The notes under the pieces were generated by a model. That model was not told where the DNA came from. It searched no databases and saw only the letters and a program-made list of their open reading frames with translations. From IMG/VR virus record IMGVR_UViG_3300013307_000029, positions 1 through 42,143 of that record: a DNA stretch of 42,143 bases, one strand, 5' to 3'. Origin of the DNA: a virus. Below are positions 1-42,143 of this stretch, one piece after another. Each line of letters opens with the position of its first letter. Position 1 is the stretch's first letter. Position numbers and translations under genes: made by a program.

Positions 1-532
1 ACGACCCCTCACCCGCTCCCGGTTCGCCGACAGGCTCAGCAAGAGCGGCGCGGGCATGGAATCGCAGGTGCTTCGGGATGCTGTCCTGGCGCATCTCCTT
101 GCCGCAGCGAGGGCAGGGGCCACGCTTGCGTCGGGCCTCATTCACGCAAGTGCGGCAGCGACGGGCTCCGTCCGCCCTGATGCCCAGGTTGTCCCCGGCG
201 TACGGGTGACCCTGGGGACAGTGCGTGCGAACCGAGTAGGCGTTGCGGCCTCGCGTGTCGCGATCAGTGATGTTGTCAGAAGGGGTGCCGGCCCGCAGGT
301 GCGCCGGGTTCACGCAGGGAGGGTTGTCGCACGAGTGGAGGACGTAGAGCCCGTCAGGTACGGGCCCATTCGCCAACTCGTAGGAGACCCGGTGGGCACC
401 AACACTGCGGCCGTTCACATGGAAGCTGCCGTACCAGTTGCGGTCAGTCTGGTTCAGCCACTCCCAGCACTCATCGGCAGAGCCCCTCGCGACATGCGAC
501 CAGAAGCGCGCCTCCCACTCCGCGCTACCCAC
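1..532 (-). CDS. HNH endonuclease, 3' end cut by the window edge
   Basis: The reading frame starts at a GTG at 532, overlapping the stop of the preceding small gene, and runs open through base 1. The middle carries a classical phage HNH nuclease signature of the HNH_3 type: an AHRVSYEL segment, then LHSCDNPPCVNPAHL, then GTPSDN, with the HNH histidine and the Asn/His of the metal site visible. Downstream come extra zinc-ribbon cysteine pairs (CRTC, CPRC) and basic residues suited to DNA binding. Such proteins are free-standing, often mobile nucleases that nick or cut DNA. It is the last visible gene of the leftward early operon. Its C-terminus is missing from the window. Confidence 0.85.
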   Translation of the reverse strand, partial: MGSAEWEARFWSHVARGSADECWEWLNQTDRNWYGSFHVNGRSVGAHRVSYELANGPVPDGLYVLHSCDNPPCVNPAHLRAGTPSDNITDRDTRGRNAYSVRTHCPQGHPYAGDNLGIRADGARRCRTCVNEARRKRGPCPRCGKEMRQDSIPKHLRFHARAALAEPVGEPGAGEGS

Positions 533-638
533 GACGCACCTCGGCTGCCGCTTCGGACGCGTCGTGGCCGTCGGGCAGGGATGCGGCGATGTGGACGTGT
601 CCGCCCCAGTTGGCGACGTCCTCCCAGTCGACGCTCAT
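525..638 (-). CDS. small hypothetical protein (37 aa)
   Basis: A 37-residue frame whose ATG overlaps the stop codon of the Cys-rich gene before it (ATGA arrangement) and whose stop overlaps the GTG of the HNH gene. This tight coupling is the main reason to believe it is translated. It starts MSVDWEDVANWGGHVH and has no recognised domain, membrane segment or cysteine pair. Confidence 0.5.
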   Translation of the reverse strand: MSVDWEDVANWGGHVHIAASLPDGHDASEAAAEVRRG

Positions 639-865
639 GCGCAGACCTCGCAGCCGTAGCCGACGGGGTACTCCGGATGTTCGCCGATGCTGGAGAAGTC
701 CCGAGTCCCGATCACCTTGACCAGCGCGACCTCGATCGACCGACAGGCGAGGCACATGCCGTACGTGGGGGGCTCAACTTCTTGCATGTCGTAGAAATCG
801 CAGATTGGACAGAGCGATCCACAGTCGCCGCTGTTATGCGCCTCAACCGACTGATAGCCGATCAC
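635..865 (-). CDS. Cys-rich putative zinc-binding protein (76 aa)
   Basis: The start is a GTG at 865 that shares GTGA with the stop of the DUF1508 gene. The protein has cysteines arranged as CGSLCPIC, CLAC and a terminal CEVC, which suggests one or two small zinc knuckles. No enzyme motif is visible. It sits in the early operon between DUF1508 and a 37-residue gene, so a small regulatory or nucleic-acid-binding role is possible but not shown. Confidence 0.65.
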   Translation of the reverse strand: MIGYQSVEAHNSGDCGSLCPICDFYDMQEVEPPTYGMCLACRSIEVALVKVIGTRDFSSIGEHPEYPVGYGCEVCA

Positions 866-1056
866 GACTCCACCTCCACTACCTGCCCAGCGGTCACCAG
901 CGCCTCGACCCGCCGGTACGCCCGCTTGGCGTCGGAGCGGCGTGTGTAGCCCTCGGAGCCGTCCGCGACCGTGCGCCCGTTGACCGCTACGAGACGCCAG
1001 CGCCATTCGCCAACAGAGTCGGCGTAGAACTCGACCGTGGCGCGCGGGGCGGTCAT
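862..1056 (-). CDS. DUF1508/YegP-like small protein (64 aa)
   Basis: The 64-residue product matches the YegP/DUF1508 pattern: an FYAD opening strand, a WRWRLVAVNGRTVADGSEGY core with the family's N-G-x-x-x-A-x-S-E-G-Y run, then a helix with SDAKRAYRRV. The family forms small alpha/beta proteins of unknown role, common in bacteria and phages. The ATG at 1056 overlaps the RecT stop by four bases, so the two are probably translationally coupled. Function is unknown. Confidence 0.75.
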   Translation of the reverse strand: MTAPRATVEFYADSVGEWRWRLVAVNGRTVADGSEGYTRRSDAKRAYRRVEALVTAGQVVEVES

Positions 1057-1952
1057 GACTCCACCAGCTCGGCCTCGAGCGGCTGGTCGTCGGCCGCGAA
1101 CGGGTTCTCGATCCGGTCCTTGAGTGCGTCGATCACGGCGCTGCGCTCGTCCCAGGTGAGGTCGGTTGACGACTCGATCTCGCGGTTGATGGTGGCCATC
1201 GCGAAGTCGAGTCGATCCTGCCGCTCGGTGATGCCGGCGTCGTTGAACGCGGCGTGCATGGCCTTCATCTGGCCCTCTTCGTCGCGGGCCGGCGTGCCGT
1301 CCTCCTTGGCGGGCTTGCGGCGCGACATGGTGCGCTTGGCCGGCGCCTCGGTCGGGGTCGTGGTGACCTCGGCGACCTGCTCGTCGAACGCCCCGCCGTC
1401 GGCTACCTCCTCGGCGCTGTAGCCGATGCCGAGGATCGCGTCGGAGGCGATGAGGCGGGCGAGCTCGGAGGTTGCGCGAGCGACAAGCATGGCAGCGGGC
1501 TGCTTCTTCCAGTTCTCCTTGCCACTGAGGCCGAGGTCGCGCGCCCGGTCGATCGTCCAGGTGACGCTCTGCCACTCGTCGGACCCGCGGCGCCGGCCCT
1601 TCATGCGGCAGCGGGTGCCGGTGGACTCGAGGAGCACCATCTCGTGCCCGTAGGACTGAACGACGGCTCGCAGGGTGATTGCCCGTGGCGCGGCCTGCCC
1701 CTGGATGATGTCGAAGGACCGCATGGCGGCCATCGGCGAGAGCCCGACCTCGAGCCCGGCCAGGATGGCGGCGGTCAGCTCGACCGGCTTGCCCTTGAAC
1801 TGCGCCGGCACGAACGCCGACGACGACAGCCGCTCGGCCACCTGATAGGCGGCGTCCGCGGACTGCGCCCACTCACCGAGGCGATGGACGGCGACGTCTT
1901 GCTGGGTTGCGAGGCTGGTGCCTGCGCGCTCCTCCCACTGCTGAATGGTCAT
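1053..1952 (-). CDS. recT: RecT-like single-strand annealing recombinase
   Basis: A 299-residue protein. Residues about 55-160 have the RecT-family core as seen in actinobacterial phages: an AAILAGLEVGLSPM helix, a D-I-I-Q-G-Q-A strand, and a long segment ending in a KKQPAAMLVARATSELARLI helix. The C-terminal third is charged and probably disordered (TPTEAPAKRTMSRRKPAK). RecT proteins coat resected single-stranded DNA and anneal it to a complementary strand. The gene follows a Cas4-type nuclease with an ATGA overlap, the usual exonuclease-annealase pair for phage recombination and replication. Confidence 0.85.
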   Translation of the reverse strand: MTIQQWEERAGTSLATQQDVAVHRLGEWAQSADAAYQVAERLSSSAFVPAQFKGKPVELTAAILAGLEVGLSPMAAMRSFDIIQGQAAPRAITLRAVVQSYGHEMVLLESTGTRCRMKGRRRGSDEWQSVTWTIDRARDLGLSGKENWKKQPAAMLVARATSELARLIASDAILGIGYSAEEVADGGAFDEQVAEVTTTPTEAPAKRTMSRRKPAKEDGTPARDEEGQMKAMHAAFNDAGITERQDRLDFAMATINREIESSTDLTWDERSAVIDALKDRIENPFAADDQPLEAELVES

Positions 1953-2764
1953 GCGATGCTCTCTTCTTCTCGTGGCTGAATCAGGAGGCCGACGTAGCCC
2001 GAACCGGGGACCTTCCAGTCACCTCGGCCGCGCTTGGCGATGTCGAAGGCACGTCGGATGACGAGGAACTCCTCGTAGATGTCGGGGCCGAACGCGAACG
2101 GTGCGACGTCGTAGCCGTCGGCCCGGATCTGCACACCGAACGCGGCGTCACAGAGCGGGAGCGGCTGCTCATCGCCGTCGAGGCCGGTGAACTCGGCGTG
2201 TGCGTAGGCGTTCATCTGCCACGCGTACTCGGGATAGAGCGCCTTGCCGGACTTCCAGTCGAAGATCGCCACGCCGTCAGCGCCCGTGAGCGGGTGGACG
2301 TACTTGGCGATCAGGTCGAGGGTGCCGGCCCACTGGTGCTCACGGCTGGCGCAGGAGGCTTCGACGAGCAGCGGCTCGATGTGCCACTCCTCCATGAACG
2401 CGAGCGCGTTCTCCATGACGGGCACGGACTCGTCGTCGACCTCGACATCTTCGCCGTTGAGCAGCGCCTCGGCGTAGTCGTGGAGGAGGTTGCCGCGGGT
2501 GCCGGCGTCGTCTCGCTTCTGCCAGGGGATGCCCTTGAGCGCCTGGATCATGGGTCCGCGGCCGAGCTTGCGGAGTTCCTCGATGCCGTTGGGGTTGTCG
2601 GCGACGTACTCGGCGACCATGCCCGCGGCCCACTTGGGGATGGCGGGCTTGTCCAGGACGCCGAGGATGGTGGTGACACCCGGCACCCAGCGGCCGTCGA
2701 GCTTGTAGCGATGTGCGGACGGGTAGAACTGGAGGCCGCGCTTGGGTTCGCGAAGTTTGGTCAT
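1949..2764 (-). CDS. Cas4/RecB-type PD-(D/E)XK exonuclease
   Basis: A 271-residue protein with the PD-(D/E)XK nuclease core: an upstream helix with GNLLHDYAEALL (motif with His), then AGTLDLIAKY giving the metal-binding Asp, then AIFDWKSGK giving the D-x-K pair, and a Q-x-N-A-Y segment that matches the Q-x-x-x-Y motif of RecB/Cas4 nucleases. It should resect double-stranded DNA ends to feed RecT, whose gene overlaps its stop. The four cysteines of a true Cas4 iron-sulphur cluster are not evident, so it is better called RecB-like. Confidence 0.85.
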   Translation of the reverse strand: MTKLREPKRGLQFYPSAHRYKLDGRWVPGVTTILGVLDKPAIPKWAAGMVAEYVADNPNGIEELRKLGRGPMIQALKGIPWQKRDDAGTRGNLLHDYAEALLNGEDVEVDDESVPVMENALAFMEEWHIEPLLVEASCASREHQWAGTLDLIAKYVHPLTGADGVAIFDWKSGKALYPEYAWQMNAYAHAEFTGLDGDEQPLPLCDAAFGVQIRADGYDVAPFAFGPDIYEEFLVIRRAFDIAKRGRGDWKVPGSGYVGLLIQPREEESIA

Positions 2765-2771
2765 GTCGTCC

Positions 2772-3062
2772 TCAGAACGGGGGCTCTGCCGCGATCGGCA
2801 GGTCGAAGCGGGTGGGGTGGTGGAGCGGGCCGTCGCCCCATGGGTCAGGCGCGCGCAGGTGTGCCGGGACGGGCGGGTAGCATTCGCGGCAGGGGCCGGT
2901 GTCGCTGCGCACGTCCGCCACGCCCACCCATCCCTCGCACGCCGACCAGACCTCGCCCGTGTGGTCCTCGCCGCGTGGGCGCTCGGTGTGCATCTGGGCG
3001 GCTTCGGTGATCACGTCGGCGGCGTCGCGGAGGGCGTCGGCTCGGGTCCATGGGCGGGTCAT
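2772..3062 (-). CDS. hypothetical protein (96 aa)
   Basis: The start ATG at 3062 overlaps the stop of the 158-residue gene. The N-terminal 30 residues form a likely helix (WTRADALRDAADVITEAAQM), and the middle has a C-x-x-C pair (GPCRECYPP). The C-terminal third is proline-rich. No domain is recognised. It precedes the exonuclease gene by seven bases in the same operon. Confidence 0.6.
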   Translation of the reverse strand: MTRPWTRADALRDAADVITEAAQMHTERPRGEDHTGEVWSACEGWVGVADVRSDTGPCRECYPPVPAHLRAPDPWGDGPLHHPTRFDLPIAAEPPF

Positions 3063-3535
3063 GGCTGCACGCCTTCGGAGAGGACCTCGGGCGCGTCGAT
3101 GTCCTGCCACAAGGCATTCCGATGACGCGCGCCGTCGTACGGCCTGCGCCACCAGTCGCCGTCGCCGATTCGGACCCAGATGTGCCCGTCCGCATCCCGC
3201 ACAACCGCGCCCAACCCCTGCGGCTCAGGAGGCTTCGGTGGGGCGAGCAGCGAGCGGAGGGCGACCTGCATCTGCTCCGCGCGGTAGGCGTGCAGCCTCT
3301 CCACGTCTTTCGGAATGACCGCCCAGACCGCGGCCTGCACCATCGCGTCCCGATCTTCGGGGTCGATCACGATGACTGGGCGCTGGGCATGCTTCCCGTC
3401 GAACGGCCGGTTGATCCAGTAGTCATGCTCGGTCGCGTAGCCAGTCCAACGGCCGTCCCTGCCGCGCATCATCAGCACGTCGCGCCCATCGAGGGTGAAC
3501 ATCGCCACGTCGCCCGGCTTCCACTGCGCGCTCAT
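3059..3535 (-). CDS. hypothetical protein (158 aa)
   Basis: A 158-residue protein that opens with MSAQWKPGDVAMFTLDGRDVLMMRG, a small beta-barrel-like start, and ends with a second W-rich beta segment (HIWVRIGDGDWWRRPY). No catalytic motif is recognised. It is joined by ATGA-type overlaps to the genes on either side, so it is part of the early polycistron. Confidence 0.65.
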   Translation of the reverse strand: MSAQWKPGDVAMFTLDGRDVLMMRGRDGRWTGYATEHDYWINRPFDGKHAQRPVIVIDPEDRDAMVQAAVWAVIPKDVERLHAYRAEQMQVALRSLLAPPKPPEPQGLGAVVRDADGHIWVRIGDGDWWRRPYDGARHRNALWQDIDAPEVLSEGVQP

Positions 3536-3732
3536 GACGCCCTCCCCAGCAACAGCTCGGCGGTGTACGCGGCGTGGAGCATCGACGTGCGGGCATCACG
3601 GACTCGCTGCCATGTCGGTCGACCATCGCGGGTGCGGATGTTCGCCACCGCCTCCCGCACGGCCGCCTCCAGGACGAGGGTTGCGGCGGCCTCTTCGCTG
3701 CTGACGAAGCGGCCTCGGGCGTCGCGGTTCAT
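3532..3732 (-). CDS. small hypothetical protein (66 aa)
   Basis: The start at 3732 is chosen because its ATG overlaps the stop of the DUF1643 gene; a longer in-frame reading upstream would sit inside that gene. The product (MNRDARGRF, then a long Ala/Glu-rich helix and TWQRVRDARTSMLHAAY) is probably all helical. The NRDARGRF opening is common in phage early proteins. Function is unknown. Confidence 0.6.
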   Translation of the reverse strand: MNRDARGRFVSSEEAAATLVLEAAVREAVANIRTRDGRPTWQRVRDARTSMLHAAYTAELLLGRAS

Positions 3733-4331
3733 CGGGCACCCCATGCGATCGGAATGCACGAGTACGGCAGCATCAACGGGTGGCCAGGGTGCCCATCCTT
3801 CGTGATCGAGAGGGCATGCAGCCGCGAGGCGCCCGGCAGGGACCGCAACCAACGCACCCTCTCGGGATGCTTAGACGCATTCGCACCCCACGCGGCGAGG
3901 ATGAGTCGATCGTCCCGCGCTGCATCGCGTAGCGCGTCCTCAATGACGCCGTTGCCCTTGCGGCCTCCGGTGATGTCGACCCCGTCGCGGCGAGCACGCC
4001 AGAGGTCGGCGGGCTTGGTAGCGCGGAACGGGTAGAGGTTGACGACCTGGATGCCACCGAAGCCCATCCGAGCAGCGAACCCGAGGCACTTCACGATGGT
4101 GGGGTCGTCGGCCAGCGCATCAGCGGTCGACGGGTTGAGCATGATGAACGTCAGCGGATCGCCACCGCCAAACCTCCGGTGGAGAGTCCAGCGGTACAGC
4201 GGCTCGGGCTCCTCCTCCGACAGCCATGCGGTCCGCAGCATGTCGGCGGGGTCATACTTCAGGCGGTCGGCATCTGGGTGGCGCAGGTCAACGCCACCGG
4301 CGTCGGCGATCGAGAACAAGCCCTCGCTCAT
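3729..4331 (-). CDS. DUF1643 family protein (200 aa)
   Basis: The family signature is clear: TFIMLNPSTADALADDPT followed by a helix with CLGFAARMGFGGIQVVNLYPFRA, then a C-terminal Rossmann-like strand ILAAWG and a turn HALSITKDGHPGHPL. DUF1643 proteins are widespread in bacteria and phages and have no established activity. The ATG at 4331 overlaps the stop of the upstream membrane protein gene. Confidence 0.85.
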   Translation of the reverse strand: MSEGLFSIADAGGVDLRHPDADRLKYDPADMLRTAWLSEEEPEPLYRWTLHRRFGGGDPLTFIMLNPSTADALADDPTIVKCLGFAARMGFGGIQVVNLYPFRATKPADLWRARRDGVDITGGRKGNGVIEDALRDAARDDRLILAAWGANASKHPERVRWLRSLPGASRLHALSITKDGHPGHPLMLPYSCIPIAWGAR

Positions 4332-4747
4332 CGCAGGTCTCCCTTGTCGTCGTACAGCCGCTCGAACCAGGCGTCGTCTTCGGCGAGGTGGTCGTGGGTG
4401 GCAGCGCGGGGGAATGGGATGACCTTCTGCTGGAGCGGCCGACTCAGCGGGCACTCGCTCAGGTGGATGCCGACCCCGTTCGGGTGACCGCAAATGCAGC
4501 GCACCGACCGCAGCGGCATCACGACCCGCCCGTCCGAGAGCGCGGTCTGCAACTCAGCGAACGCGTGCTCAGTCCGCCGCCGAACGTCACGCTCGGCAGC
4601 CAGCGCCCACTCGGCGGCCTCGAGCTCGCGGGATAGGCGGGCGGCGTTGTCGCGGGCCTCGTCGCGTTCGTTGGTGCGCTCCACGATGACCGCGAACAGG
4701 CCGGCGAGGAGGATGCAGACGGCGGCGATGACGCATGCGGTGGTCAT
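4328..4747 (-). CDS. membrane-anchored coiled-coil protein (139 aa)
   Basis: Residues 1-22 form a hydrophobic segment (MTTACVIAAVCILLAGLFAVIV) that would anchor the protein, followed by a charged coiled coil to about residue 70 (ERDEARDNAARLSRELEAAE) and a C-terminal part with a CICGHPNGVGIHLSECP motif that may bind a metal. The orientation and function are unknown. It is coupled by four-base overlaps to both neighbours in the early operon. Confidence 0.65.
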   Translation of the reverse strand: MTTACVIAAVCILLAGLFAVIVERTNERDEARDNAARLSRELEAAEWALAAERDVRRRTEHAFAELQTALSDGRVVMPLRSVRCICGHPNGVGIHLSECPLSRPLQQKVIPFPRAATHDHLAEDDAWFERLYDDKGDLR

Positions 4748-4989
4748 GACGTGGCCTCGGGTCCAGCGGTCGGCTCGTGGCCGTACGTCACGCGCTTGGC
4801 GAAGAGAGTCAGCGTGACGCGGACCAGTTCGTCACCGCGCGTGGAGACCTCGTGGACGATCACTGGGTCATCGGCCGAGGCGAGCAGTACCTGGCCATTG
4901 ATGCGGACCTCGGTCGGCACGATGTACTTCGGGTCTGGATTGTCGGTGCGCTCGATGATCTCGATCACGGCGCCATCGGGGATGCTCAC
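4744..4989 (-). CDS. conserved hypothetical phage protein (81 aa)
   Basis: The start is GTG 4989, chosen because it shares GTGA with the stop of a 29-residue membrane peptide; an upstream ATG at 5007 lies inside that peptide gene. The product begins VSIPDGAVIEIIERTDNPDPKY and is beta-rich with VTLTLFAKRV at its end. It resembles small conserved proteins seen in many actinobacteriophage early regions, with no assigned function. Confidence 0.65.
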   Translation of the reverse strand: MSIPDGAVIEIIERTDNPDPKYIVPTEVRINGQVLLASADDPVIVHEVSTRGDELVRVTLTLFAKRVTYGHEPTAGPEATS

Positions 4990-5075
4990 GACGCCACCTC
5001 CGCCCACAGGAACACCGCGGGGTCGTGCCAGGCTGCGACGAAGAGGATGATGGCGGGGGCGATGAGGAGTCTCAT
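4986..5075 (-). CDS. tiny membrane peptide (29 aa)
   Basis: An ATG at 5075 overlaps the stop of the 73-residue gene, and the stop at 4986 overlaps the next GTG. Between them lies one hydrophobic helix (MRLLIAPAIILFVAAW) and a short tail. Overlap on both sides argues for real translation despite its size. Its role is unknown. Confidence 0.5.
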   Translation of the reverse strand: MRLLIAPAIILFVAAWHDPAVFLWAEVAS

Positions 5076-5293
5076 GGCGTGGCCTCCGCCTGCTGGTATG
5101 GATTGGGTGTCGTTGGAGCGTTCGGCTCGTCAGACATCCGCCGCATCGCGTTCGAGTGGCCCGAGGCGTAGCCGGCCTGCCAAACGTCAGCGAGGAATCC
5201 GGTTCCGTTCTCTCCGAGGCGTGACGCGGCCTCGATCATGCAGGCGGGGCAGCCAGGAATGAGCGGGCCGTGCTCGCAGTAGTCGCCGCTCAT
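5072..5293 (-). CDS. small Cys-containing hypothetical protein (73 aa)
   Basis: The start at 5293 overlaps the stop of the 71-residue gene. The N-terminus has CEHGPLIPGCPACM, a short Cys/His cluster that could bind zinc. The rest is helical with a GYASGHSNAMRRM segment and a Pro/Thr tail. It looks like one of the many small zinc-knuckle proteins of phage early operons. Function unknown. Confidence 0.6.
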   Translation of the reverse strand: MSGDYCEHGPLIPGCPACMIEAASRLGENGTGFLADVWQAGYASGHSNAMRRMSDEPNAPTTPNPYQQAEATP

Positions 5294-5505
5294 GCCGCCA
5301 TCACCGCCCGCACCCGCTCGGCCAGCACCTGCGTCGGCTCGGACCACATGCCGACCGGGTGACCATCGACACGGACCACGCCGAGGACGCTGGCGACGAC
5401 GAGAGAGGTGCCGACCTGGATGGCGTCGGGGCCGAGCACTGTGCCGTCGAGGGCGTGTGCCAGTGCCGTCTGCGGGGAGGTGAGGGTCTGCGGCGCGCGG
5501 ATCAC
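5290..5505 (-). CDS. small hypothetical protein (71 aa)
   Basis: A GTG start at 5505 shares GTGA with the stop of the 106-residue gene. The product (IRAPQTLTSPQTALAHALDG, then LVVASVLGVVRVDGHPVGMW) is a compact alpha/beta protein with no recognised motif. Confidence 0.55.
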   Translation of the reverse strand: MIRAPQTLTSPQTALAHALDGTVLGPDAIQVGTSLVVASVLGVVRVDGHPVGMWSEPTQVLAERVRAVMAA

Positions 5506-5822
5506 CGGGCACCGCCGAACAGCGCAGCGAGCGCGGAGGCGACGACCGTCGAGTTGCGAATGTCGAGCCGGGAGGCGACCTCATACAGCGAGACCTCGTG
5601 ACGGCTGTAGGCAATCGCACACACCAGCCGCCAGAGCGCCTCCGTGCCCGAGCCCCACAGGTCGAACGGGATGTCGGAGGTGATGCGGATCTCGGTAGTC
5701 CAGTCGCCGGGAGTGACTGTGACGTGCTCACTGAGCGTCGAGTCCTCGGCAATGCACCGGGCCGCGTCGCACACGGGCCCGCGGTCAACAACGAGGACAT
5801 CGGGGATGGTGTTGGTCTGCAC
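5502..5822 (-). CDS. hypothetical protein (106 aa)
   Basis: The GTG at 5822 is preferred because AGGAAG sits about eight bases before it; an in-frame reading that continues to 6023 would cross a hairpin and give a proline-rich, low-quality N-terminus. The protein has an alpha/beta start and a C-terminal helical part (ALWRLVCAIAYSRHEVSLYEVASRLDIRNSTVVASAL) that resembles a winged-helix turn. It may bind DNA, but no family is recognised. It follows the largest non-coding gap of the operon. Confidence 0.6.
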   Translation of the reverse strand: MQTNTIPDVLVVDRGPVCDAARCIAEDSTLSEHVTVTPGDWTTEIRITSDIPFDLWGSGTEALWRLVCAIAYSRHEVSLYEVASRLDIRNSTVVASALAALFGGAR

Positions 5823-6078
5823 TAGAATCACTTCCTGTAGGTCGTGGACCCCGGTCTTGCTTGGCGGCGGGCCGGGGTCCGTCTTGTCTGTTCGGGGAGC
5901 CGAGGCGACGGACCAGGCAGCTGACGTCGCCCCGGCTGTTGACCCGGACTGCACCGGGCCCTCTATGTGGTTTTCCGGCCTAGTCGGGGCCGGTCCTGCA
6001 CACCTCGCGCCGTTCTTCCCCAACGGGTTGAGGTGCCTCCCGGCCGGAATCCTGTGAGAACGGGCCGGGGAGATTGGG
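5823..6078. other. structured non-coding gap in the early operon
   Basis: These 256 bases separate the methyltransferase stop from the next start in an operon whose other genes mostly overlap. The stretch holds several GC-rich inverted repeats: GGACCCCGG/CCGGGGTCC (5846-5880), GGCGAC/GTCGCC near 5905-5935, and CCGGCC/GGCCGG near 5980-5997. No convincing frame with codon bias or a ribosome binding site is seen on either strand. It could hold an internal promoter, an attenuator or a small RNA. Confidence 0.5.
5846..5880. repeat. 9-bp stem hairpin before the 106-aa gene
   Basis: Arms GGACCCCGG (5846-5854) and CCGGGGTCC (5872-5880) are perfect complements around a 17-base loop. On the minus strand the structure ends about 24 bases before the GTG at 5822 and is not followed by a T run, so it looks more like a leader or attenuator structure than a classical intrinsic terminator. 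Confidence 0.5.
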
Positions 6079-6726
6079 TTATCCGGTGTCGGCAGCGAAG
6101 AGGGTGTCCTGCGCGAGACGGCGGGCAGCGATCTCGCAGTAGCGCTCCTCGAGTTCGACTCCGATGGCGCGGCGGCCGAGTTGCTTGGCGGCGACGAGGG
6201 TTGAGCCGGACCCGGCGAATGGGTCAGCGATGGTGCCCGAGCACGTCTCGATCAGGCGCTCCATGAGTCCGGTCGGCTTGGCATGGGGGTGGCCGTTGAG
6301 ATAGCCGCCCATCCCGCCAGGCGTAGCGATGACGCTCGAGCGCGCGGCAGGCAAGCGGAGCCATTCGCCGAGGACGTAGATTGCTTCCCAATCACGCCGC
6401 CAGCCATAGTTCGACCCCACGACGCCCGAGTCGGCGGGCTTCTGCCAGACGAGGATCTGCTTAGTGCCCGCGGGCTGCGGCAGAAGAGGGGCGCCGAAGA
6501 CGAGCGCAGGGCGATCGCCCCACGTGTCGAGCACGCCATCGCGGGCGGCCGTGTCGCCGTCATTAGTGATGCCGTCGTGCTTGCGCTGCCCGTTGTAGCC
6601 ACCGCCCCGCCACTTGATCCCATACGGCGGGTCGGTCACGAGCACGTCTGCCTCGAGCCACACGGTCACCTCATGACAGTCGCCGCGGTAGAGGGTGACG
6701 AGGTCGTCGGAGTAGTAGGGCTCCAT
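6079..6726 (-). CDS. DNA methyltransferase (adenine-N6 or cytosine-N4)
   Basis: A 215-residue amino-methyltransferase. The catalytic DPPY is at residues 32-35 after a strand ADVLVT, and the S-adenosylmethionine-binding motif DPFAGSGST is at 168-176 near the C-terminus, followed by [20 protein letters not shown] before FxGxG is the beta-class order. The ATG at 6726 overlaps the stop of the preceding gene. No restriction enzyme gene is next to it, so it is an orphan that may protect phage DNA from host restriction or mark it. The recognition site cannot be read from the sequence. Confidence 0.9.
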
Positions 6727-7043
6727 CACGCCACCGCCGTCTCGTCGGCGTGGGCACGGCGGGTGGGGTGTGCCGCATCAAGCTTCTGATGGCAGCTCGA
6801 GCACATGGGCTGGTAGTGATCGAAGTTCACGGAGAAGACCTGACCCGTAGAGGTGTCGATACGGGCGAACGCGTCCTTATGGTCGTAGGCCCAGTGGCGG
6901 GCGGGCTTGCTGCACTCGACGCACCAGTGCTTGCTGGCCGAGCCCTTGAACTTCTGGAGCAGGTAGTGGACGACCGCGTATGCCGTCATCGGTGTCATGG
7001 ACGTGATGGCGGGATCGACGTAGGCGCTCTCGTTGTCGCTCAT
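6726..7043 (-). CDS. zinc-finger/HNH-like early protein (105 aa)
   Basis: Two cysteine pairs, CVEC (residues 41-44) and CSSCHQKLD (81-89), frame a segment with HWAYDH and a C-terminal helix. This is the layout of degenerate HNH or zinc-ribbon proteins common in actinobacteriophages, but the catalytic HNH residues are not all convincing. The start ATG at 7043 overlaps the stop of the Xis-like gene. Likely DNA-binding; nuclease activity uncertain. Confidence 0.65.
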
Positions 7044-7237
7044 GCGTCCACCAGCCCGTCGACGAACCGCTCGAGGTCTGCAGTCCGAATCAGGTACTTG
7101 CCGACCGGGTTGCCGGCCTTGTCGGTGCCGGACCGCTTGGCCTTCAAGTCGCCCTCGCGGATCGCGCTCTTGAGATACGACTGGCTGAGGCCGGTCGCCT
7201 CGGCGGCGGCCTCGAGGTCGTAGGAGATCGGTGTCAC
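7040..7237 (-). CDS. excisionase-like helix-turn-helix protein (65 aa)
   Basis: The GTG at 7237 shares GTGA with the stop of the Cro-like gene. The 65-residue product has a winged-HTH of the MerR/excisionase type: AAAEATGLSQSYLKSAIREGDLKAKRSG, a beta wing with GNPVGKYLIRTADLERFVDGL. Such proteins bind DNA and either act as recombination directionality factors or as small regulators. Its place as second early gene beside an integrase system fits an Xis, but this is inference. Confidence 0.7.
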   Translation of the reverse strand: MTPISYDLEAAAEATGLSQSYLKSAIREGDLKAKRSGTDKAGNPVGKYLIRTADLERFVDGLVDA

Positions 7238-7527
7238 TGGTTGACCGCCCTTTTCGGAGCGGGTCCAACCTCGCGCGAGACGCGAGAGATTGAGGGGATG
7301 AAGAGAGAGTTCTTTGGGGCGTTGAGCACCCTTTCGATGCGCACAGCCAGGGCCTTGTCGCAGGTGCTCCGCTTGCCGGAGCGAAGGTGGCCGATCGTCG
7401 AGCGGTACTTGGGCCCGCCCACGGCATCGGCCAGTGATCGGACCGTGAAGCCTCGTGTCTCCATGTAGGAGGCGAGAGCTTGGGCATTGATTAGCTTCAA
7501 CTCGAACCTTCCCTCGATGCGGATCAT
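7234..7527 (-). CDS. Cro-like helix-turn-helix regulator (97 aa)
   Basis: Residues 13-55 look like a Cro/C1-type HTH: NAQALASYMETRGFTVRSLADAVG, a turn, then YRSTIGHLRSGKRSTCDKALAVRIERVL. The C-terminus is short and basic. GAGAGG lies five bases before the ATG at 7527. It is the first leftward gene from the divergent immunity control region, facing the plus-strand repressor, which is the usual place of Cro. It probably binds the TAGAC/GTCTA operators in the gap. Confidence 0.75.
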   Translation of the reverse strand: MIRIEGRFELKLINAQALASYMETRGFTVRSLADAVGGPKYRSTIGHLRSGKRSTCDKALAVRIERVLNAPKNSLFIPSISRVSREVGPAPKRAVNQ

Positions 7528-7544
7528 GGCTGCCTCTCAGACGG

Positions 7545-7558
7545 TAGACGCTCGTCTT
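7545..7558. promoter_or_regulatory. candidate operator 1
   Basis: TAGAC and GTCTT half-sites face each other across a 4-base spacer. This is a weaker copy of the two 5-base-spaced sites at 7585 and 7652. It lies just before the start of the Cro-like gene, downstream of the proposed leftward start point. Confidence 0.45.
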
Positions 7559-7570
7559 GCGTTGCACAAG

Positions 7571-7599
7571 ACGTTAGACCCAAATAGACGGCTTGTCTA
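7571..7599 (-). promoter_or_regulatory. candidate early leftward promoter with operator 2
   Basis: Read leftward, TAGACA (7594-7599) and TAACGT (7571-7576) are spaced by 17 bases, a reasonable sigma-70-type pair for an actinobacterium. The inverted repeat TAGAC-GGCTT-GTCTA (7585-7599) covers the -35 element and half of the spacer, so a bound repressor would block this promoter. It would drive the Cro-like gene and the whole early operon. Predicted by eye; no start site is known. Confidence 0.5.
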
Positions 7600-7651
7600 C
7601 AGGAATCGCTGAGGTTCTAGGCTGAATCCAGACTTACAACCGCGGAATCTG

Positions 7652-7666
7652 TAGACGCCGTGTCTA
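7652..7666. promoter_or_regulatory. candidate operator 3
   Basis: A perfect inverted repeat TAGAC-GCCGT-GTCTA, same half-sites and same 5-base spacing as the site at 7585-7599. It lies between the proposed rightward promoter area and the preferred GTG start of the repressor gene at 7714, where binding could give autoregulation. Confidence 0.6.
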
Positions 7667-7713
7667 CCTGTTCGATTGCGCCGCCCCCGAACGCCCGAGG
7701 AGCATCCGTAGAC

Positions 7714-8223
7714 GTGGCTACCAGAGACGTACCTCCGAGCTGGGCGGGGCTGCTCGAGCAGGCCAAGTTGGTCGACTCGCGAAACGGCGCTCCATCCATG
7801 AGCCGCCTTGCCGAAGCGTCAGGAGTTCACGCCTCGACGATCTCGGCGATGATGTACGGCGACCGACAGACCAAGGCGGAGAGCGTCGACAAGGTGGCCG
7901 CCGCCATCGCAGCCGGCATGCGTGCAGATCGGCGCGAAGGTGTCCGCGCGGTTGTGCACGAGCTCGTCGGTCGGGCGCTCCGCGTCCAGAAGCCGTTTGA
8001 GCCGCATCCTGATGCCGATCTCTTGACCGGCTCAGAGCGCAAGGCCATCAATGAACTCATCCGCGTGATGACCATCGCCAAGAAGCAGGGGGCCGTGCGC
8101 CTCGACGTGATCCGCGGCGGCCCGGATCTGTCGGTCGAGACTGATACCTCTAGTGGTGCGATAGCGGCGGACGAGCAGGAGACGTCGATCGCCGGAGAAC
8201 AGGAGGAGAGCGAGACGCCATGA
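7714..8223 (+). CDS. immunity repressor-like HTH protein
   Basis: A 169-residue plus-strand protein. An HTH occupies about residues 27-62: MSRLAEASGVHASTISAMMYGDRQTKAESVDKVAAAI, a Cro/C1-type fold. The rest is helical with an acidic C-terminus (EQETSIAGEQEESE) and no S24 protease domain, so it would not be a LexA-type self-cleaving repressor. I prefer the GTG at 7714, with AGGAG about 11 bases upstream; an in-frame GTG at 7660 lies inside operator 3. It diverges from the Cro-like gene and is followed by an ImmA-type protease gene, which may act on it. Confidence 0.75.
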   Translation: MATRDVPPSWAGLLEQAKLVDSRNGAPSMSRLAEASGVHASTISAMMYGDRQTKAESVDKVAAAIAAGMRADRREGVRAVVHELVGRALRVQKPFEPHPDADLLTGSERKAINELIRVMTIAKKQGAVRLDVIRGGPDLSVETDTSSGAIAADEQETSIAGEQEESETP

Positions 8224-8230
8224 CGGGGGA

Positions 8231-8653
8231 GTGACTCGGGACCGTTACGACCTGGTCATGCAGCACTGTGCGGATCTCGGCATCGACGTGGAGTGGGCGC
8301 CGCTGGGGGACAAGCGGCGCGGCGAGTACCACCGACATGGCGACCGCATCGTCCTCAACTCGAAGCTGACAGCCCGACAAGCGACCGCGTGCCTCGGTCA
8401 TGAACTGGGTCACCAACGCTTCGGCGATCACTGCTCGACGCCCGCGAACGAGCGGCGCGCGTGGGAGTACGCCGCGGCCTTGTTGATCACCCCGCGTGAG
8501 TACGCCGCAGCGGAGACTCTGGTCGGCCATCATCTGGCCGCTCTGGCGATCGAGCTCGGGGTGACTCCGAAGCTGATCGAGGCGTGGCGCCGCTGGTACG
8601 ACAGGCGGTGCCCCGAGCGGTTCAGGATCCCGAGGGAAGCCCCTTCAGCGTGA
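8231..8653 (+). CDS. ImmA/IrrE-family metallopeptidase
   Basis: A 140-residue protein with the zinc protease motif HELGH at residues 57-61, preceded by TARQATACLG and followed by a FGDHC segment, then a helix with ERRAWEYAAALLITPREY, which supplies the third-ligand Glu region of the family. ImmA cleaves phage or conjugative-element repressors to release lysogeny. It sits just after the repressor gene, as expected for a repressor/anti-repressor pair. The GTG start at 8231 is one of several possibilities. Its 3' end overlaps the convergent integrase gene by 32 bases. Confidence 0.85.
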   Translation: MTRDRYDLVMQHCADLGIDVEWAPLGDKRRGEYHRHGDRIVLNSKLTARQATACLGHELGHQRFGDHCSTPANERRAWEYAAALLITPREYAAAETLVGHHLAALAIELGVTPKLIEAWRRWYDRRCPERFRIPREAPSA

Positions 8654-9845
8654 ACGCACTAGCCACGCCCTGCAGCGCATCGCGCATCGGCCCGACGCGT
8701 GCCGTGATGTAGCCCTGGCTGATGGCGTAGGAGGAGTGTCCGAGGATGGCGGTGATGATCGTGGGCTCGATGCCGAGCTCGGCCAGGACCGTGGCCGTCG
8801 AGTTGCGGATCTCGTGGGTGACGAACGGGCGCCCGCTGGGATGCTTCACGTTGCCGGCGGCCTGTAGCGCGCGAAACTCGGCAGCGTCCTCTTCCTTGGG
8901 GATCGGCCGTCCGTCCGGCCGCGTCCACAGCAGCCCGTGATCGTTCGGCGGACGCTTCGGCAGCCACGTGGCGAGGGCTTCCTGCACCTCTTCGACCATC
9001 GGGATCACGCGCCAGCCCTTGTCGGTCTTCGGGCGCACGAGGTGGAAGTTGCCTTCGAGGTGCCGGGTCTCGTAGCCGTGGGGGATGCGGAAGCCTTGGG
9101 CCTTGTCGCGGCGGTCGATGTAGGGGAGTCGTTGCAGCTGCCACTCGAGGCTGATGAGCCCGCGGCCGAAGTCGAGCGCCTCTTCCGTGAGCCCGAGGCA
9201 TTCACCCTGGCGCATGCCCTGAAGGAACGCGACGAGCCAGCGGGAGCCGTGGGGGAGTTCGGCGGCGTGGGACAAGACGACGGTGGCCTGTGGCAGTTCG
9301 AGCGCGGCGCGGACGACCTTGGGCTTGCGTAGGTGCTTCTGGACCTTGATGTTGAAGACGCCGGGCGGGATCGGGTAGTCCTCCTCGAGCGCGTCGCGGA
9401 GCATCTTGATGAGCACGCGCTGGACGCGGAGGACGGTCTTCTCGTCGTGGCCGGCGTCGCGTACGGCCTTGTTCACTGCGCGGACGTCGGTGGGCATGAC
9501 GTCGACCAGGCGCGCCCGGCCGATGGTCGGCACGATGTAGTGGATGACGGCGGCGCGGTCGCTGGAGTAGGTGTTGGGTCGGACCGTCTCGACGCGCATG
9601 GCGAGCCACTCGACGGCCCAGCCTTCGATGGTCTTCCGGTCGACGTTGCCGCCCTTGCGACGGGCCTTCTTGAAGTCGCCACCGAGCGCCGCCCGCTTCT
9701 GTCGCAGCCGCCGCTCGGCCTCCGCCTTGGTCTTCCCGGTGGCACTGATCCGTCGGCGCTTGCCGCTGGCCGTGAGCCCGGCTTCACCGTCTGCTCGGTA
9801 GCGCCCGTTCTTCAAGAGGGTGACTGATCCGTCGCCGTGGGCCAT
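8622..9845 (-). CDS. int: tyrosine site-specific integrase
   Basis: About 407 residues. The N-terminal part is an AP2-like arm-binding domain with basic K/R-rich segments, followed by a SAM-like core-binding domain and the catalytic domain. Numbered from the alternative start at 9857, the catalytic residues visible are R216 (GMRQGECLGL), K278, H348 and R351 (HEIRNS), H374 (LGHSS) and Y383 (QGYITA). It inserts the phage genome at attB. The ATG at 9845 shares TGATG with the stop of the DUF6221 gene; ATG 9857 is the alternative. The likely attP elements lie upstream at 10229-10506. Confidence 0.92.
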   Translation of the reverse strand: MAHGDGSVTLLKNGRYRADGEAGLTASGKRRRISATGKTKAEAERRLRQKRAALGGDFKKARRKGGNVDRKTIEGWAVEWLAMRVETVRPNTYSSDRAAVIHYIVPTIGRARLVDVMPTDVRAVNKAVRDAGHDEKTVLRVQRVLIKMLRDALEEDYPIPPGVFNIKVQKHLRKPKVVRAALELPQATVVLSHAAELPHGSRWLVAFLQGMRQGECLGLTEEALDFGRGLISLEWQLQRLPYIDRRDKAQGFRIPHGYETRHLEGNFHLVRPKTDKGWRVIPMVEEVQEALATWLPKRPPNDHGLLWTRPDGRPIPKEEDAAEFRALQAAGNVKHPSGRPFVTHEIRNSTATVLAELGIEPTIITAILGHSSYAISQGYITARVGPMRDALQGVASAFTLKGLPSGS

Positions 9846-10216
9846 CAGGGCCGCCACTCCTCGCGGTGGTCCGGGTGGTCGGCGTACGGGAGGGCGAGGG
9901 TGCGGAGGGTTGGGCAGGGAAGCCGCTTCATGGTCACGGCGAAGTAGCCGCCGCCCTCATCCACCTCGTCAACGCAGACGGAGCACTCGTCGGTCACGAT
10001 CGGGTCTCGACCGAGCGCGGTCGTGACGACAGGGCAATGTAGTTCCACGATCTGTCGCTTGGCGTCGCAGTCGGCCAGCACGCGGGCGGGGTCCCATCGG
10101 GCGACATGCTCGCGCGTGTGGTGATCAGGGAAGAAGCGAGGAGGCTCGGTGCTCGCCTGCTGCGCCACCCGCTCATCTTCGGCGAGGCGGGCCAGTAGGA
10201 AGTCGGTCAGGGTCAT
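9845..10216 (-). CDS. DUF6221 family protein, copy 1
   Basis: A 123-residue protein opening MTLTDFLLARLAEDERVA, with a middle DPARVLADCDAKRQIVELH and an end ADHPDHREEWRP. This is the DUF6221 pattern, found mostly in actinobacteria and their phages, with no known function. The start at 10216 has GGAG five bases upstream; earlier in-frame ATGs fall in the direct repeats at 10229-10250. A second, diverged copy is at 11200-11511 on the other strand. It is cotranscribed with the integrase. Confidence 0.8.
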   Translation of the reverse strand: MTLTDFLLARLAEDERVAQQASTEPPRFFPDHHTREHVARWDPARVLADCDAKRQIVELHCPVVTTALGRDPIVTDECSVCVDEVDEGGGYFAVTMKRLPCPTLRTLALPYADHPDHREEWRP

Positions 10217-10228
10217 CAGGTCTCCAAA

Positions 10229-10250
10229 CTCAGCCATTGGCTCAGCCATT
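10229..10250. repeat. candidate integrase arm sites, left pair
   Basis: Two identical 10-mers CTCAGCCATT at 10229-10238 and 10241-10250, 12 bases apart start to start, so nearly one helical turn. A matching diverged pair with the same 12-base phase is at 10395-10416. Paired phased direct repeats beside an integrase gene resemble the arm-type sites of L5-like attP regions. Assignment is by pattern only. Confidence 0.5.
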
Positions 10251-10326
10251 CTATTGCCGACCAACGACCATATTGTCAGTTTCCACACGGGGAATCACGC
10301 TCAGCGGGACCCTGCAAGCGTACCAA

Positions 10327-10349
10327 CATCCCCTCTTGTAATGAGGATG
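10327..10349. repeat. imperfect inverted repeat between the arm-like pairs
   Basis: CATCCCCTC (10327-10335) and GAGGATG (10343-10349) flank TTGTAAT; the pairing needs a two-base bulge. It sits between the two repeat pairs, where an attP core would be expected, and its centre shares CTTGTAA with the anticodon loop of the nearby tRNA. It could be a core site or a weak terminator. The resemblance is short and may be chance. Confidence 0.3.
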
Positions 10350-10394
10350 CGACACGGCTTGGTTACGCTCAGAGAGGGACTGAAAGGGGCCGGA

Positions 10395-10416
10395 CTCAGC
10401 CGTTAGGTCAGCCATT
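10395..10416. repeat. candidate integrase arm sites, right pair
   Basis: CTCAGCCGTT (10395-10404) and GTCAGCCATT (10407-10416) repeat the left-pair unit with one mismatch each and the same 12-base spacing. The pair lies 15 bases before the tRNA gene. Confidence 0.5.
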
Positions 10417-10431
10417 GTCCCCGAAAAACCC

Positions 10432-10506
10432 GCCGCGTTAGCTCAGTGGTAGAGCACTCGCCTTGTAAGCGAGCGGTCGTCGGTTCAACCCCGACACGCG
10501 GCTCCA
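10432..10506 (+). tRNA. tRNA-Thr (anticodon UGU)
   Basis: The full cloverleaf is present: acceptor arms GCCGCGT and ACGCGGC pair over seven bases, the D arm reads GCTCAGTGGTAGAGC, the anticodon stem CTCGC/GCGAG closes the loop CTTGTAA with TGT at 10464-10466, and the T arm has GGTTCAACCCC. The 3' CCA is encoded (10504-10506). It may supply a rare-codon tRNA for the phage, or mark the attachment locus, because integrases of this kind often use tRNA genes. An intact gene with CCA on the phage side is more than a minimal att identity. Confidence 0.95.
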
Positions 10507-10556
10507 TGCCTTTGGCCGACAACCCCTGCCCGTGCGCTCAGGCTGCGGAATGACAC

Positions 10557-10748
10557 TCAGCGATGAGCGGCCAGGTAATCCTCGACGAGCCGGCGCAACA
10601 GGTCCGTGACGGTGACGCCCTCGCGCTCGGCCGCGGCCTTGAGCTGTGCGCGTAGTTCCTCGGGCAGCCGAAACGTCTGCATGGGCGTCTTCGGCTGGTT
10701 CGGCACGAGGGCAACTTTCGCAGGTTTCGGTGTATCAGGTGTGGACAT
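10557..10748 (-). CDS. ribbon-helix-helix DNA-binding protein (63 aa)
   Basis: Residues 22-60 read MQTFRLPEELRAQLKAAAEREGVTVTDLLRRLVEDYLAAH in pattern (strand MQTFRLP, helix A, turn, helix B), a standard Arc/MetJ/CopG-type ribbon-helix-helix. The N-terminus is proline-rich. It diverges from a plus-strand cassette of small genes, and the gap between them holds a GGTGT/ACACC inverted repeat, so it probably regulates itself and that cassette. Confidence 0.8.
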   Translation of the reverse strand: MSTPDTPKPAKVALVPNQPKTPMQTFRLPEELRAQLKAAAEREGVTVTDLLRRLVEDYLAAHR

Positions 10749-10762
10749 GCGGTCTCCTGTCG

Positions 10763-10775
10763 GGTGTAATACACC
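10763..10775. promoter_or_regulatory. candidate operator of the RHH protein
   Basis: Half-sites GGTGT and ACACC flank a three-base AAT centre, in the 56-base gap between the divergent RHH gene and the plus-strand cassette. Two further GGTGT half-sites occur inside the start of the RHH gene (around 10729 and 10738). RHH repressors commonly bind short inverted repeats of this kind. Confidence 0.5.
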
Positions 10776-10804
10776 TTACCCAACGACGACTCGGGGGAGA
10801 ACCG

Positions 10805-10933
10805 ATGACCACCAGCGAAACCGCCACCTTCACCCGCGACGCCGCCCGCCTCGTGGCCGAGAACGACGCCCGCGAGTGCGCGGCATCGCTCGAGCGGCTG
10901 GCGGACCTGCTGGCTGTGGCTACGGCTGCCTGA
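10805..10933 (+). CDS. small helical protein (42 aa)
   Basis: An ATG at 10805 has GGGGGA six bases upstream. The product (MTTSETATFTRDAARLVAEND, then an Ala/Leu-rich helix) has no recognised domain. It is the first gene of a plus-strand cassette facing the RHH gene. Confidence 0.5.
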   Translation: MTTSETATFTRDAARLVAENDARECAASLERLADLLAVATAA

Positions 10934-11029
10934 ACACACGCTGTCTGTCGGCACCACGGCGTAGCATGAACGAAAGCGCCCGGCCGCTGGCTAGAGCGAC
11001 CGGGCTAGCCGATGATTGGAACATCGACC

Positions 11030-11203
11030 ATGAGCAACGATACCGAGGCCACTGACCCTCTCCGGTGCCCTACGTGCGGCGAGGTTGGCGTGAAGGCGTG
11101 CGTTGACGAGCAGGGCCGCCAGCTGGACTACGACCACGATGGGCGGCCAGCGTTCTTCCCGGTCGGCTTCGAGCGCATCTTCCCGACCAAGGCTCGCCCA
11201 TGA
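11030..11203 (+). CDS. small zinc-ribbon protein (57 aa)
   Basis: The start at ATG 11030 gives MSNDTEATDPLRCPTCGEVG, with one C-x-x-C pair and a later cysteine, then PVGFERIFPTKARP. An ATG at 11012 in the same frame is an alternative. Its stop shares ATGA with the DUF6221 gene behind it. Probably a small metal-binding protein of unknown role. Confidence 0.55.
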   Translation: MSNDTEATDPLRCPTCGEVGVKACVDEQGRQLDYDHDGRPAFFPVGFERIFPTKARP

Positions 11204-11511
11204 CCACCCAGACCGCCACCCTCTCCGACTTCCTTCTCGCCCGCATCGCCGAGGACGAATCGTGCTGGGAGGACGAGGCGGAAGTCCTTCGGTTGCGCGA
11301 CGATACGAGCGAGCGCAGAGAGTTGATCGAACGCGTGCTGGCCGAGTGCGAGGCCAAACGCGAGATTGTCCGCTACTTCCACATGCTCTGCGAACAGGGC
11401 CAGCAGCACGAGGTGTTCGGCTACCACGCGACTGGGCTGCAGTACGCGATTCGCCAACTCGCGGCCATCTACGACGGCCATCCTGACTACCAGGAGGAGT
11501 GGCGGGCATGA
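11200..11511 (+). CDS. DUF6221 family protein, copy 2
   Basis: A 103-residue protein that repeats the layout of copy 1: LSDFLLARIAEDESCW, then RRELIERVLAECEAKREIVRYFH and a closing DGHPDYQEEWRA. Copy 1 at 9845-10216 has the same start, the same C/E-A-K-R core and the same HPDH/Y-x-E-E-W-R end. The two are paralogs on opposite strands either side of the tRNA. ATGA overlaps join it to genes on both sides. Confidence 0.8.
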   Translation: MTTQTATLSDFLLARIAEDESCWEDEAEVLRLRDDTSERRELIERVLAECEAKREIVRYFHMLCEQGQQHEVFGYHATGLQYAIRQLAAIYDGHPDYQEEWRA

Positions 11512-11627
11512 GCGAACTCCGAGCCGACTGTGTCGAGTGTGGCTGTCCGGCGGCGACGACGTGGTCCGACCGTGAATGGCGCTGTCCGGCCTGTGGAAGT
11601 GACCTGGTCCTTTTTCACATCGCCTAA
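11508..11627 (+). CDS. tiny zinc-ribbon protein (39 aa)
   Basis: The ATG at 11508 overlaps the DUF6221 stop. The product has CVECGCP and CPACGSD, two cysteine pairs about 20 residues apart, a complete minimal zinc ribbon, ending FHIA. Short, but coupled translation and the intact metal site support it. Its stop codon overlaps the convergent DUF3263 stop. Confidence 0.6.
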   Translation: MSELRADCVECGCPAATTWSDREWRCPACGSDLVLFHIA

Positions 11628-11875
11628 CCAGCCCGCCCGAACACTCGCCCATGCTCAGCCATCCGCCGGTCCCGCAACCTCTGCAGCCGCCGCACAGTGG
11701 CCGGCGCGTAGGCGAGGGCCTCAGGGTGGTTGATCGTCCACGCGAGAATCTGGTTGAAGCGCACGAGCCCGAACCCGAACTTCGCCCGGATCGCAGCCTC
11801 CTTCGCGCCCGTGAAGCGCCACAGTTGCCGCTCGAAGTCGAGGACGGCCCGCTGTTCGTCGGTGAGCTCGGCCAT
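11624..11875 (-). CDS. DUF3263 family protein (83 aa)
   Basis: An 83-residue protein matching DUF3263: LTDEQRAVLDFERQLWRFTGAKEAAIRAKFG, then YAPATVRRLQRLRDRR. The family is actinobacterial, looks HTH-like and occurs often in phages; its function is unknown. It lies just beyond the terminator of the late operon, so it needs its own promoter or read-through. Confidence 0.8.
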   Translation of the reverse strand: MAELTDEQRAVLDFERQLWRFTGAKEAAIRAKFGFGLVRFNQILAWTINHPEALAYAPATVRRLQRLRDRRMAEHGRVFGRAG

Positions 11876-11926
11876 GGGATGAGTCTGGCAGCGGGGTCCG
11901 ACAGTGCTTCACTCGGACATGAAAGA

Positions 11927-11964
11927 ACCGCCCCGCTTCACCCGTGTGGGTGAAGCGGGGCGGT
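11927..11964 (-). terminator. late-operon terminator hairpin
   Basis: Two perfectly complementary 17-base arms (11927-11943 and 11948-11964) enclose a GTGT loop. Read on the minus strand, the hairpin starts 18 bases after the stop of the last tail fibre gene and is followed by TTCTTTC. It is the strongest hairpin in the window and fits an intrinsic terminator for the 26-kb late transcript. Confidence 0.85.
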
Positions 11965-11981
11965 GGGGATGTGCGGGGGTT

Positions 11982-14000
11982 CTAGATGTTGACCTCGAGC
12001 TGGCCGGCGTAGACCGTCGTCGTGGCCGAGGTGGTGTTCTGCAACGTGATCGAGACCCAGTTGTCCTTGGTCGAGTCGAACGAGCTGGTCGCAGCGACCG
12101 CCGTCCCTGCTGCTGTGGCTGAGCCGATAGTGCTCGTGCCCCCACCAATGTGGGTGGCGCTGGTGCCGATCGCCTGGATTGCGTCCACGCCCTCCATGTA
12201 ACGCGCACCGGCCGTGGAAGCCGACGCGGACATGATGATCAGCGAAGCATCGGAGGTGGTCCCCGCAGTGCCGATCCGGATGCGGGTGGTCACGACCGTT
12301 GCTGTTGCGGCCGAGGACGCCCAGAGCGAGTACTTGATGATCGACCCGACCTTGAACGTATTGGCGGGGATGAAGACCTTGGCGACCACGGCCTCGGTGG
12401 TGGTGGTGGCTGTGGCTCCTGGTGCGACGGAGACGCGGCGGCCGGAGTCGTCGAGCGTCTTCTTGTTGACGAGGTCTTGCGGATAGGTCGGCGTCACCCC
12501 AGTCTGCGGCTGTGCCGACCCGAATCCGACCACCTGCGCGAGCGACGCCCCGATGGATGCCTGCGTGGCTCCTGTCAGGTGAACGTTGACGTCGCCGTAG
12601 ACGCCGTTGGCCTGCCCTTGGGCGTACGTGCCGACCCGGTCGTGCCAGTCGACCAGAGGGACGTCGAGCGTGTCGGCGAGGGCGTACATGGCCTGCCAAA
12701 ACGCCTGCTGGGTCGCCTGCGCCACGAAGCTGTACGCCATCTCCGGCTCGAGGTGCAGGATGCAGTCGGAGTTCGGGTAGCGGTTGCGGATCGTGGTGAT
12801 CGCGGTCGTGATCGTCGACGCCGACGCAGCGGCCAGCATGTCGTTGACGCCAAGCACGATGTGGACGCACGACGGCTCGCGACCGATGCGGACAGTCTGG
12901 CCGGTGATGGTGCCGGTCGCGACGGCGTTGGTGGGCGTGCTGACTCCGTTGACCATCGTGTGGACCACGGCCGAGGTGGTGCTGTTGATTGAGCCGATGT
13001 AGGACTGCGGCGGGAACATGGGACCAGCAGCGCCCGGCGTCTGATCGAACGGGCGACCGATGTCGGCCGAGGTGAAGTTGGCCGTGGCGCTGGTCAGGTT
13101 CGGCGACCCGACCGTACTCCCGGCATCGGTGACGGTCCGCGAGGTGCCGGCGACGTACTGGAAGACCTGACCGGGCGCCGTGTTGGTGGCGACGTCGGAC
13201 CACGAGGTGCTGCCGGTTCCGGAGGCCAGCGAGCCGTTCTGGGCGACGTTGTGCATGACGAGCCCAGCGTTCGGGGTCCAGATGGAGAGTCCGGACAGGA
13301 ACGCGCCGAACGTGCCCTGCACGGTCACATTGAGGACGACCTTGCTGCCCGGCTGGATGTTCAGGCCGGTGATGTGCTGGTACTTCCACCCTGCAGACCC
13401 GGTGCAGACGACGGTGGCGGCCAGCACGCCGTTGACGGTGACGGTGAACGTGGCCCCGGTGGCGTCGTAGTACCAGACGTCGCAGATCGTGCCTGCCCGG
13501 TCGGCGGTGAAGGTCGCGATCGCACCGGACGCGTTGGAGGCGAGCATCGATTGATTGGAGTTCGACCAGGTTGAGCCGGTGAAAGCCCACCGTGAGTCCG
13601 GGGTGACCGTCGAGTCTGCGATCCGCACGAACCCTGTGCCGTTGGCGGGAACACCGCAGTTGGCGAGGTTGTCGCGGAACGCCAGCGCGACGGAGTTGAG
13701 CCGGTCGAAGGTGTAGACGCCGACCGCGGAGACGGTGCCCGCTGAGAGGGAGTCGCCGATCCACAGGTGCTCGGTCATCCCACCGCCGGACTTGCCCATC
13801 ATGCAGTTGGCGAGGCCCTGGTTCAGGATGCGGGTGTTGGACGACTTGAAGTTGTAGATCCCGAACTCGTTGGAGTACCGGTTCTTCAGCCCCGACAGCG
13901 AGCTAGCGTAGGAGTACGACGGGCGCCCGGAGGACGCCTGGTCGACGTACTGCTTCGAGGAGACGTCCGGATCGGCCGCCGGGCTGGAGAGAACCTTCAT
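11982..14000 (-). CDS. tail fibre with SGNH/GDSL hydrolase domain
   Basis: A 672-residue virion protein. The N-terminus (PAADPDVSSKQYVDQ) is the short attachment motif of tail fibres. An SGNH hydrolase follows: the Ser block WIGDSLSAG at 80-87 (Ser84), the Gly block NVAQNGSLASG near 251-261, the Asn block LGVNDML at 383-389, and a D-x-x-x-H segment around 470-474. Between the Ser and Asn blocks sits a beta-rich insert, and residues 510-672 look like a trimeric receptor-binding end. SGNH enzymes remove acyl groups from polysaccharides, so it may deacetylate a surface glycan. It is the last late gene. The His block spacing is slightly unusual. Confidence 0.8.
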   Translation of the reverse strand: MKVLSSPAADPDVSSKQYVDQASSGRPSYSYASSLSGLKNRYSNEFGIYNFKSSNTRILNQGLANCMMGKSGGGMTEHLWIGDSLSAGTVSAVGVYTFDRLNSVALAFRDNLANCGVPANGTGFVRIADSTVTPDSRWAFTGSTWSNSNQSMLASNASGAIATFTADRAGTICDVWYYDATGATFTVTVNGVLAATVVCTGSAGWKYQHITGLNIQPGSKVVLNVTVQGTFGAFLSGLSIWTPNAGLVMHNVAQNGSLASGTGSTSWSDVATNTAPGQVFQYVAGTSRTVTDAGSTVGSPNLTSATANFTSADIGRPFDQTPGAAGPMFPPQSYIGSINSTTSAVVHTMVNGVSTPTNAVATGTITGQTVRIGREPSCVHIVLGVNDMLAAASASTITTAITTIRNRYPNSDCILHLEPEMAYSFVAQATQQAFWQAMYALADTLDVPLVDWHDRVGTYAQGQANGVYGDVNVHLTGATQASIGASLAQVVGFGSAQPQTGVTPTYPQDLVNKKTLDDSGRRVSVAPGATATTTTEAVVAKVFIPANTFKVGSIIKYSLWASSAATATVVTTRIRIGTAGTTSDASLIIMSASASTAGARYMEGVDAIQAIGTSATHIGGGTSTIGSATAAGTAVAATSSFDSTKDNWVSITLQNTTSATTTVYAGQLEVNI

Positions 14001-14401
14001 CAGCCGAAGACGACCACGCGGTCAGGACGGGGGCCGTATCGCTGGGATCGCTTGGTTCCATCCCATCCGTATGGCGCGGCTCCTGCCAGAACTTCGCGGA
14101 TTCGTTCGCCGCGCCGGTTTCCCATATGCGGCAGCAGCCTTCGGAGCAGGTCGGGTACGAGTTCGCGGTCAGCCGACTCCCAGATGTGCATGATGCATCC
14201 CTTGGCGTCGGGCTTGGCCGTGCTAACCCGCCCGAAGCCTGCAACGCGATGCGCCTTGTGGATCACATCCAGATCCGTCATCGCAACCTTGGTCCACGGC
14301 AAGTTTCGGGGCGAGTTCACACCCTTGCCCGCAGGCCGCAGGGCAAATGAACCCTCGCCTTCCAAGAGGCCGGCCAGCCATGCAAGCTCGATGTCATCCA
14401 T
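14000..14401 (-). CDS. LAGLIDADG-type homing endonuclease
   Basis: A 133-residue protein with one LAGLIDADG-like helix, AWLAGLLEGEGSFAL, at residues 7-21, including the acidic catalytic residue, followed by a beta segment with DVIHKAHRVAGFGRVST and a C-terminal helix RRGERIREVL. Single-motif enzymes work as homodimers. The gene is wedged between two tail fibre genes with one-base or TGATG overlaps on each side and no spare DNA. It is a free-standing selfish gene in the fibre locus. Confidence 0.8.
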   Translation of the reverse strand: MDDIELAWLAGLLEGEGSFALRPAGKGVNSPRNLPWTKVAMTDLDVIHKAHRVAGFGRVSTAKPDAKGCIMHIWESADRELVPDLLRRLLPHMGNRRGERIREVLAGAAPYGWDGTKRSQRYGPRPDRVVVFG

Positions 14402-15294
14402 CAGCCCATCACCACGATTCGATACTGCGAGGCAGTCGGTGCGCCACCGAAGTTGACCGACACCGTGTTCGTCGTCGCAGCCGTCACGTCGGCCAGGACG
14501 AAGTTGCCGCTGGAGACCTCGACGACCTGCACGTGCACGTCGAGGGTGCCGAGGTTGTGGGTGAAGGTCTGCGGGTTGGTGGTGACCACGCAGTTGGCGG
14601 CGAACTTCCGGACCACAACTGAGGTGTCGATGCCGACCGTGTCCGCAGCGACGGTGATGCCCGTGCCGGCACCAACCGCGAGGACGCCGGTCGCTTCGAC
14701 GAGACCAGCGCCAGCCGCCCCGGAGCCGATCCGCACGCCACTCGCGGACTTGCTGAGCGTGGTCCCGTCGAGCTCGAGCTGGAACTGGCTGCCGACGAGC
14801 TCGATGCCGTTGCCATCCGCGGTGTAGGACGTACCGCTGCCGACCTGGGCGAAGGTGAGGGCCGTCGTTCCGAGCGTGATGGTGCCGTTGTTGGTCAGGG
14901 TCCACGCGGTGTCGGCGTTGACCGTGCCCTCTTCGACGAACACCGACATGTTCGCGGTGACCTCACCGGCCGCGTCGGCGTCAGTGGCGCGAGTCGGGGC
15001 ACCGGAGGCGTTGACTGTGTAGATGCCGTTCTCAGCGCCGGCCGCCTGGTTCTTCAGCAGGACGCGGTCGTTGGTGGCGAGTGTCACGCCGTCGATCACG
15101 CTGCCGTTAGCGAAGCTGCTCGCGAGTGTTCCTGCGGCGGTCGTTGCGGCGCGAACTGACGCCTTCCAGTCGAGCCCATTGACCAGCCCGTCGACGTAGG
15201 ACTTGTTGACCGCGTCCGTGGCACCGGAAGGACTGGCGACGTTGGTGATGTTCTTGGAGTTCGCATCGATCCCGTTGAGGAACTTGGCGGACAT
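14401..15294 (-). CDS. tail fibre protein (297 aa)
   Basis: The N-terminus MSAKFLNGIDANSKNITNVASPSGATDAVNKSYVDG in pattern is the repeated tail-fibre motif (N-I-T-N-V-A-x-P-x-x-x-T-D-A-V-N-K-x-Y-V-D), followed by WKASVRAATTAAGTL and NDRVLLKNQAAGAENGIYTV, typical of phage fibre shafts, and a beta-rich end. It probably makes trimers at the tail tip. The next fibre gene starts with the same K-x-Y-V-D element, separated only by the homing nuclease gene. Confidence 0.8.
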   Translation of the reverse strand: MSAKFLNGIDANSKNITNVASPSGATDAVNKSYVDGLVNGLDWKASVRAATTAAGTLASSFANGSVIDGVTLATNDRVLLKNQAAGAENGIYTVNASGAPTRATDADAAGEVTANMSVFVEEGTVNADTAWTLTNNGTITLGTTALTFAQVGSGTSYTADGNGIELVGSQFQLELDGTTLSKSASGVRIGSGAAGAGLVEATGVLAVGAGTGITVAADTVGIDTSVVVRKFAANCVVTTNPQTFTHNLGTLDVHVQVVEVSSGNFVLADVTAATTNTVSVNFGGAPTASQYRIVVMG

Positions 15295-15303
15295 GGGTGC
15301 TCC

Positions 15304-15654
15304 TTAGGTGAGGACGGCGGTACCGCTGGTCGGGACTGGGAACGTGATGGTCACGGTGCTGGCGTCGGCGACGACATCGGTGAAGACCGCTTCGTCGGCG
15401 ATGTAGACGCCGACCACCGGGCGCCTCCCGAACTCGGGTGGGACCGCGATGGTCCATGTGGCTGCAGGCGTGGCCTGGTCGTACTCGAACGCGAGGTTCC
15501 CGGCCGCTCCAGCGGCGCCCTGCGGTCCCCGTGGCCCCTGCGCGCCAATGGTCTCCACGGTGATCGCCAGCGGTGTCGCGGCGATGGTGACCTCGATGGG
15601 GTCGCCTGCGACTGTGACCTCGACAGGCTCAGCGGTGACGAGGATGTCGGTCAT
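15304..15654 (-). CDS. minor tail protein with short collagen-like segment
   Basis: A 116-residue protein. Beta-strand repeats of V-T-V-A open it, then GAQGPRGPQGAAGAAG (residues 38-53) gives a short Gly-X-Y collagen-like run, a common trimerisation element of phage fibres, and the end is a beta domain. The ATG at 15654 overlaps the stop of the gene before it. It belongs to the tail fibre group. Confidence 0.7.
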   Translation of the reverse strand: MTDILVTAEPVEVTVAGDPIEVTIAATPLAITVETIGAQGPRGPQGAAGAAGNLAFEYDQATPAATWTIAVPPEFGRRPVVGVYIADEAVFTDVVADASTVTITFPVPTSGTAVLT

Positions 15655-15986
15655 GCGCGTGTGGTGTCCGCCGTGACCTGAAGCCGACCCCGCACGTAGG
15701 TCCGCGGAAGCCCGCCCGTGCCTCCAGGCGTGATCTGCACGTCGTAGTGCCCGCCCACCGTTGCCGCAGCCTGTCCGATGTCGAAGATGCCAGTGCTCAG
15801 ATCCACGGGGCTGACGTCGAGCGTGGCGAGCACCTCGGTGGAGTCCGGTCGAGCACGCACCTGCGCGGCGATCGTGCTGCCCGTCAGATCCATCCCGGTC
15901 AACGTGATCCGCAGCGACCAAGCGTCGCCGCGGTACGCAGACAGGTTGAGAACCTTTGGCCGCAGGTCGATGCTCGGGTCGGCCAT
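15651..15986 (-). CDS. minor tail/baseplate protein (111 aa)
   Basis: Opening DPSIDLRPKVLNLSAYRGDAWSLRITLTGMDLTGSTIAAQVR is like the N-terminal beta-sandwich seen in BppU-type baseplate and fibre-attachment proteins. The rest has strands with GGHYDVQITPGG and YVRGRLQV. It is coupled to the collagen-like gene. Assignment rests on the family resemblance and position between lysis and fibre genes. Confidence 0.6.
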   Translation of the reverse strand: MADPSIDLRPKVLNLSAYRGDAWSLRITLTGMDLTGSTIAAQVRARPDSTEVLATLDVSPVDLSTGIFDIGQAAATVGGHYDVQITPGGTGGLPRTYVRGRLQVTADTTRA

Positions 15987-16108
15987 CAGAACCGCGCCTT
16001 CTCTCGGAGGGAGTGCAGCAGGTGACGGCTGAGCGCCCAGTACGCCAGCTCGTCGAGCAGCGCACCGACAGCGACGAGGGAGCCGACGTAGACGGTGCGG
16101 CGGAACAT
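15986..16108 (-). CDS. small membrane protein (40 aa)
   Basis: The ATG at 16108 follows the stop of a 23-residue hydrophobic peptide by two bases, and its stop shares TGATG with the next gene. One hydrophobic helix (VYVGSLVAVGALLDELAYWAL) is flanked by basic ends (MFRR and LREKARF). It lies beside the holin gene and may take part in lysis, without direct evidence. Confidence 0.55.
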   Translation of the reverse strand: MFRRTVYVGSLVAVGALLDELAYWALSRHLLHSLREKARF

Positions 16109-16110
16109 GG

Positions 16111-16182
16111 TCAGCCCCGACGTGCCACGAGCAGGACGACGATCAGCAGCACGATCACGAAGACCCACACTGCGAGGCTCAT
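16111..16182 (-). CDS. tiny membrane peptide (23 aa)
   Basis: A 23-residue frame, almost entirely one transmembrane helix (AVWVFVIVLLIVVLLV) ending in ARRG. Its ATG shares a base with the holin stop (TGATG). Placement next to the holin makes a lysis modulator possible. Short frames like this carry a real risk of being chance. Confidence 0.45.
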   Translation of the reverse strand: MSLAVWVFVIVLLIVVLLVARRG

Positions 16183-16451
16183 CAACGGCCAGCCTTCGGT
16201 GCAGGGACGATCAGCTCGTCAGCCTCGCGGCGCGTGAAGTAGCCGCCGAGGAACGACAGCACGAGCGGTACGACCACGACCACGAACGCCGAGACGGGGC
16301 CGGGCACGCTGTCGGCGACATGTGGCTCGAACACGGTGTCGTCGAGCGCCCAGAGGATCAGGCTCGCGGTGACGCCACCGAGACCTGCACCGGCAGTCGC
16401 GCCGACCACCTTGCGGGCCGGCGCGGCGGTGGGCATGTTCACCTTGGGCAT
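16182..16451 (-). CDS. putative holin (89 aa, two membrane helices)
   Basis: Residues about 15-36 (VVGATAGAGLGGVTASLILWAL) and 53-71 (SAFVVVVVPLVLSFLGGYF) are hydrophobic helices, with a basic C-terminus (RREADELIVPAPKAGR). Size, two helices and position one base after the endolysin gene fit a holin, which forms lethal membrane lesions to start lysis. Confidence 0.75.
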   Translation of the reverse strand: MPKVNMPTAAPARKVVGATAGAGLGGVTASLILWALDDTVFEPHVADSVPGPVSAFVVVVVPLVLSFLGGYFTRREADELIVPAPKAGR

Positions 16452-16452
16452 G

Positions 16453-17115
16453 TCAGGCTCCCTTCGGAACGAGGTTCCAGATGCGCTTGAGAGCCCCGAC
16501 GACGCTGGTGCTGCCCCCGCTGAACGCGGCGTCGTCGTTCGGGGCCTCCACCAGCCCGTCCTCGGCGAGTACTTCGCGGATCGCGTCCTTCAGGTCTGCT
16601 TTCGTTGCCATGTCGAACCAGTCCTCCTCAGGTGGAACCGTGACGAGCGGGTTGGGTCGCCACTCGTAGTCGGGTGCGTTCGCGGGCCGACCTGCAGCAG
16701 CCCCGAGACCGTCACCGCCGCCGAGGTACGACGACCAGAGCGTCTGTGCCATCGACGACAGCGGCCGATCGGTACCGAGCGTGAGGTGCATGTGCGGCGG
16801 CATGCTGCCGTGACGGATAGTGCGGTCACGTCGGTAGGCGCCGGCACCGAGGCGGCGTGCGACGTGCACCATGTGGTCGATCTGGGTGAGCGACCGGTTC
16901 GTGGTCTGCAGGTCGAGGCAGCCGCCCTTGTCGTGGGCGCCCTGGCTGGCTGCAGCGCCGCCACCGACCTGCGCCATGAACGCGCCCTGCTCGATGCCGG
17001 GCCGGAAGCCGAGTTCGGCCACGTACCGCTCGAGCCAGTCGTGCATGTAGGCCGTCATGAGCACGGGCCTGCCGTAGAGGTCCGAGCCGTAACGATGCAC
17101 GGTGAAGTCGGCCAT
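16453..17115 (-). CDS. endolysin, M15-type peptidase
   Basis: A 220-residue protein. Residues 61-68 (H-D-K-G-G-C-L-D) match the M15 H-x-x-G-x-x-x-D zinc motif, and H108-M-H110 supplies the third ligand, giving H61, D68 and H110. M15 enzymes are D-Ala-D-Ala or L-Ala-D-Glu carboxy/endopeptidases that cut peptidoglycan stem peptides. The C-terminal third (ATKADLKDAIREVLAEDG) is a linker and helix, with no classical wall-binding domain. The ATG at 17115 shares TGATG with the GDPD stop; the holin follows. Confidence 0.8.
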   Translation of the reverse strand: MADFTVHRYGSDLYGRPVLMTAYMHDWLERYVAELGFRPGIEQGAFMAQVGGGAAASQGAHDKGGCLDLQTTNRSLTQIDHMVHVARRLGAGAYRRDRTIRHGSMPPHMHLTLGTDRPLSSMAQTLWSSYLGGGDGLGAAAGRPANAPDYEWRPNPLVTVPPEEDWFDMATKADLKDAIREVLAEDGLVEAPNDDAAFSGGSTSVVGALKRIWNLVPKGA

Positions 17116-17648
17116 CAGATCTCCCATGCCTCGAAGCCAGCGCGCCGTGCAGGTGGGAGAGCGGCGGCGTTCTCTCGCAACGCCCGGACGCTGACGGTGC
17201 ACCCGACGTCCTCAGCGACACGGGCGATGCGCTGCCACGGCCAGTCCTGCTTGAACCGGGGGTCACCCTTGGGCTCGAGGACGGCCACGATGCCGAGCCG
17301 TGCGCAATCGCGGAGCGCCTCGTCCATGGTCCGGATGCGGTACAGGCGTGGCCGGCGACCGGCGCGCAGTCGGGAGACCTCGGCCCACGTCAGCTTCCGG
17401 ACCGGCGTGTCTCTGTTAATCCGGTCATACGGATCACGGAACCCGTCGTGGATCATCGGGTGCGGCCAGTGCGTATTCACGATCACGTTGTCTTCGGTGA
17501 TCAGCATGTCCAGGTCGTTGCCGCGCTTGCCCTGACGCTTCGCACGCCGGTCGCCACGGTTGGAGTTCTCGACATGCTTCGGGACAGGCGACTCGACATG
17601 TCCGATCAGCCCGCGGAACCAACGACGCGGACGAGAGAGGAGCGTCAT
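17115..17648 (-). CDS. glycerophosphodiester phosphodiesterase-like protein
   Basis: A 177-residue protein with the GDPD layout: an N-terminal VESPVPKHVENSNRG region (the family H-x-x-x-x-x-x-E-N loop), NDLDMLITEDNVIVNTHWP (usual E-x-D-V-x-x-T-x-D-x-x-x-V-x-x-H), VRKLTWAEVSRLR, TMDEAL and AVLEPKGDP. It hydrolyses glycerophosphodiesters, possibly teichoic-acid or lipid-derived wall polymers. The start of the barrel and the end look shortened relative to about 240-residue bacterial enzymes. It is set directly before the endolysin. Confidence 0.75.
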   Translation of the reverse strand: MTLLSRPRRWFRGLIGHVESPVPKHVENSNRGDRRAKRQGKRGNDLDMLITEDNVIVNTHWPHPMIHDGFRDPYDRINRDTPVRKLTWAEVSRLRAGRRPRLYRIRTMDEALRDCARLGIVAVLEPKGDPRFKQDWPWQRIARVAEDVGCTVSVRALRENAAALPPARRAGFEAWEI

Positions 17649-17656
17649 GAACCCTC

Positions 17657-18169
17657 CTACGGCAGACAGGTCGGCAGGCTCAGCAGGTCACAGAGCGGTT
17701 CGATCACGCCCGTGAGGCCGGCCGGGCTGGTGCTGGGCCTTGGTGTGTCCGTGTCTGTGGGCCCGGTCGTCGGTGACTGGCTCGGTGACGATGGCGGGGA
17801 GTGGGTCGGCTGCATGTCCGAGGTGCCCGACGCTTTTGGGCGGGTCACCTCGAGTCGAGACGGCTTGATCACTGTCGGCGGGATCTCGATGCCGTGCTGG
17901 CGTAGGTAGTGGTTCTGCCGACGCAACGCGCGCGCGAGTTGCCGGTTCTGTTGCATCAACTCGGCGCGGTCATTGTCGGCGTCGTCGAGTCGGTGGTTCA
18001 GCCGCTCAACCTGGTCGGCACTCCGCTCGGCAATGTGGATCAGATCATCGGCCTGCTGGACCCGCTGCACGAAGCTGAAGCACAGCGCGCCCGTCACCAG
18101 GAGTGCCGAGAGGCCGGCGACCCAAAACGACAGTCGCACCTCATGTCGAGTTGGGATGGGTAGGCGCAT
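17657..18169 (-). CDS. membrane-anchored coiled-coil protein, lysis cassette (170 aa)
   Basis: Residues 14-34 (SFWVAGLSALLVTGALCFSF) form one N-terminal membrane helix, then a long coiled coil (residues 38-90) and a Ser/Pro/Thr-rich, probably disordered extracytoplasmic stretch, ending in PLCDLLSLPTCLP. The layout is that of a type II membrane protein spanning the wall. It sits between an XhlA-like gene and GDPD, so a lysis role such as spanin-like or chaperone is possible; no family is recognised. Confidence 0.6.
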   Translation of the reverse strand: MRLPIPTRHEVRLSFWVAGLSALLVTGALCFSFVQRVQQADDLIHIAERSADQVERLNHRLDDADNDRAELMQQNRQLARALRRQNHYLRQHGIEIPPTVIKPSRLEVTRPKASGTSDMQPTHSPPSSPSQSPTTGPTDTDTPRPSTSPAGLTGVIEPLCDLLSLPTCLP

Positions 18170-18171
18170 GG

Positions 18172-18519
18172 TCAGCCCCTCCCGGCGAGCAGGCTCATCA
18201 CGGCCGTTCCGACCGAGATGATCGCGCTGAACGCAGCGAGCGCGACGCCGAGCAGCACCTGCCGCCGGAACGTCCTGTCGGCCTCGGCCTGCTTCTTGAG
18301 GTCGGCCACGTCGGCGGCGATGTCGATGACACGGCTGCGATCGGTCTCGCGACCTTCACGCCACTCACCGCGGGGGACGAAGCGGATGTCTGCGCGGTCG
18401 CGGTCCTGCTGGATCTGGTTGGCGAGCCGATCGAGCTGGGCGGTCAGCGCCGTGTTGAGGTCGCGGATAGACGCGCTGAGGTTGCTGACGTCGCGCTGTG
18501 TGGCGGGAGTGTCGGGCAC
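18172..18519 (-). CDS. XhlA-like membrane protein (115 aa)
   Basis: The start is GTG 18519 with GGGAGGAG seven bases upstream, the best ribosome site in the region. A coiled coil (about residues 10-45 and 60-85) is followed by one C-terminal membrane helix (RQVLLGVALAAFSAIISVGTAVMSLLAG). This is the order of XhlA-type lysis accessory proteins. It opens the lysis cassette after the minor tail genes. Confidence 0.65.
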   Translation of the reverse strand: MPDTPATQRDVSNLSASIRDLNTALTAQLDRLANQIQQDRDRADIRFVPRGEWREGRETDRSRVIDIAADVADLKKQAEADRTFRRQVLLGVALAAFSAIISVGTAVMSLLAGRG

Positions 18520-18542
18520 GTCGCGGCTCCTCCCGAGGGGAC

Positions 18543-19289
18543 CTAGTAGTAGCCGCCGGCGCGGCGGGGTGAGTACTGGTGCGACTTCGGCGGCGGCCAG
18601 ATCCGCCCGGACCCGACGCCGAGTTGGTCCTCGCGCGGGTACAGGCGACATGGCGGCGCAGCACCGAGGGGCAGGACTCCGAAGGTCAGGTACGGCCACG
18701 GCAGGTTGATCCCGCCGGATGGCTCCGCGAAGAGCCATGTCTCGTCGGAGATCACGCCGGTGTTCACGCCGACTGTGCCGTGGACGTACGTTCCGTCTAC
18801 GCCGCCGACCGCAGTCCAGTCAGTCCCGCCGTACGGGTTATAACCGGCCGTGCCACCCAGGGCCGCGCGGACCCAGTTGATGTTGACCGCGGCACCCTCG
18901 CCGGGCAGGCCCGGGATGGTCGGCCCGTCAGCCTTGACGATCGGCCGCGACGGATCGAGCTGGTTGTGAAACGAGGCGACGAAGGCGCCGAAGAACTGGC
19001 CGACCGCGTTGAAGAAGCCAGTGCCGCTCCATGCGATCGGAGTGGTGTCGCCGTCCCAGTGACCTGCCCAGACGCCGTACGACCATCCGCCGGAGATGTC
19101 GTGGGTGTAGAGCTCGGTGAGCCCGCGGCCCGGCGGCACGATGTGACCGTAGGTCTCGATCGACGCGACGAGCAGGTCGCCGATCTTGGTAAGCGGCGGG
19201 ATGTCGAGATGGAACGGCCACTGGGTGCTCTCGTCGGCGTTGTTGGTTGCGAACCCGGAGAAGCCGACGAACAGCGGCAGGCTCGACAT
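18543..19289 (-). CDS. minor tail protein (248 aa)
   Basis: A beta-rich, Gly/Trp/Tyr-rich protein (DISGGWSYGVWAGHW, WSGTGFFNAVGQFFGAF) ending in a basic, Pro-rich tail. It has no recognised catalytic motif. The ATG at 19289 overlaps the stop of the large minor tail gene. Position between tail and lysis genes supports a tail-tip role. Confidence 0.65.
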   Translation of the reverse strand: MSSLPLFVGFSGFATNNADESTQWPFHLDIPPLTKIGDLLVASIETYGHIVPPGRGLTELYTHDISGGWSYGVWAGHWDGDTTPIAWSGTGFFNAVGQFFGAFVASFHNQLDPSRPIVKADGPTIPGLPGEGAAVNINWVRAALGGTAGYNPYGGTDWTAVGGVDGTYVHGTVGVNTGVISDETWLFAEPSGGINLPWPYLTFGVLPLGAAPPCRLYPREDQLGVGSGRIWPPPKSHQYSPRRAGGYY

Positions 19290-21421
19290 CAGACGGTGTC
19301 GTCTTCCTGGGCCCAGAGGATCTGCCCGGCCTTGAGCGTGGTGTTGGCGCTTGGGTAGATGGCCATCCAGATCACGGCTGGGGCGTAGGGGTCCATGATG
19401 TAGGGCCAGGACGCGTCGTCTTGCCAGTGGCCGGTGACCGGCGCACTGGTGGTGACGCCAGCGTTGTTGGTGTGCTTCCGGGGCCAGTAGCCGCAGGGCT
19501 GCTCGTGGGTGCCGGCGGCGTAGAGCAGGACGCGGTTGTCGAACCAGTCGTTGTTGCGGTCCCTCTCGTACCAGGCGTCGGCACCGTCGGCGACTGCGGC
19601 GAGAGGGTCACCGATCCGCTGGCGCAACTCGCCACGGTGGACATGGGTTGCGAAGAACGCGACAGCGAAGGTGGTGGCTGGGCCTGTCAGGTGGATGTCT
19701 ACCCGGTTGACTTGCCCTTGCTGCCCAACGACGATCGGGACGAGGTTCCAGGCGTTGCCGTCCAGGGCGACCTTCTGCGACAGGCGCCCGAAGAACTCGT
19801 CGCGGGAGATCATGGCGCCGCTGCTGCGCCGGGGGCGGTTGGCGGCGAACCACTCACGGCGGATGTCGCGGCGTGCGTCAGCGTTGCGCGCGATGACCGC
19901 GGCGACCTCGAGGAGGTCACGGGCCTGGCTGTCGACGGTAAGCGTGGCCCCATCTGCATCGAAGTCCACACCGGAGATGTGGACAAGCGCACCGCCATCG
20001 AACTGCGGTAGCCAAGCGTTCCACCCAGGACGGACATCGCGATTGGACAGGATGCGGGGGTCGTCGTCAACGAGCGGTGCGTCGCCTGGGTTGTGCTCGC
20101 CTGAGATGACGCCGAACCCGTTGAGGCGGATCGTGCCGGTCCAGTTCTTGCCGTCGGCTCGGGCCTGCTGGCCTCGACACCAGTCGATCGCTTCAGGCTT
20201 GGTGATCGCTGCGCCGAAGTCGATGTCGCGCTCGACGCGCAGGATGCGGGGGTCGCGGGCGTCGTTGACGCCGACGATCGAGCCGTTCGACGAGTAGTCG
20301 TAGACGCGCACGGCGGGGTCCTCGAGCAGTGGGAAGACCTTGGCGCCGTTGAGGGACCAACCGGTTGCGTCGATGTCCCAGAGCCGGTCCCAGGCGGTGG
20401 TGGTCATCACGCCGGTGACTGCGAGATGGACGTCGGCCTGGAGGCGCTTGACCGCGGCGACCGTGTCGTCGTTGTAGGCGCCCGTGACCGGGTTCGTCCA
20501 CCCGTAGTACGACTCCTGCTGCAGCTTGATCTGCAGGACGGTGATGTCGTCGCCGGTGATCGTGTCGGCGTCGGTCGTCCCGGAGCCGAACGAGACACCG
20601 CCGGCCATCGGGTACGCCGGGGTCGGACCCTGCTGCAGTCCCGGATACTTGGCGTTGCGCCACTTGACCCCGTCAGGGGTGACGCCGTTGCCGTACCAGG
20701 CGTTCGGCTGCTCGGCGGCGTCGTCGACCAGCGATGGCACGGCGGTGGCGTCGTCGAGGTAGATCGTGCAGTGCTTGGTGGTGTAGTCCTTCTGGGCGAA
20801 CGTCCAGTAGGCGCCGCCCCATGTCTCCGGCATGATCGTGCGCTGCAGCCCGTTGGCGTCCTGCGACATCGCGCAGACCTTCGAAGCCCACGACAGCAGG
20901 GACTCGCCGCCGCCCGTATCGACCATCTCGACACCCGTGACGGGCCCGTACCAGGGGTTCATCGGGAACAGCAGCTCTTCGAAGATTGCGAGTCCGGCGA
21001 GGTGGCCGGTATCGCCGACGTAGCGGAAGGCGCGCTGGTGCTTGTTGATCAGTGCCGCTCGACCGGAGTACTGGCCACCGATGTTGAGGTTCAGGGCGCG
21101 GCCCATGATCTCCACGGAGACGACGACGCCGACGTAGTCGGTGACCACGGAGTCGTCGGGCATGACGCGCTCGATGCGGACCTCGGCGCCCTTGCGGACC
21201 CAGGAGAGCTCACCGGCCTGCCCGAACGCGTTGGACTCGAAGATGGCGTGGATCTGGGGGAACTGGAGGTTCGTCGGCCCGTACGCGAAGGGCTCGGTCA
21301 GCTGGAACCGTGGTGTGAGCATGGGGATGTCGCGGAAGAAGCTGACGTCGACGCCGTCGATCCAGTAGCGGTTACGTCCTGCTGTCTTCGCTGCGGCCCG
21401 TGTCTGAGCGAAGGTGCTCAC
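19289..21421 (-). CDS. large minor tail protein with inserted peptidoglycan-binding domain
   Basis: A 710-residue protein. The first 150 residues look like a tail-tip hub (FSSFFRD-like start, a beta barrel with VRIERVMPDDSVVTDYVGVV). Residues about 291-350 form a PG_binding_1-like three-helix unit: DITVLQIKLQQE, GAYNDDTVAAVKRLQADVHL, VTGVMTTTAWDRLW. The C-terminal half is beta-rich with the Cys-poor pattern of virion proteins. A wall-binding module in a tail protein may hold the virion to the murein during entry. The start overlaps the gene before it by four bases. Confidence 0.75.
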   Translation of the reverse strand: MSTFAQTRAAAKTAGRNRYWIDGVDVSFFRDIPMLTPRFQLTEPFAYGPTNLQFPQIHAIFESNAFGQAGELSWVRKGAEVRIERVMPDDSVVTDYVGVVVSVEIMGRALNLNIGGQYSGRAALINKHQRAFRYVGDTGHLAGLAIFEELLFPMNPWYGPVTGVEMVDTGGGESLLSWASKVCAMSQDANGLQRTIMPETWGGAYWTFAQKDYTTKHCTIYLDDATAVPSLVDDAAEQPNAWYGNGVTPDGVKWRNAKYPGLQQGPTPAYPMAGGVSFGSGTTDADTITGDDITVLQIKLQQESYYGWTNPVTGAYNDDTVAAVKRLQADVHLAVTGVMTTTAWDRLWDIDATGWSLNGAKVFPLLEDPAVRVYDYSSNGSIVGVNDARDPRILRVERDIDFGAAITKPEAIDWCRGQQARADGKNWTGTIRLNGFGVISGEHNPGDAPLVDDDPRILSNRDVRPGWNAWLPQFDGGALVHISGVDFDADGATLTVDSQARDLLEVAAVIARNADARRDIRREWFAANRPRRSSGAMISRDEFFGRLSQKVALDGNAWNLVPIVVGQQGQVNRVDIHLTGPATTFAVAFFATHVHRGELRQRIGDPLAAVADGADAWYERDRNNDWFDNRVLLYAAGTHEQPCGYWPRKHTNNAGVTTSAPVTGHWQDDASWPYIMDPYAPAVIWMAIYPSANTTLKAGQILWAQEDDTV

Positions 21422-21921
21422 GTGGGCCTCCCGCCGACCATGTCTGGGGTCGGGTAGGCGATGGCCTTATCGACCTTGACGCCGAGGGTGATTGTCGACG
21501 GCACAGCCGCGGTCGGCCGGTCGATGACGATGGTCGCCACACCGCCACGACTGCGGCCCTCACCAGCGTTGGTGGTGCCCGTGCCCGTCGTGACAATCTG
21601 CGTCCAGAACGCCAGGAGCGACGTCGACTTCGCGCGCGCCAGTGGCAGCGTCAGCGTGCCGACGGGGATGGTAGGGGTGAACCCCTGAGCCTTCGCTGCC
21701 GGCGCGAGGACTTGGATGGTCGCATTGCTGGCAGCCGAGGGGTTGAGCGCGTCTGCCACTGCGTACGCCGGGTGCGGGTGGGCCACATAGGAGTCGCCTT
21801 GTGGGGTGGTGATGAGTCCCGCGGCGGTGGCGGTCGCCAGGCCAGCCGAGACGGTGACCGAGGTAATCGGAAGCTCTCCGTAGCCGACCTCGCCATATGC
21901 AACCTCACCGTAGGCGGCCAC
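21418..21921 (-). CDS. minor tail protein (167 aa)
   Basis: Opens with three near-repeats of Y-G-E-V/L (AAYGEVAYGEVGYGELPITS) and continues beta-rich (VTVSAGLATATAAGLITT, STITLGVKVDKAIAY). It is the first tail gene after the acyltransferase insertion and overlaps the next gene by four bases. Function inferred from context only. Confidence 0.65.
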   Translation of the reverse strand: MAAYGEVAYGEVGYGELPITSVTVSAGLATATAAGLITTPQGDSYVAHPHPAYAVADALNPSAASNATIQVLAPAAKAQGFTPTIPVGTLTLPLARAKSTSLLAFWTQIVTTGTGTTNAGEGRSRGGVATIVIDRPTAAVPSTITLGVKVDKAIAYPTPDMVGGRPT

Positions 21922-21965
21922 CAGTCACCTCGATTCCGATGTATCAGGGCGCGTGGTGGCGCATC

Positions 21966-23078
21966 ATGTTCGACATGACCTCGGGAGAGCGTTGGCGACT
22001 CGGGCACCGGCCTGCCCTCGACGGGCTGCGCGGGATCGCGATCGTCGCCGTGCTCATCTACCACGGCTCGATCGTCATCGGCCGCGACTCCTACGTGCCT
22101 TCACTCGGAGTCGTCGGCGTGACTGTGTTCTTCACCCTGTCGGGGTTCCTCATCACCACGCTGCTGCTCGAGGACCGCGAAGCCCACGGGAGGATCCGCT
22201 ACGGCCACTTCTACCGGCTCCGCGCCCTGCGCCTGCTGCCGGCACTGATTGCGCTGATCGCCTTCGTCTGCGTCCTCGGTGTGTTCGTGGACGGCTTCGT
22301 GCACGTCGGTAGCGTCTTGGCCACCCTGTTCTACGTCCAGAACTGGTACTCAGGCATTGGTGGCACCCGTGACGCCCTCGGCCACACATGGACCCTGTCG
22401 ATCGAAGAGCAGTTCTACCTGCTCTGGCCGATCGCGCTCGGCTGGGCCGCCCGGTACGGCTGGCGGTGCATCCTCGCCCTGGCGCTGACCGGCGCCGCAG
22501 TGAGTGCGGTCCTGCGGAACGCGCTCTACGGGCACGGCGACGCGTGGCAGAACTTCAGCGCCACCTACACCAAGGCCGACGCCCTGCTCATCGGCTGCGC
22601 TCTCGCGGTCGTGATGAGCCGCCTCTCCTACAGCTGGGTCCGGGTGCCGCTCGTGGTCGTCGGGCTGGCCATGATCGCTCTCGCCTCGGAGATGACCCTC
22701 AATGCGTACCAGGTGGCGGCACCCACCGCGGCCGAGTTCGGCACTGCGGTGCTGATCTTCGGTGCCTGTGCTGGACGCGGTGGCATCCGGGCGCTCGAGT
22801 GGGGTTGGCTGACGTGGTTCGGTCGCCGAAGCTACGGGCTCTACCTCTGGCACGTTCCGGTGATGGCGCTACTGATGAAGACGACGCTGCCGACTGGGGT
22901 GTCGCTGCTGATGATTGCCGGCGGCTCGTTGGTGCTCACCGAACTTTCGTGGCGGCTCATCGAGCAGCCATTCATGCGGCGGCGTCAGTCGGTGAAGAAC
23001 GAGATCCCGTCGAGCCCGACGTACGTCGTGGAGCCGGCCGCGAAGGTCACCACCCCGGTCGTGTCGACGTCGATCTGA
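21966..23078 (+). CDS. OafA-type membrane O-acyltransferase
   Basis: About 370 residues with some ten hydrophobic helices and the Acyltransferase_3 signature: RPALDGLRGIAIVAVLIYHG near the start (R-x-x-x-x-D-G-L-R-G), GVTVFFTLSGFLITTLLL, then FYRLRALRLLPAL, and HTWTLSIEEQFYLLWP (catalytic-type W-S/T-L-S-x-E-x-Q-F-Y). It lacks a C-terminal SGNH domain. These enzymes move acetyl or other acyl groups onto surface glycans. It is on the strand opposite the tail genes, and its end overlaps a tail gene by 94 bases. ATG 21966 and 21975 are both possible starts. Confidence 0.85.
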   Translation: MFDMTSGERWRLGHRPALDGLRGIAIVAVLIYHGSIVIGRDSYVPSLGVVGVTVFFTLSGFLITTLLLEDREAHGRIRYGHFYRLRALRLLPALIALIAFVCVLGVFVDGFVHVGSVLATLFYVQNWYSGIGGTRDALGHTWTLSIEEQFYLLWPIALGWAARYGWRCILALALTGAAVSAVLRNALYGHGDAWQNFSATYTKADALLIGCALAVVMSRLSYSWVRVPLVVVGLAMIALASEMTLNAYQVAAPTAAEFGTAVLIFGACAGRGGIRALEWGWLTWFGRRSYGLYLWHVPVMALLMKTTLPTGVSLLMIAGGSLVLTELSWRLIEQPFMRRRQSVKNEIPSSPTYVVEPAAKVTTPVVSTSI

Positions 23079-23605
23079 CCGACGTTGGTGTTCAGCGGGA
23101 CGAACGACAACTTCACGGTCGGCCGATAGCCAGTCGGGAGGGTGAAGATCGTGGACGGGTTGGCGCCGGACTTCACAACGCCGCGCAAGTAGACCCGACC
23201 GTTCGCGTCCTTGCGGTAGGCGGCGGTCGAGTAGGTGCCACCGAAGGCGACCCAGGTACCGGAGAGTGTCGGGTTCGTCCATGCGTTCTCGCCCTGGACG
23301 TCGGCAGCGAGGATCCCACAGACGACCTTGTCACCGATCGAGTGGGTGACGCCTGTCGTGGCTTCTTGGCCGCGGGTGATGGTGCCGGTGGTAGCTGCGG
23401 CGGTGTAGGCAGTCAGGTAGACGATTTCGGAGAGATGCCCGTTGGTGTCGAGGATCGCGAGCGGGATGTAGTCCGAACCACTGAGGGTGGGCACGTTGGT
23501 GCCGTTCGAGTGCGTGAGCGCGGCAGCGAAGGTGACCGACGTCGCCGTGGTCGTCAGCGACCCGCCGAGGGTCGCGGTCAGGCCGTTGTAACGCAGACGG
23601 GCCAT
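22985..23605 (-). CDS. tail fibre-like minor tail protein (206 aa)
   Basis: The product (MARLRYNGLTATLGGSLTTTATSVTFAAALTHSNGTNVPTL) has the beta pattern of phage tail-tip and fibre proteins, with YLRGVVKSGANPSTIFTLPTGYRP resembling receptor-binding domains. The final 31 codons lie opposite the end of the acyltransferase gene. It is separated from the next minus-strand tail gene by the acyltransferase insertion. Confidence 0.7.
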   Translation of the reverse strand: MARLRYNGLTATLGGSLTTTATSVTFAAALTHSNGTNVPTLSGSDYIPLAILDTNGHLSEIVYLTAYTAAATTGTITRGQEATTGVTHSIGDKVVCGILAADVQGENAWTNPTLSGTWVAFGGTYSTAAYRKDANGRVYLRGVVKSGANPSTIFTLPTGYRPTVKLSFVPLNTNVGQIDVDTTGVVTFAAGSTTYVGLDGISFFTD

Positions 23606-23606
23606 G

Positions 23607-24227
23607 TCACGGCACCAAGATCACGGCGATACCGAGGGCGTGCCACGACACTTGGAACGTGGTCCCGGTGGTCGAAACATCCACCCCGAAATCGGCGAAC
23701 CCAATGAGCGGCTTCGTGGCCGAGGTGGAAGGGGTGTCGTCGTAGAGCACAGCGCCGCGTGCTGTCAGCGTCGAGGACGTCCAAGAGACGTTTCCACCGG
23801 TCAGCACCAGTCCGCCCTTCGCGACGCACAGCCACGTCACAGTCCCGTCGGTCACGGTCTGCCCGATCGTGACCGGGAATGTCGGGACTGAGCCCGCAGA
23901 GGTGCCCGAGGTCAGCGCCTGGTAGACAAACCCGTTGCCGGTCGCCGGCCGGACGACGTCTCCGGCGGCGTAGGTGATTGAGTTCGCCCGCGATATCGTC
24001 CAGGAGTTCGCCGCCACGTAGGAGAATGCAGGGCTGCCGACTGCGCCGCCGCCAGCGGTGTAGCCGGTGCCGGTCACCTCGTTGGTGATGTCGTTGAAGT
24101 AGTCGTGACCATCGTGGTCGAAGGTGTAGCCGCTGGTGACCAAGACCAGCTTGATGGAGTCGGAGTTGAAGTCGATCTCCTTGTTCATCACCGAGGCGAA
24201 GAACTTGCCGTAGAACGAGAACGCCAC
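23607..24227 (-). CDS. minor tail protein (206 aa)
   Basis: Opens MAFSFYGKFFASVMNKEIDFNSDSIKLVLVTSGY, a start shared by a family of phage tail proteins, and has strands such as VTWLCVAKGGLVLTGG and FADFGVDVSTTGTTFQVSW. Beta-rich throughout. A one-base gap joins it to the fibre-like gene. Virion location is inferred from position. Confidence 0.7.
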   Translation of the reverse strand: MAFSFYGKFFASVMNKEIDFNSDSIKLVLVTSGYTFDHDGHDYFNDITNEVTGTGYTAGGGAVGSPAFSYVAANSWTISRANSITYAAGDVVRPATGNGFVYQALTSGTSAGSVPTFPVTIGQTVTDGTVTWLCVAKGGLVLTGGNVSWTSSTLTARGAVLYDDTPSTSATKPLIGFADFGVDVSTTGTTFQVSWHALGIAVILVP

Positions 24228-24248
24228 GATCGGCTCCTTCGCAGAGGG

Positions 24249-24653
24249 TCAGAACGACGAGTTGTAGAAGACGGTCAGCGTTGCCGTGACGACCGTGCCG
24301 GCTTGGTCGACGACGATCTCGTTCGCAAGCGGCCCGGAGTCCCATGCATCCCCGGTCGTGTTGTCTTCGAGGAGAAAGTGCGTCGGCACGGAGGCCCAGG
24401 CCGCGGTCGAGGTCGCGAACGTCACTGGCGCGGAAGTGATGGCACCCGCAGACGGGGTGCTCGGCCAGCCTGTGCCGTCATTGCTGAGGACCGGCGGCGT
24501 GTACCCACCTGTCGATGCCAGCTCGCTGCCGCCCGCGGCAGGGTCACCCACATAGAGGCGAACCTTGTGCGCGCTGGCCGCATTGGGGCCCTTCGACGCG
24601 CCATAGTCGTTGGCGAGCGACTTGTTCTGGGCTGCGGTCGAGATGAGCGTCAT
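24249..24653 (-). CDS. minor tail protein (134 aa)
   Basis: Beta-rich protein with KVRLYVGDPAAGGSELASTGG, then DGTGWPSTPSAGAITSAPVTFA and TLTVFYNSSF at the end. The pattern is that of small phage tail accessory proteins that share this Y-x-P-P/N-D-G-T-G-W-P segment. Overlaps the next gene's stop at 24653. No catalytic motif. Confidence 0.65.
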   Translation of the reverse strand: MTLISTAAQNKSLANDYGASKGPNAASAHKVRLYVGDPAAGGSELASTGGYTPPVLSNDGTGWPSTPSAGAITSAPVTFATSTAAWASVPTHFLLEDNTTGDAWDSGPLANEIVVDQAGTVVTATLTVFYNSSF

Positions 24654-25102
24654 CAGACGGTCCCAGGGATCGGGTAGACGGGGATTGTGACGGTCAGCAC
24701 CTCGAAGAACGCCGCGACAGCCTGGGCTTCAGCCAAGTCCGACTCCGGCGCCCAAGGTGCCGGCGATGCCGCCCACACCTTCAGCACGCCACCTAGATCC
24801 ACCGTCACTGGATACGCGAACTGCGATAGCGCCTCGTCGAGCTCGTCGATCGCCGCGTCGAGATCGGCGGTCGTGTTGGCCTGCACCATCACCCGGAACG
24901 GGTAGTCCGTGTTCTCCTTGACGGCCGCGATGAACTCGGTGCCGTGCACGTCCACAGAATTCGGCGCGGCGGTCTTGCGCCACGTAACGGCTGGGCGCCG
25001 GAGTCGACTGCCGAGGAGGAGGACGTAGGTCGCATTGAGGGCCTCGTCGATCACCAGATCCGACAGGCTCAAGGAGGAGCGGTCGATCGTCACCGAACTC
25101 AT
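24653..25102 (-). CDS. minor tail protein after tape measure (149 aa)
   Basis: The product (VTIDRSSLSLSDLVIDEALNATYVLLLGSRLRRPAVTWRKT) is an alpha/beta protein with a helix ADLDAAIDELDEAL and a closing beta strand. The ATG at 25102 overlaps the tape measure stop. Its position directly after the tape measure fits a distal tail component; no family is recognised. Confidence 0.65.
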   Translation of the reverse strand: MSSVTIDRSSLSLSDLVIDEALNATYVLLLGSRLRRPAVTWRKTAAPNSVDVHGTEFIAAVKENTDYPFRVMVQANTTADLDAAIDELDEALSQFAYPVTVDLGGVLKVWAASPAPWAPESDLAEAQAVAAFFEVLTVTIPVYPIPGTV

Positions 25103-27783
25103 GCGACGCGCCCCGTCGAGACAGGTGTGCCACCGATGCCCGCGTTCCGGGCCCGACCGTTCATCTGACCCATGAAGTCCGCGTAGTCATGGGCCACGAC
25201 CGTGTCGATGTTGATGGTGACCCCGCCGACAGCCCGGCCACCCGGTAGCGGCGCATTACCCGGCGTCTGGTCGAGCGGCGTCAGGCGCTCCGGTCCGTTC
25301 TCGCCGATCAGCGCGACCGTGGGGCGGTTGATGATCGCGCCCCGTGCGCCGGCACCCTCGGGGTGGATGCCCGGCCCGAACAACGCAGACGTCGGTGCCA
25401 GCGGGATGCCCGTGACCTGGAACTTGACCTTGATCGTCTTATCCCGGAGTTTGTCCAGTTCGCGCTTGAGGCGCTCCACTTCCGAGACCGACGTCGGCAC
25501 GCCCGAGACCTTGATGAGCGTGCTCAACTCGGGCGGCGTCAGTTTGTACTTCTCGGCCAGCGTGGCGAGCTGCTGCGCGGTGTCCGGGAAGCCCTTGAGG
25601 CCGATCTCAGTTATTGCCTTACGTGGGAAGCCCTTCAACACCTTGCCCAGATCGAGTACTGCCAGCCGCTGATCCCGCTGGATGCTCTTGTCCTTCTTGA
25701 ATTCGGTCGAGTTCGAGCTGACAGCGTCAGTCAACGTGTTGAACGCACCTGCCAGGTCCGCGAGGTGCTTCTTCTCGGCCGTGGTCTGCGCGCCCTGGTC
25801 GTTGAGGTTGCCCGAACTGAGCAGCTGATCGCGGGCGGTGGTGTATCCCTGAATCGCCTTGTTGTAGATGTCGAGCGCCTTCTTGTTCCCAAGAGCGGCA
25901 TCGACGAGCGTCCGCGACGACAGGCCGAACTTCCGCCCAGCGTCGATCGCTCCCGACTTCTGCAAGGCGTCGAACGCCGATGCGCGGGTCGCCCGTGTGG
26001 TCGCTCCAGTGAGAGAGTTAAGGGTTGATACGTAGTCCGCGACAACCGGCTTGGACCGTTGCAGCGTGTTCTTGACCTTGGTCGCCTGCGTCGCCAGCCC
26101 GAATAGGGCACCGGCTCCCGCACCAACCGCGGCACCAACCGGCCCCCCAGCAGCGAACCCCAGTAGCGCGCCGCCGCCAGCAGAGCCCAGGATGCCAAGC
26201 GCCTTGTTCGAGGTGGTTGCCGACTCGGTCAGTAGGCCGATCCCGCCAACTCCAGCCAGCCCGCGGACCGCCACCGAGGTCTTGGACAACTGCGTGTCGG
26301 CGCCGCGCAGGCCGTTGATGGCAGCGGTCAGCTTAGTGAGCCCACTCGAGGCGGCCTCGAAGACCTGGTAGCCCTTCAGGGCCACCACCACAGCGATGAT
26401 GCCGGCAGCCGTGGCGGTCAATACGGGGACTGGAATCACCCGAATCACATCCGCGAGAACCTTGATGCCCCCAAGCGCGAGCGCGCCAATCGGAGCCAGG
26501 GCGATGCCGACGCGAACAAGAGCCTTGAAGACGCTCCCAATGGTCGCTGCCACCTTCGGACCGGTATCACGCAAGTAGGCCAGGAAGGATTGGAAGCCCT
26601 TTGAGGGACCCACGGTCGTGCCCCACTCGGCGAACCGCTTCGACAGATCGGTTAGGCCACCCACCAGTCCCTTTGACAGCGGCGCGAACGCAAGCGCGAG
26701 GCCGACGAAGCCCTTGCCAAAGTTCTCCACGATGCGCCCAAACGAGACGATCGCCGAAGCCGACGCAGCCCCGAAGGCGTTCATGAAGTTCTTGAAGGCA
26801 GGACCAGAAGCCGACTTGTCGATGTCACCGAGCAGCGTGCCAACCGCGCGCGAAACTGCGGTGAGCGGACCCTTCAGCGTCGGCATGATCTTCGCCAACG
26901 CGTCCATGCCCGTGACCACGGGCCCAAAGATCGCCGGGCCCGCCGTCGTGACGAGTCCCTTGAACGAGCTCTTGAGGGCCTCCTGGCTCTTGATGAACCG
27001 AGCCTGAGCAGGCGTTAGGCCCTTGAGCGCGGCGTTGTAGGCCGCGGTCGCTTCAGTGACCCTGCGCTGCGCCGCAGCCCTTCGAGCGTCGTTAGACGCG
27101 GAGATCGATGCTTGGCGGCCACTCAGGGCCGCGTTCGCCGCGTCGAGCCTGCGCTGGGCACTCGCGCGAGCCGAGGCCGTGGTCGCTGATGCAAGCGCCT
27201 GCTGCGCCGCCTTGATGGCAGCGGCGTGGCTGCGCTGGGCTGTTGCCAGGGAGTTTGCTGATGAAGCACCGATTGAGGCGTTGGTGTTCGCGAGCGCCTG
27301 CTGAGCCGCCGCGACCTTCTTGGCGAGTTCGTCGATCTTCTTCTTCTGGGTCTCAGTCTGCTTGATCGCGACGCCCGCCACAATCCCACCCAGCGTTAGA
27401 CCGGCTCCAGCGGCAGCGACGGGCAGGGCGAAGGCCGCACCTAGGCCGGCGACCGCAGCGGTGATCGGGATAAGGGCGGGGCCTAGGGCCAGAATGGCGG
27501 TCAAGCCCGCGCCCGCTGCGCTCACGTCGATCTTGGCCTTGCGATTGCGCGCCGCATCGTCGATCTTTGCCTTGGCCTTCGCGGTGTCCGCGTCAGCCTG
27601 GATCTTTACCTGACGCGGACGCGTAGCCTCGTCAAGCTTCGTCTTCGCAGCCGTCGTGTCCGCGTCGATCTTGATGTTCGCGGAGATGTCCTTGAGCTTC
27701 GCCTTTAGCTTGGTCGCGAAGCCACGTGTGTCCGGGACTACGTCAACGGCAACTGAACCGACTGAGATCGTCAACCCGGACAC
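25099..27783 (-). CDS. tape measure protein (894 aa)
   Basis: By far the longest gene. It begins MSGLTISVGSVAVDVVPDTRGF, then repeated short units with K-A-K and D-A-D-T-A (residues 25-85), a Gly/Ala-rich hydrophobic block (about 90-160), long coiled-coil and Ala-rich helices (about 170-260), a further hydrophobic stretch near 440-490, and an ordered C-terminus. Tape measure proteins set tail length and help DNA entry. At the usual 1.5 angstrom per residue the tail would be roughly 130 nm. Placed directly after the tail assembly chaperones. Confidence 0.9.
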   Translation of the reverse strand: MSGLTISVGSVAVDVVPDTRGFATKLKAKLKDISANIKIDADTTAAKTKLDEATRPRQVKIQADADTAKAKAKIDDAARNRKAKIDVSAAGAGLTAILALGPALIPITAAVAGLGAAFALPVAAAGAGLTLGGIVAGVAIKQTETQKKKIDELAKKVAAAQQALANTNASIGASSANSLATAQRSHAAAIKAAQQALASATTASARASAQRRLDAANAALSGRQASISASNDARRAAAQRRVTEATAAYNAALKGLTPAQARFIKSQEALKSSFKGLVTTAGPAIFGPVVTGMDALAKIMPTLKGPLTAVSRAVGTLLGDIDKSASGPAFKNFMNAFGAASASAIVSFGRIVENFGKGFVGLALAFAPLSKGLVGGLTDLSKRFAEWGTTVGPSKGFQSFLAYLRDTGPKVAATIGSVFKALVRVGIALAPIGALALGGIKVLADVIRVIPVPVLTATAAGIIAVVVALKGYQVFEAASSGLTKLTAAINGLRGADTQLSKTSVAVRGLAGVGGIGLLTESATTSNKALGILGSAGGGALLGFAAGGPVGAAVGAGAGALFGLATQATKVKNTLQRSKPVVADYVSTLNSLTGATTRATRASAFDALQKSGAIDAGRKFGLSSRTLVDAALGNKKALDIYNKAIQGYTTARDQLLSSGNLNDQGAQTTAEKKHLADLAGAFNTLTDAVSSNSTEFKKDKSIQRDQRLAVLDLGKVLKGFPRKAITEIGLKGFPDTAQQLATLAEKYKLTPPELSTLIKVSGVPTSVSEVERLKRELDKLRDKTIKVKFQVTGIPLAPTSALFGPGIHPEGAGARGAIINRPTVALIGENGPERLTPLDQTPGNAPLPGGRAVGGVTINIDTVVAHDYADFMGQMNGRARNAGIGGTPVSTGRVA

Positions 27784-27789
27784 CTCCCA

Positions 27790-28448
27790 TCAAGCTGACT
27801 TGTCCCAGCCCAGCCAGGAGCGCATTTGGTCCATGGACATGCCGGCGCTGCCGTGGATCTGCGTCGGCGGTTCCACGCCTGGACGTGGCGTGGGGTGCGG
27901 GTAGGTCGACGGCTTGCCACCTGCTGCCTGCCAGATGCGGACCCGAGCCGCGTCGAGCTGCGCCGCCGCCAATTGTTCTGGCAGACCCCATGGCGCCTCG
28001 CTGGGTCGCATCGCGCGATCCAGGGCCGACCCCTGCGGTGCCTGGTTGACGATCACCCAGAGATCACGCCATGACAACTCAGGTGTCCCGGTCCATGCGA
28101 GCCGCAGGCCGAGCGAGATCAAGTCGTACTCGATCGCCTCGCGATACCGAGCGATCAGCTCGAGGAGGCTTCGGATTCCCCCAGGCTCACGTCACTGTCA
28201 GCCTGCCAGGCGTCAGTGAGGGCCTCGTACTGCTCCTCGTCCAGCGACCGCACCGCGTCGCCCTGCTTGGTGCCTTCCGCTCCGAAGAAGTCGAGGATCG
28301 CCGCCGAGTCGTCACCCATCTTGTTTCGCTGACCGATGGGGATGAACTTCAGCCGGCGGACCGAGAATACGCCCTTGTGGCCGGGAATGGAGAACTTGAA
28401 CACGTCCTGCTCAATCGACGCCTTTGACGCCGGGACCTCGAAAGTCAT
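27790..28448 (-). CDS. tail assembly chaperone, -1 frameshift product
   Basis: The downstream frame (27790 to about 28180) is open well past its first ATG at 28122 and lies in the -1 frame of the upstream chaperone gene. Reading through the shift gives LLELIARYREAIEYDLISLGLRLAW, the standard C-terminal start of the long tail assembly chaperone, then W-R-D-L-W-V-I-V. The long form corresponds to gpGT of lambda and recruits tail tube subunits to the tape measure. The stop is seven bases before the tape measure gene. Confidence 0.8.
28155..28448 (-). CDS. tail assembly chaperone, short form (97 aa)
   Basis: The unshifted product (MTFEVPASKASIEQDVFKFSIPGH, RRLKFIPIGQ, AILDFFG, SLDEEQYEALTDAWQADSDV) matches the short gpG-like chaperones that sit between the major tail protein and the tape measure. 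It ends 20 bases after the slippery heptamer, so most ribosomes give this form. Confidence 0.8.
   Translation of the reverse strand: MTFEVPASKASIEQDVFKFSIPGHKGVFSVRRLKFIPIGQRNKMGDDSAAILDFFGAEGTKQGDAVRSLDEEQYEALTDAWQADSDVSLGESEASSS
28176..28182 (-). promoter_or_regulatory. slippery site for -1 frameshifting
   Basis: On the minus strand the heptamer is GGGGGAA, in frame as CTG-GGG-GAA near the end of the short chaperone gene. A one-base backward slip enters the downstream frame, which is open. The frame offset is exactly -1. Efficiency cannot be judged from sequence. Confidence 0.7.
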
Positions 28449-28491
28449 GCGCGCTAGCCCTTCAGAAGGTGCGCGGCCCTAGAGGTACGAC

Positions 28492-28536
28492 CCCGACGGC
28501 GCGGCGGGCCTGCGCAGGTATGACCGCGCCGTCGGG
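28492..28536 (-). terminator. hairpin after the major tail protein gene
   Basis: Arms CCCGACGGCGCGG (28492-28504) and CCGCGCCGTCGGG (28524-28536) are perfect complements with a 19-base loop. It begins 11 bases after the major tail protein stop and before the chaperone start. It may act as a partial terminator or RNA stabiliser that gives more major tail protein than downstream products. Confidence 0.65.
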
Positions 28537-28547
28537 TGAATGAGGGA

Positions 28548-29120
28548 TCAGGAGAAGACGCCGTCGTCGGTGTAGACGTACGCCTGGTTGCCGGAAGAGT
28601 CCGCGAACGCCTCCAGAGTCACCGGGTAGCCGATGACACCGGAGTCGTTGTGGACGATGTCGCCGACAGCGGTCACCTGACCGAGCGGCACCACGATCCG
28701 CTTCTTCGCGGTCCCGTCCTTCATGTCGAAGATCCACGGCAGCTTCGGCAGCGTGCCACCGTTGACGGCGACCGCCTGGAGGGTGCCGCTCGAGACTGTG
28801 GCGGCGGTCGTGGTGACGTCGCTTGAACCGTCGATCGCCTTGAGGACGTTCGCGTTCAGGGTCTCGTAGAGCGTGAACTGGTAGGTGACCGAGAACTCGG
28901 TCTGGACGACCTTGACGACATCGCCGCCCCACGCCTTGATCTTGTCCGTGGTCCGGCTGCGCGACTCGGTCAGGCCGGCGTCGCCGACGTAACCGAGGGC
29001 CGTGAAGCCGGTCGTGGTGCCGCCCGCGCTCGTGGGGAGCGTGGCGCCGCTCGTGCCGATCAGGACACCGCCCGTGGTGACGGGGAGCCCCTGGATCACA
29101 TTTCCAACTGTGGTGGTCAC
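28548..29120 (-). CDS. major tail tube protein (190 aa)
   Basis: A 190-residue beta-rich protein: GNVIQGLPVTTGGVLIG, a T-R-T-T-D-K-I-K-A-W-G-G-D segment (the conserved loop of tail tube proteins), VTYQFTLYETLNANVLKAI, and DMKDGTAKKRIVVPLGQVTAVGDI. It polymerises into the tail tube. A hairpin follows it, and the neighbouring genes are a 41-residue protein and the tail assembly chaperones, in the usual siphovirus order. Confidence 0.85.
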   Translation of the reverse strand: MTTTVGNVIQGLPVTTGGVLIGTSGATLPTSAGGTTTGFTALGYVGDAGLTESRSRTTDKIKAWGGDVVKVVQTEFSVTYQFTLYETLNANVLKAIDGSSDVTTTAATVSSGTLQAVAVNGGTLPKLPWIFDMKDGTAKKRIVVPLGQVTAVGDIVHNDSGVIGYPVTLEAFADSSGNQAYVYTDDGVFS

Positions 29121-29203
29121 AGCGGTGTCCTTTCGGGTTGAGTGCGCAGGCCCGAATGGAGATGTGTTGCTACCTCGCCGTCAGGGGCGACGAGGGGACT
29201 GGG

Positions 29204-29329
29204 CTACTTCCTGACAGGCGTCTTGCGCCAGCCGGCATCGACCCACGACTCGACGTCGGCCGCGGGCACCTCCTGAGAGACGTTCTCGAAGGCGGGGTGG
29301 TAGACGGTGACGGTCTTGTTCTCGGCCAT
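29204..29329 (-). CDS. small conserved phage protein, DUF7302-like (41 aa)
   Basis: Reads MAENKTVTVYHPAFENVSQEV, then DVESWVDAGWRKTPVRK. Short proteins with this pattern (V-x-V-x-H-P, closing W-x-x-A/S-G-W) recur next to the major tail protein in actinobacteriophages. The tail terminator gene starts eight bases upstream. Function unknown. Confidence 0.6.
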   Translation of the reverse strand: MAENKTVTVYHPAFENVSQEVPAADVESWVDAGWRKTPVRK

Positions 29330-29337
29330 GGGAACTC

Positions 29338-29718
29338 CTAGATCGAGTGAATGCGGACTTGGGCGGTGTAGATGAAGCGCCGGAGGTTGGTGTTGTCGTA
29401 CGGCAGCCAGGCCGGGCCGTTGACGGAGCGCACGCGAATGACAAACGCATCCGTGCCGACCGCAGTCCCCGGCAAGTCGTTGCGCAGGAAATCGCGGACC
29501 GCGTATGCCAGCGTCCGACCGCCTGCACGTGTGGTTGCGAAGCAGTCGAAGTCCACGATCGCGTCCTCATAGACGGAGAATTGGCCGTCGTCGGTGCCGC
29601 TGATCCGGGTGACTCGCACCGTGTCGCCGACGACTGTCGCCGGCAGCTCTGTGCAGTAGCGCGCCGAGGGACCACCGTCCTCGAGCGCAGCGATCAGGAC
29701 CGGCTCGGCTTCAGCCAT
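29338..29718 (-). CDS. tail terminator-like protein (126 aa)
   Basis: An alpha/beta protein: EPVLIAALEDGGPSARYCTELPA (N-terminal helix and strand), VVGDTVRVTRISGTDDG, DFDCFATTRAGGRTLAYAVRDFLRN and a final strand RFIYTAQVRIHS. The pattern (DFDCFA and AYAVRDFL) is that of gpU-like tail terminator proteins. Position after the HK97 gp10-like gene supports it. Confidence 0.7.
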   Translation of the reverse strand: MAEAEPVLIAALEDGGPSARYCTELPATVVGDTVRVTRISGTDDGQFSVYEDAIVDFDCFATTRAGGRTLAYAVRDFLRNDLPGTAVGTDAFVIRVRSVNGPAWLPYDNTNLRRFIYTAQVRIHSI

Positions 29719-29775
29719 CGGGTGACCTCCGGCGTTCTCGTGACATCGGAGACGGACGGATCTACGGTGTCGGGC

Positions 29776-29859
29776 ATGACGATGAATCAGATTGCGTGGC
29801 GGGTAACTGCCGCGATCTTCGGACTGCTGATCCTGGCTTTAGTGTTCGGCTGGATCTAG
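29776..29859 (+). CDS. possible small membrane peptide (27 aa)
   Basis: On the plus strand, opposite the head-tail block, an ATG at 29776 opens a 27-residue frame with one hydrophobic helix (TAAIFGLLILALVFGWI) and a basic N-terminus (NQIAWR). It fills the 137-base gap between two minus-strand genes, the only sizeable gap there, and no strong ribosome site is seen. It may be a moron-like membrane peptide or chance. Confidence 0.35.
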   Translation: MTMNQIAWRVTAAIFGLLILALVFGWI

Positions 29860-30173
29860 TCCTTCGCGGCGCTGAGCGCGCGGCCCAGCGTGCGGTGCGC
29901 AGGCGTGTTATGCCCGCCGAACTCGACCCAGATCGCGTGCTCCGAGTGGTTCGTGACCCGGCCGTACGCGCGTCGGGTGCCCCTACTGGACTCCTTGACA
30001 CCGCTCGTGACCTCGAACTCGTACTTGTAACCCTCGCCGTACGGCGGCGCGTCTGGGGCGGTGGCTTCGGCTTCCGCCTTGACCTTCTCGGCGCGGCGGC
30101 GCATTTCGGCCTGCAGGAACTCCGACGTCAGCAGGTCGCCGATGCCGCGATAGGACGGGCGGTAGGTGCTCAT
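29856..30173 (-). CDS. HK97 gp10-like head-tail joining protein (105 aa)
   Basis: The product (GIGDLLTSEFLQAEMRRRAEKVKAEAEATAPD, then a beta part with HAIWVEFGGHNTPAHRTLGRAL) has the HK97 gp10 layout: an N-terminal helix, a D-x-P-x-x-T/G-x-x-Y turn and the closing V-E-F-G motif followed by P-A-x-x-x-x-x-A. It forms part of the neck. ATGA overlap with the gene before it. Confidence 0.8.
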   Translation of the reverse strand: MSTYRPSYRGIGDLLTSEFLQAEMRRRAEKVKAEAEATAPDAPPYGEGYKYEFEVTSGVKESSRGTRRAYGRVTNHSEHAIWVEFGGHNTPAHRTLGRALSAAKD

Positions 30174-30505
30174 CCTGTCACCCTCAACAGCCGCAGTACG
30201 GGCCCAGGCTCGTCGCCCGTGAACGGGTTGTGGAAGACCTGCGGGTCACCATCGACGTCGTAGATCACGCCGCGGGCGCGGATCTTGTCGGTCGGCGACG
30301 GAACTGGTGAGCCGGGGCTCAGGTAGATGGTCGGGTGCGTGAGGACCGTCTCCTGGCCCTGGATGAGCTCGGTCGAGCCCTCTGGGGCAAATGCACCACT
30401 CGCTGGGACCTCAGTTTCGGCGTAGATGTCGTTGCCGTCCGCGTCCTGGCCCGTCACCGCGCGGGTGACGATCGAGAACGTCTCCGGGAACGGGGGCGCG
30501 ATCAT
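30170..30505 (-). CDS. head-tail stopper-like protein (111 aa)
   Basis: A beta-rich protein: FSIVTRAVTGQDADGNDIYAE, GAFAPEGSTELIQGQETVLTHPTIYL and DVDGDPQVFHNPFTGDEPGPVLRLLRVTG. The latter, with a closing G-x-x-x-x-x-W/F and repeated G/P turns, is that of stopper/adaptor proteins (HK97 gp7 or phi-family). Neighbouring genes agree. Family assignment is moderate. Confidence 0.7.
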   Translation of the reverse strand: MIAPPFPETFSIVTRAVTGQDADGNDIYAETEVPASGAFAPEGSTELIQGQETVLTHPTIYLSPGSPVPSPTDKIRARGVIYDVDGDPQVFHNPFTGDEPGPVLRLLRVTG

Positions 30506-30927
30506 GTCGGCTGGTCCCAGTCACCGTAGAACGGCGGCGTGACGACGTCAGCCGTGTTCTCGGGGATCTGCGCCCAGTATTTGCCGGCACCCGCGGTGGC
30601 AGGCGTCGGGTCGATCGTGAACGCGCCACCCGAGCCGGACAGGCGCCGCAAAGTCGCCTCATCGCGCGATGTGAGCCAAAGGCCGCCCCCGATGGCGCCG
30701 TAGGACGTCAGGTAGGGCCCTGTGGCCTGCGAAGCGGCGTTCTGCGGGTTCGTGAACGCTCGCGCCGCGACGGCCATGACTACCGCTTCCGCGCCCTCCG
30801 GTAGCGGTGAGACGACCGACAGGCAGAGCTTCTCGGCCATGCCGAGAAGAAGGTCGGCACGGTCGGCATCCACGTCGGAGCCCAGGAAGGTTGAGAGGTC
30901 GGCCGCGATCGGCGTTTCGTAGACCAC
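30502..30927 (-). CDS. head-tail adaptor (141 aa)
   Basis: The start is GTG 30927, with GGGAGG six bases upstream. The N-terminal helical part (DLSTFLGSDVDADRADLLLGMAEKLCLSVVSPLPEGAEAVVMAVAARAF in pattern) matches the small helical adaptor family that links portal to stopper. A Pro/Thr-rich C-terminus (FTIDPTPATAGAG) follows. It is the first gene after the capsid gene. Confidence 0.75.
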   Translation of the reverse strand: MVYETPIAADLSTFLGSDVDADRADLLLGMAEKLCLSVVSPLPEGAEAVVMAVAARAFTNPQNAASQATGPYLTSYGAIGGGLWLTSRDEATLRRLSGSGGAFTIDPTPATAGAGKYWAQIPENTADVVTPPFYGDWDQPT

Positions 30928-30970
30928 GGCCGACCTCCCTTCCTAGTGCGATGCGCGAACGGATTACGAC

Positions 30971-32215
30971 TCAGAAGGTCGCGGTGCCCTTCGTGTAGGC
31001 GACGAACGCGTTCTTGTCGCCCATGACGAACCCGAAGTACGCCTCCACGAGGAAGAGCGTCAGGTTCTCCTGGAACGCCGAGTGCCAGGTCGACCCGTCG
31101 TAGTAGCTGGCCTGGGTCGACTTCTGGATGGTGATGTCCATCCCCTGACCCCACGCCGCCTGCGACCAGTCGCCGCCGATGCCACGAAGGCCGGTGTCGG
31201 TGCCGCCCGAGCCCGAGCCGGCGATGGTGGCCTGCGAGGTCGCAGCCGTACCGCCGGTCAGGAGCCGCTGGTCGACCGAGAACGGAGCCGCAGCACCGTT
31301 CACGTTCGAGCCCGACGTCGGGAAGGTGATCGTGTACGGGCCGCCGGCCGAGCCGGTGACCGTCACGCCCGCGTAGATGCCGCCCCACGCCTGGATCGCC
31401 GTCTGCACGGTGGAGGCTGCAGCGTTGTAGGCGATCGTGGCGGAGTTGCCACCCGAGGACAGGACGAACGTGCCGCCGGTCGGGGTGCCGTTGATGGTGA
31501 CCGTCTGCACGGTGTCACCTGCACGCCAGTAGAGCCCGGAGACGCCCTTCGAGAACCTGGTCGGGAACCCGGCGAGGCTGCCCGAGTTCGGGTTGGCGCC
31601 GTTGGCGTCGTTGAACAGCGGGCGGCCCTGCGTGTCGGTCTGGAGCAGCGCGTCGACCTTGAACCGCGGGTCGGCGGCGATGCCGGTGAAGTCGTAGTTC
31701 TTGTTCACGACCTTGCCGACGCCGTTGATGATGTCCGCGTACAGACCACCCGTGGCCTGCGAGGCGGTGCCCAGGGCAACCGAGTTCGGCGTCATGGCGA
31801 GGTACTCGCTGAAGGGACCGGCGCCGCCGGTCCGGGAGTCCTTGCCGTTGATGCACGCCTGGTCGAACGCACGAGCGATCGCGGTCGGCAGGTCCGACTG
31901 GAGCTGGTCGAGCAGCCCGGCCGGGTTGGTCATCACGACCTCGTTCGAGACCGGGACGAGCAGCGCGACCTTCTTGCCGGTCATCGTCTTGACGCCGACA
32001 CCGACCTGCGAGGCCGGCTTGACGCCGCCCTCAGACACCCACCCAGCCTGGGGGACGTCCATCGGGACCGGGATCGCGGTCTGGGCGCTCACGGACAGCG
32101 GGACCTTGCGGGCCAGTGCCATGACTGCCGACTCTTCGGTGGCCTTGTTGAAAATCGGGCCGGTGATGGTGGGCGGCAGCAGAGTGCTGTTCGCCGCGTT
32201 CAGGTTGACAGCCAT
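30971..32215 (-). CDS. major capsid protein (HK97 fold) with inserted beta domain
   Basis: A 414-residue protein. Residues 1-100 hold the N-arm and the HK97 core (PVPMDVPQAGWVSEGGVKPASQVGVGVKTMTGKKVALLVPVSNEVV), and residues 339-414 the P-domain and A-domain end (GIGGDWSQAAWGQGMDITIQKS, FQENLTLFLVEAYFGFVM). Residues about 234-338 (31202-31516) are an insert rich in T-V-T-I-N-G, G-G-T-F, I-A-Y-N and G-P-Y-T-I-T-F, separate from the capsid fold. No delta domain or protease gene is seen; a scaffold gene precedes it. Confidence 0.85.
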   Translation of the reverse strand: MAVNLNAANSTLLPPTITGPIFNKATEESAVMALARKVPLSVSAQTAIPVPMDVPQAGWVSEGGVKPASQVGVGVKTMTGKKVALLVPVSNEVVMTNPAGLLDQLQSDLPTAIARAFDQACINGKDSRTGGAGPFSEYLAMTPNSVALGTASQATGGLYADIINGVGKVVNKNYDFTGIAADPRFKVDALLQTDTQGRPLFNDANGANPNSGSLAGFPTRFSKGVSGLYWRAGDTVQTVTINGTPTGGTFVLSSGGNSATIAYNAAASTVQTAIQAWGGIYAGVTVTGSAGGPYTITFPTSGSNVNGAAAPFSVDQRLLTGGTAATSQATIAGSGSGGTDTGLRGIGGDWSQAAWGQGMDITIQKSTQASYYDGSTWHSAFQENLTLFLVEAYFGFVMGDKNAFVAYTKGTATF

Positions 32216-32246
32216 GTGTGGCTACTCCTTCGGAGGATGGTGCCCG

Positions 32247-32750
32247 TCAGCCGGGCATCGACTTGATGAGCGACGCGAACTGGTCGGCCGGCGTCCCCGC
32301 AGATCCGCCATTGGCGGAAGAGCCTTGGGAGTGGTCCGGCGCGGGAGACCGCGTCGTCGTCTGGTTGGTGGTGCCGAACTGCGACAGCAGCTCGTCGGCA
32401 TCGGCCTCGAGGTCTTCCTTGCTCTCGCCCTGGAGGCGGCGAGCGAGGGAGGCCGGAAGGCCCTTGTCGAGAGCGACCGAGGCGATGAGTGCCTGACGCT
32501 CGTTCGTCGCGGACTGTTGCTGCAGTGCCGCGATCTGTTCCTGCGCACGCTCGAGGTCGGTCTTCGAGGCGGCTTCGAGCACGTCGTACTGCGACGCCTT
32601 CGGCTCGAGCTCCTGCACGCGCTTGTGGTTCTCCTTGGCGCGCTTCTCCCACTTGCGTGCTTCGGCCTGCCAGTCGATCTCCGGCTCGGTCCCTGCGGAC
32701 GTCTGCCCTGCTGCCGCCTGGTCGGTCGCGGTGCTGTCGGTGTCGGACAT
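32247..32750 (-). CDS. capsid scaffolding protein (167 aa)
   Basis: A Gln/Glu/Lys-rich helical protein: N-terminal acidic Ala/Thr-rich part, a coiled coil (WQAEARKWEKRAKENHKRVQELEPKASQYDVLEAASKTDLERAQEQIAALQQQ) and a Gly/Ser/Pro-rich, probably disordered C-terminus ending ADQFASLIKSMPG. Composition, size and place just before the capsid gene fit a scaffold. No protease motif is found. Confidence 0.8.
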   Translation of the reverse strand: MSDTDSTATDQAAAGQTSAGTEPEIDWQAEARKWEKRAKENHKRVQELEPKASQYDVLEAASKTDLERAQEQIAALQQQSATNERQALIASVALDKGLPASLARRLQGESKEDLEADADELLSQFGTTNQTTTRSPAPDHSQGSSANGGSAGTPADQFASLIKSMPG

Positions 32751-32801
32751 GTGTGATCCTCCGTGCGGATGGATGTGCTTGAGCCGTGCGGCTCGGACCC
32801 G

Positions 32802-33482
32802 CTACTGCGGGACGTCTTGGTTGAGGCGACCCTCGAAGTGCTGGCGCCAGAGGTTGAGGGAGACGGCGCCGTGCTGGTCCTTGAGTGCCGCCCACTCGGC
32901 TGCCCACTGCCGGGCATGTGCGGTCGGCTCGTACTCGCCGAAGACCGGGACGACAACGCAGTGGCAGTGGTTGTGAAACTCGTTATCCTCGCCAGCGGAG
33001 TGCGCGGACGTGTAGACCGCGCCACGGCCCGCGAGCATTGCGCAGAAGTAGCAGCAACCAGGGCGGGTTTCGCGCGCCCAGAGACGGGCCCGACGGTCCT
33101 TCTCGACGGCCGCGATCGTGGTGAAGCGGCCCGTGTTCAGCGCCAGGCGCGTCATCGCACCTTCCATGCGCTTCTCCGCGCCGGCAAGGTCTGTCTGGGA
33201 GTCGGCGTAGACCCAGTCGAGGGTCTTCGCGAAGTGCTGTGGGGACGGCGCCGAGGCGAGCGCTGGTCGGAACGAGGACAGGATGCCGGCGTCGGTGCGT
33301 CGGCGGAGGTAGTCCCGCGCTGCCAAGCTGGCCGATCCCCGCGCGTACTGCTGGAGCAGCCCGTACAACTCCGCGCGGGGCAGGTTCGGCCAGTTGTCCC
33401 GGATGACTCGAACGAACGAGGCCGCAAGGCCCGCCTGAGTCAGATAGGCACTACTGGGCGGGCTTGGGGGCTGCGCCGCCAC
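32802..33482 (-). CDS. MuF-like capsid morphogenesis protein (226 aa)
   Basis: The start is chosen at GTG 33482, which has AGGCGG six bases before it and overlaps the portal gene. The middle is helical (AELYGLLQQYARGSASLAARDYLRR, TDLAGAEKRMEGAMTRLA), and residues about 135-200 have the MuF zinc-like core: CCYFCAMLAGRGAVYTS and HNHCHCVVVPVF (C-x-x-C ... H-x-H-C-x-C). These proteins enter the capsid with the portal. No toxin domain is fused at the C-terminus. Confidence 0.85.
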   Translation of the reverse strand: MAAQPPSPPSSAYLTQAGLAASFVRVIRDNWPNLPRAELYGLLQQYARGSASLAARDYLRRRTDAGILSSFRPALASAPSPQHFAKTLDWVYADSQTDLAGAEKRMEGAMTRLALNTGRFTTIAAVEKDRRARLWARETRPGCCYFCAMLAGRGAVYTSAHSAGEDNEFHNHCHCVVVPVFGEYEPTAHARQWAAEWAALKDQHGAVSLNLWRQHFEGRLNQDVPQ

Positions 33483-34902
33483 TGATGTCCGCCTGGAGTG
33501 ACTTGTCGGTCCGGAAGTCCTTGGCGAGCAGCGACTTGCCCGCTTCGGCAAGGAACTCCTCGCCAGCCGCCTGCTGGTCGTCGATCGCCAATCGCTGCCG
33601 CTCGATGACGGTGTAGCCGAGCTTCTCGCGAGTCACATCCGAACGGGCCGGAATGGCACCCGCGGCGATCTGCTTGGTGATCGCGTCCGTCGTGGCGCCC
33701 GGCGTCGGCGTGGCGGCCGAGCCCCACAGTGTCTCGATCGTCTTGGCCTCTTCAGGCAGGACCCCGTTGTTGCTGATCTGCAGTGCCAGCCGCATGACGT
33801 TCTCCCAGCCACCGGAGAACGCCCGCTGCTTGCGCTCCGCACGACGAATGAGGCCGTTCTCCGCAGACCGGATCGCGTCAGCCGACGCGGGGTTCTGCGT
33901 GGTCTCACCGAGCATGTACGCCGGCAGACGGGTGACGGTCGCGAGTTCCTGCCGCAGCTCGCCCATGACCTTCGAGTACGCCGAGAGCTCACCGACCTGG
34001 AACTGGCCGACTGTGGGCATGTCGCCGTTGTCGTCCCGAGTGAGGGCGAGTACGCGGCCGAGATAGGTCTCCCATGCCGACTTCGCGTTGCCATCGGCGT
34101 CCTGGAACGCCGATTCGGACGCGCCGAGGATGTATCGCTGAGGGGCCGCGTAGAACTCCCGTGCGACCTCCATGCCGAGCAACGTCCGGCACCCTGCGTC
34201 GGTCAACGACATGATCTGCGAAGTGATCTCGGACTTGCCATCGCGCTCGCTCGTACGCTGGCGGTTCGCCAGACGGGCCACCGGTACGACGCCGAGGTTG
34301 TGCTGGTCGCGGTTCACAACATCCCAGCCACCGGGGCCTTGCTCGAGATGGATCGTCTCGCGAGGCAGGTAAAGCGTGGCCTGTTTGTTGCGGCCGTACT
34401 CGTCGCCGCCGTAGACCCTCAATGCGGCCGTGATCTCGCGCCACCGCGGGTCCCACAGCACGGCAACGTCGCGCGGGGACTCGACGGTCACTAGTGGTGA
34501 TCCGTCGTCGTTCGTACCGACTGAGACGTACTCGCAGCCGTAGATCAGCGCGTCGAGGTGGGCTAGCTGGCTCTCCTCGTCGAGGTTGTTCGCCTGCCAG
34601 ATGTTCCACAGCTCGTCGTCGCCCTCGCTGGATGAGGCGTAGCGGAAGCCCTCGACGTCGAGGCGCTCGTCGAGTGTGTCCACGACCGTTGCCGGCCACC
34701 CGACGACGGTGTGCAGCCCGCGGACCTGCGGCGGGATGCTGATGCCGAGGTCGCGGATCAGCTGATTGCCGTCGTAGTAGGCATCCAGAAGCTGAAGGTC
34801 TGTCAGCAGTGTCGAACGGCGCTGGTCGAGACGGTTGACGAGAGCCTGCTCGTCTGCGGTGAGTGCCAGGAGGGGGAGCGCGGGAACGATGGAGACGGTC
34901 AC
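33451..34902 (-). CDS. portal protein, SPP1 gp6 type (483 aa)
   Basis: A 483-residue protein with the Phage_prot_Gp6 pattern: LDQRRSTLLTDLQLLDAYYDGNQ (N-terminal helix), WPATVVDTLDERLDVEGF, LDALIYGCEYVSVG, LYLPRETIHLE, the clip/stem region DAGCRTLLGMEVAREFYAAPQRYI, and ENGLIRRAERKQRAFSGGWENVMRLALQI near the end. It forms the twelve-subunit ring at one capsid vertex. The gene follows the terminase by 15 bases. Confidence 0.88.
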   Translation of the reverse strand: MTVSIVPALPLLALTADEQALVNRLDQRRSTLLTDLQLLDAYYDGNQLIRDLGISIPPQVRGLHTVVGWPATVVDTLDERLDVEGFRYASSSEGDDELWNIWQANNLDEESQLAHLDALIYGCEYVSVGTNDDGSPLVTVESPRDVAVLWDPRWREITAALRVYGGDEYGRNKQATLYLPRETIHLEQGPGGWDVVNRDQHNLGVVPVARLANRQRTSERDGKSEITSQIMSLTDAGCRTLLGMEVAREFYAAPQRYILGASESAFQDADGNAKSAWETYLGRVLALTRDDNGDMPTVGQFQVGELSAYSKVMGELRQELATVTRLPAYMLGETTQNPASADAIRSAENGLIRRAERKQRAFSGGWENVMRLALQISNNGVLPEEAKTIETLWGSAATPTPGATTDAITKQIAAGAIPARSDVTREKLGYTVIERQRLAIDDQQAAGEEFLAEAGKSLLAKDFRTDKSLQADISGGAAPKPAQ

Positions 34903-34917
34903 GCGCTCACCTCGCTC

Positions 34918-36723
34918 TCATTGGAGGACGACGACGCGCCCGCTGCCTGAACTGGCCTTGCTCTTGAGGCTCACCTGGCGCCACAGCATCCGGGCGCCGA
35001 TCGCACAGACGGCTAGGTCGACCTTGCGCTTCGAGCGGCGGTGCTCCTTGCCAATGGAGACCCCGTAGCGGCCCTCGCGTCGGCGAGCGTTCTTCATGTG
35101 CGAGCGCAGACGGTCGCTGTCGGCGTACTGCGCGCGACCGTTCTCGAGATCGTCGGCGAACTGCGAGACGGCCGGCTGAAACAGCTGCTGCGCAGACGGC
35201 TTGAGCATGTCGAACGCAATCGCGTGCTGCCTGTCGCCGGATTTCACTGGCCAGTAATCACGCTTGAGGCGCCGCTGGTACTTGGTGTGCCACTGGTCAA
35301 CGGTGGGCCACCAGAACCGGTCGTCGTCAATCGCCTGGTCGTCCTTCGCGTGCGACGGGTCGAACCAGAACGCGACCACGATGAAGCGCTCCATCGCTTC
35401 GTCGACCGCGGCTGACAGCGCGGAACGGTCGACGATCGCGCCGTCACCGGGCTGTTGGAAATGCAGCACTTCGAGGAGTCCATCGGAGAGACGACAGGCG
35501 ATCAGACCGGTGGAGTCGTCTGACTTCGAGCCATCTCCGAACATCACGACCCGCTCGCCGTCCGCGATGCGCTCGCCGTGAAGCCGGTTCCGCGGATCGT
35601 CGACCCACGTGGGCTCGACCCAGGCATCCTCGGTGCCAGTGATCTGGTTGTACCACTTGCGGCGCGACTCGCTCGCCGAGTTGTCAGGATTCAGGATGCT
35701 CTTGACGATCCGGCCATTCGGGCGCGTGTCGAGCCACGTCGCATCGCCAGCGATTGATCGCACCACACCTGGAGCAGCGGCGGCCGTCAGTGGGGCACGC
35801 GGAGGAGCCTCAAGGGAGTCCCACATGACGCCGTAGTCCATCTGCGTCGCATGGTCACCCTGCGTGGATTCCCACGCCTCGCGAGCACGCTCGGCAACCG
35901 AGTCGCGGCCCGGGCGGTAGGCGTTGAAGATGTCGAGAATGCGGGCTGGCGCCTCGATCGACGACTTGGCCGCATTACCCTCCATCGCACCGACCATCTC
36001 GTGACCACCATTGGTGGCGGTCCAGTTCTGGGTCTCTGCGCGCACGATCTGGTGGGGCCGACCGCCTTCGACACTGTCCGGGTTCGACGTGATCGCCTCG
36101 ATCTGCCGGCGGTCGCCGTCAGACCACACGTTCAGCTTGCCGATCTGGATGCCGTAGTGCTGGCGCGTCTCCTGTGGGATCAGCCCCGGAAACAGCTTCA
36201 TCGTGTTCTGCGTCTGCACCTGCGAGACCGCGACGATCTGAGTCCACGCTTCGGGGTCGTCGCGACCGACGGGACGGTCACCCTCCCAGTGGTCGAACAC
36301 GACTGGTGCATGCAACGAGCCAGCCGAGATCCCAGCCGCGGTCGGGTCCTTGCCCCAGCCCTTCAGTCGCTGCAACGCCGCCGAGTGGAACGTGAAGTCA
36401 CCCAGCGGCGACTCCGGCTCGACCGCGTAGTACCAGAGCAGAAACCGGGTCTGCTCCGGCGTCCACATCCACGGCGTGCCGCGCTTGTCGGTCAGCCAGT
36501 ACGTTGTCCAGGACAGGAAGCCCCAACCCAGCGTCGCCGCCGGCAGCAGCCAGCCCGACTCGGGCGACCACTGCCATGTCGGACCGATCCGCACGGGTTC
36601 CCATTCGAGATCCTCGGGCGGCGTCGACTGCTGCAGAAGTTCGCGGTAGTGACGCTCGATGTCACGGTAGTCGGCCTCGCGTGAGAGGTGAAGGGCCGGT
36701 CCCGCGTTAGCCGGTCGCGCCAC
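34918..36723 (-). CDS. terL: terminase large subunit
   Basis: About 601 residues. The start at GTG 36723 is a choice (the upstream ATG at 36777 lies inside terS). The ATPase part has a variant Walker A, LKGWGKDPTAAG (residues about 120-131), and SQVQTQNTMKLFPGLIP after it; the nuclease part has V-V-M-F-G-D-G-S-K-S-D-D, FWFDPSHAKDD and KVDLAVCAIGARM, the acidic residues of an RNase H-like nuclease. It pumps DNA into the prohead. It overlaps the small subunit gene. Confidence 0.88.
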   Translation of the reverse strand: MARPANAGPALHLSREADYRDIERHYRELLQQSTPPEDLEWEPVRIGPTWQWSPESGWLLPAATLGWGFLSWTTYWLTDKRGTPWMWTPEQTRFLLWYYAVEPESPLGDFTFHSAALQRLKGWGKDPTAAGISAGSLHAPVVFDHWEGDRPVGRDDPEAWTQIVAVSQVQTQNTMKLFPGLIPQETRQHYGIQIGKLNVWSDGDRRQIEAITSNPDSVEGGRPHQIVRAETQNWTATNGGHEMVGAMEGNAAKSSIEAPARILDIFNAYRPGRDSVAERAREAWESTQGDHATQMDYGVMWDSLEAPPRAPLTAAAAPGVVRSIAGDATWLDTRPNGRIVKSILNPDNSASESRRKWYNQITGTEDAWVEPTWVDDPRNRLHGERIADGERVVMFGDGSKSDDSTGLIACRLSDGLLEVLHFQQPGDGAIVDRSALSAAVDEAMERFIVVAFWFDPSHAKDDQAIDDDRFWWPTVDQWHTKYQRRLKRDYWPVKSGDRQHAIAFDMLKPSAQQLFQPAVSQFADDLENGRAQYADSDRLRSHMKNARRREGRYGVSIGKEHRRSKRKVDLAVCAIGARMLWRQVSLKSKASSGSGRVVVLQ

Positions 36724-37066
36724 GCTGAGCCCAGCGCGACTGTGCAGCCGATCGCTGCTGGTTCGGCCGCTCGCCACCCGGCTCGTCCGGGAGCTTGAGC
36801 TGCTTGAGGAACGCCTGCCGAGCCTTCCGCTGCTTGTCGATCGACCCGATCATCGGGTGCTCGACCTCCTGGCCCATGCTGCCCTTGGACATGTACGGCC
36901 GACCCAGATCACGCCATGCCTTCTGAAACTCGGCCAGCATGTCGGTCGCAGCACACGCATCCTCGAGAGTCGCCAGCTCGTCAGCCCGGAGGTCATAGCG
37001 GGTCGTGACCTCCTGCCAGAGCAGGGAGCCCGGCTCCGCCAAGGTCTCAGGTGCGGGTTCATTCAT
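36707..37066 (-). CDS. terS: terminase small subunit
   Basis: A 119-residue protein starting at ATG 37066 with AGGAGG five bases upstream. The pattern (LWQEVTTRYDLRADELATLEDACAATDMLAEFQKAWRDLGRPYM, then EVEHPMIGSIDKQRKARQAFLKQLKLPDE) is that of the actinophage and P27-type small terminase family: a DNA-binding region, oligomerisation helices and the IDKQRKARQAF end. It recognises the packaging site and hands DNA to TerL. Confidence 0.8.
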   Translation of the reverse strand: MNEPAPETLAEPGSLLWQEVTTRYDLRADELATLEDACAATDMLAEFQKAWRDLGRPYMSKGSMGQEVEHPMIGSIDKQRKARQAFLKQLKLPDEPGGERPNQQRSAAQSRWAQRGATG

Positions 37067-37211
37067 GGTTCCTCCTGTGCAGGAGTCACGCATCGGCCGT
37101 GCGGCTTATGCGTGTGGTGATTTGAAAAACGGGTGAAGACCGCACGCATGGTCTGTGGTGCTATACCACTTCGGGGTCCGACGGGGTGGACTTAGGGCTA
37201 TCTCCCCAGTC
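37067..37211. other. non-coding stretch between HNH and terS (possible packaging site)
   Basis: A 145-base gap with no supported frame. It holds an inverted repeat GTGGT-GCTAT-ACCAC around 37166-37180 and AT-rich patches (TTTGAAAAAC). In cos phages with an adjacent HNH nuclease, the packaging site often lies here, next to terS. No end sequence can be identified, so the assignment is only positional. Confidence 0.3.
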
Positions 37212-37505
37212 CTATGCGTCTGGTGGTATGACTCCTGGATGCGCCTCGCCCTGCGTGCTGCGTCGTCGCTGCTGTCCTCGTGTGCGCTCGCTCTGCGTCT
37301 TGCGTGCGTGGCACGGAGGGCACACGCCCTGGAGGTTGCCGGGTTCGTAACGAAGATCGGGAGCAGCCTCGCGGTTGACGATGTGGTCGACCTCGGTGCT
37401 GACTTGAATGCAGCAGTCGTATTGCAGCCGGCAGATCGGATCACGGCGGAGGATCTCAGTCCGGAGTTCTCGCCACCGTCGGGTCGAACCCTGGCCCCAT
37501 CCCAT
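37212..37505 (-). CDS. HNH endonuclease (97 aa), packaging-associated
   Basis: Start ATG 37505, sharing TGATG with the gene before it. Residues 1-24 are basic with W-x-x-L-R; residues 25-69 have the HNH core CRLQYDCCIQVSTEVDHIVNREAAPD, NLQGVCPPCHARKT: the D-H pair, the Asn and the final His with zinc cysteines all seen. Small HNH proteins next to terminase genes cooperate with TerL in DNA cutting at cos in many phages. Confidence 0.85.
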   Translation of the reverse strand: MGWGQGSTRRWRELRTEILRRDPICRLQYDCCIQVSTEVDHIVNREAAPDLRYEPGNLQGVCPPCHARKTQSERTRGQQRRRSTQGEAHPGVIPPDA

Positions 37506-37753
37506 CAGGAATGTCCGTCGCCACCCTCGCTCGGAGCATGGCCGGGACGGAATCCCGTGGCGCGCTTGTGAAGGTTCGAGCAGAGGCCCTTGACGACACC
37601 GGGCCCGATGTACTTGCCGAGCTCTACAACACACCGGTCGAAGTCGCCGGGTGTGCCCCACTGGATCTTGGCAGCACCCTCCCCCTCGGCCCAGTAGCGC
37701 ATGAGGCGTTCGGTGTCAGCGGGGTGGCGCGCTTGTCCTCCGGTGTTCACCAT
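37505..37753 (-). CDS. conserved hypothetical protein, first late gene (82 aa)
   Basis: Begins VNTGGQARHPADTERLMRYWAEGEGAAKIQWGTPGDFDRCVVELGKYI; the sequence is conserved in this position, before an HNH and terminase genes, in some actinobacteriophages. AGGAGGG lies five bases before its ATG at 37753. It opens the late operon, and its start is only 35 bases from the divergent DUF4429 start. Function unknown. Confidence 0.65.
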   Translation of the reverse strand: MVNTGGQARHPADTERLMRYWAEGEGAAKIQWGTPGDFDRCVVELGKYIGPGVVKGLCSNLHKRATGFRPGHAPSEGGDGHS

Positions 37754-37788
37754 GCGAGCCCTCCTGAAGCGGCGTAGTGTCTTTGCGC

Positions 37789-38100
37789 ATGACGACGGTC
37801 AAGGGCCACATGGGCAGTGTGGAGTTCGACGGCGCGACAGTGACGATCGAGAAGTCGCTGCGTGGGCGGCAGACGATCCTACTCGAGCACGTGACGTCGG
37901 TGGGCATCGTCAACGCTGGCGTCGGTATGCGGGCGATCAGGTTCTCTGTGGCCGGCGGGTCTACTGCTGGGCGGTCAGTGGCGCTCGGATCTCATCGCGA
38001 CCTGGCGAGTGACCCGTACGCGCTGACGTTCCGGAAGAAGTACCTCGGCGAGTTCGAGCAACTGGCTCAGGCTGTGCTTGCCGCACGATCCACGAGCTAG
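37789..38100 (+). CDS. DUF4429-like plus-strand protein (103 aa)
   Basis: The product (GHMGSVEFDGATVTIEKSLRGRQTILLEHVTSVGIVNAG, GMRAIRFSVAGG, ALTFRKKYLGEFEQLAQAV) has the PH-like beta-barrel pattern of DUF4429, an actinobacterial family. It lies between the minus-strand early and late operons on the opposite strand. No clear ribosome site precedes ATG 37789; an in-frame GTG at 37777 is an alternative. Its stop codon overlaps the convergent 60-residue gene's stop (CTAG). A lysogen-expressed role is likely from its orientation but not shown. Confidence 0.75.
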   Translation: MTTVKGHMGSVEFDGATVTIEKSLRGRQTILLEHVTSVGIVNAGVGMRAIRFSVAGGSTAGRSVALGSHRDLASDPYALTFRKKYLGEFEQLAQAVLAARSTS

Positions 38101-38279
38101 TCGCCGTCATCCTCATCCGCCTGAGCGTCCAGCCCGATCCCGATCGCCTCGCGGAACAGCTTCACGCAGGTGACGACAGCCTCGGCCAGTGCGTCCGGGT
38201 AGTCGGTCTCAACCTCGACGTCGGTGCTGACGAAGTCACCGTCGGCGAAGTGGTAGCTGGCCGTGACCCTGGCGCTCAT
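38097..38279 (-). CDS. small hypothetical protein (60 aa)
   Basis: A beta-rich, acidic protein (MSARVTASYHFADGDFVSTDVEVETDYPDALAEAV, then a helix and the acidic tail QADEDDGD). It is the last gene of the leftward early operon, coupled to the 83-residue gene before it by ATGA, and converges with the DUF4429 gene so that the two stop codons share CTAG. Confidence 0.6.
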   Translation of the reverse strand: MSARVTASYHFADGDFVSTDVEVETDYPDALAEAVVTCVKLFREAIGIGLDAQADEDDGD

Positions 38280-38527
38280 GGTGCGAGCGCAGCCCAGCGG
38301 TCGGTCAGCACGTCGATGTCCGCCTGCATCTCGGCCGCGGTGCTCGGGATGACGGCCTTGGCCTTGCGCACGTTGAGCGCGACCATCGCCGCCTCGAGCG
38401 TGGCCCGGTCGGCGTCGGTGGGCACGGAGATGTGGCGCAGGTTCACGATGCCGCCCTGTGCCGCCTTGACCCCGGCGAGCCAGGCTGCGAGGTCGTCGTC
38501 GAACTCCCTGCGTGCGACCGTGGCCAT
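38276..38527 (-). CDS. hypothetical helical protein (83 aa)
   Basis: The ATG at 38527 gives MATVARREFDDDLAAWLAGV, with helices (DADRATLEAAMVALNVRKAK, AAEMQADIDVLTDRWAAL) over its whole length. No recognised domain. It is coupled by ATGA to the 60-residue gene. Confidence 0.55.
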   Translation of the reverse strand: MATVARREFDDDLAAWLAGVKAAQGGIVNLRHISVPTDADRATLEAAMVALNVRKAKAVIPSTAAEMQADIDVLTDRWAALAP

Positions 38528-38550
38528 GGCTGCCCCCTGACGCCGAGGAT

Positions 38551-38931
38551 CTAGGTCAAGCTCTCGATGTGAGCGACGAGTTCTGGGGTGAGCTGAAACC
38601 ATTCGCCATTGACACGCAGATGTGCGAACTCGTGGTGCCGTTGCCGCTCGAGGCTCGCCCCGCCAACCTCGGTGGCAAGCACCTCGTCGTAGGGCAGTGC
38701 ACGCAACCGTTCGGCGAGGTTCGTAGTGAAGCCGATCTTCACGCGGTCAGCGAAGCGTAGGTAGTACACCACCGCTGGGCGCCTCGCGGGTGCAGGTCGG
38801 GCAGTGGGAGCTTCGTCGTGGATGGCGTCGGAGATGATGTCCCGCACGCCGTTCCAGAAGGCTTCTCGTTGCCCAGGTGGCGCGTTCCTGATGGCAGCGA
38901 TTGCCTCGGACATTGCGCTAACCTCGTCCAC
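38551..38931 (-). CDS. GIY-YIG-like nuclease/MUG113-type protein
   Basis: Residues about 50-120 read VVYYLRFADRVKIGFTTNLAERLRAL, then a helix with SLERQRHHEFAHLRVNGEWFQLTPEL. This is the T5orf172/MUG113 subgroup of GIY-YIG proteins: V-Y-Y-L-R / V-K-I-G-x-T replaces the GIY and YIG, and E-R/H-x-x-F is followed by G-E-W-F. The GTG at 38931 has GGAGGAG five to seven bases before it; the ATG at 38913 is the alternative. Whether it cuts DNA is open. Confidence 0.75.
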   Translation of the reverse strand: MDEVSAMSEAIAAIRNAPPGQREAFWNGVRDIISDAIHDEAPTARPAPARRPAVVYYLRFADRVKIGFTTNLAERLRALPYDEVLATEVGGASLERQRHHEFAHLRVNGEWFQLTPELVAHIESLT

Positions 38932-38990
38932 GTCGACTCCTCCAAGTCGGCCACGGCCCCGGACGTTGGCGCGTCGCGGGGCCATTCTGT

Positions 38991-39012
38991 GCACGGACAC
39001 AGGTGTCCGTGC
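38991..39012. promoter_or_regulatory. 22-base near-perfect palindrome, candidate operator
   Basis: Arms GCACGGACAC (38991-39000) and GTGTCCGTGC (39003-39012) meet across AG. It lies in the 83-base gap before the GIY-YIG-like gene, the only real gap in a run of overlapping early genes. A small HTH protein is encoded directly upstream and could be its ligand. The tight centre is poor for a hairpin, better for a protein dimer. Confidence 0.55.
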
Positions 39013-39014
39013 GA

Positions 39015-39236
39015 TTAGTGTGACACAAGCGAACGTCGTTTCCGCAACAGCTGGCGGTCGTGTGTCCCAACCGTTTTGGTGACTTGATGCAGCCAGTAGA
39101 CCTTGGCTCGCCCACACTTGCCGACCGCAGCGATCTGCTCGCGGCGAACGATCTGCCGGACGGCGCTGGAGCTGATGCCGAGGAAGGCTCCAATCTCAGC
39201 CGCAGTGAGTGGGCGCCTGCCTTGCGCGTCAATCAT
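39015..39236 (-). CDS. small helix-turn-helix protein (73 aa)
   Basis: Residues 11-40 hold an HTH: TAAEIGAFLGISSSAVRQIVRREQIAAVGK, then a basic beta part (CGRAKVYWLHQV) and a basic tail (RQLLRKRRS). The fold is like MerR/HTH_17-type regulators. The ATG at 39236 overlaps the stop of a 27-residue HTH-like frame. A candidate operator lies just after its stop. Confidence 0.65.
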   Translation of the reverse strand: MIDAQGRRPLTAAEIGAFLGISSSAVRQIVRREQIAAVGKCGRAKVYWLHQVTKTVGTHDRQLLRKRRSLVSH

Positions 39237-39316
39237 GCGATCACTTGCCGGACACGGGCCGGAGTGACGCCGAGGTATGCGGCGAGGTCGGCGACGGTTG
39301 CGGCTCCTGCTCTCAT
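39233..39316 (-). CDS. tiny HTH-like peptide (27 aa)
   Basis: A frame of 27 residues with ATG 39316 overlapping the preceding stop and its own stop overlapping the next ATG. It reads MRAGAATVADLAAYLGVTPARVRQVIA, which is one HTH unit almost parallel to the AEIGAFLGISSSAVRQIV unit of the next gene. It may be a real tiny protein or the remnant of a duplicated HTH gene. Confidence 0.4.
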   Translation of the reverse strand: MRAGAATVADLAAYLGVTPARVRQVIA

Positions 39317-39486
39317 GCTGGCAGTTGCGAGTCGCACGTCCGGCACAGATGTGCGACAACCTCGCCGCCAGTCTCGACGGTGACGACCTCGAGGTGGCGA
39401 CACGGGCCCTTGACGTACGTCGGTTCCATGCTGCCCCAGTGGCGCAGTTCGACCCACTCCCAGCGTTCATCCAAGTCCGCGCTCAT
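39313..39486 (-). CDS. small Cys/His protein (57 aa)
   Basis: Start ATG 39486, overlapping the stop of the 273-residue gene. Beta-rich, with CRHLEVVTVETGGEVVAHLCRTC: a Cys/His pair and a C-x-x-C pair that would form a small zinc site. Function unknown. Coupled on both sides. Confidence 0.6.
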   Translation of the reverse strand: MSADLDERWEWVELRHWGSMEPTYVKGPCRHLEVVTVETGGEVVAHLCRTCDSQLPA

Positions 39487-40304
39487 GCCGTCGCCTCCTC
39501 GTTCGCCATCTCCAGTTTTGCACGAAGCGCGAAGTTGTACTCGGCTTGCGTGTAGCGCCGCCGACACCGCTGGCATGTCCAGAAGTCCTCGAAGCCCTCG
39601 CGCTCGGTGAGCCGTCGCTCGAGACTTCCACCGCACTCGAAGCACCCGACGTTGGCGCGGTCGCCCTGTCGCGCGTCGTGCAGCACGGATTCGAGGTGTG
39701 CGCGACATCGGCGCAGATCGTGGGCGAAGTCCTCGAAGGGCATGTGCGGATACCCGGCCATGTAGGTCATCTGCCTGTCGAGGTAGTCGACGTATTCGGA
39801 CAGCGTCCCGGCAGTCAGTGGTTCGTCGTGCTCGAGCTCGGCACGCCAGGTCATATCCCAGGTTCCAAGCACTGTCATCGGGTGCAGTTCGCCGCTGGTG
39901 CCACAGCCCAGGCACGCCTCGTTGACCAGCAGCGGACATTCCTTGCCGTGGCGCGATGTCTCGATCCAGCCTTCGGGCAGCCGGCCGGACAGGTATGACG
40001 CAGCCGTATGCCCCCAGCGTTCAGGGTCGACGGTCGGGCCCAGCAGGGTCATTGCCTCCGAGCGTGTCCCGCGGTGGAGAACCTCAGGTGACAGTGCCCC
40101 GCACTTCGCCGCGATGGCGTGGAGGTCTTCCCGCGTCGAGCCGAGACATTCGGCGCAGGTGCCCTCGACGTGGGTGTAGCCACAGACGCGGCAGTGCGGT
40201 TCTCCGCATGGCTGACAGCCGGGGCAGTCGCCGCCCGCGCAGTCGTCCTCGTGCCGTCCGGGCAGGATGCGCGGCTCGGCGTGGCCGGCGAACTTGCAGT
40301 TCAC
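39483..40304 (-). CDS. multi-zinc-ribbon protein (273 aa)
   Basis: At least four cysteine clusters: CAGGDCPGCQPCGEPHCRVCGY and GTCAECLG near the N-terminus, CPLLVNEACLGCG in the middle, CFECGG and CQRCRRRY at the C-terminus, joined by helices (PFEDFAHDLRRCRAHLESVLHD). The size and metal sites suggest a DNA- or RNA-binding protein such as a zinc scaffold; a replication role is possible by its early position. No enzymatic motif is seen. Confidence 0.7.
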   Translation of the reverse strand: MNCKFAGHAEPRILPGRHEDDCAGGDCPGCQPCGEPHCRVCGYTHVEGTCAECLGSTREDLHAIAAKCGALSPEVLHRGTRSEAMTLLGPTVDPERWGHTAASYLSGRLPEGWIETSRHGKECPLLVNEACLGCGTSGELHPMTVLGTWDMTWRAELEHDEPLTAGTLSEYVDYLDRQMTYMAGYPHMPFEDFAHDLRRCRAHLESVLHDARQGDRANVGCFECGGSLERRLTEREGFEDFWTCQRCRRRYTQAEYNFALRAKLEMANEEATA

Positions 40305-40579
40305 GGGGTCTCCTCGAGGTATGCCCGCGCCACGGCGGTCGCGCCTTCGTTCGTGTCGGAGTAGAAGTCGATCTCGCCGTCAGGCTTGCGTGCGAACCGC
40401 AGATAGCCCTTGATGCCAGACGCTTGCTCGATCGCGACGTTCATCAACTCGGCGGTCGGCTCCATCTCGTCCTGACACACAGCCTCAGACCGGAGCCAGT
40501 CGGCGACGGCGTGCCATCGTGGGTCAGGGTCCTGACGCATAGCCTCGGCGGCTCGCGTCCAGAGGTCCGTCCTGCTCAT
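40301..40579 (-). CDS. hypothetical protein (92 aa)
   Basis: Start ATG 40579, overlapping the 57-residue gene's stop. Helical (LWTRAAEAMRQDPDPRWHAVADWLRSEAVC, ELMNVAIEQASGIKGYLRFARK) with an acidic end. No family recognised. It is coupled to the multi-zinc-ribbon gene. Confidence 0.6.
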   Translation of the reverse strand: MSRTDLWTRAAEAMRQDPDPRWHAVADWLRSEAVCQDEMEPTAELMNVAIEQASGIKGYLRFARKPDGEIDFYSDTNEGATAVARAYLEETP

Positions 40580-40749
40580 GCCCCACCGCCCGGCCCGCAG
40601 CACCCTTCCGCACACCAGGGGTCCTCCCAGACCACGACGTTCGCCGCGGTCAGCAGCCTCGCCGCCTGCTCGGCCTCCTCCGGGGTGTCGTGGTAGGTGG
40701 TGTGCGTCGTGTGGCCGACGAGGTGGTCGACGCGCCAATCGCCGGTCAT
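40576..40749 (-). CDS. small hypothetical protein (57 aa)
   Basis: Start ATG 40749, chosen for its overlap with the 75-residue gene's stop. The protein reads MTGDWRVDHLVGHTTHTTYHDTPEEAEQAARLL and ends with a Cys-rich tail (CAEGCCGPGGG). The compact N-terminal part resembles small alpha/beta proteins of phage early operons. Function unknown. Confidence 0.55.
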   Translation of the reverse strand: MTGDWRVDHLVGHTTHTTYHDTPEEAEQAARLLTAANVVVWEDPWCAEGCCGPGGGA

Positions 40750-40973
40750 GCGTGCACCTGCTCGAGGCATGGCCCGCAGGTGACTTGCTCGATGTCACCG
40801 GTGACCCACTCACCGAGACCGCCATCGCAGGCCGTTCGGCCACGCTCTTGTGGGCCGCTCTCGTCGACCAACATCAGGTGGACCGGCAGGGGAGTCAGAC
40901 CGGCTGCGACCTCCTCGGCCATCAGGGCCACAGACTCGTCGCTCAGTCGGTGCCGGAGTGGGCGGAGGCTCAT
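40746..40973 (-). CDS. small Cys-containing protein (75 aa)
   Basis: Start ATG 40973, overlapping the 96-residue gene's stop. A helix (RLSDESVALMAEEVAAG) leads into a beta part (VHLMLVDESGPQ), with CDGG and CGPCLEQ cysteines at the end that could bind a metal. No family recognised. Confidence 0.55.
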   Translation of the reverse strand: MSLRPLRHRLSDESVALMAEEVAAGLTPLPVHLMLVDESGPQERGRTACDGGLGEWVTGDIEQVTCGPCLEQVHA

Positions 40974-41260
40974 CGCGTCGCCTCGAATGCTTCGATAGCG
41001 TCGCCGATTAGCTGCTCAACGCGCTGAGCGAGTTCGACCTGCTTGCGCGCCTCATTGCGGAGTCCGCGCAATCGCCCGTAGTTGACCGGGCGTGTGTCGA
41101 AGAGCATCTGACTCAGGTAGCAGGCGAGCACTTCCAGTTGTGCTCGGCGGGCCGCATGGAACGCCGCCTTGGCCGTATCGATGGCCTCTTCTGGCGTGAA
41201 CGCCTTCACATGCGGCTCTGGCACCGCTCGCAACAGGTTCGTTGGTCGTCGCTCACTCAC
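40970..41260 (-). CDS. helical hypothetical protein (96 aa)
   Basis: Nearly all helix: EEAIDTAKAAFHAARRAQLEVLACYLSQMLF, RLRGLRNEARKQVELAQRVEQLIGDAIEAFE. The composition suggests a dimeric helical bundle or coiled coil. It overlaps the genes on either side. Function unknown. Confidence 0.6.
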   Translation of the reverse strand: MSERRPTNLLRAVPEPHVKAFTPEEAIDTAKAAFHAARRAQLEVLACYLSQMLFDTRPVNYGRLRGLRNEARKQVELAQRVEQLIGDAIEAFEATR

Positions 41261-41775
41261 GGCTGAACCTCCTCAACCGCCGCAGCGGCCTCTCGATGTG
41301 TCGGACAGGTCTCCCGTGCCACCCCGCAACCACAGAGTCGCCCCTTGGCGCGCGCGAGCTGTGCGCGGGCCAGGCTGGCGTCGAGGGTGACGTGGAAGGA
41401 GTCGGTGGGGGACTCGGGGCGCTCGTCGCGTACCAGCGCATCGGTGCGACAGCCGCCGCAGTTGTGCGCCCACTGGCCGACGTGCTTGGGGCACTCCTCG
41501 TGCCGCTTTGGTGCGTGGGTGCGCATCGCGGTTGATCCACCGACTGCGGCAGCTTGACGCCACGGCCCTTGCTCGAGGACGCGCTTCGGGGTGTCGCTGG
41601 CGGGCTGTCCGTCGGTGTTCGTGTCGCAGGCGACGAAGACGAGGGCCACGGCAGCGTCGCGGTAGGCCCAGGCTGACATGTGCTTGCGGATGAACGACGT
41701 GAGCGAGCTGATCGGCCAGTCGGGGCGCAGCGCGTCGAGCGCGTGGGCGAGGCGTCTGATCTCGTTGTCGTTCAT
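41257..41775 (-). CDS. zinc-binding hypothetical protein (172 aa)
   Basis: Start ATG 41775, overlapping the stop of the NQ-repeat gene. The N-terminal part (EIRRLAHALDALRPDWPISSLTSFIRKHMSAWAYRDAAVALVFVACD) is a helical domain; the C-terminal part has HAPKRHEECPKHVGQWAHNCGGC and CGCGVARETCPTH, Cys/His groups that would hold two zinc ions. This type of N-terminal domain with trailing zinc knuckles recurs in actinophage early regions. Confidence 0.65.
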   Translation of the reverse strand: MNDNEIRRLAHALDALRPDWPISSLTSFIRKHMSAWAYRDAAVALVFVACDTNTDGQPASDTPKRVLEQGPWRQAAAVGGSTAMRTHAPKRHEECPKHVGQWAHNCGGCRTDALVRDERPESPTDSFHVTLDASLARAQLARAKGRLCGCGVARETCPTHREAAAAVEEVQP

Positions 41776-41981
41776 CGCCAAGTCCAATCGCCCGGCTCGC
41801 GCGGTACAGACTGCACTTGGATTTGGAGGCAACCACAACTGCTAGAAGCAGTAGTAACTACAGTCTGGTTCTGGTTCTGGTTCTGGACCCAGCACGGCCC
41901 GGCGTGACGGGCGTTGTGACGGCCTCTGGTTGTCCCAGTGGGACAGACGGCGGGACTCCCGCTGTGACGGATGGTGGTCAT
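41772..41981 (-). CDS. small protein with an Asn-Gln repeat (69 aa)
   Basis: The ATG at 41981 overlaps the stop of the partial gene before it and its stop overlaps the next ATG, so it is probably translated. The product has WVQNQNQNQTVV (three NQ repeats) followed by VTTASSSCGCLQIQVQ. The repeat is encoded by tandem 6-base units. The composition is unlike its neighbours. Function unknown. Confidence 0.5.
   Translation of the reverse strand: MTTIRHSGSPAVCPTGTTRGRHNARHAGPCWVQNQNQNQTVVTTASSSCGCLQIQVQSVPREPGDWTWR
41865..41886. repeat. 6-base tandem repeat
   Basis: The unit CTGGTT occurs three full times plus CTGG. In the minus-strand gene it encodes Asn-Gln repeats; each unit gained or lost would keep the reading frame. 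It is the only simple repeat of this sort noticed in the window. Confidence 0.8.
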
Positions 41982-42143
41982 ACCGACCTCAGTCCCTTCT
42001 CTACGGCGGCTTCGAGTTGTGCTCGTTCGGCTTCCTTGCGGGCTCGGTACTCGGCCTTGCGGGCGGTCTCGGCCTCTCGTCGCTCTTCCCACCAGGCGCG
42101 CGGCTTGTTCCAGTCGAGGTAGTCGTGGATCTCGTAGCCTTCG
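41978..42143 (-). CDS. C-terminal fragment of an early gene, cut by the window edge
   Basis: Open from base 42143 to a stop at 41978, giving 54 visible residues: EGYEIHDYLDWNKPRAWWEERR followed by a long basic/acidic helix and a Leu-Arg-Ser-Val end. The G-Y-x-I-H-D-Y-L-x-W-N motif is the standard C-terminal region of phage replisome organiser/DnaD-like proteins, so this may be the replication initiator. The N-terminal part is outside the window, and the frame does not join to the left edge. Confidence 0.6.
   Translation of the reverse strand, partial: EGYEIHDYLDWNKPRAWWEERREAETARKAEYRARKEAERAQLEAAVEKGLRSV

Follow-up and report, generated by a model that had tools for sequence, protein, structure and literature searches.

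A plus-strand gene at positions 21966–23078 of the 42,143-nucleotide stretch of viral DNA analysed here (the window) encodes a predicted membrane O-acyltransferase of the AT3 family and lies antisense within the late module of a temperate, actinophage-like siphovirus. Judging from its sequence and from analogy with characterized systems, it is probably an accessory acyltransferase of the Oac/OafB/Atf kind, which would be expressed in the lysogen, acylate an envelope glycan or glycolipid, mask the phage receptor and limit superinfection.

The acyltransferase gene and its product

The acyltransferase frame belongs to a plus-strand open reading frame that is open throughout positions 21897–23078. 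Translation from the ATG at 21966 yields a protein of 370 amino acids and agrees with the start of its relatives; alternative starts are found at 21897 and at the ATG at 21975. Gene calling based on codon usage placed minus-strand genes on both sides, at 21418–21921 upstream and 22985–23605 downstream, and assigned the stretch between 21921 and 22985 to the plus strand, with no minus-strand gene called there. This is in line with the first-pass annotation, which had described the gene as antisense among late genes. Its further statement that the gene lies between two tail genes holds for the downstream side, where 22985–23605 (minus strand) encodes a tail-fibre/minor-tail-like protein of 206 amino acids, whose residues ~102–205 are shared with tail proteins of Streptomyces and Geobacillus phages. 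On the upstream side, however, the late gene at 21418–21921 (minus strand, 167 amino acids, GTG start with GAGGTG upstream) had no family match in profile searches. This gene is divergent from the acyltransferase gene, and the two start codons are 44 bp apart if the ATG at 21966 is used. The following gene (19289–21421, minus strand) encodes a putative tail protein of 710 amino acids with a PG_binding_1 match, which shares 38.6% identity over 98% with part of the product of a long tail-region gene, gp36 of Pseudanabaena phage Pam4. Since late genes resume beyond the acyltransferase (the 710-amino-acid protein, a protein with virion-structure matches at 14401–15294 and the gene at 11982–14000), the acyltransferase gene sits within the late module and not at its end.

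The protein matches PF01757 (Acyl_transf_3) over profile positions 2–311 of 326, with an E of 3e-32 and a score of 112 bits where the cut-off is 31. It also matches the ‘O-antigen acetylase’ family, PHROG 6705 (E 1e-49). All conserved AT3 motifs, as defined previously (PMC9833829, PMC9558356), are present: R22-X10-H33, R86-X2-R89, V-x-x-F-F-x-L-S-G, W142 and E147/E148. R22 and H33 in the first helix as well as R86 and R89 in the third are invariant or nearly so among 36–40 relatives, and the R-X10-H and RXXR motifs were reported to be conserved and pore-lining in OafB (PMC9833829). An AlphaFold (AF2) model reached a mean pLDDT of 89.8 and a pTM of 0.88, and a structure match was obtained in BFVD (E 3e-11). 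The PDB contained no AT3 sequence relative of the protein, and a plain Foldseek search against it gave no match at E below 0.001. Structure comparison with VIA-align pointed to HGSNAT (Z 14.9, rmsd 5.3, 288 aligned) and GWT1 (Z 10.9); the HGSNAT score is only moderately above the chance level for helical proteins, but far above the first unrelated rows, which are transporters with Z at most 4.7. This match agrees with the reported fold unity of transmembrane acyltransferases (PMC12423673).

Motifs, model and the HGSNAT/GWT1-like fold thus concur in predicting an AT3 integral-membrane enzyme, and the family assignment made in the first-pass annotation, including the full set of family motifs, is borne out. 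The label ‘OafA-type’ fits only in part: the family is that of OafA, but the C-terminal SGNH domain of the OafA/OatA fusion is absent, as the protein ends ~30 residues past the AT3 core, whereas relatives with an AT3-SGNH fusion comprise 600–720 amino acids. An OatA-type peptidoglycan acetylase was ruled out for the same reason. Its nearest relatives overall are AT3 enzymes from bacteria or viruses, bacterial chromosomal proteins among them; with an identity of just 34–39%, their substrates should not be transferred to the window protein.

Phage context and accessory status

The minus strand of the window carries the genes for terminase, portal, scaffold, capsid, major tail protein and tape measure protein (the last at 25099–27783), and the nearest relatives of terminase and capsid are found in actinophages. 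A tyrosine integrase is encoded at 8622–9857 (minus strand), next to an immunity-like cassette at 7660–8653 consisting of an HTH_3 protein (a weak match under the Pfam cut-off) and an M78 (ImmA-like) peptidase, which shares the plus strand with the acyltransferase gene. The integrase, the adjacent HTH_3 match and the M78 peptidase indicate a temperate phage, and the temperate setting assumed at first reading is retained. The tail appears mosaic, given that the homologue of the 710-amino-acid protein (1290 amino acids) is found in the cyanophage Pam4 while the head genes are actinophage-like. The host is likely an actinobacterium. As actinobacteria have no O-antigen, the enzyme would have to act on a different glycan or on a glycolipid of the envelope.

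A complete tRNA-Thr (TGT) gene is located at 10432–10506, ~575 bp upstream of the integrase start, and is flanked by two DUF6221 genes on opposite strands, at 9845–10288 (minus) and 11200–11511 (plus). Together with the integrase it forms a candidate attP/tRNA arrangement, for which tRNA-dependent lysogeny offers a comparison (PMC10865867). In a host search based on this tRNA, the best matches (up to 93% identity) were chromosomal tRNA copies from the family to which Gordonia oryzae belongs; no better match was found in 396 genomes of the phylum, and a terminase search of 396 phylum genomes at a strict limit gave no match.

PF01757 was not matched in any of ten contigs carrying related head genes, including two with lengths of 40.9 and 43.3 kb, which argues for an accessory status of the acyltransferase gene. 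The ten contigs do not share the tail genes of the window. Scans of viral contigs with the 710-amino-acid protein, the tape measure protein, the portal, the terminase, the major tail protein and the product of 23607–24227 recovered head relatives (terminase 54–75%, portal 75%) and no collinear tail region, and a megablast search with the tail region found no match among phages. In the comparison with related phages that the first-pass annotation had proposed, no exact empty site was seen, for want of a relative with a collinear tail. The annotation's description of the gene as ‘moron’ cargo stands only as far as the absence from the head-module relatives is concerned. With a GC content of 0.67 and a codon usage in the mid-range for the phage, the base composition is not foreign and gives no sign of recent import. 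Moreover, a consensus scan of 21300–23700 recognized no sigma-70-type promoter or terminator, although scans of this type are ill suited to promoters of actinobacteria, and the motif TANNNT was not found in the 300 bp upstream of the gene. Because of the ordinary composition and the lack of recognizable signals, we do not use the term moron in its strict sense.

Overlap and recurrent convergence with tail genes

The acyltransferase gene and the tail-fibre-like gene share exactly the 94 bp at 22985–23078, as first annotated. Here, the last 31 codons of the acyltransferase gene, past the conserved domain, run antisense to the conserved C-terminal end of the tail gene. Since the conserved part of the tail protein reaches its last residues, whereas the AT3 family alignment stops ~30 residues before the end of the acyltransferase, the simplest reading of the sequences is that the acyltransferase frame was extended into an older tail gene. 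In this register, each third codon position of one gene falls on a third position of the other (GC 94%), so that the overlap would be easily tolerated. It exceeds all overlaps in the de-replicated viral set (58, 35, 14 and 4 bp).

The arrangement itself recurs. Annotated or matched O-acetyltransferase genes lie opposite to, and point at, a tail, tailspike or late gene in Faja, Peas, LonelyBoi, Murp, Ab31, PAJU2 and BTP1, with one small co-directional gene in between in the case of Faja. Among the actinophages, the AT3 proteins of the Arthrobacter phages Faja (gp34) and Peas (gp30) and of the Gordonia phages LonelyBoi (gp31), Murp (gp33) and BritBrat (gp30) share 28–33% identity with the window protein, and four of the five genes are antisense to tail or late genes, as in the window. 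In contrast to the window gene, they are located at the tail/integration boundary, and most of the proteins, unlike that of Faja, bear a C-terminal extension (>700 amino acids). The BritBrat gene is oriented in the direction of the tail genes, so antisense placement is not obligatory. The earlier view of antisense cargo as a sign of lysogenic conversion is partly supported: the arrangement recurs in phages with an enzyme known to alter the receptor glycan, such as OafB of BTP1.

In de-replicated viral contigs, with genes called by a home-made codon-usage caller, 16/23 AT3 genes converge with the next gene compared to 33/252 other genes (Fisher p ~1e-8), and opposite-strand genes on both sides were found for 9/21 AT3 genes but only 9/223 others. 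Tail-fibre, endolysin and spanin families are represented among the neighbouring genes. For example, the IMG/VR contig 3300012923_000009 (L003) encodes a single-domain protein of 37% identity, among the nearest viral relatives, and its gene, with a virion/tail gene on one side and an endolysin-like gene on the other, is antisense to both, comparable to the position of the window gene between late genes. It abuts its neighbour, whereas the window gene overlaps, and tblastn on this contig found no significant homologs of the window tail genes. Another viral contig (L012) harbours two adjacent, divergent AT3-family genes, at 5810–7759 (minus) and 7902–9983 (plus), adjoining a tail-fibre gene that matches an esterase/lipase.

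Proposed function and alternative explanations

Prophage receptor acylation is best known from O-antigen phages of Gram-negative bacteria. OafB of the Salmonella prophage BTP1 is reported to acetylate O-antigen rhamnose and to protect from BTP1, as the tailspike of this phage is impeded when its receptor glycan carries acetyl groups (PMC9558356). The gtrC/OafB locus of BTP1 resembles the window in that a temperate phage carries an AT3 gene antisense to, and convergent with, its tailspike gene; it differs in the fused SGNH domain, the Gram-negative O-antigen substrate, the low identity (29%) and the location at the tailspike/int junction instead of inside the late module. Oac of Shigella phage Sf6 is, by description, a single-domain AT3 enzyme like that of the window; it acts on O-antigen in lysogenic conversion, confers superinfection immunity (PMC9558356) and is encoded beside the integrase gene. 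An acyltransferase of an actinobacterial prophage is also known from Mycobacterium abscessus, namely Atf (MAB_1725c of prophiATCC19977-1; prophiGD17-2), which in the case of prophiGD17-2 shows low-level lysogenic expression and O-acetylates glycopeptidolipid; the authors named Faja as bearer of an Atf-like enzyme (PMC10400925). No Mycobacterium phage was among the organisms tallied in the search with the window protein, so Atf, if related, would belong to a distant branch.

By analogy, the acyltransferase gene would be transcribed from the plus strand in the lysogen, where the late genes on the minus strand are silent. With acyl-CoA as donor, the enzyme would pass acyl groups (probably acetyl) through the membrane to a host envelope glycan or glycolipid, a modification that may mask the receptor of the phage's own tail fibre and of its relatives. 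Superinfection and re-adsorption of progeny would thereby be reduced. During lytic growth, late transcription would run antisense across the gene and damp it.

One alternative is that the enzyme serves as a lysogenic fitness factor without phage exclusion, with acylation of a wall polymer or glycolipid altering hydrophobicity, lysozyme sensitivity or other surface traits. AT3 enzymes fill many envelope roles (PMC9558356), the Atf of M. abscessus modifies a glycopeptidolipid (PMC10400925) and the bacterial chromosomal proteins among the nearest relatives point in the same direction. Nevertheless, we regard this explanation as rather unlikely, since the recurrent placement by tail-fibre and tailspike genes fits receptor modification better and the enzyme, in contrast to the peptidoglycan acetylase OatA, has no SGNH domain. 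Expression in the lytic cycle, which would keep progeny off debris or block competitors independently of lysogeny, could account for the BritBrat gene and for several co-directional contig relatives (L005, L014, L015, L021, L024, L027), but it is distinctly improbable for a gene antisense to the late module and belonging to a family that mostly converges with the next gene. A non-expressed, decaying host gene caught passively in the tail module would match the lack of a recognizable promoter, but is hardly credible for a full-length gene that keeps all invariant family residues, a confident fold, a third-position GC of 0.88 and a codon usage like that of other phage genes.

With receptor acylation in the lysogen as the preferred reading, the window gene is a further case of a known prophage surface-acylation strategy, not a new one, and adds an example from an actinophage-like virus. 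Phage receptors of Gram-positive hosts are poorly known. As the convergent layout of tail and acyltransferase genes recurs across very different phages, an antisense AT3 gene next to tail genes could serve as a practical marker of predicted surface-modifying prophages in such hosts.

The late gene at 11982–14000 (minus strand) encodes a tail-fibre-like protein of 672 amino acids with an SGNH/GDSL esterase domain (PF13472; GDSL, GVND and VHLT blocks), which resembles the annotated esterases of two Gordonia phages, but only weakly. It is a possible ‘eraser’: the AT3 enzyme might acylate the receptor in the lysogen, and this virion protein might strip those groups off again, which would leave acylated cells open to particles of the phage itself but not to competitors. 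We consider such a pairing doubtful and treat it as a lead, as PF13472 was matched in only 3/36 AT3-bearing viral records, two of them above the cut-off. As a general rule it was rejected because of this low co-occurrence and because phage Footloose has an annotated esterase, while the 22 kb examined contain no gene annotated as an acyltransferase.
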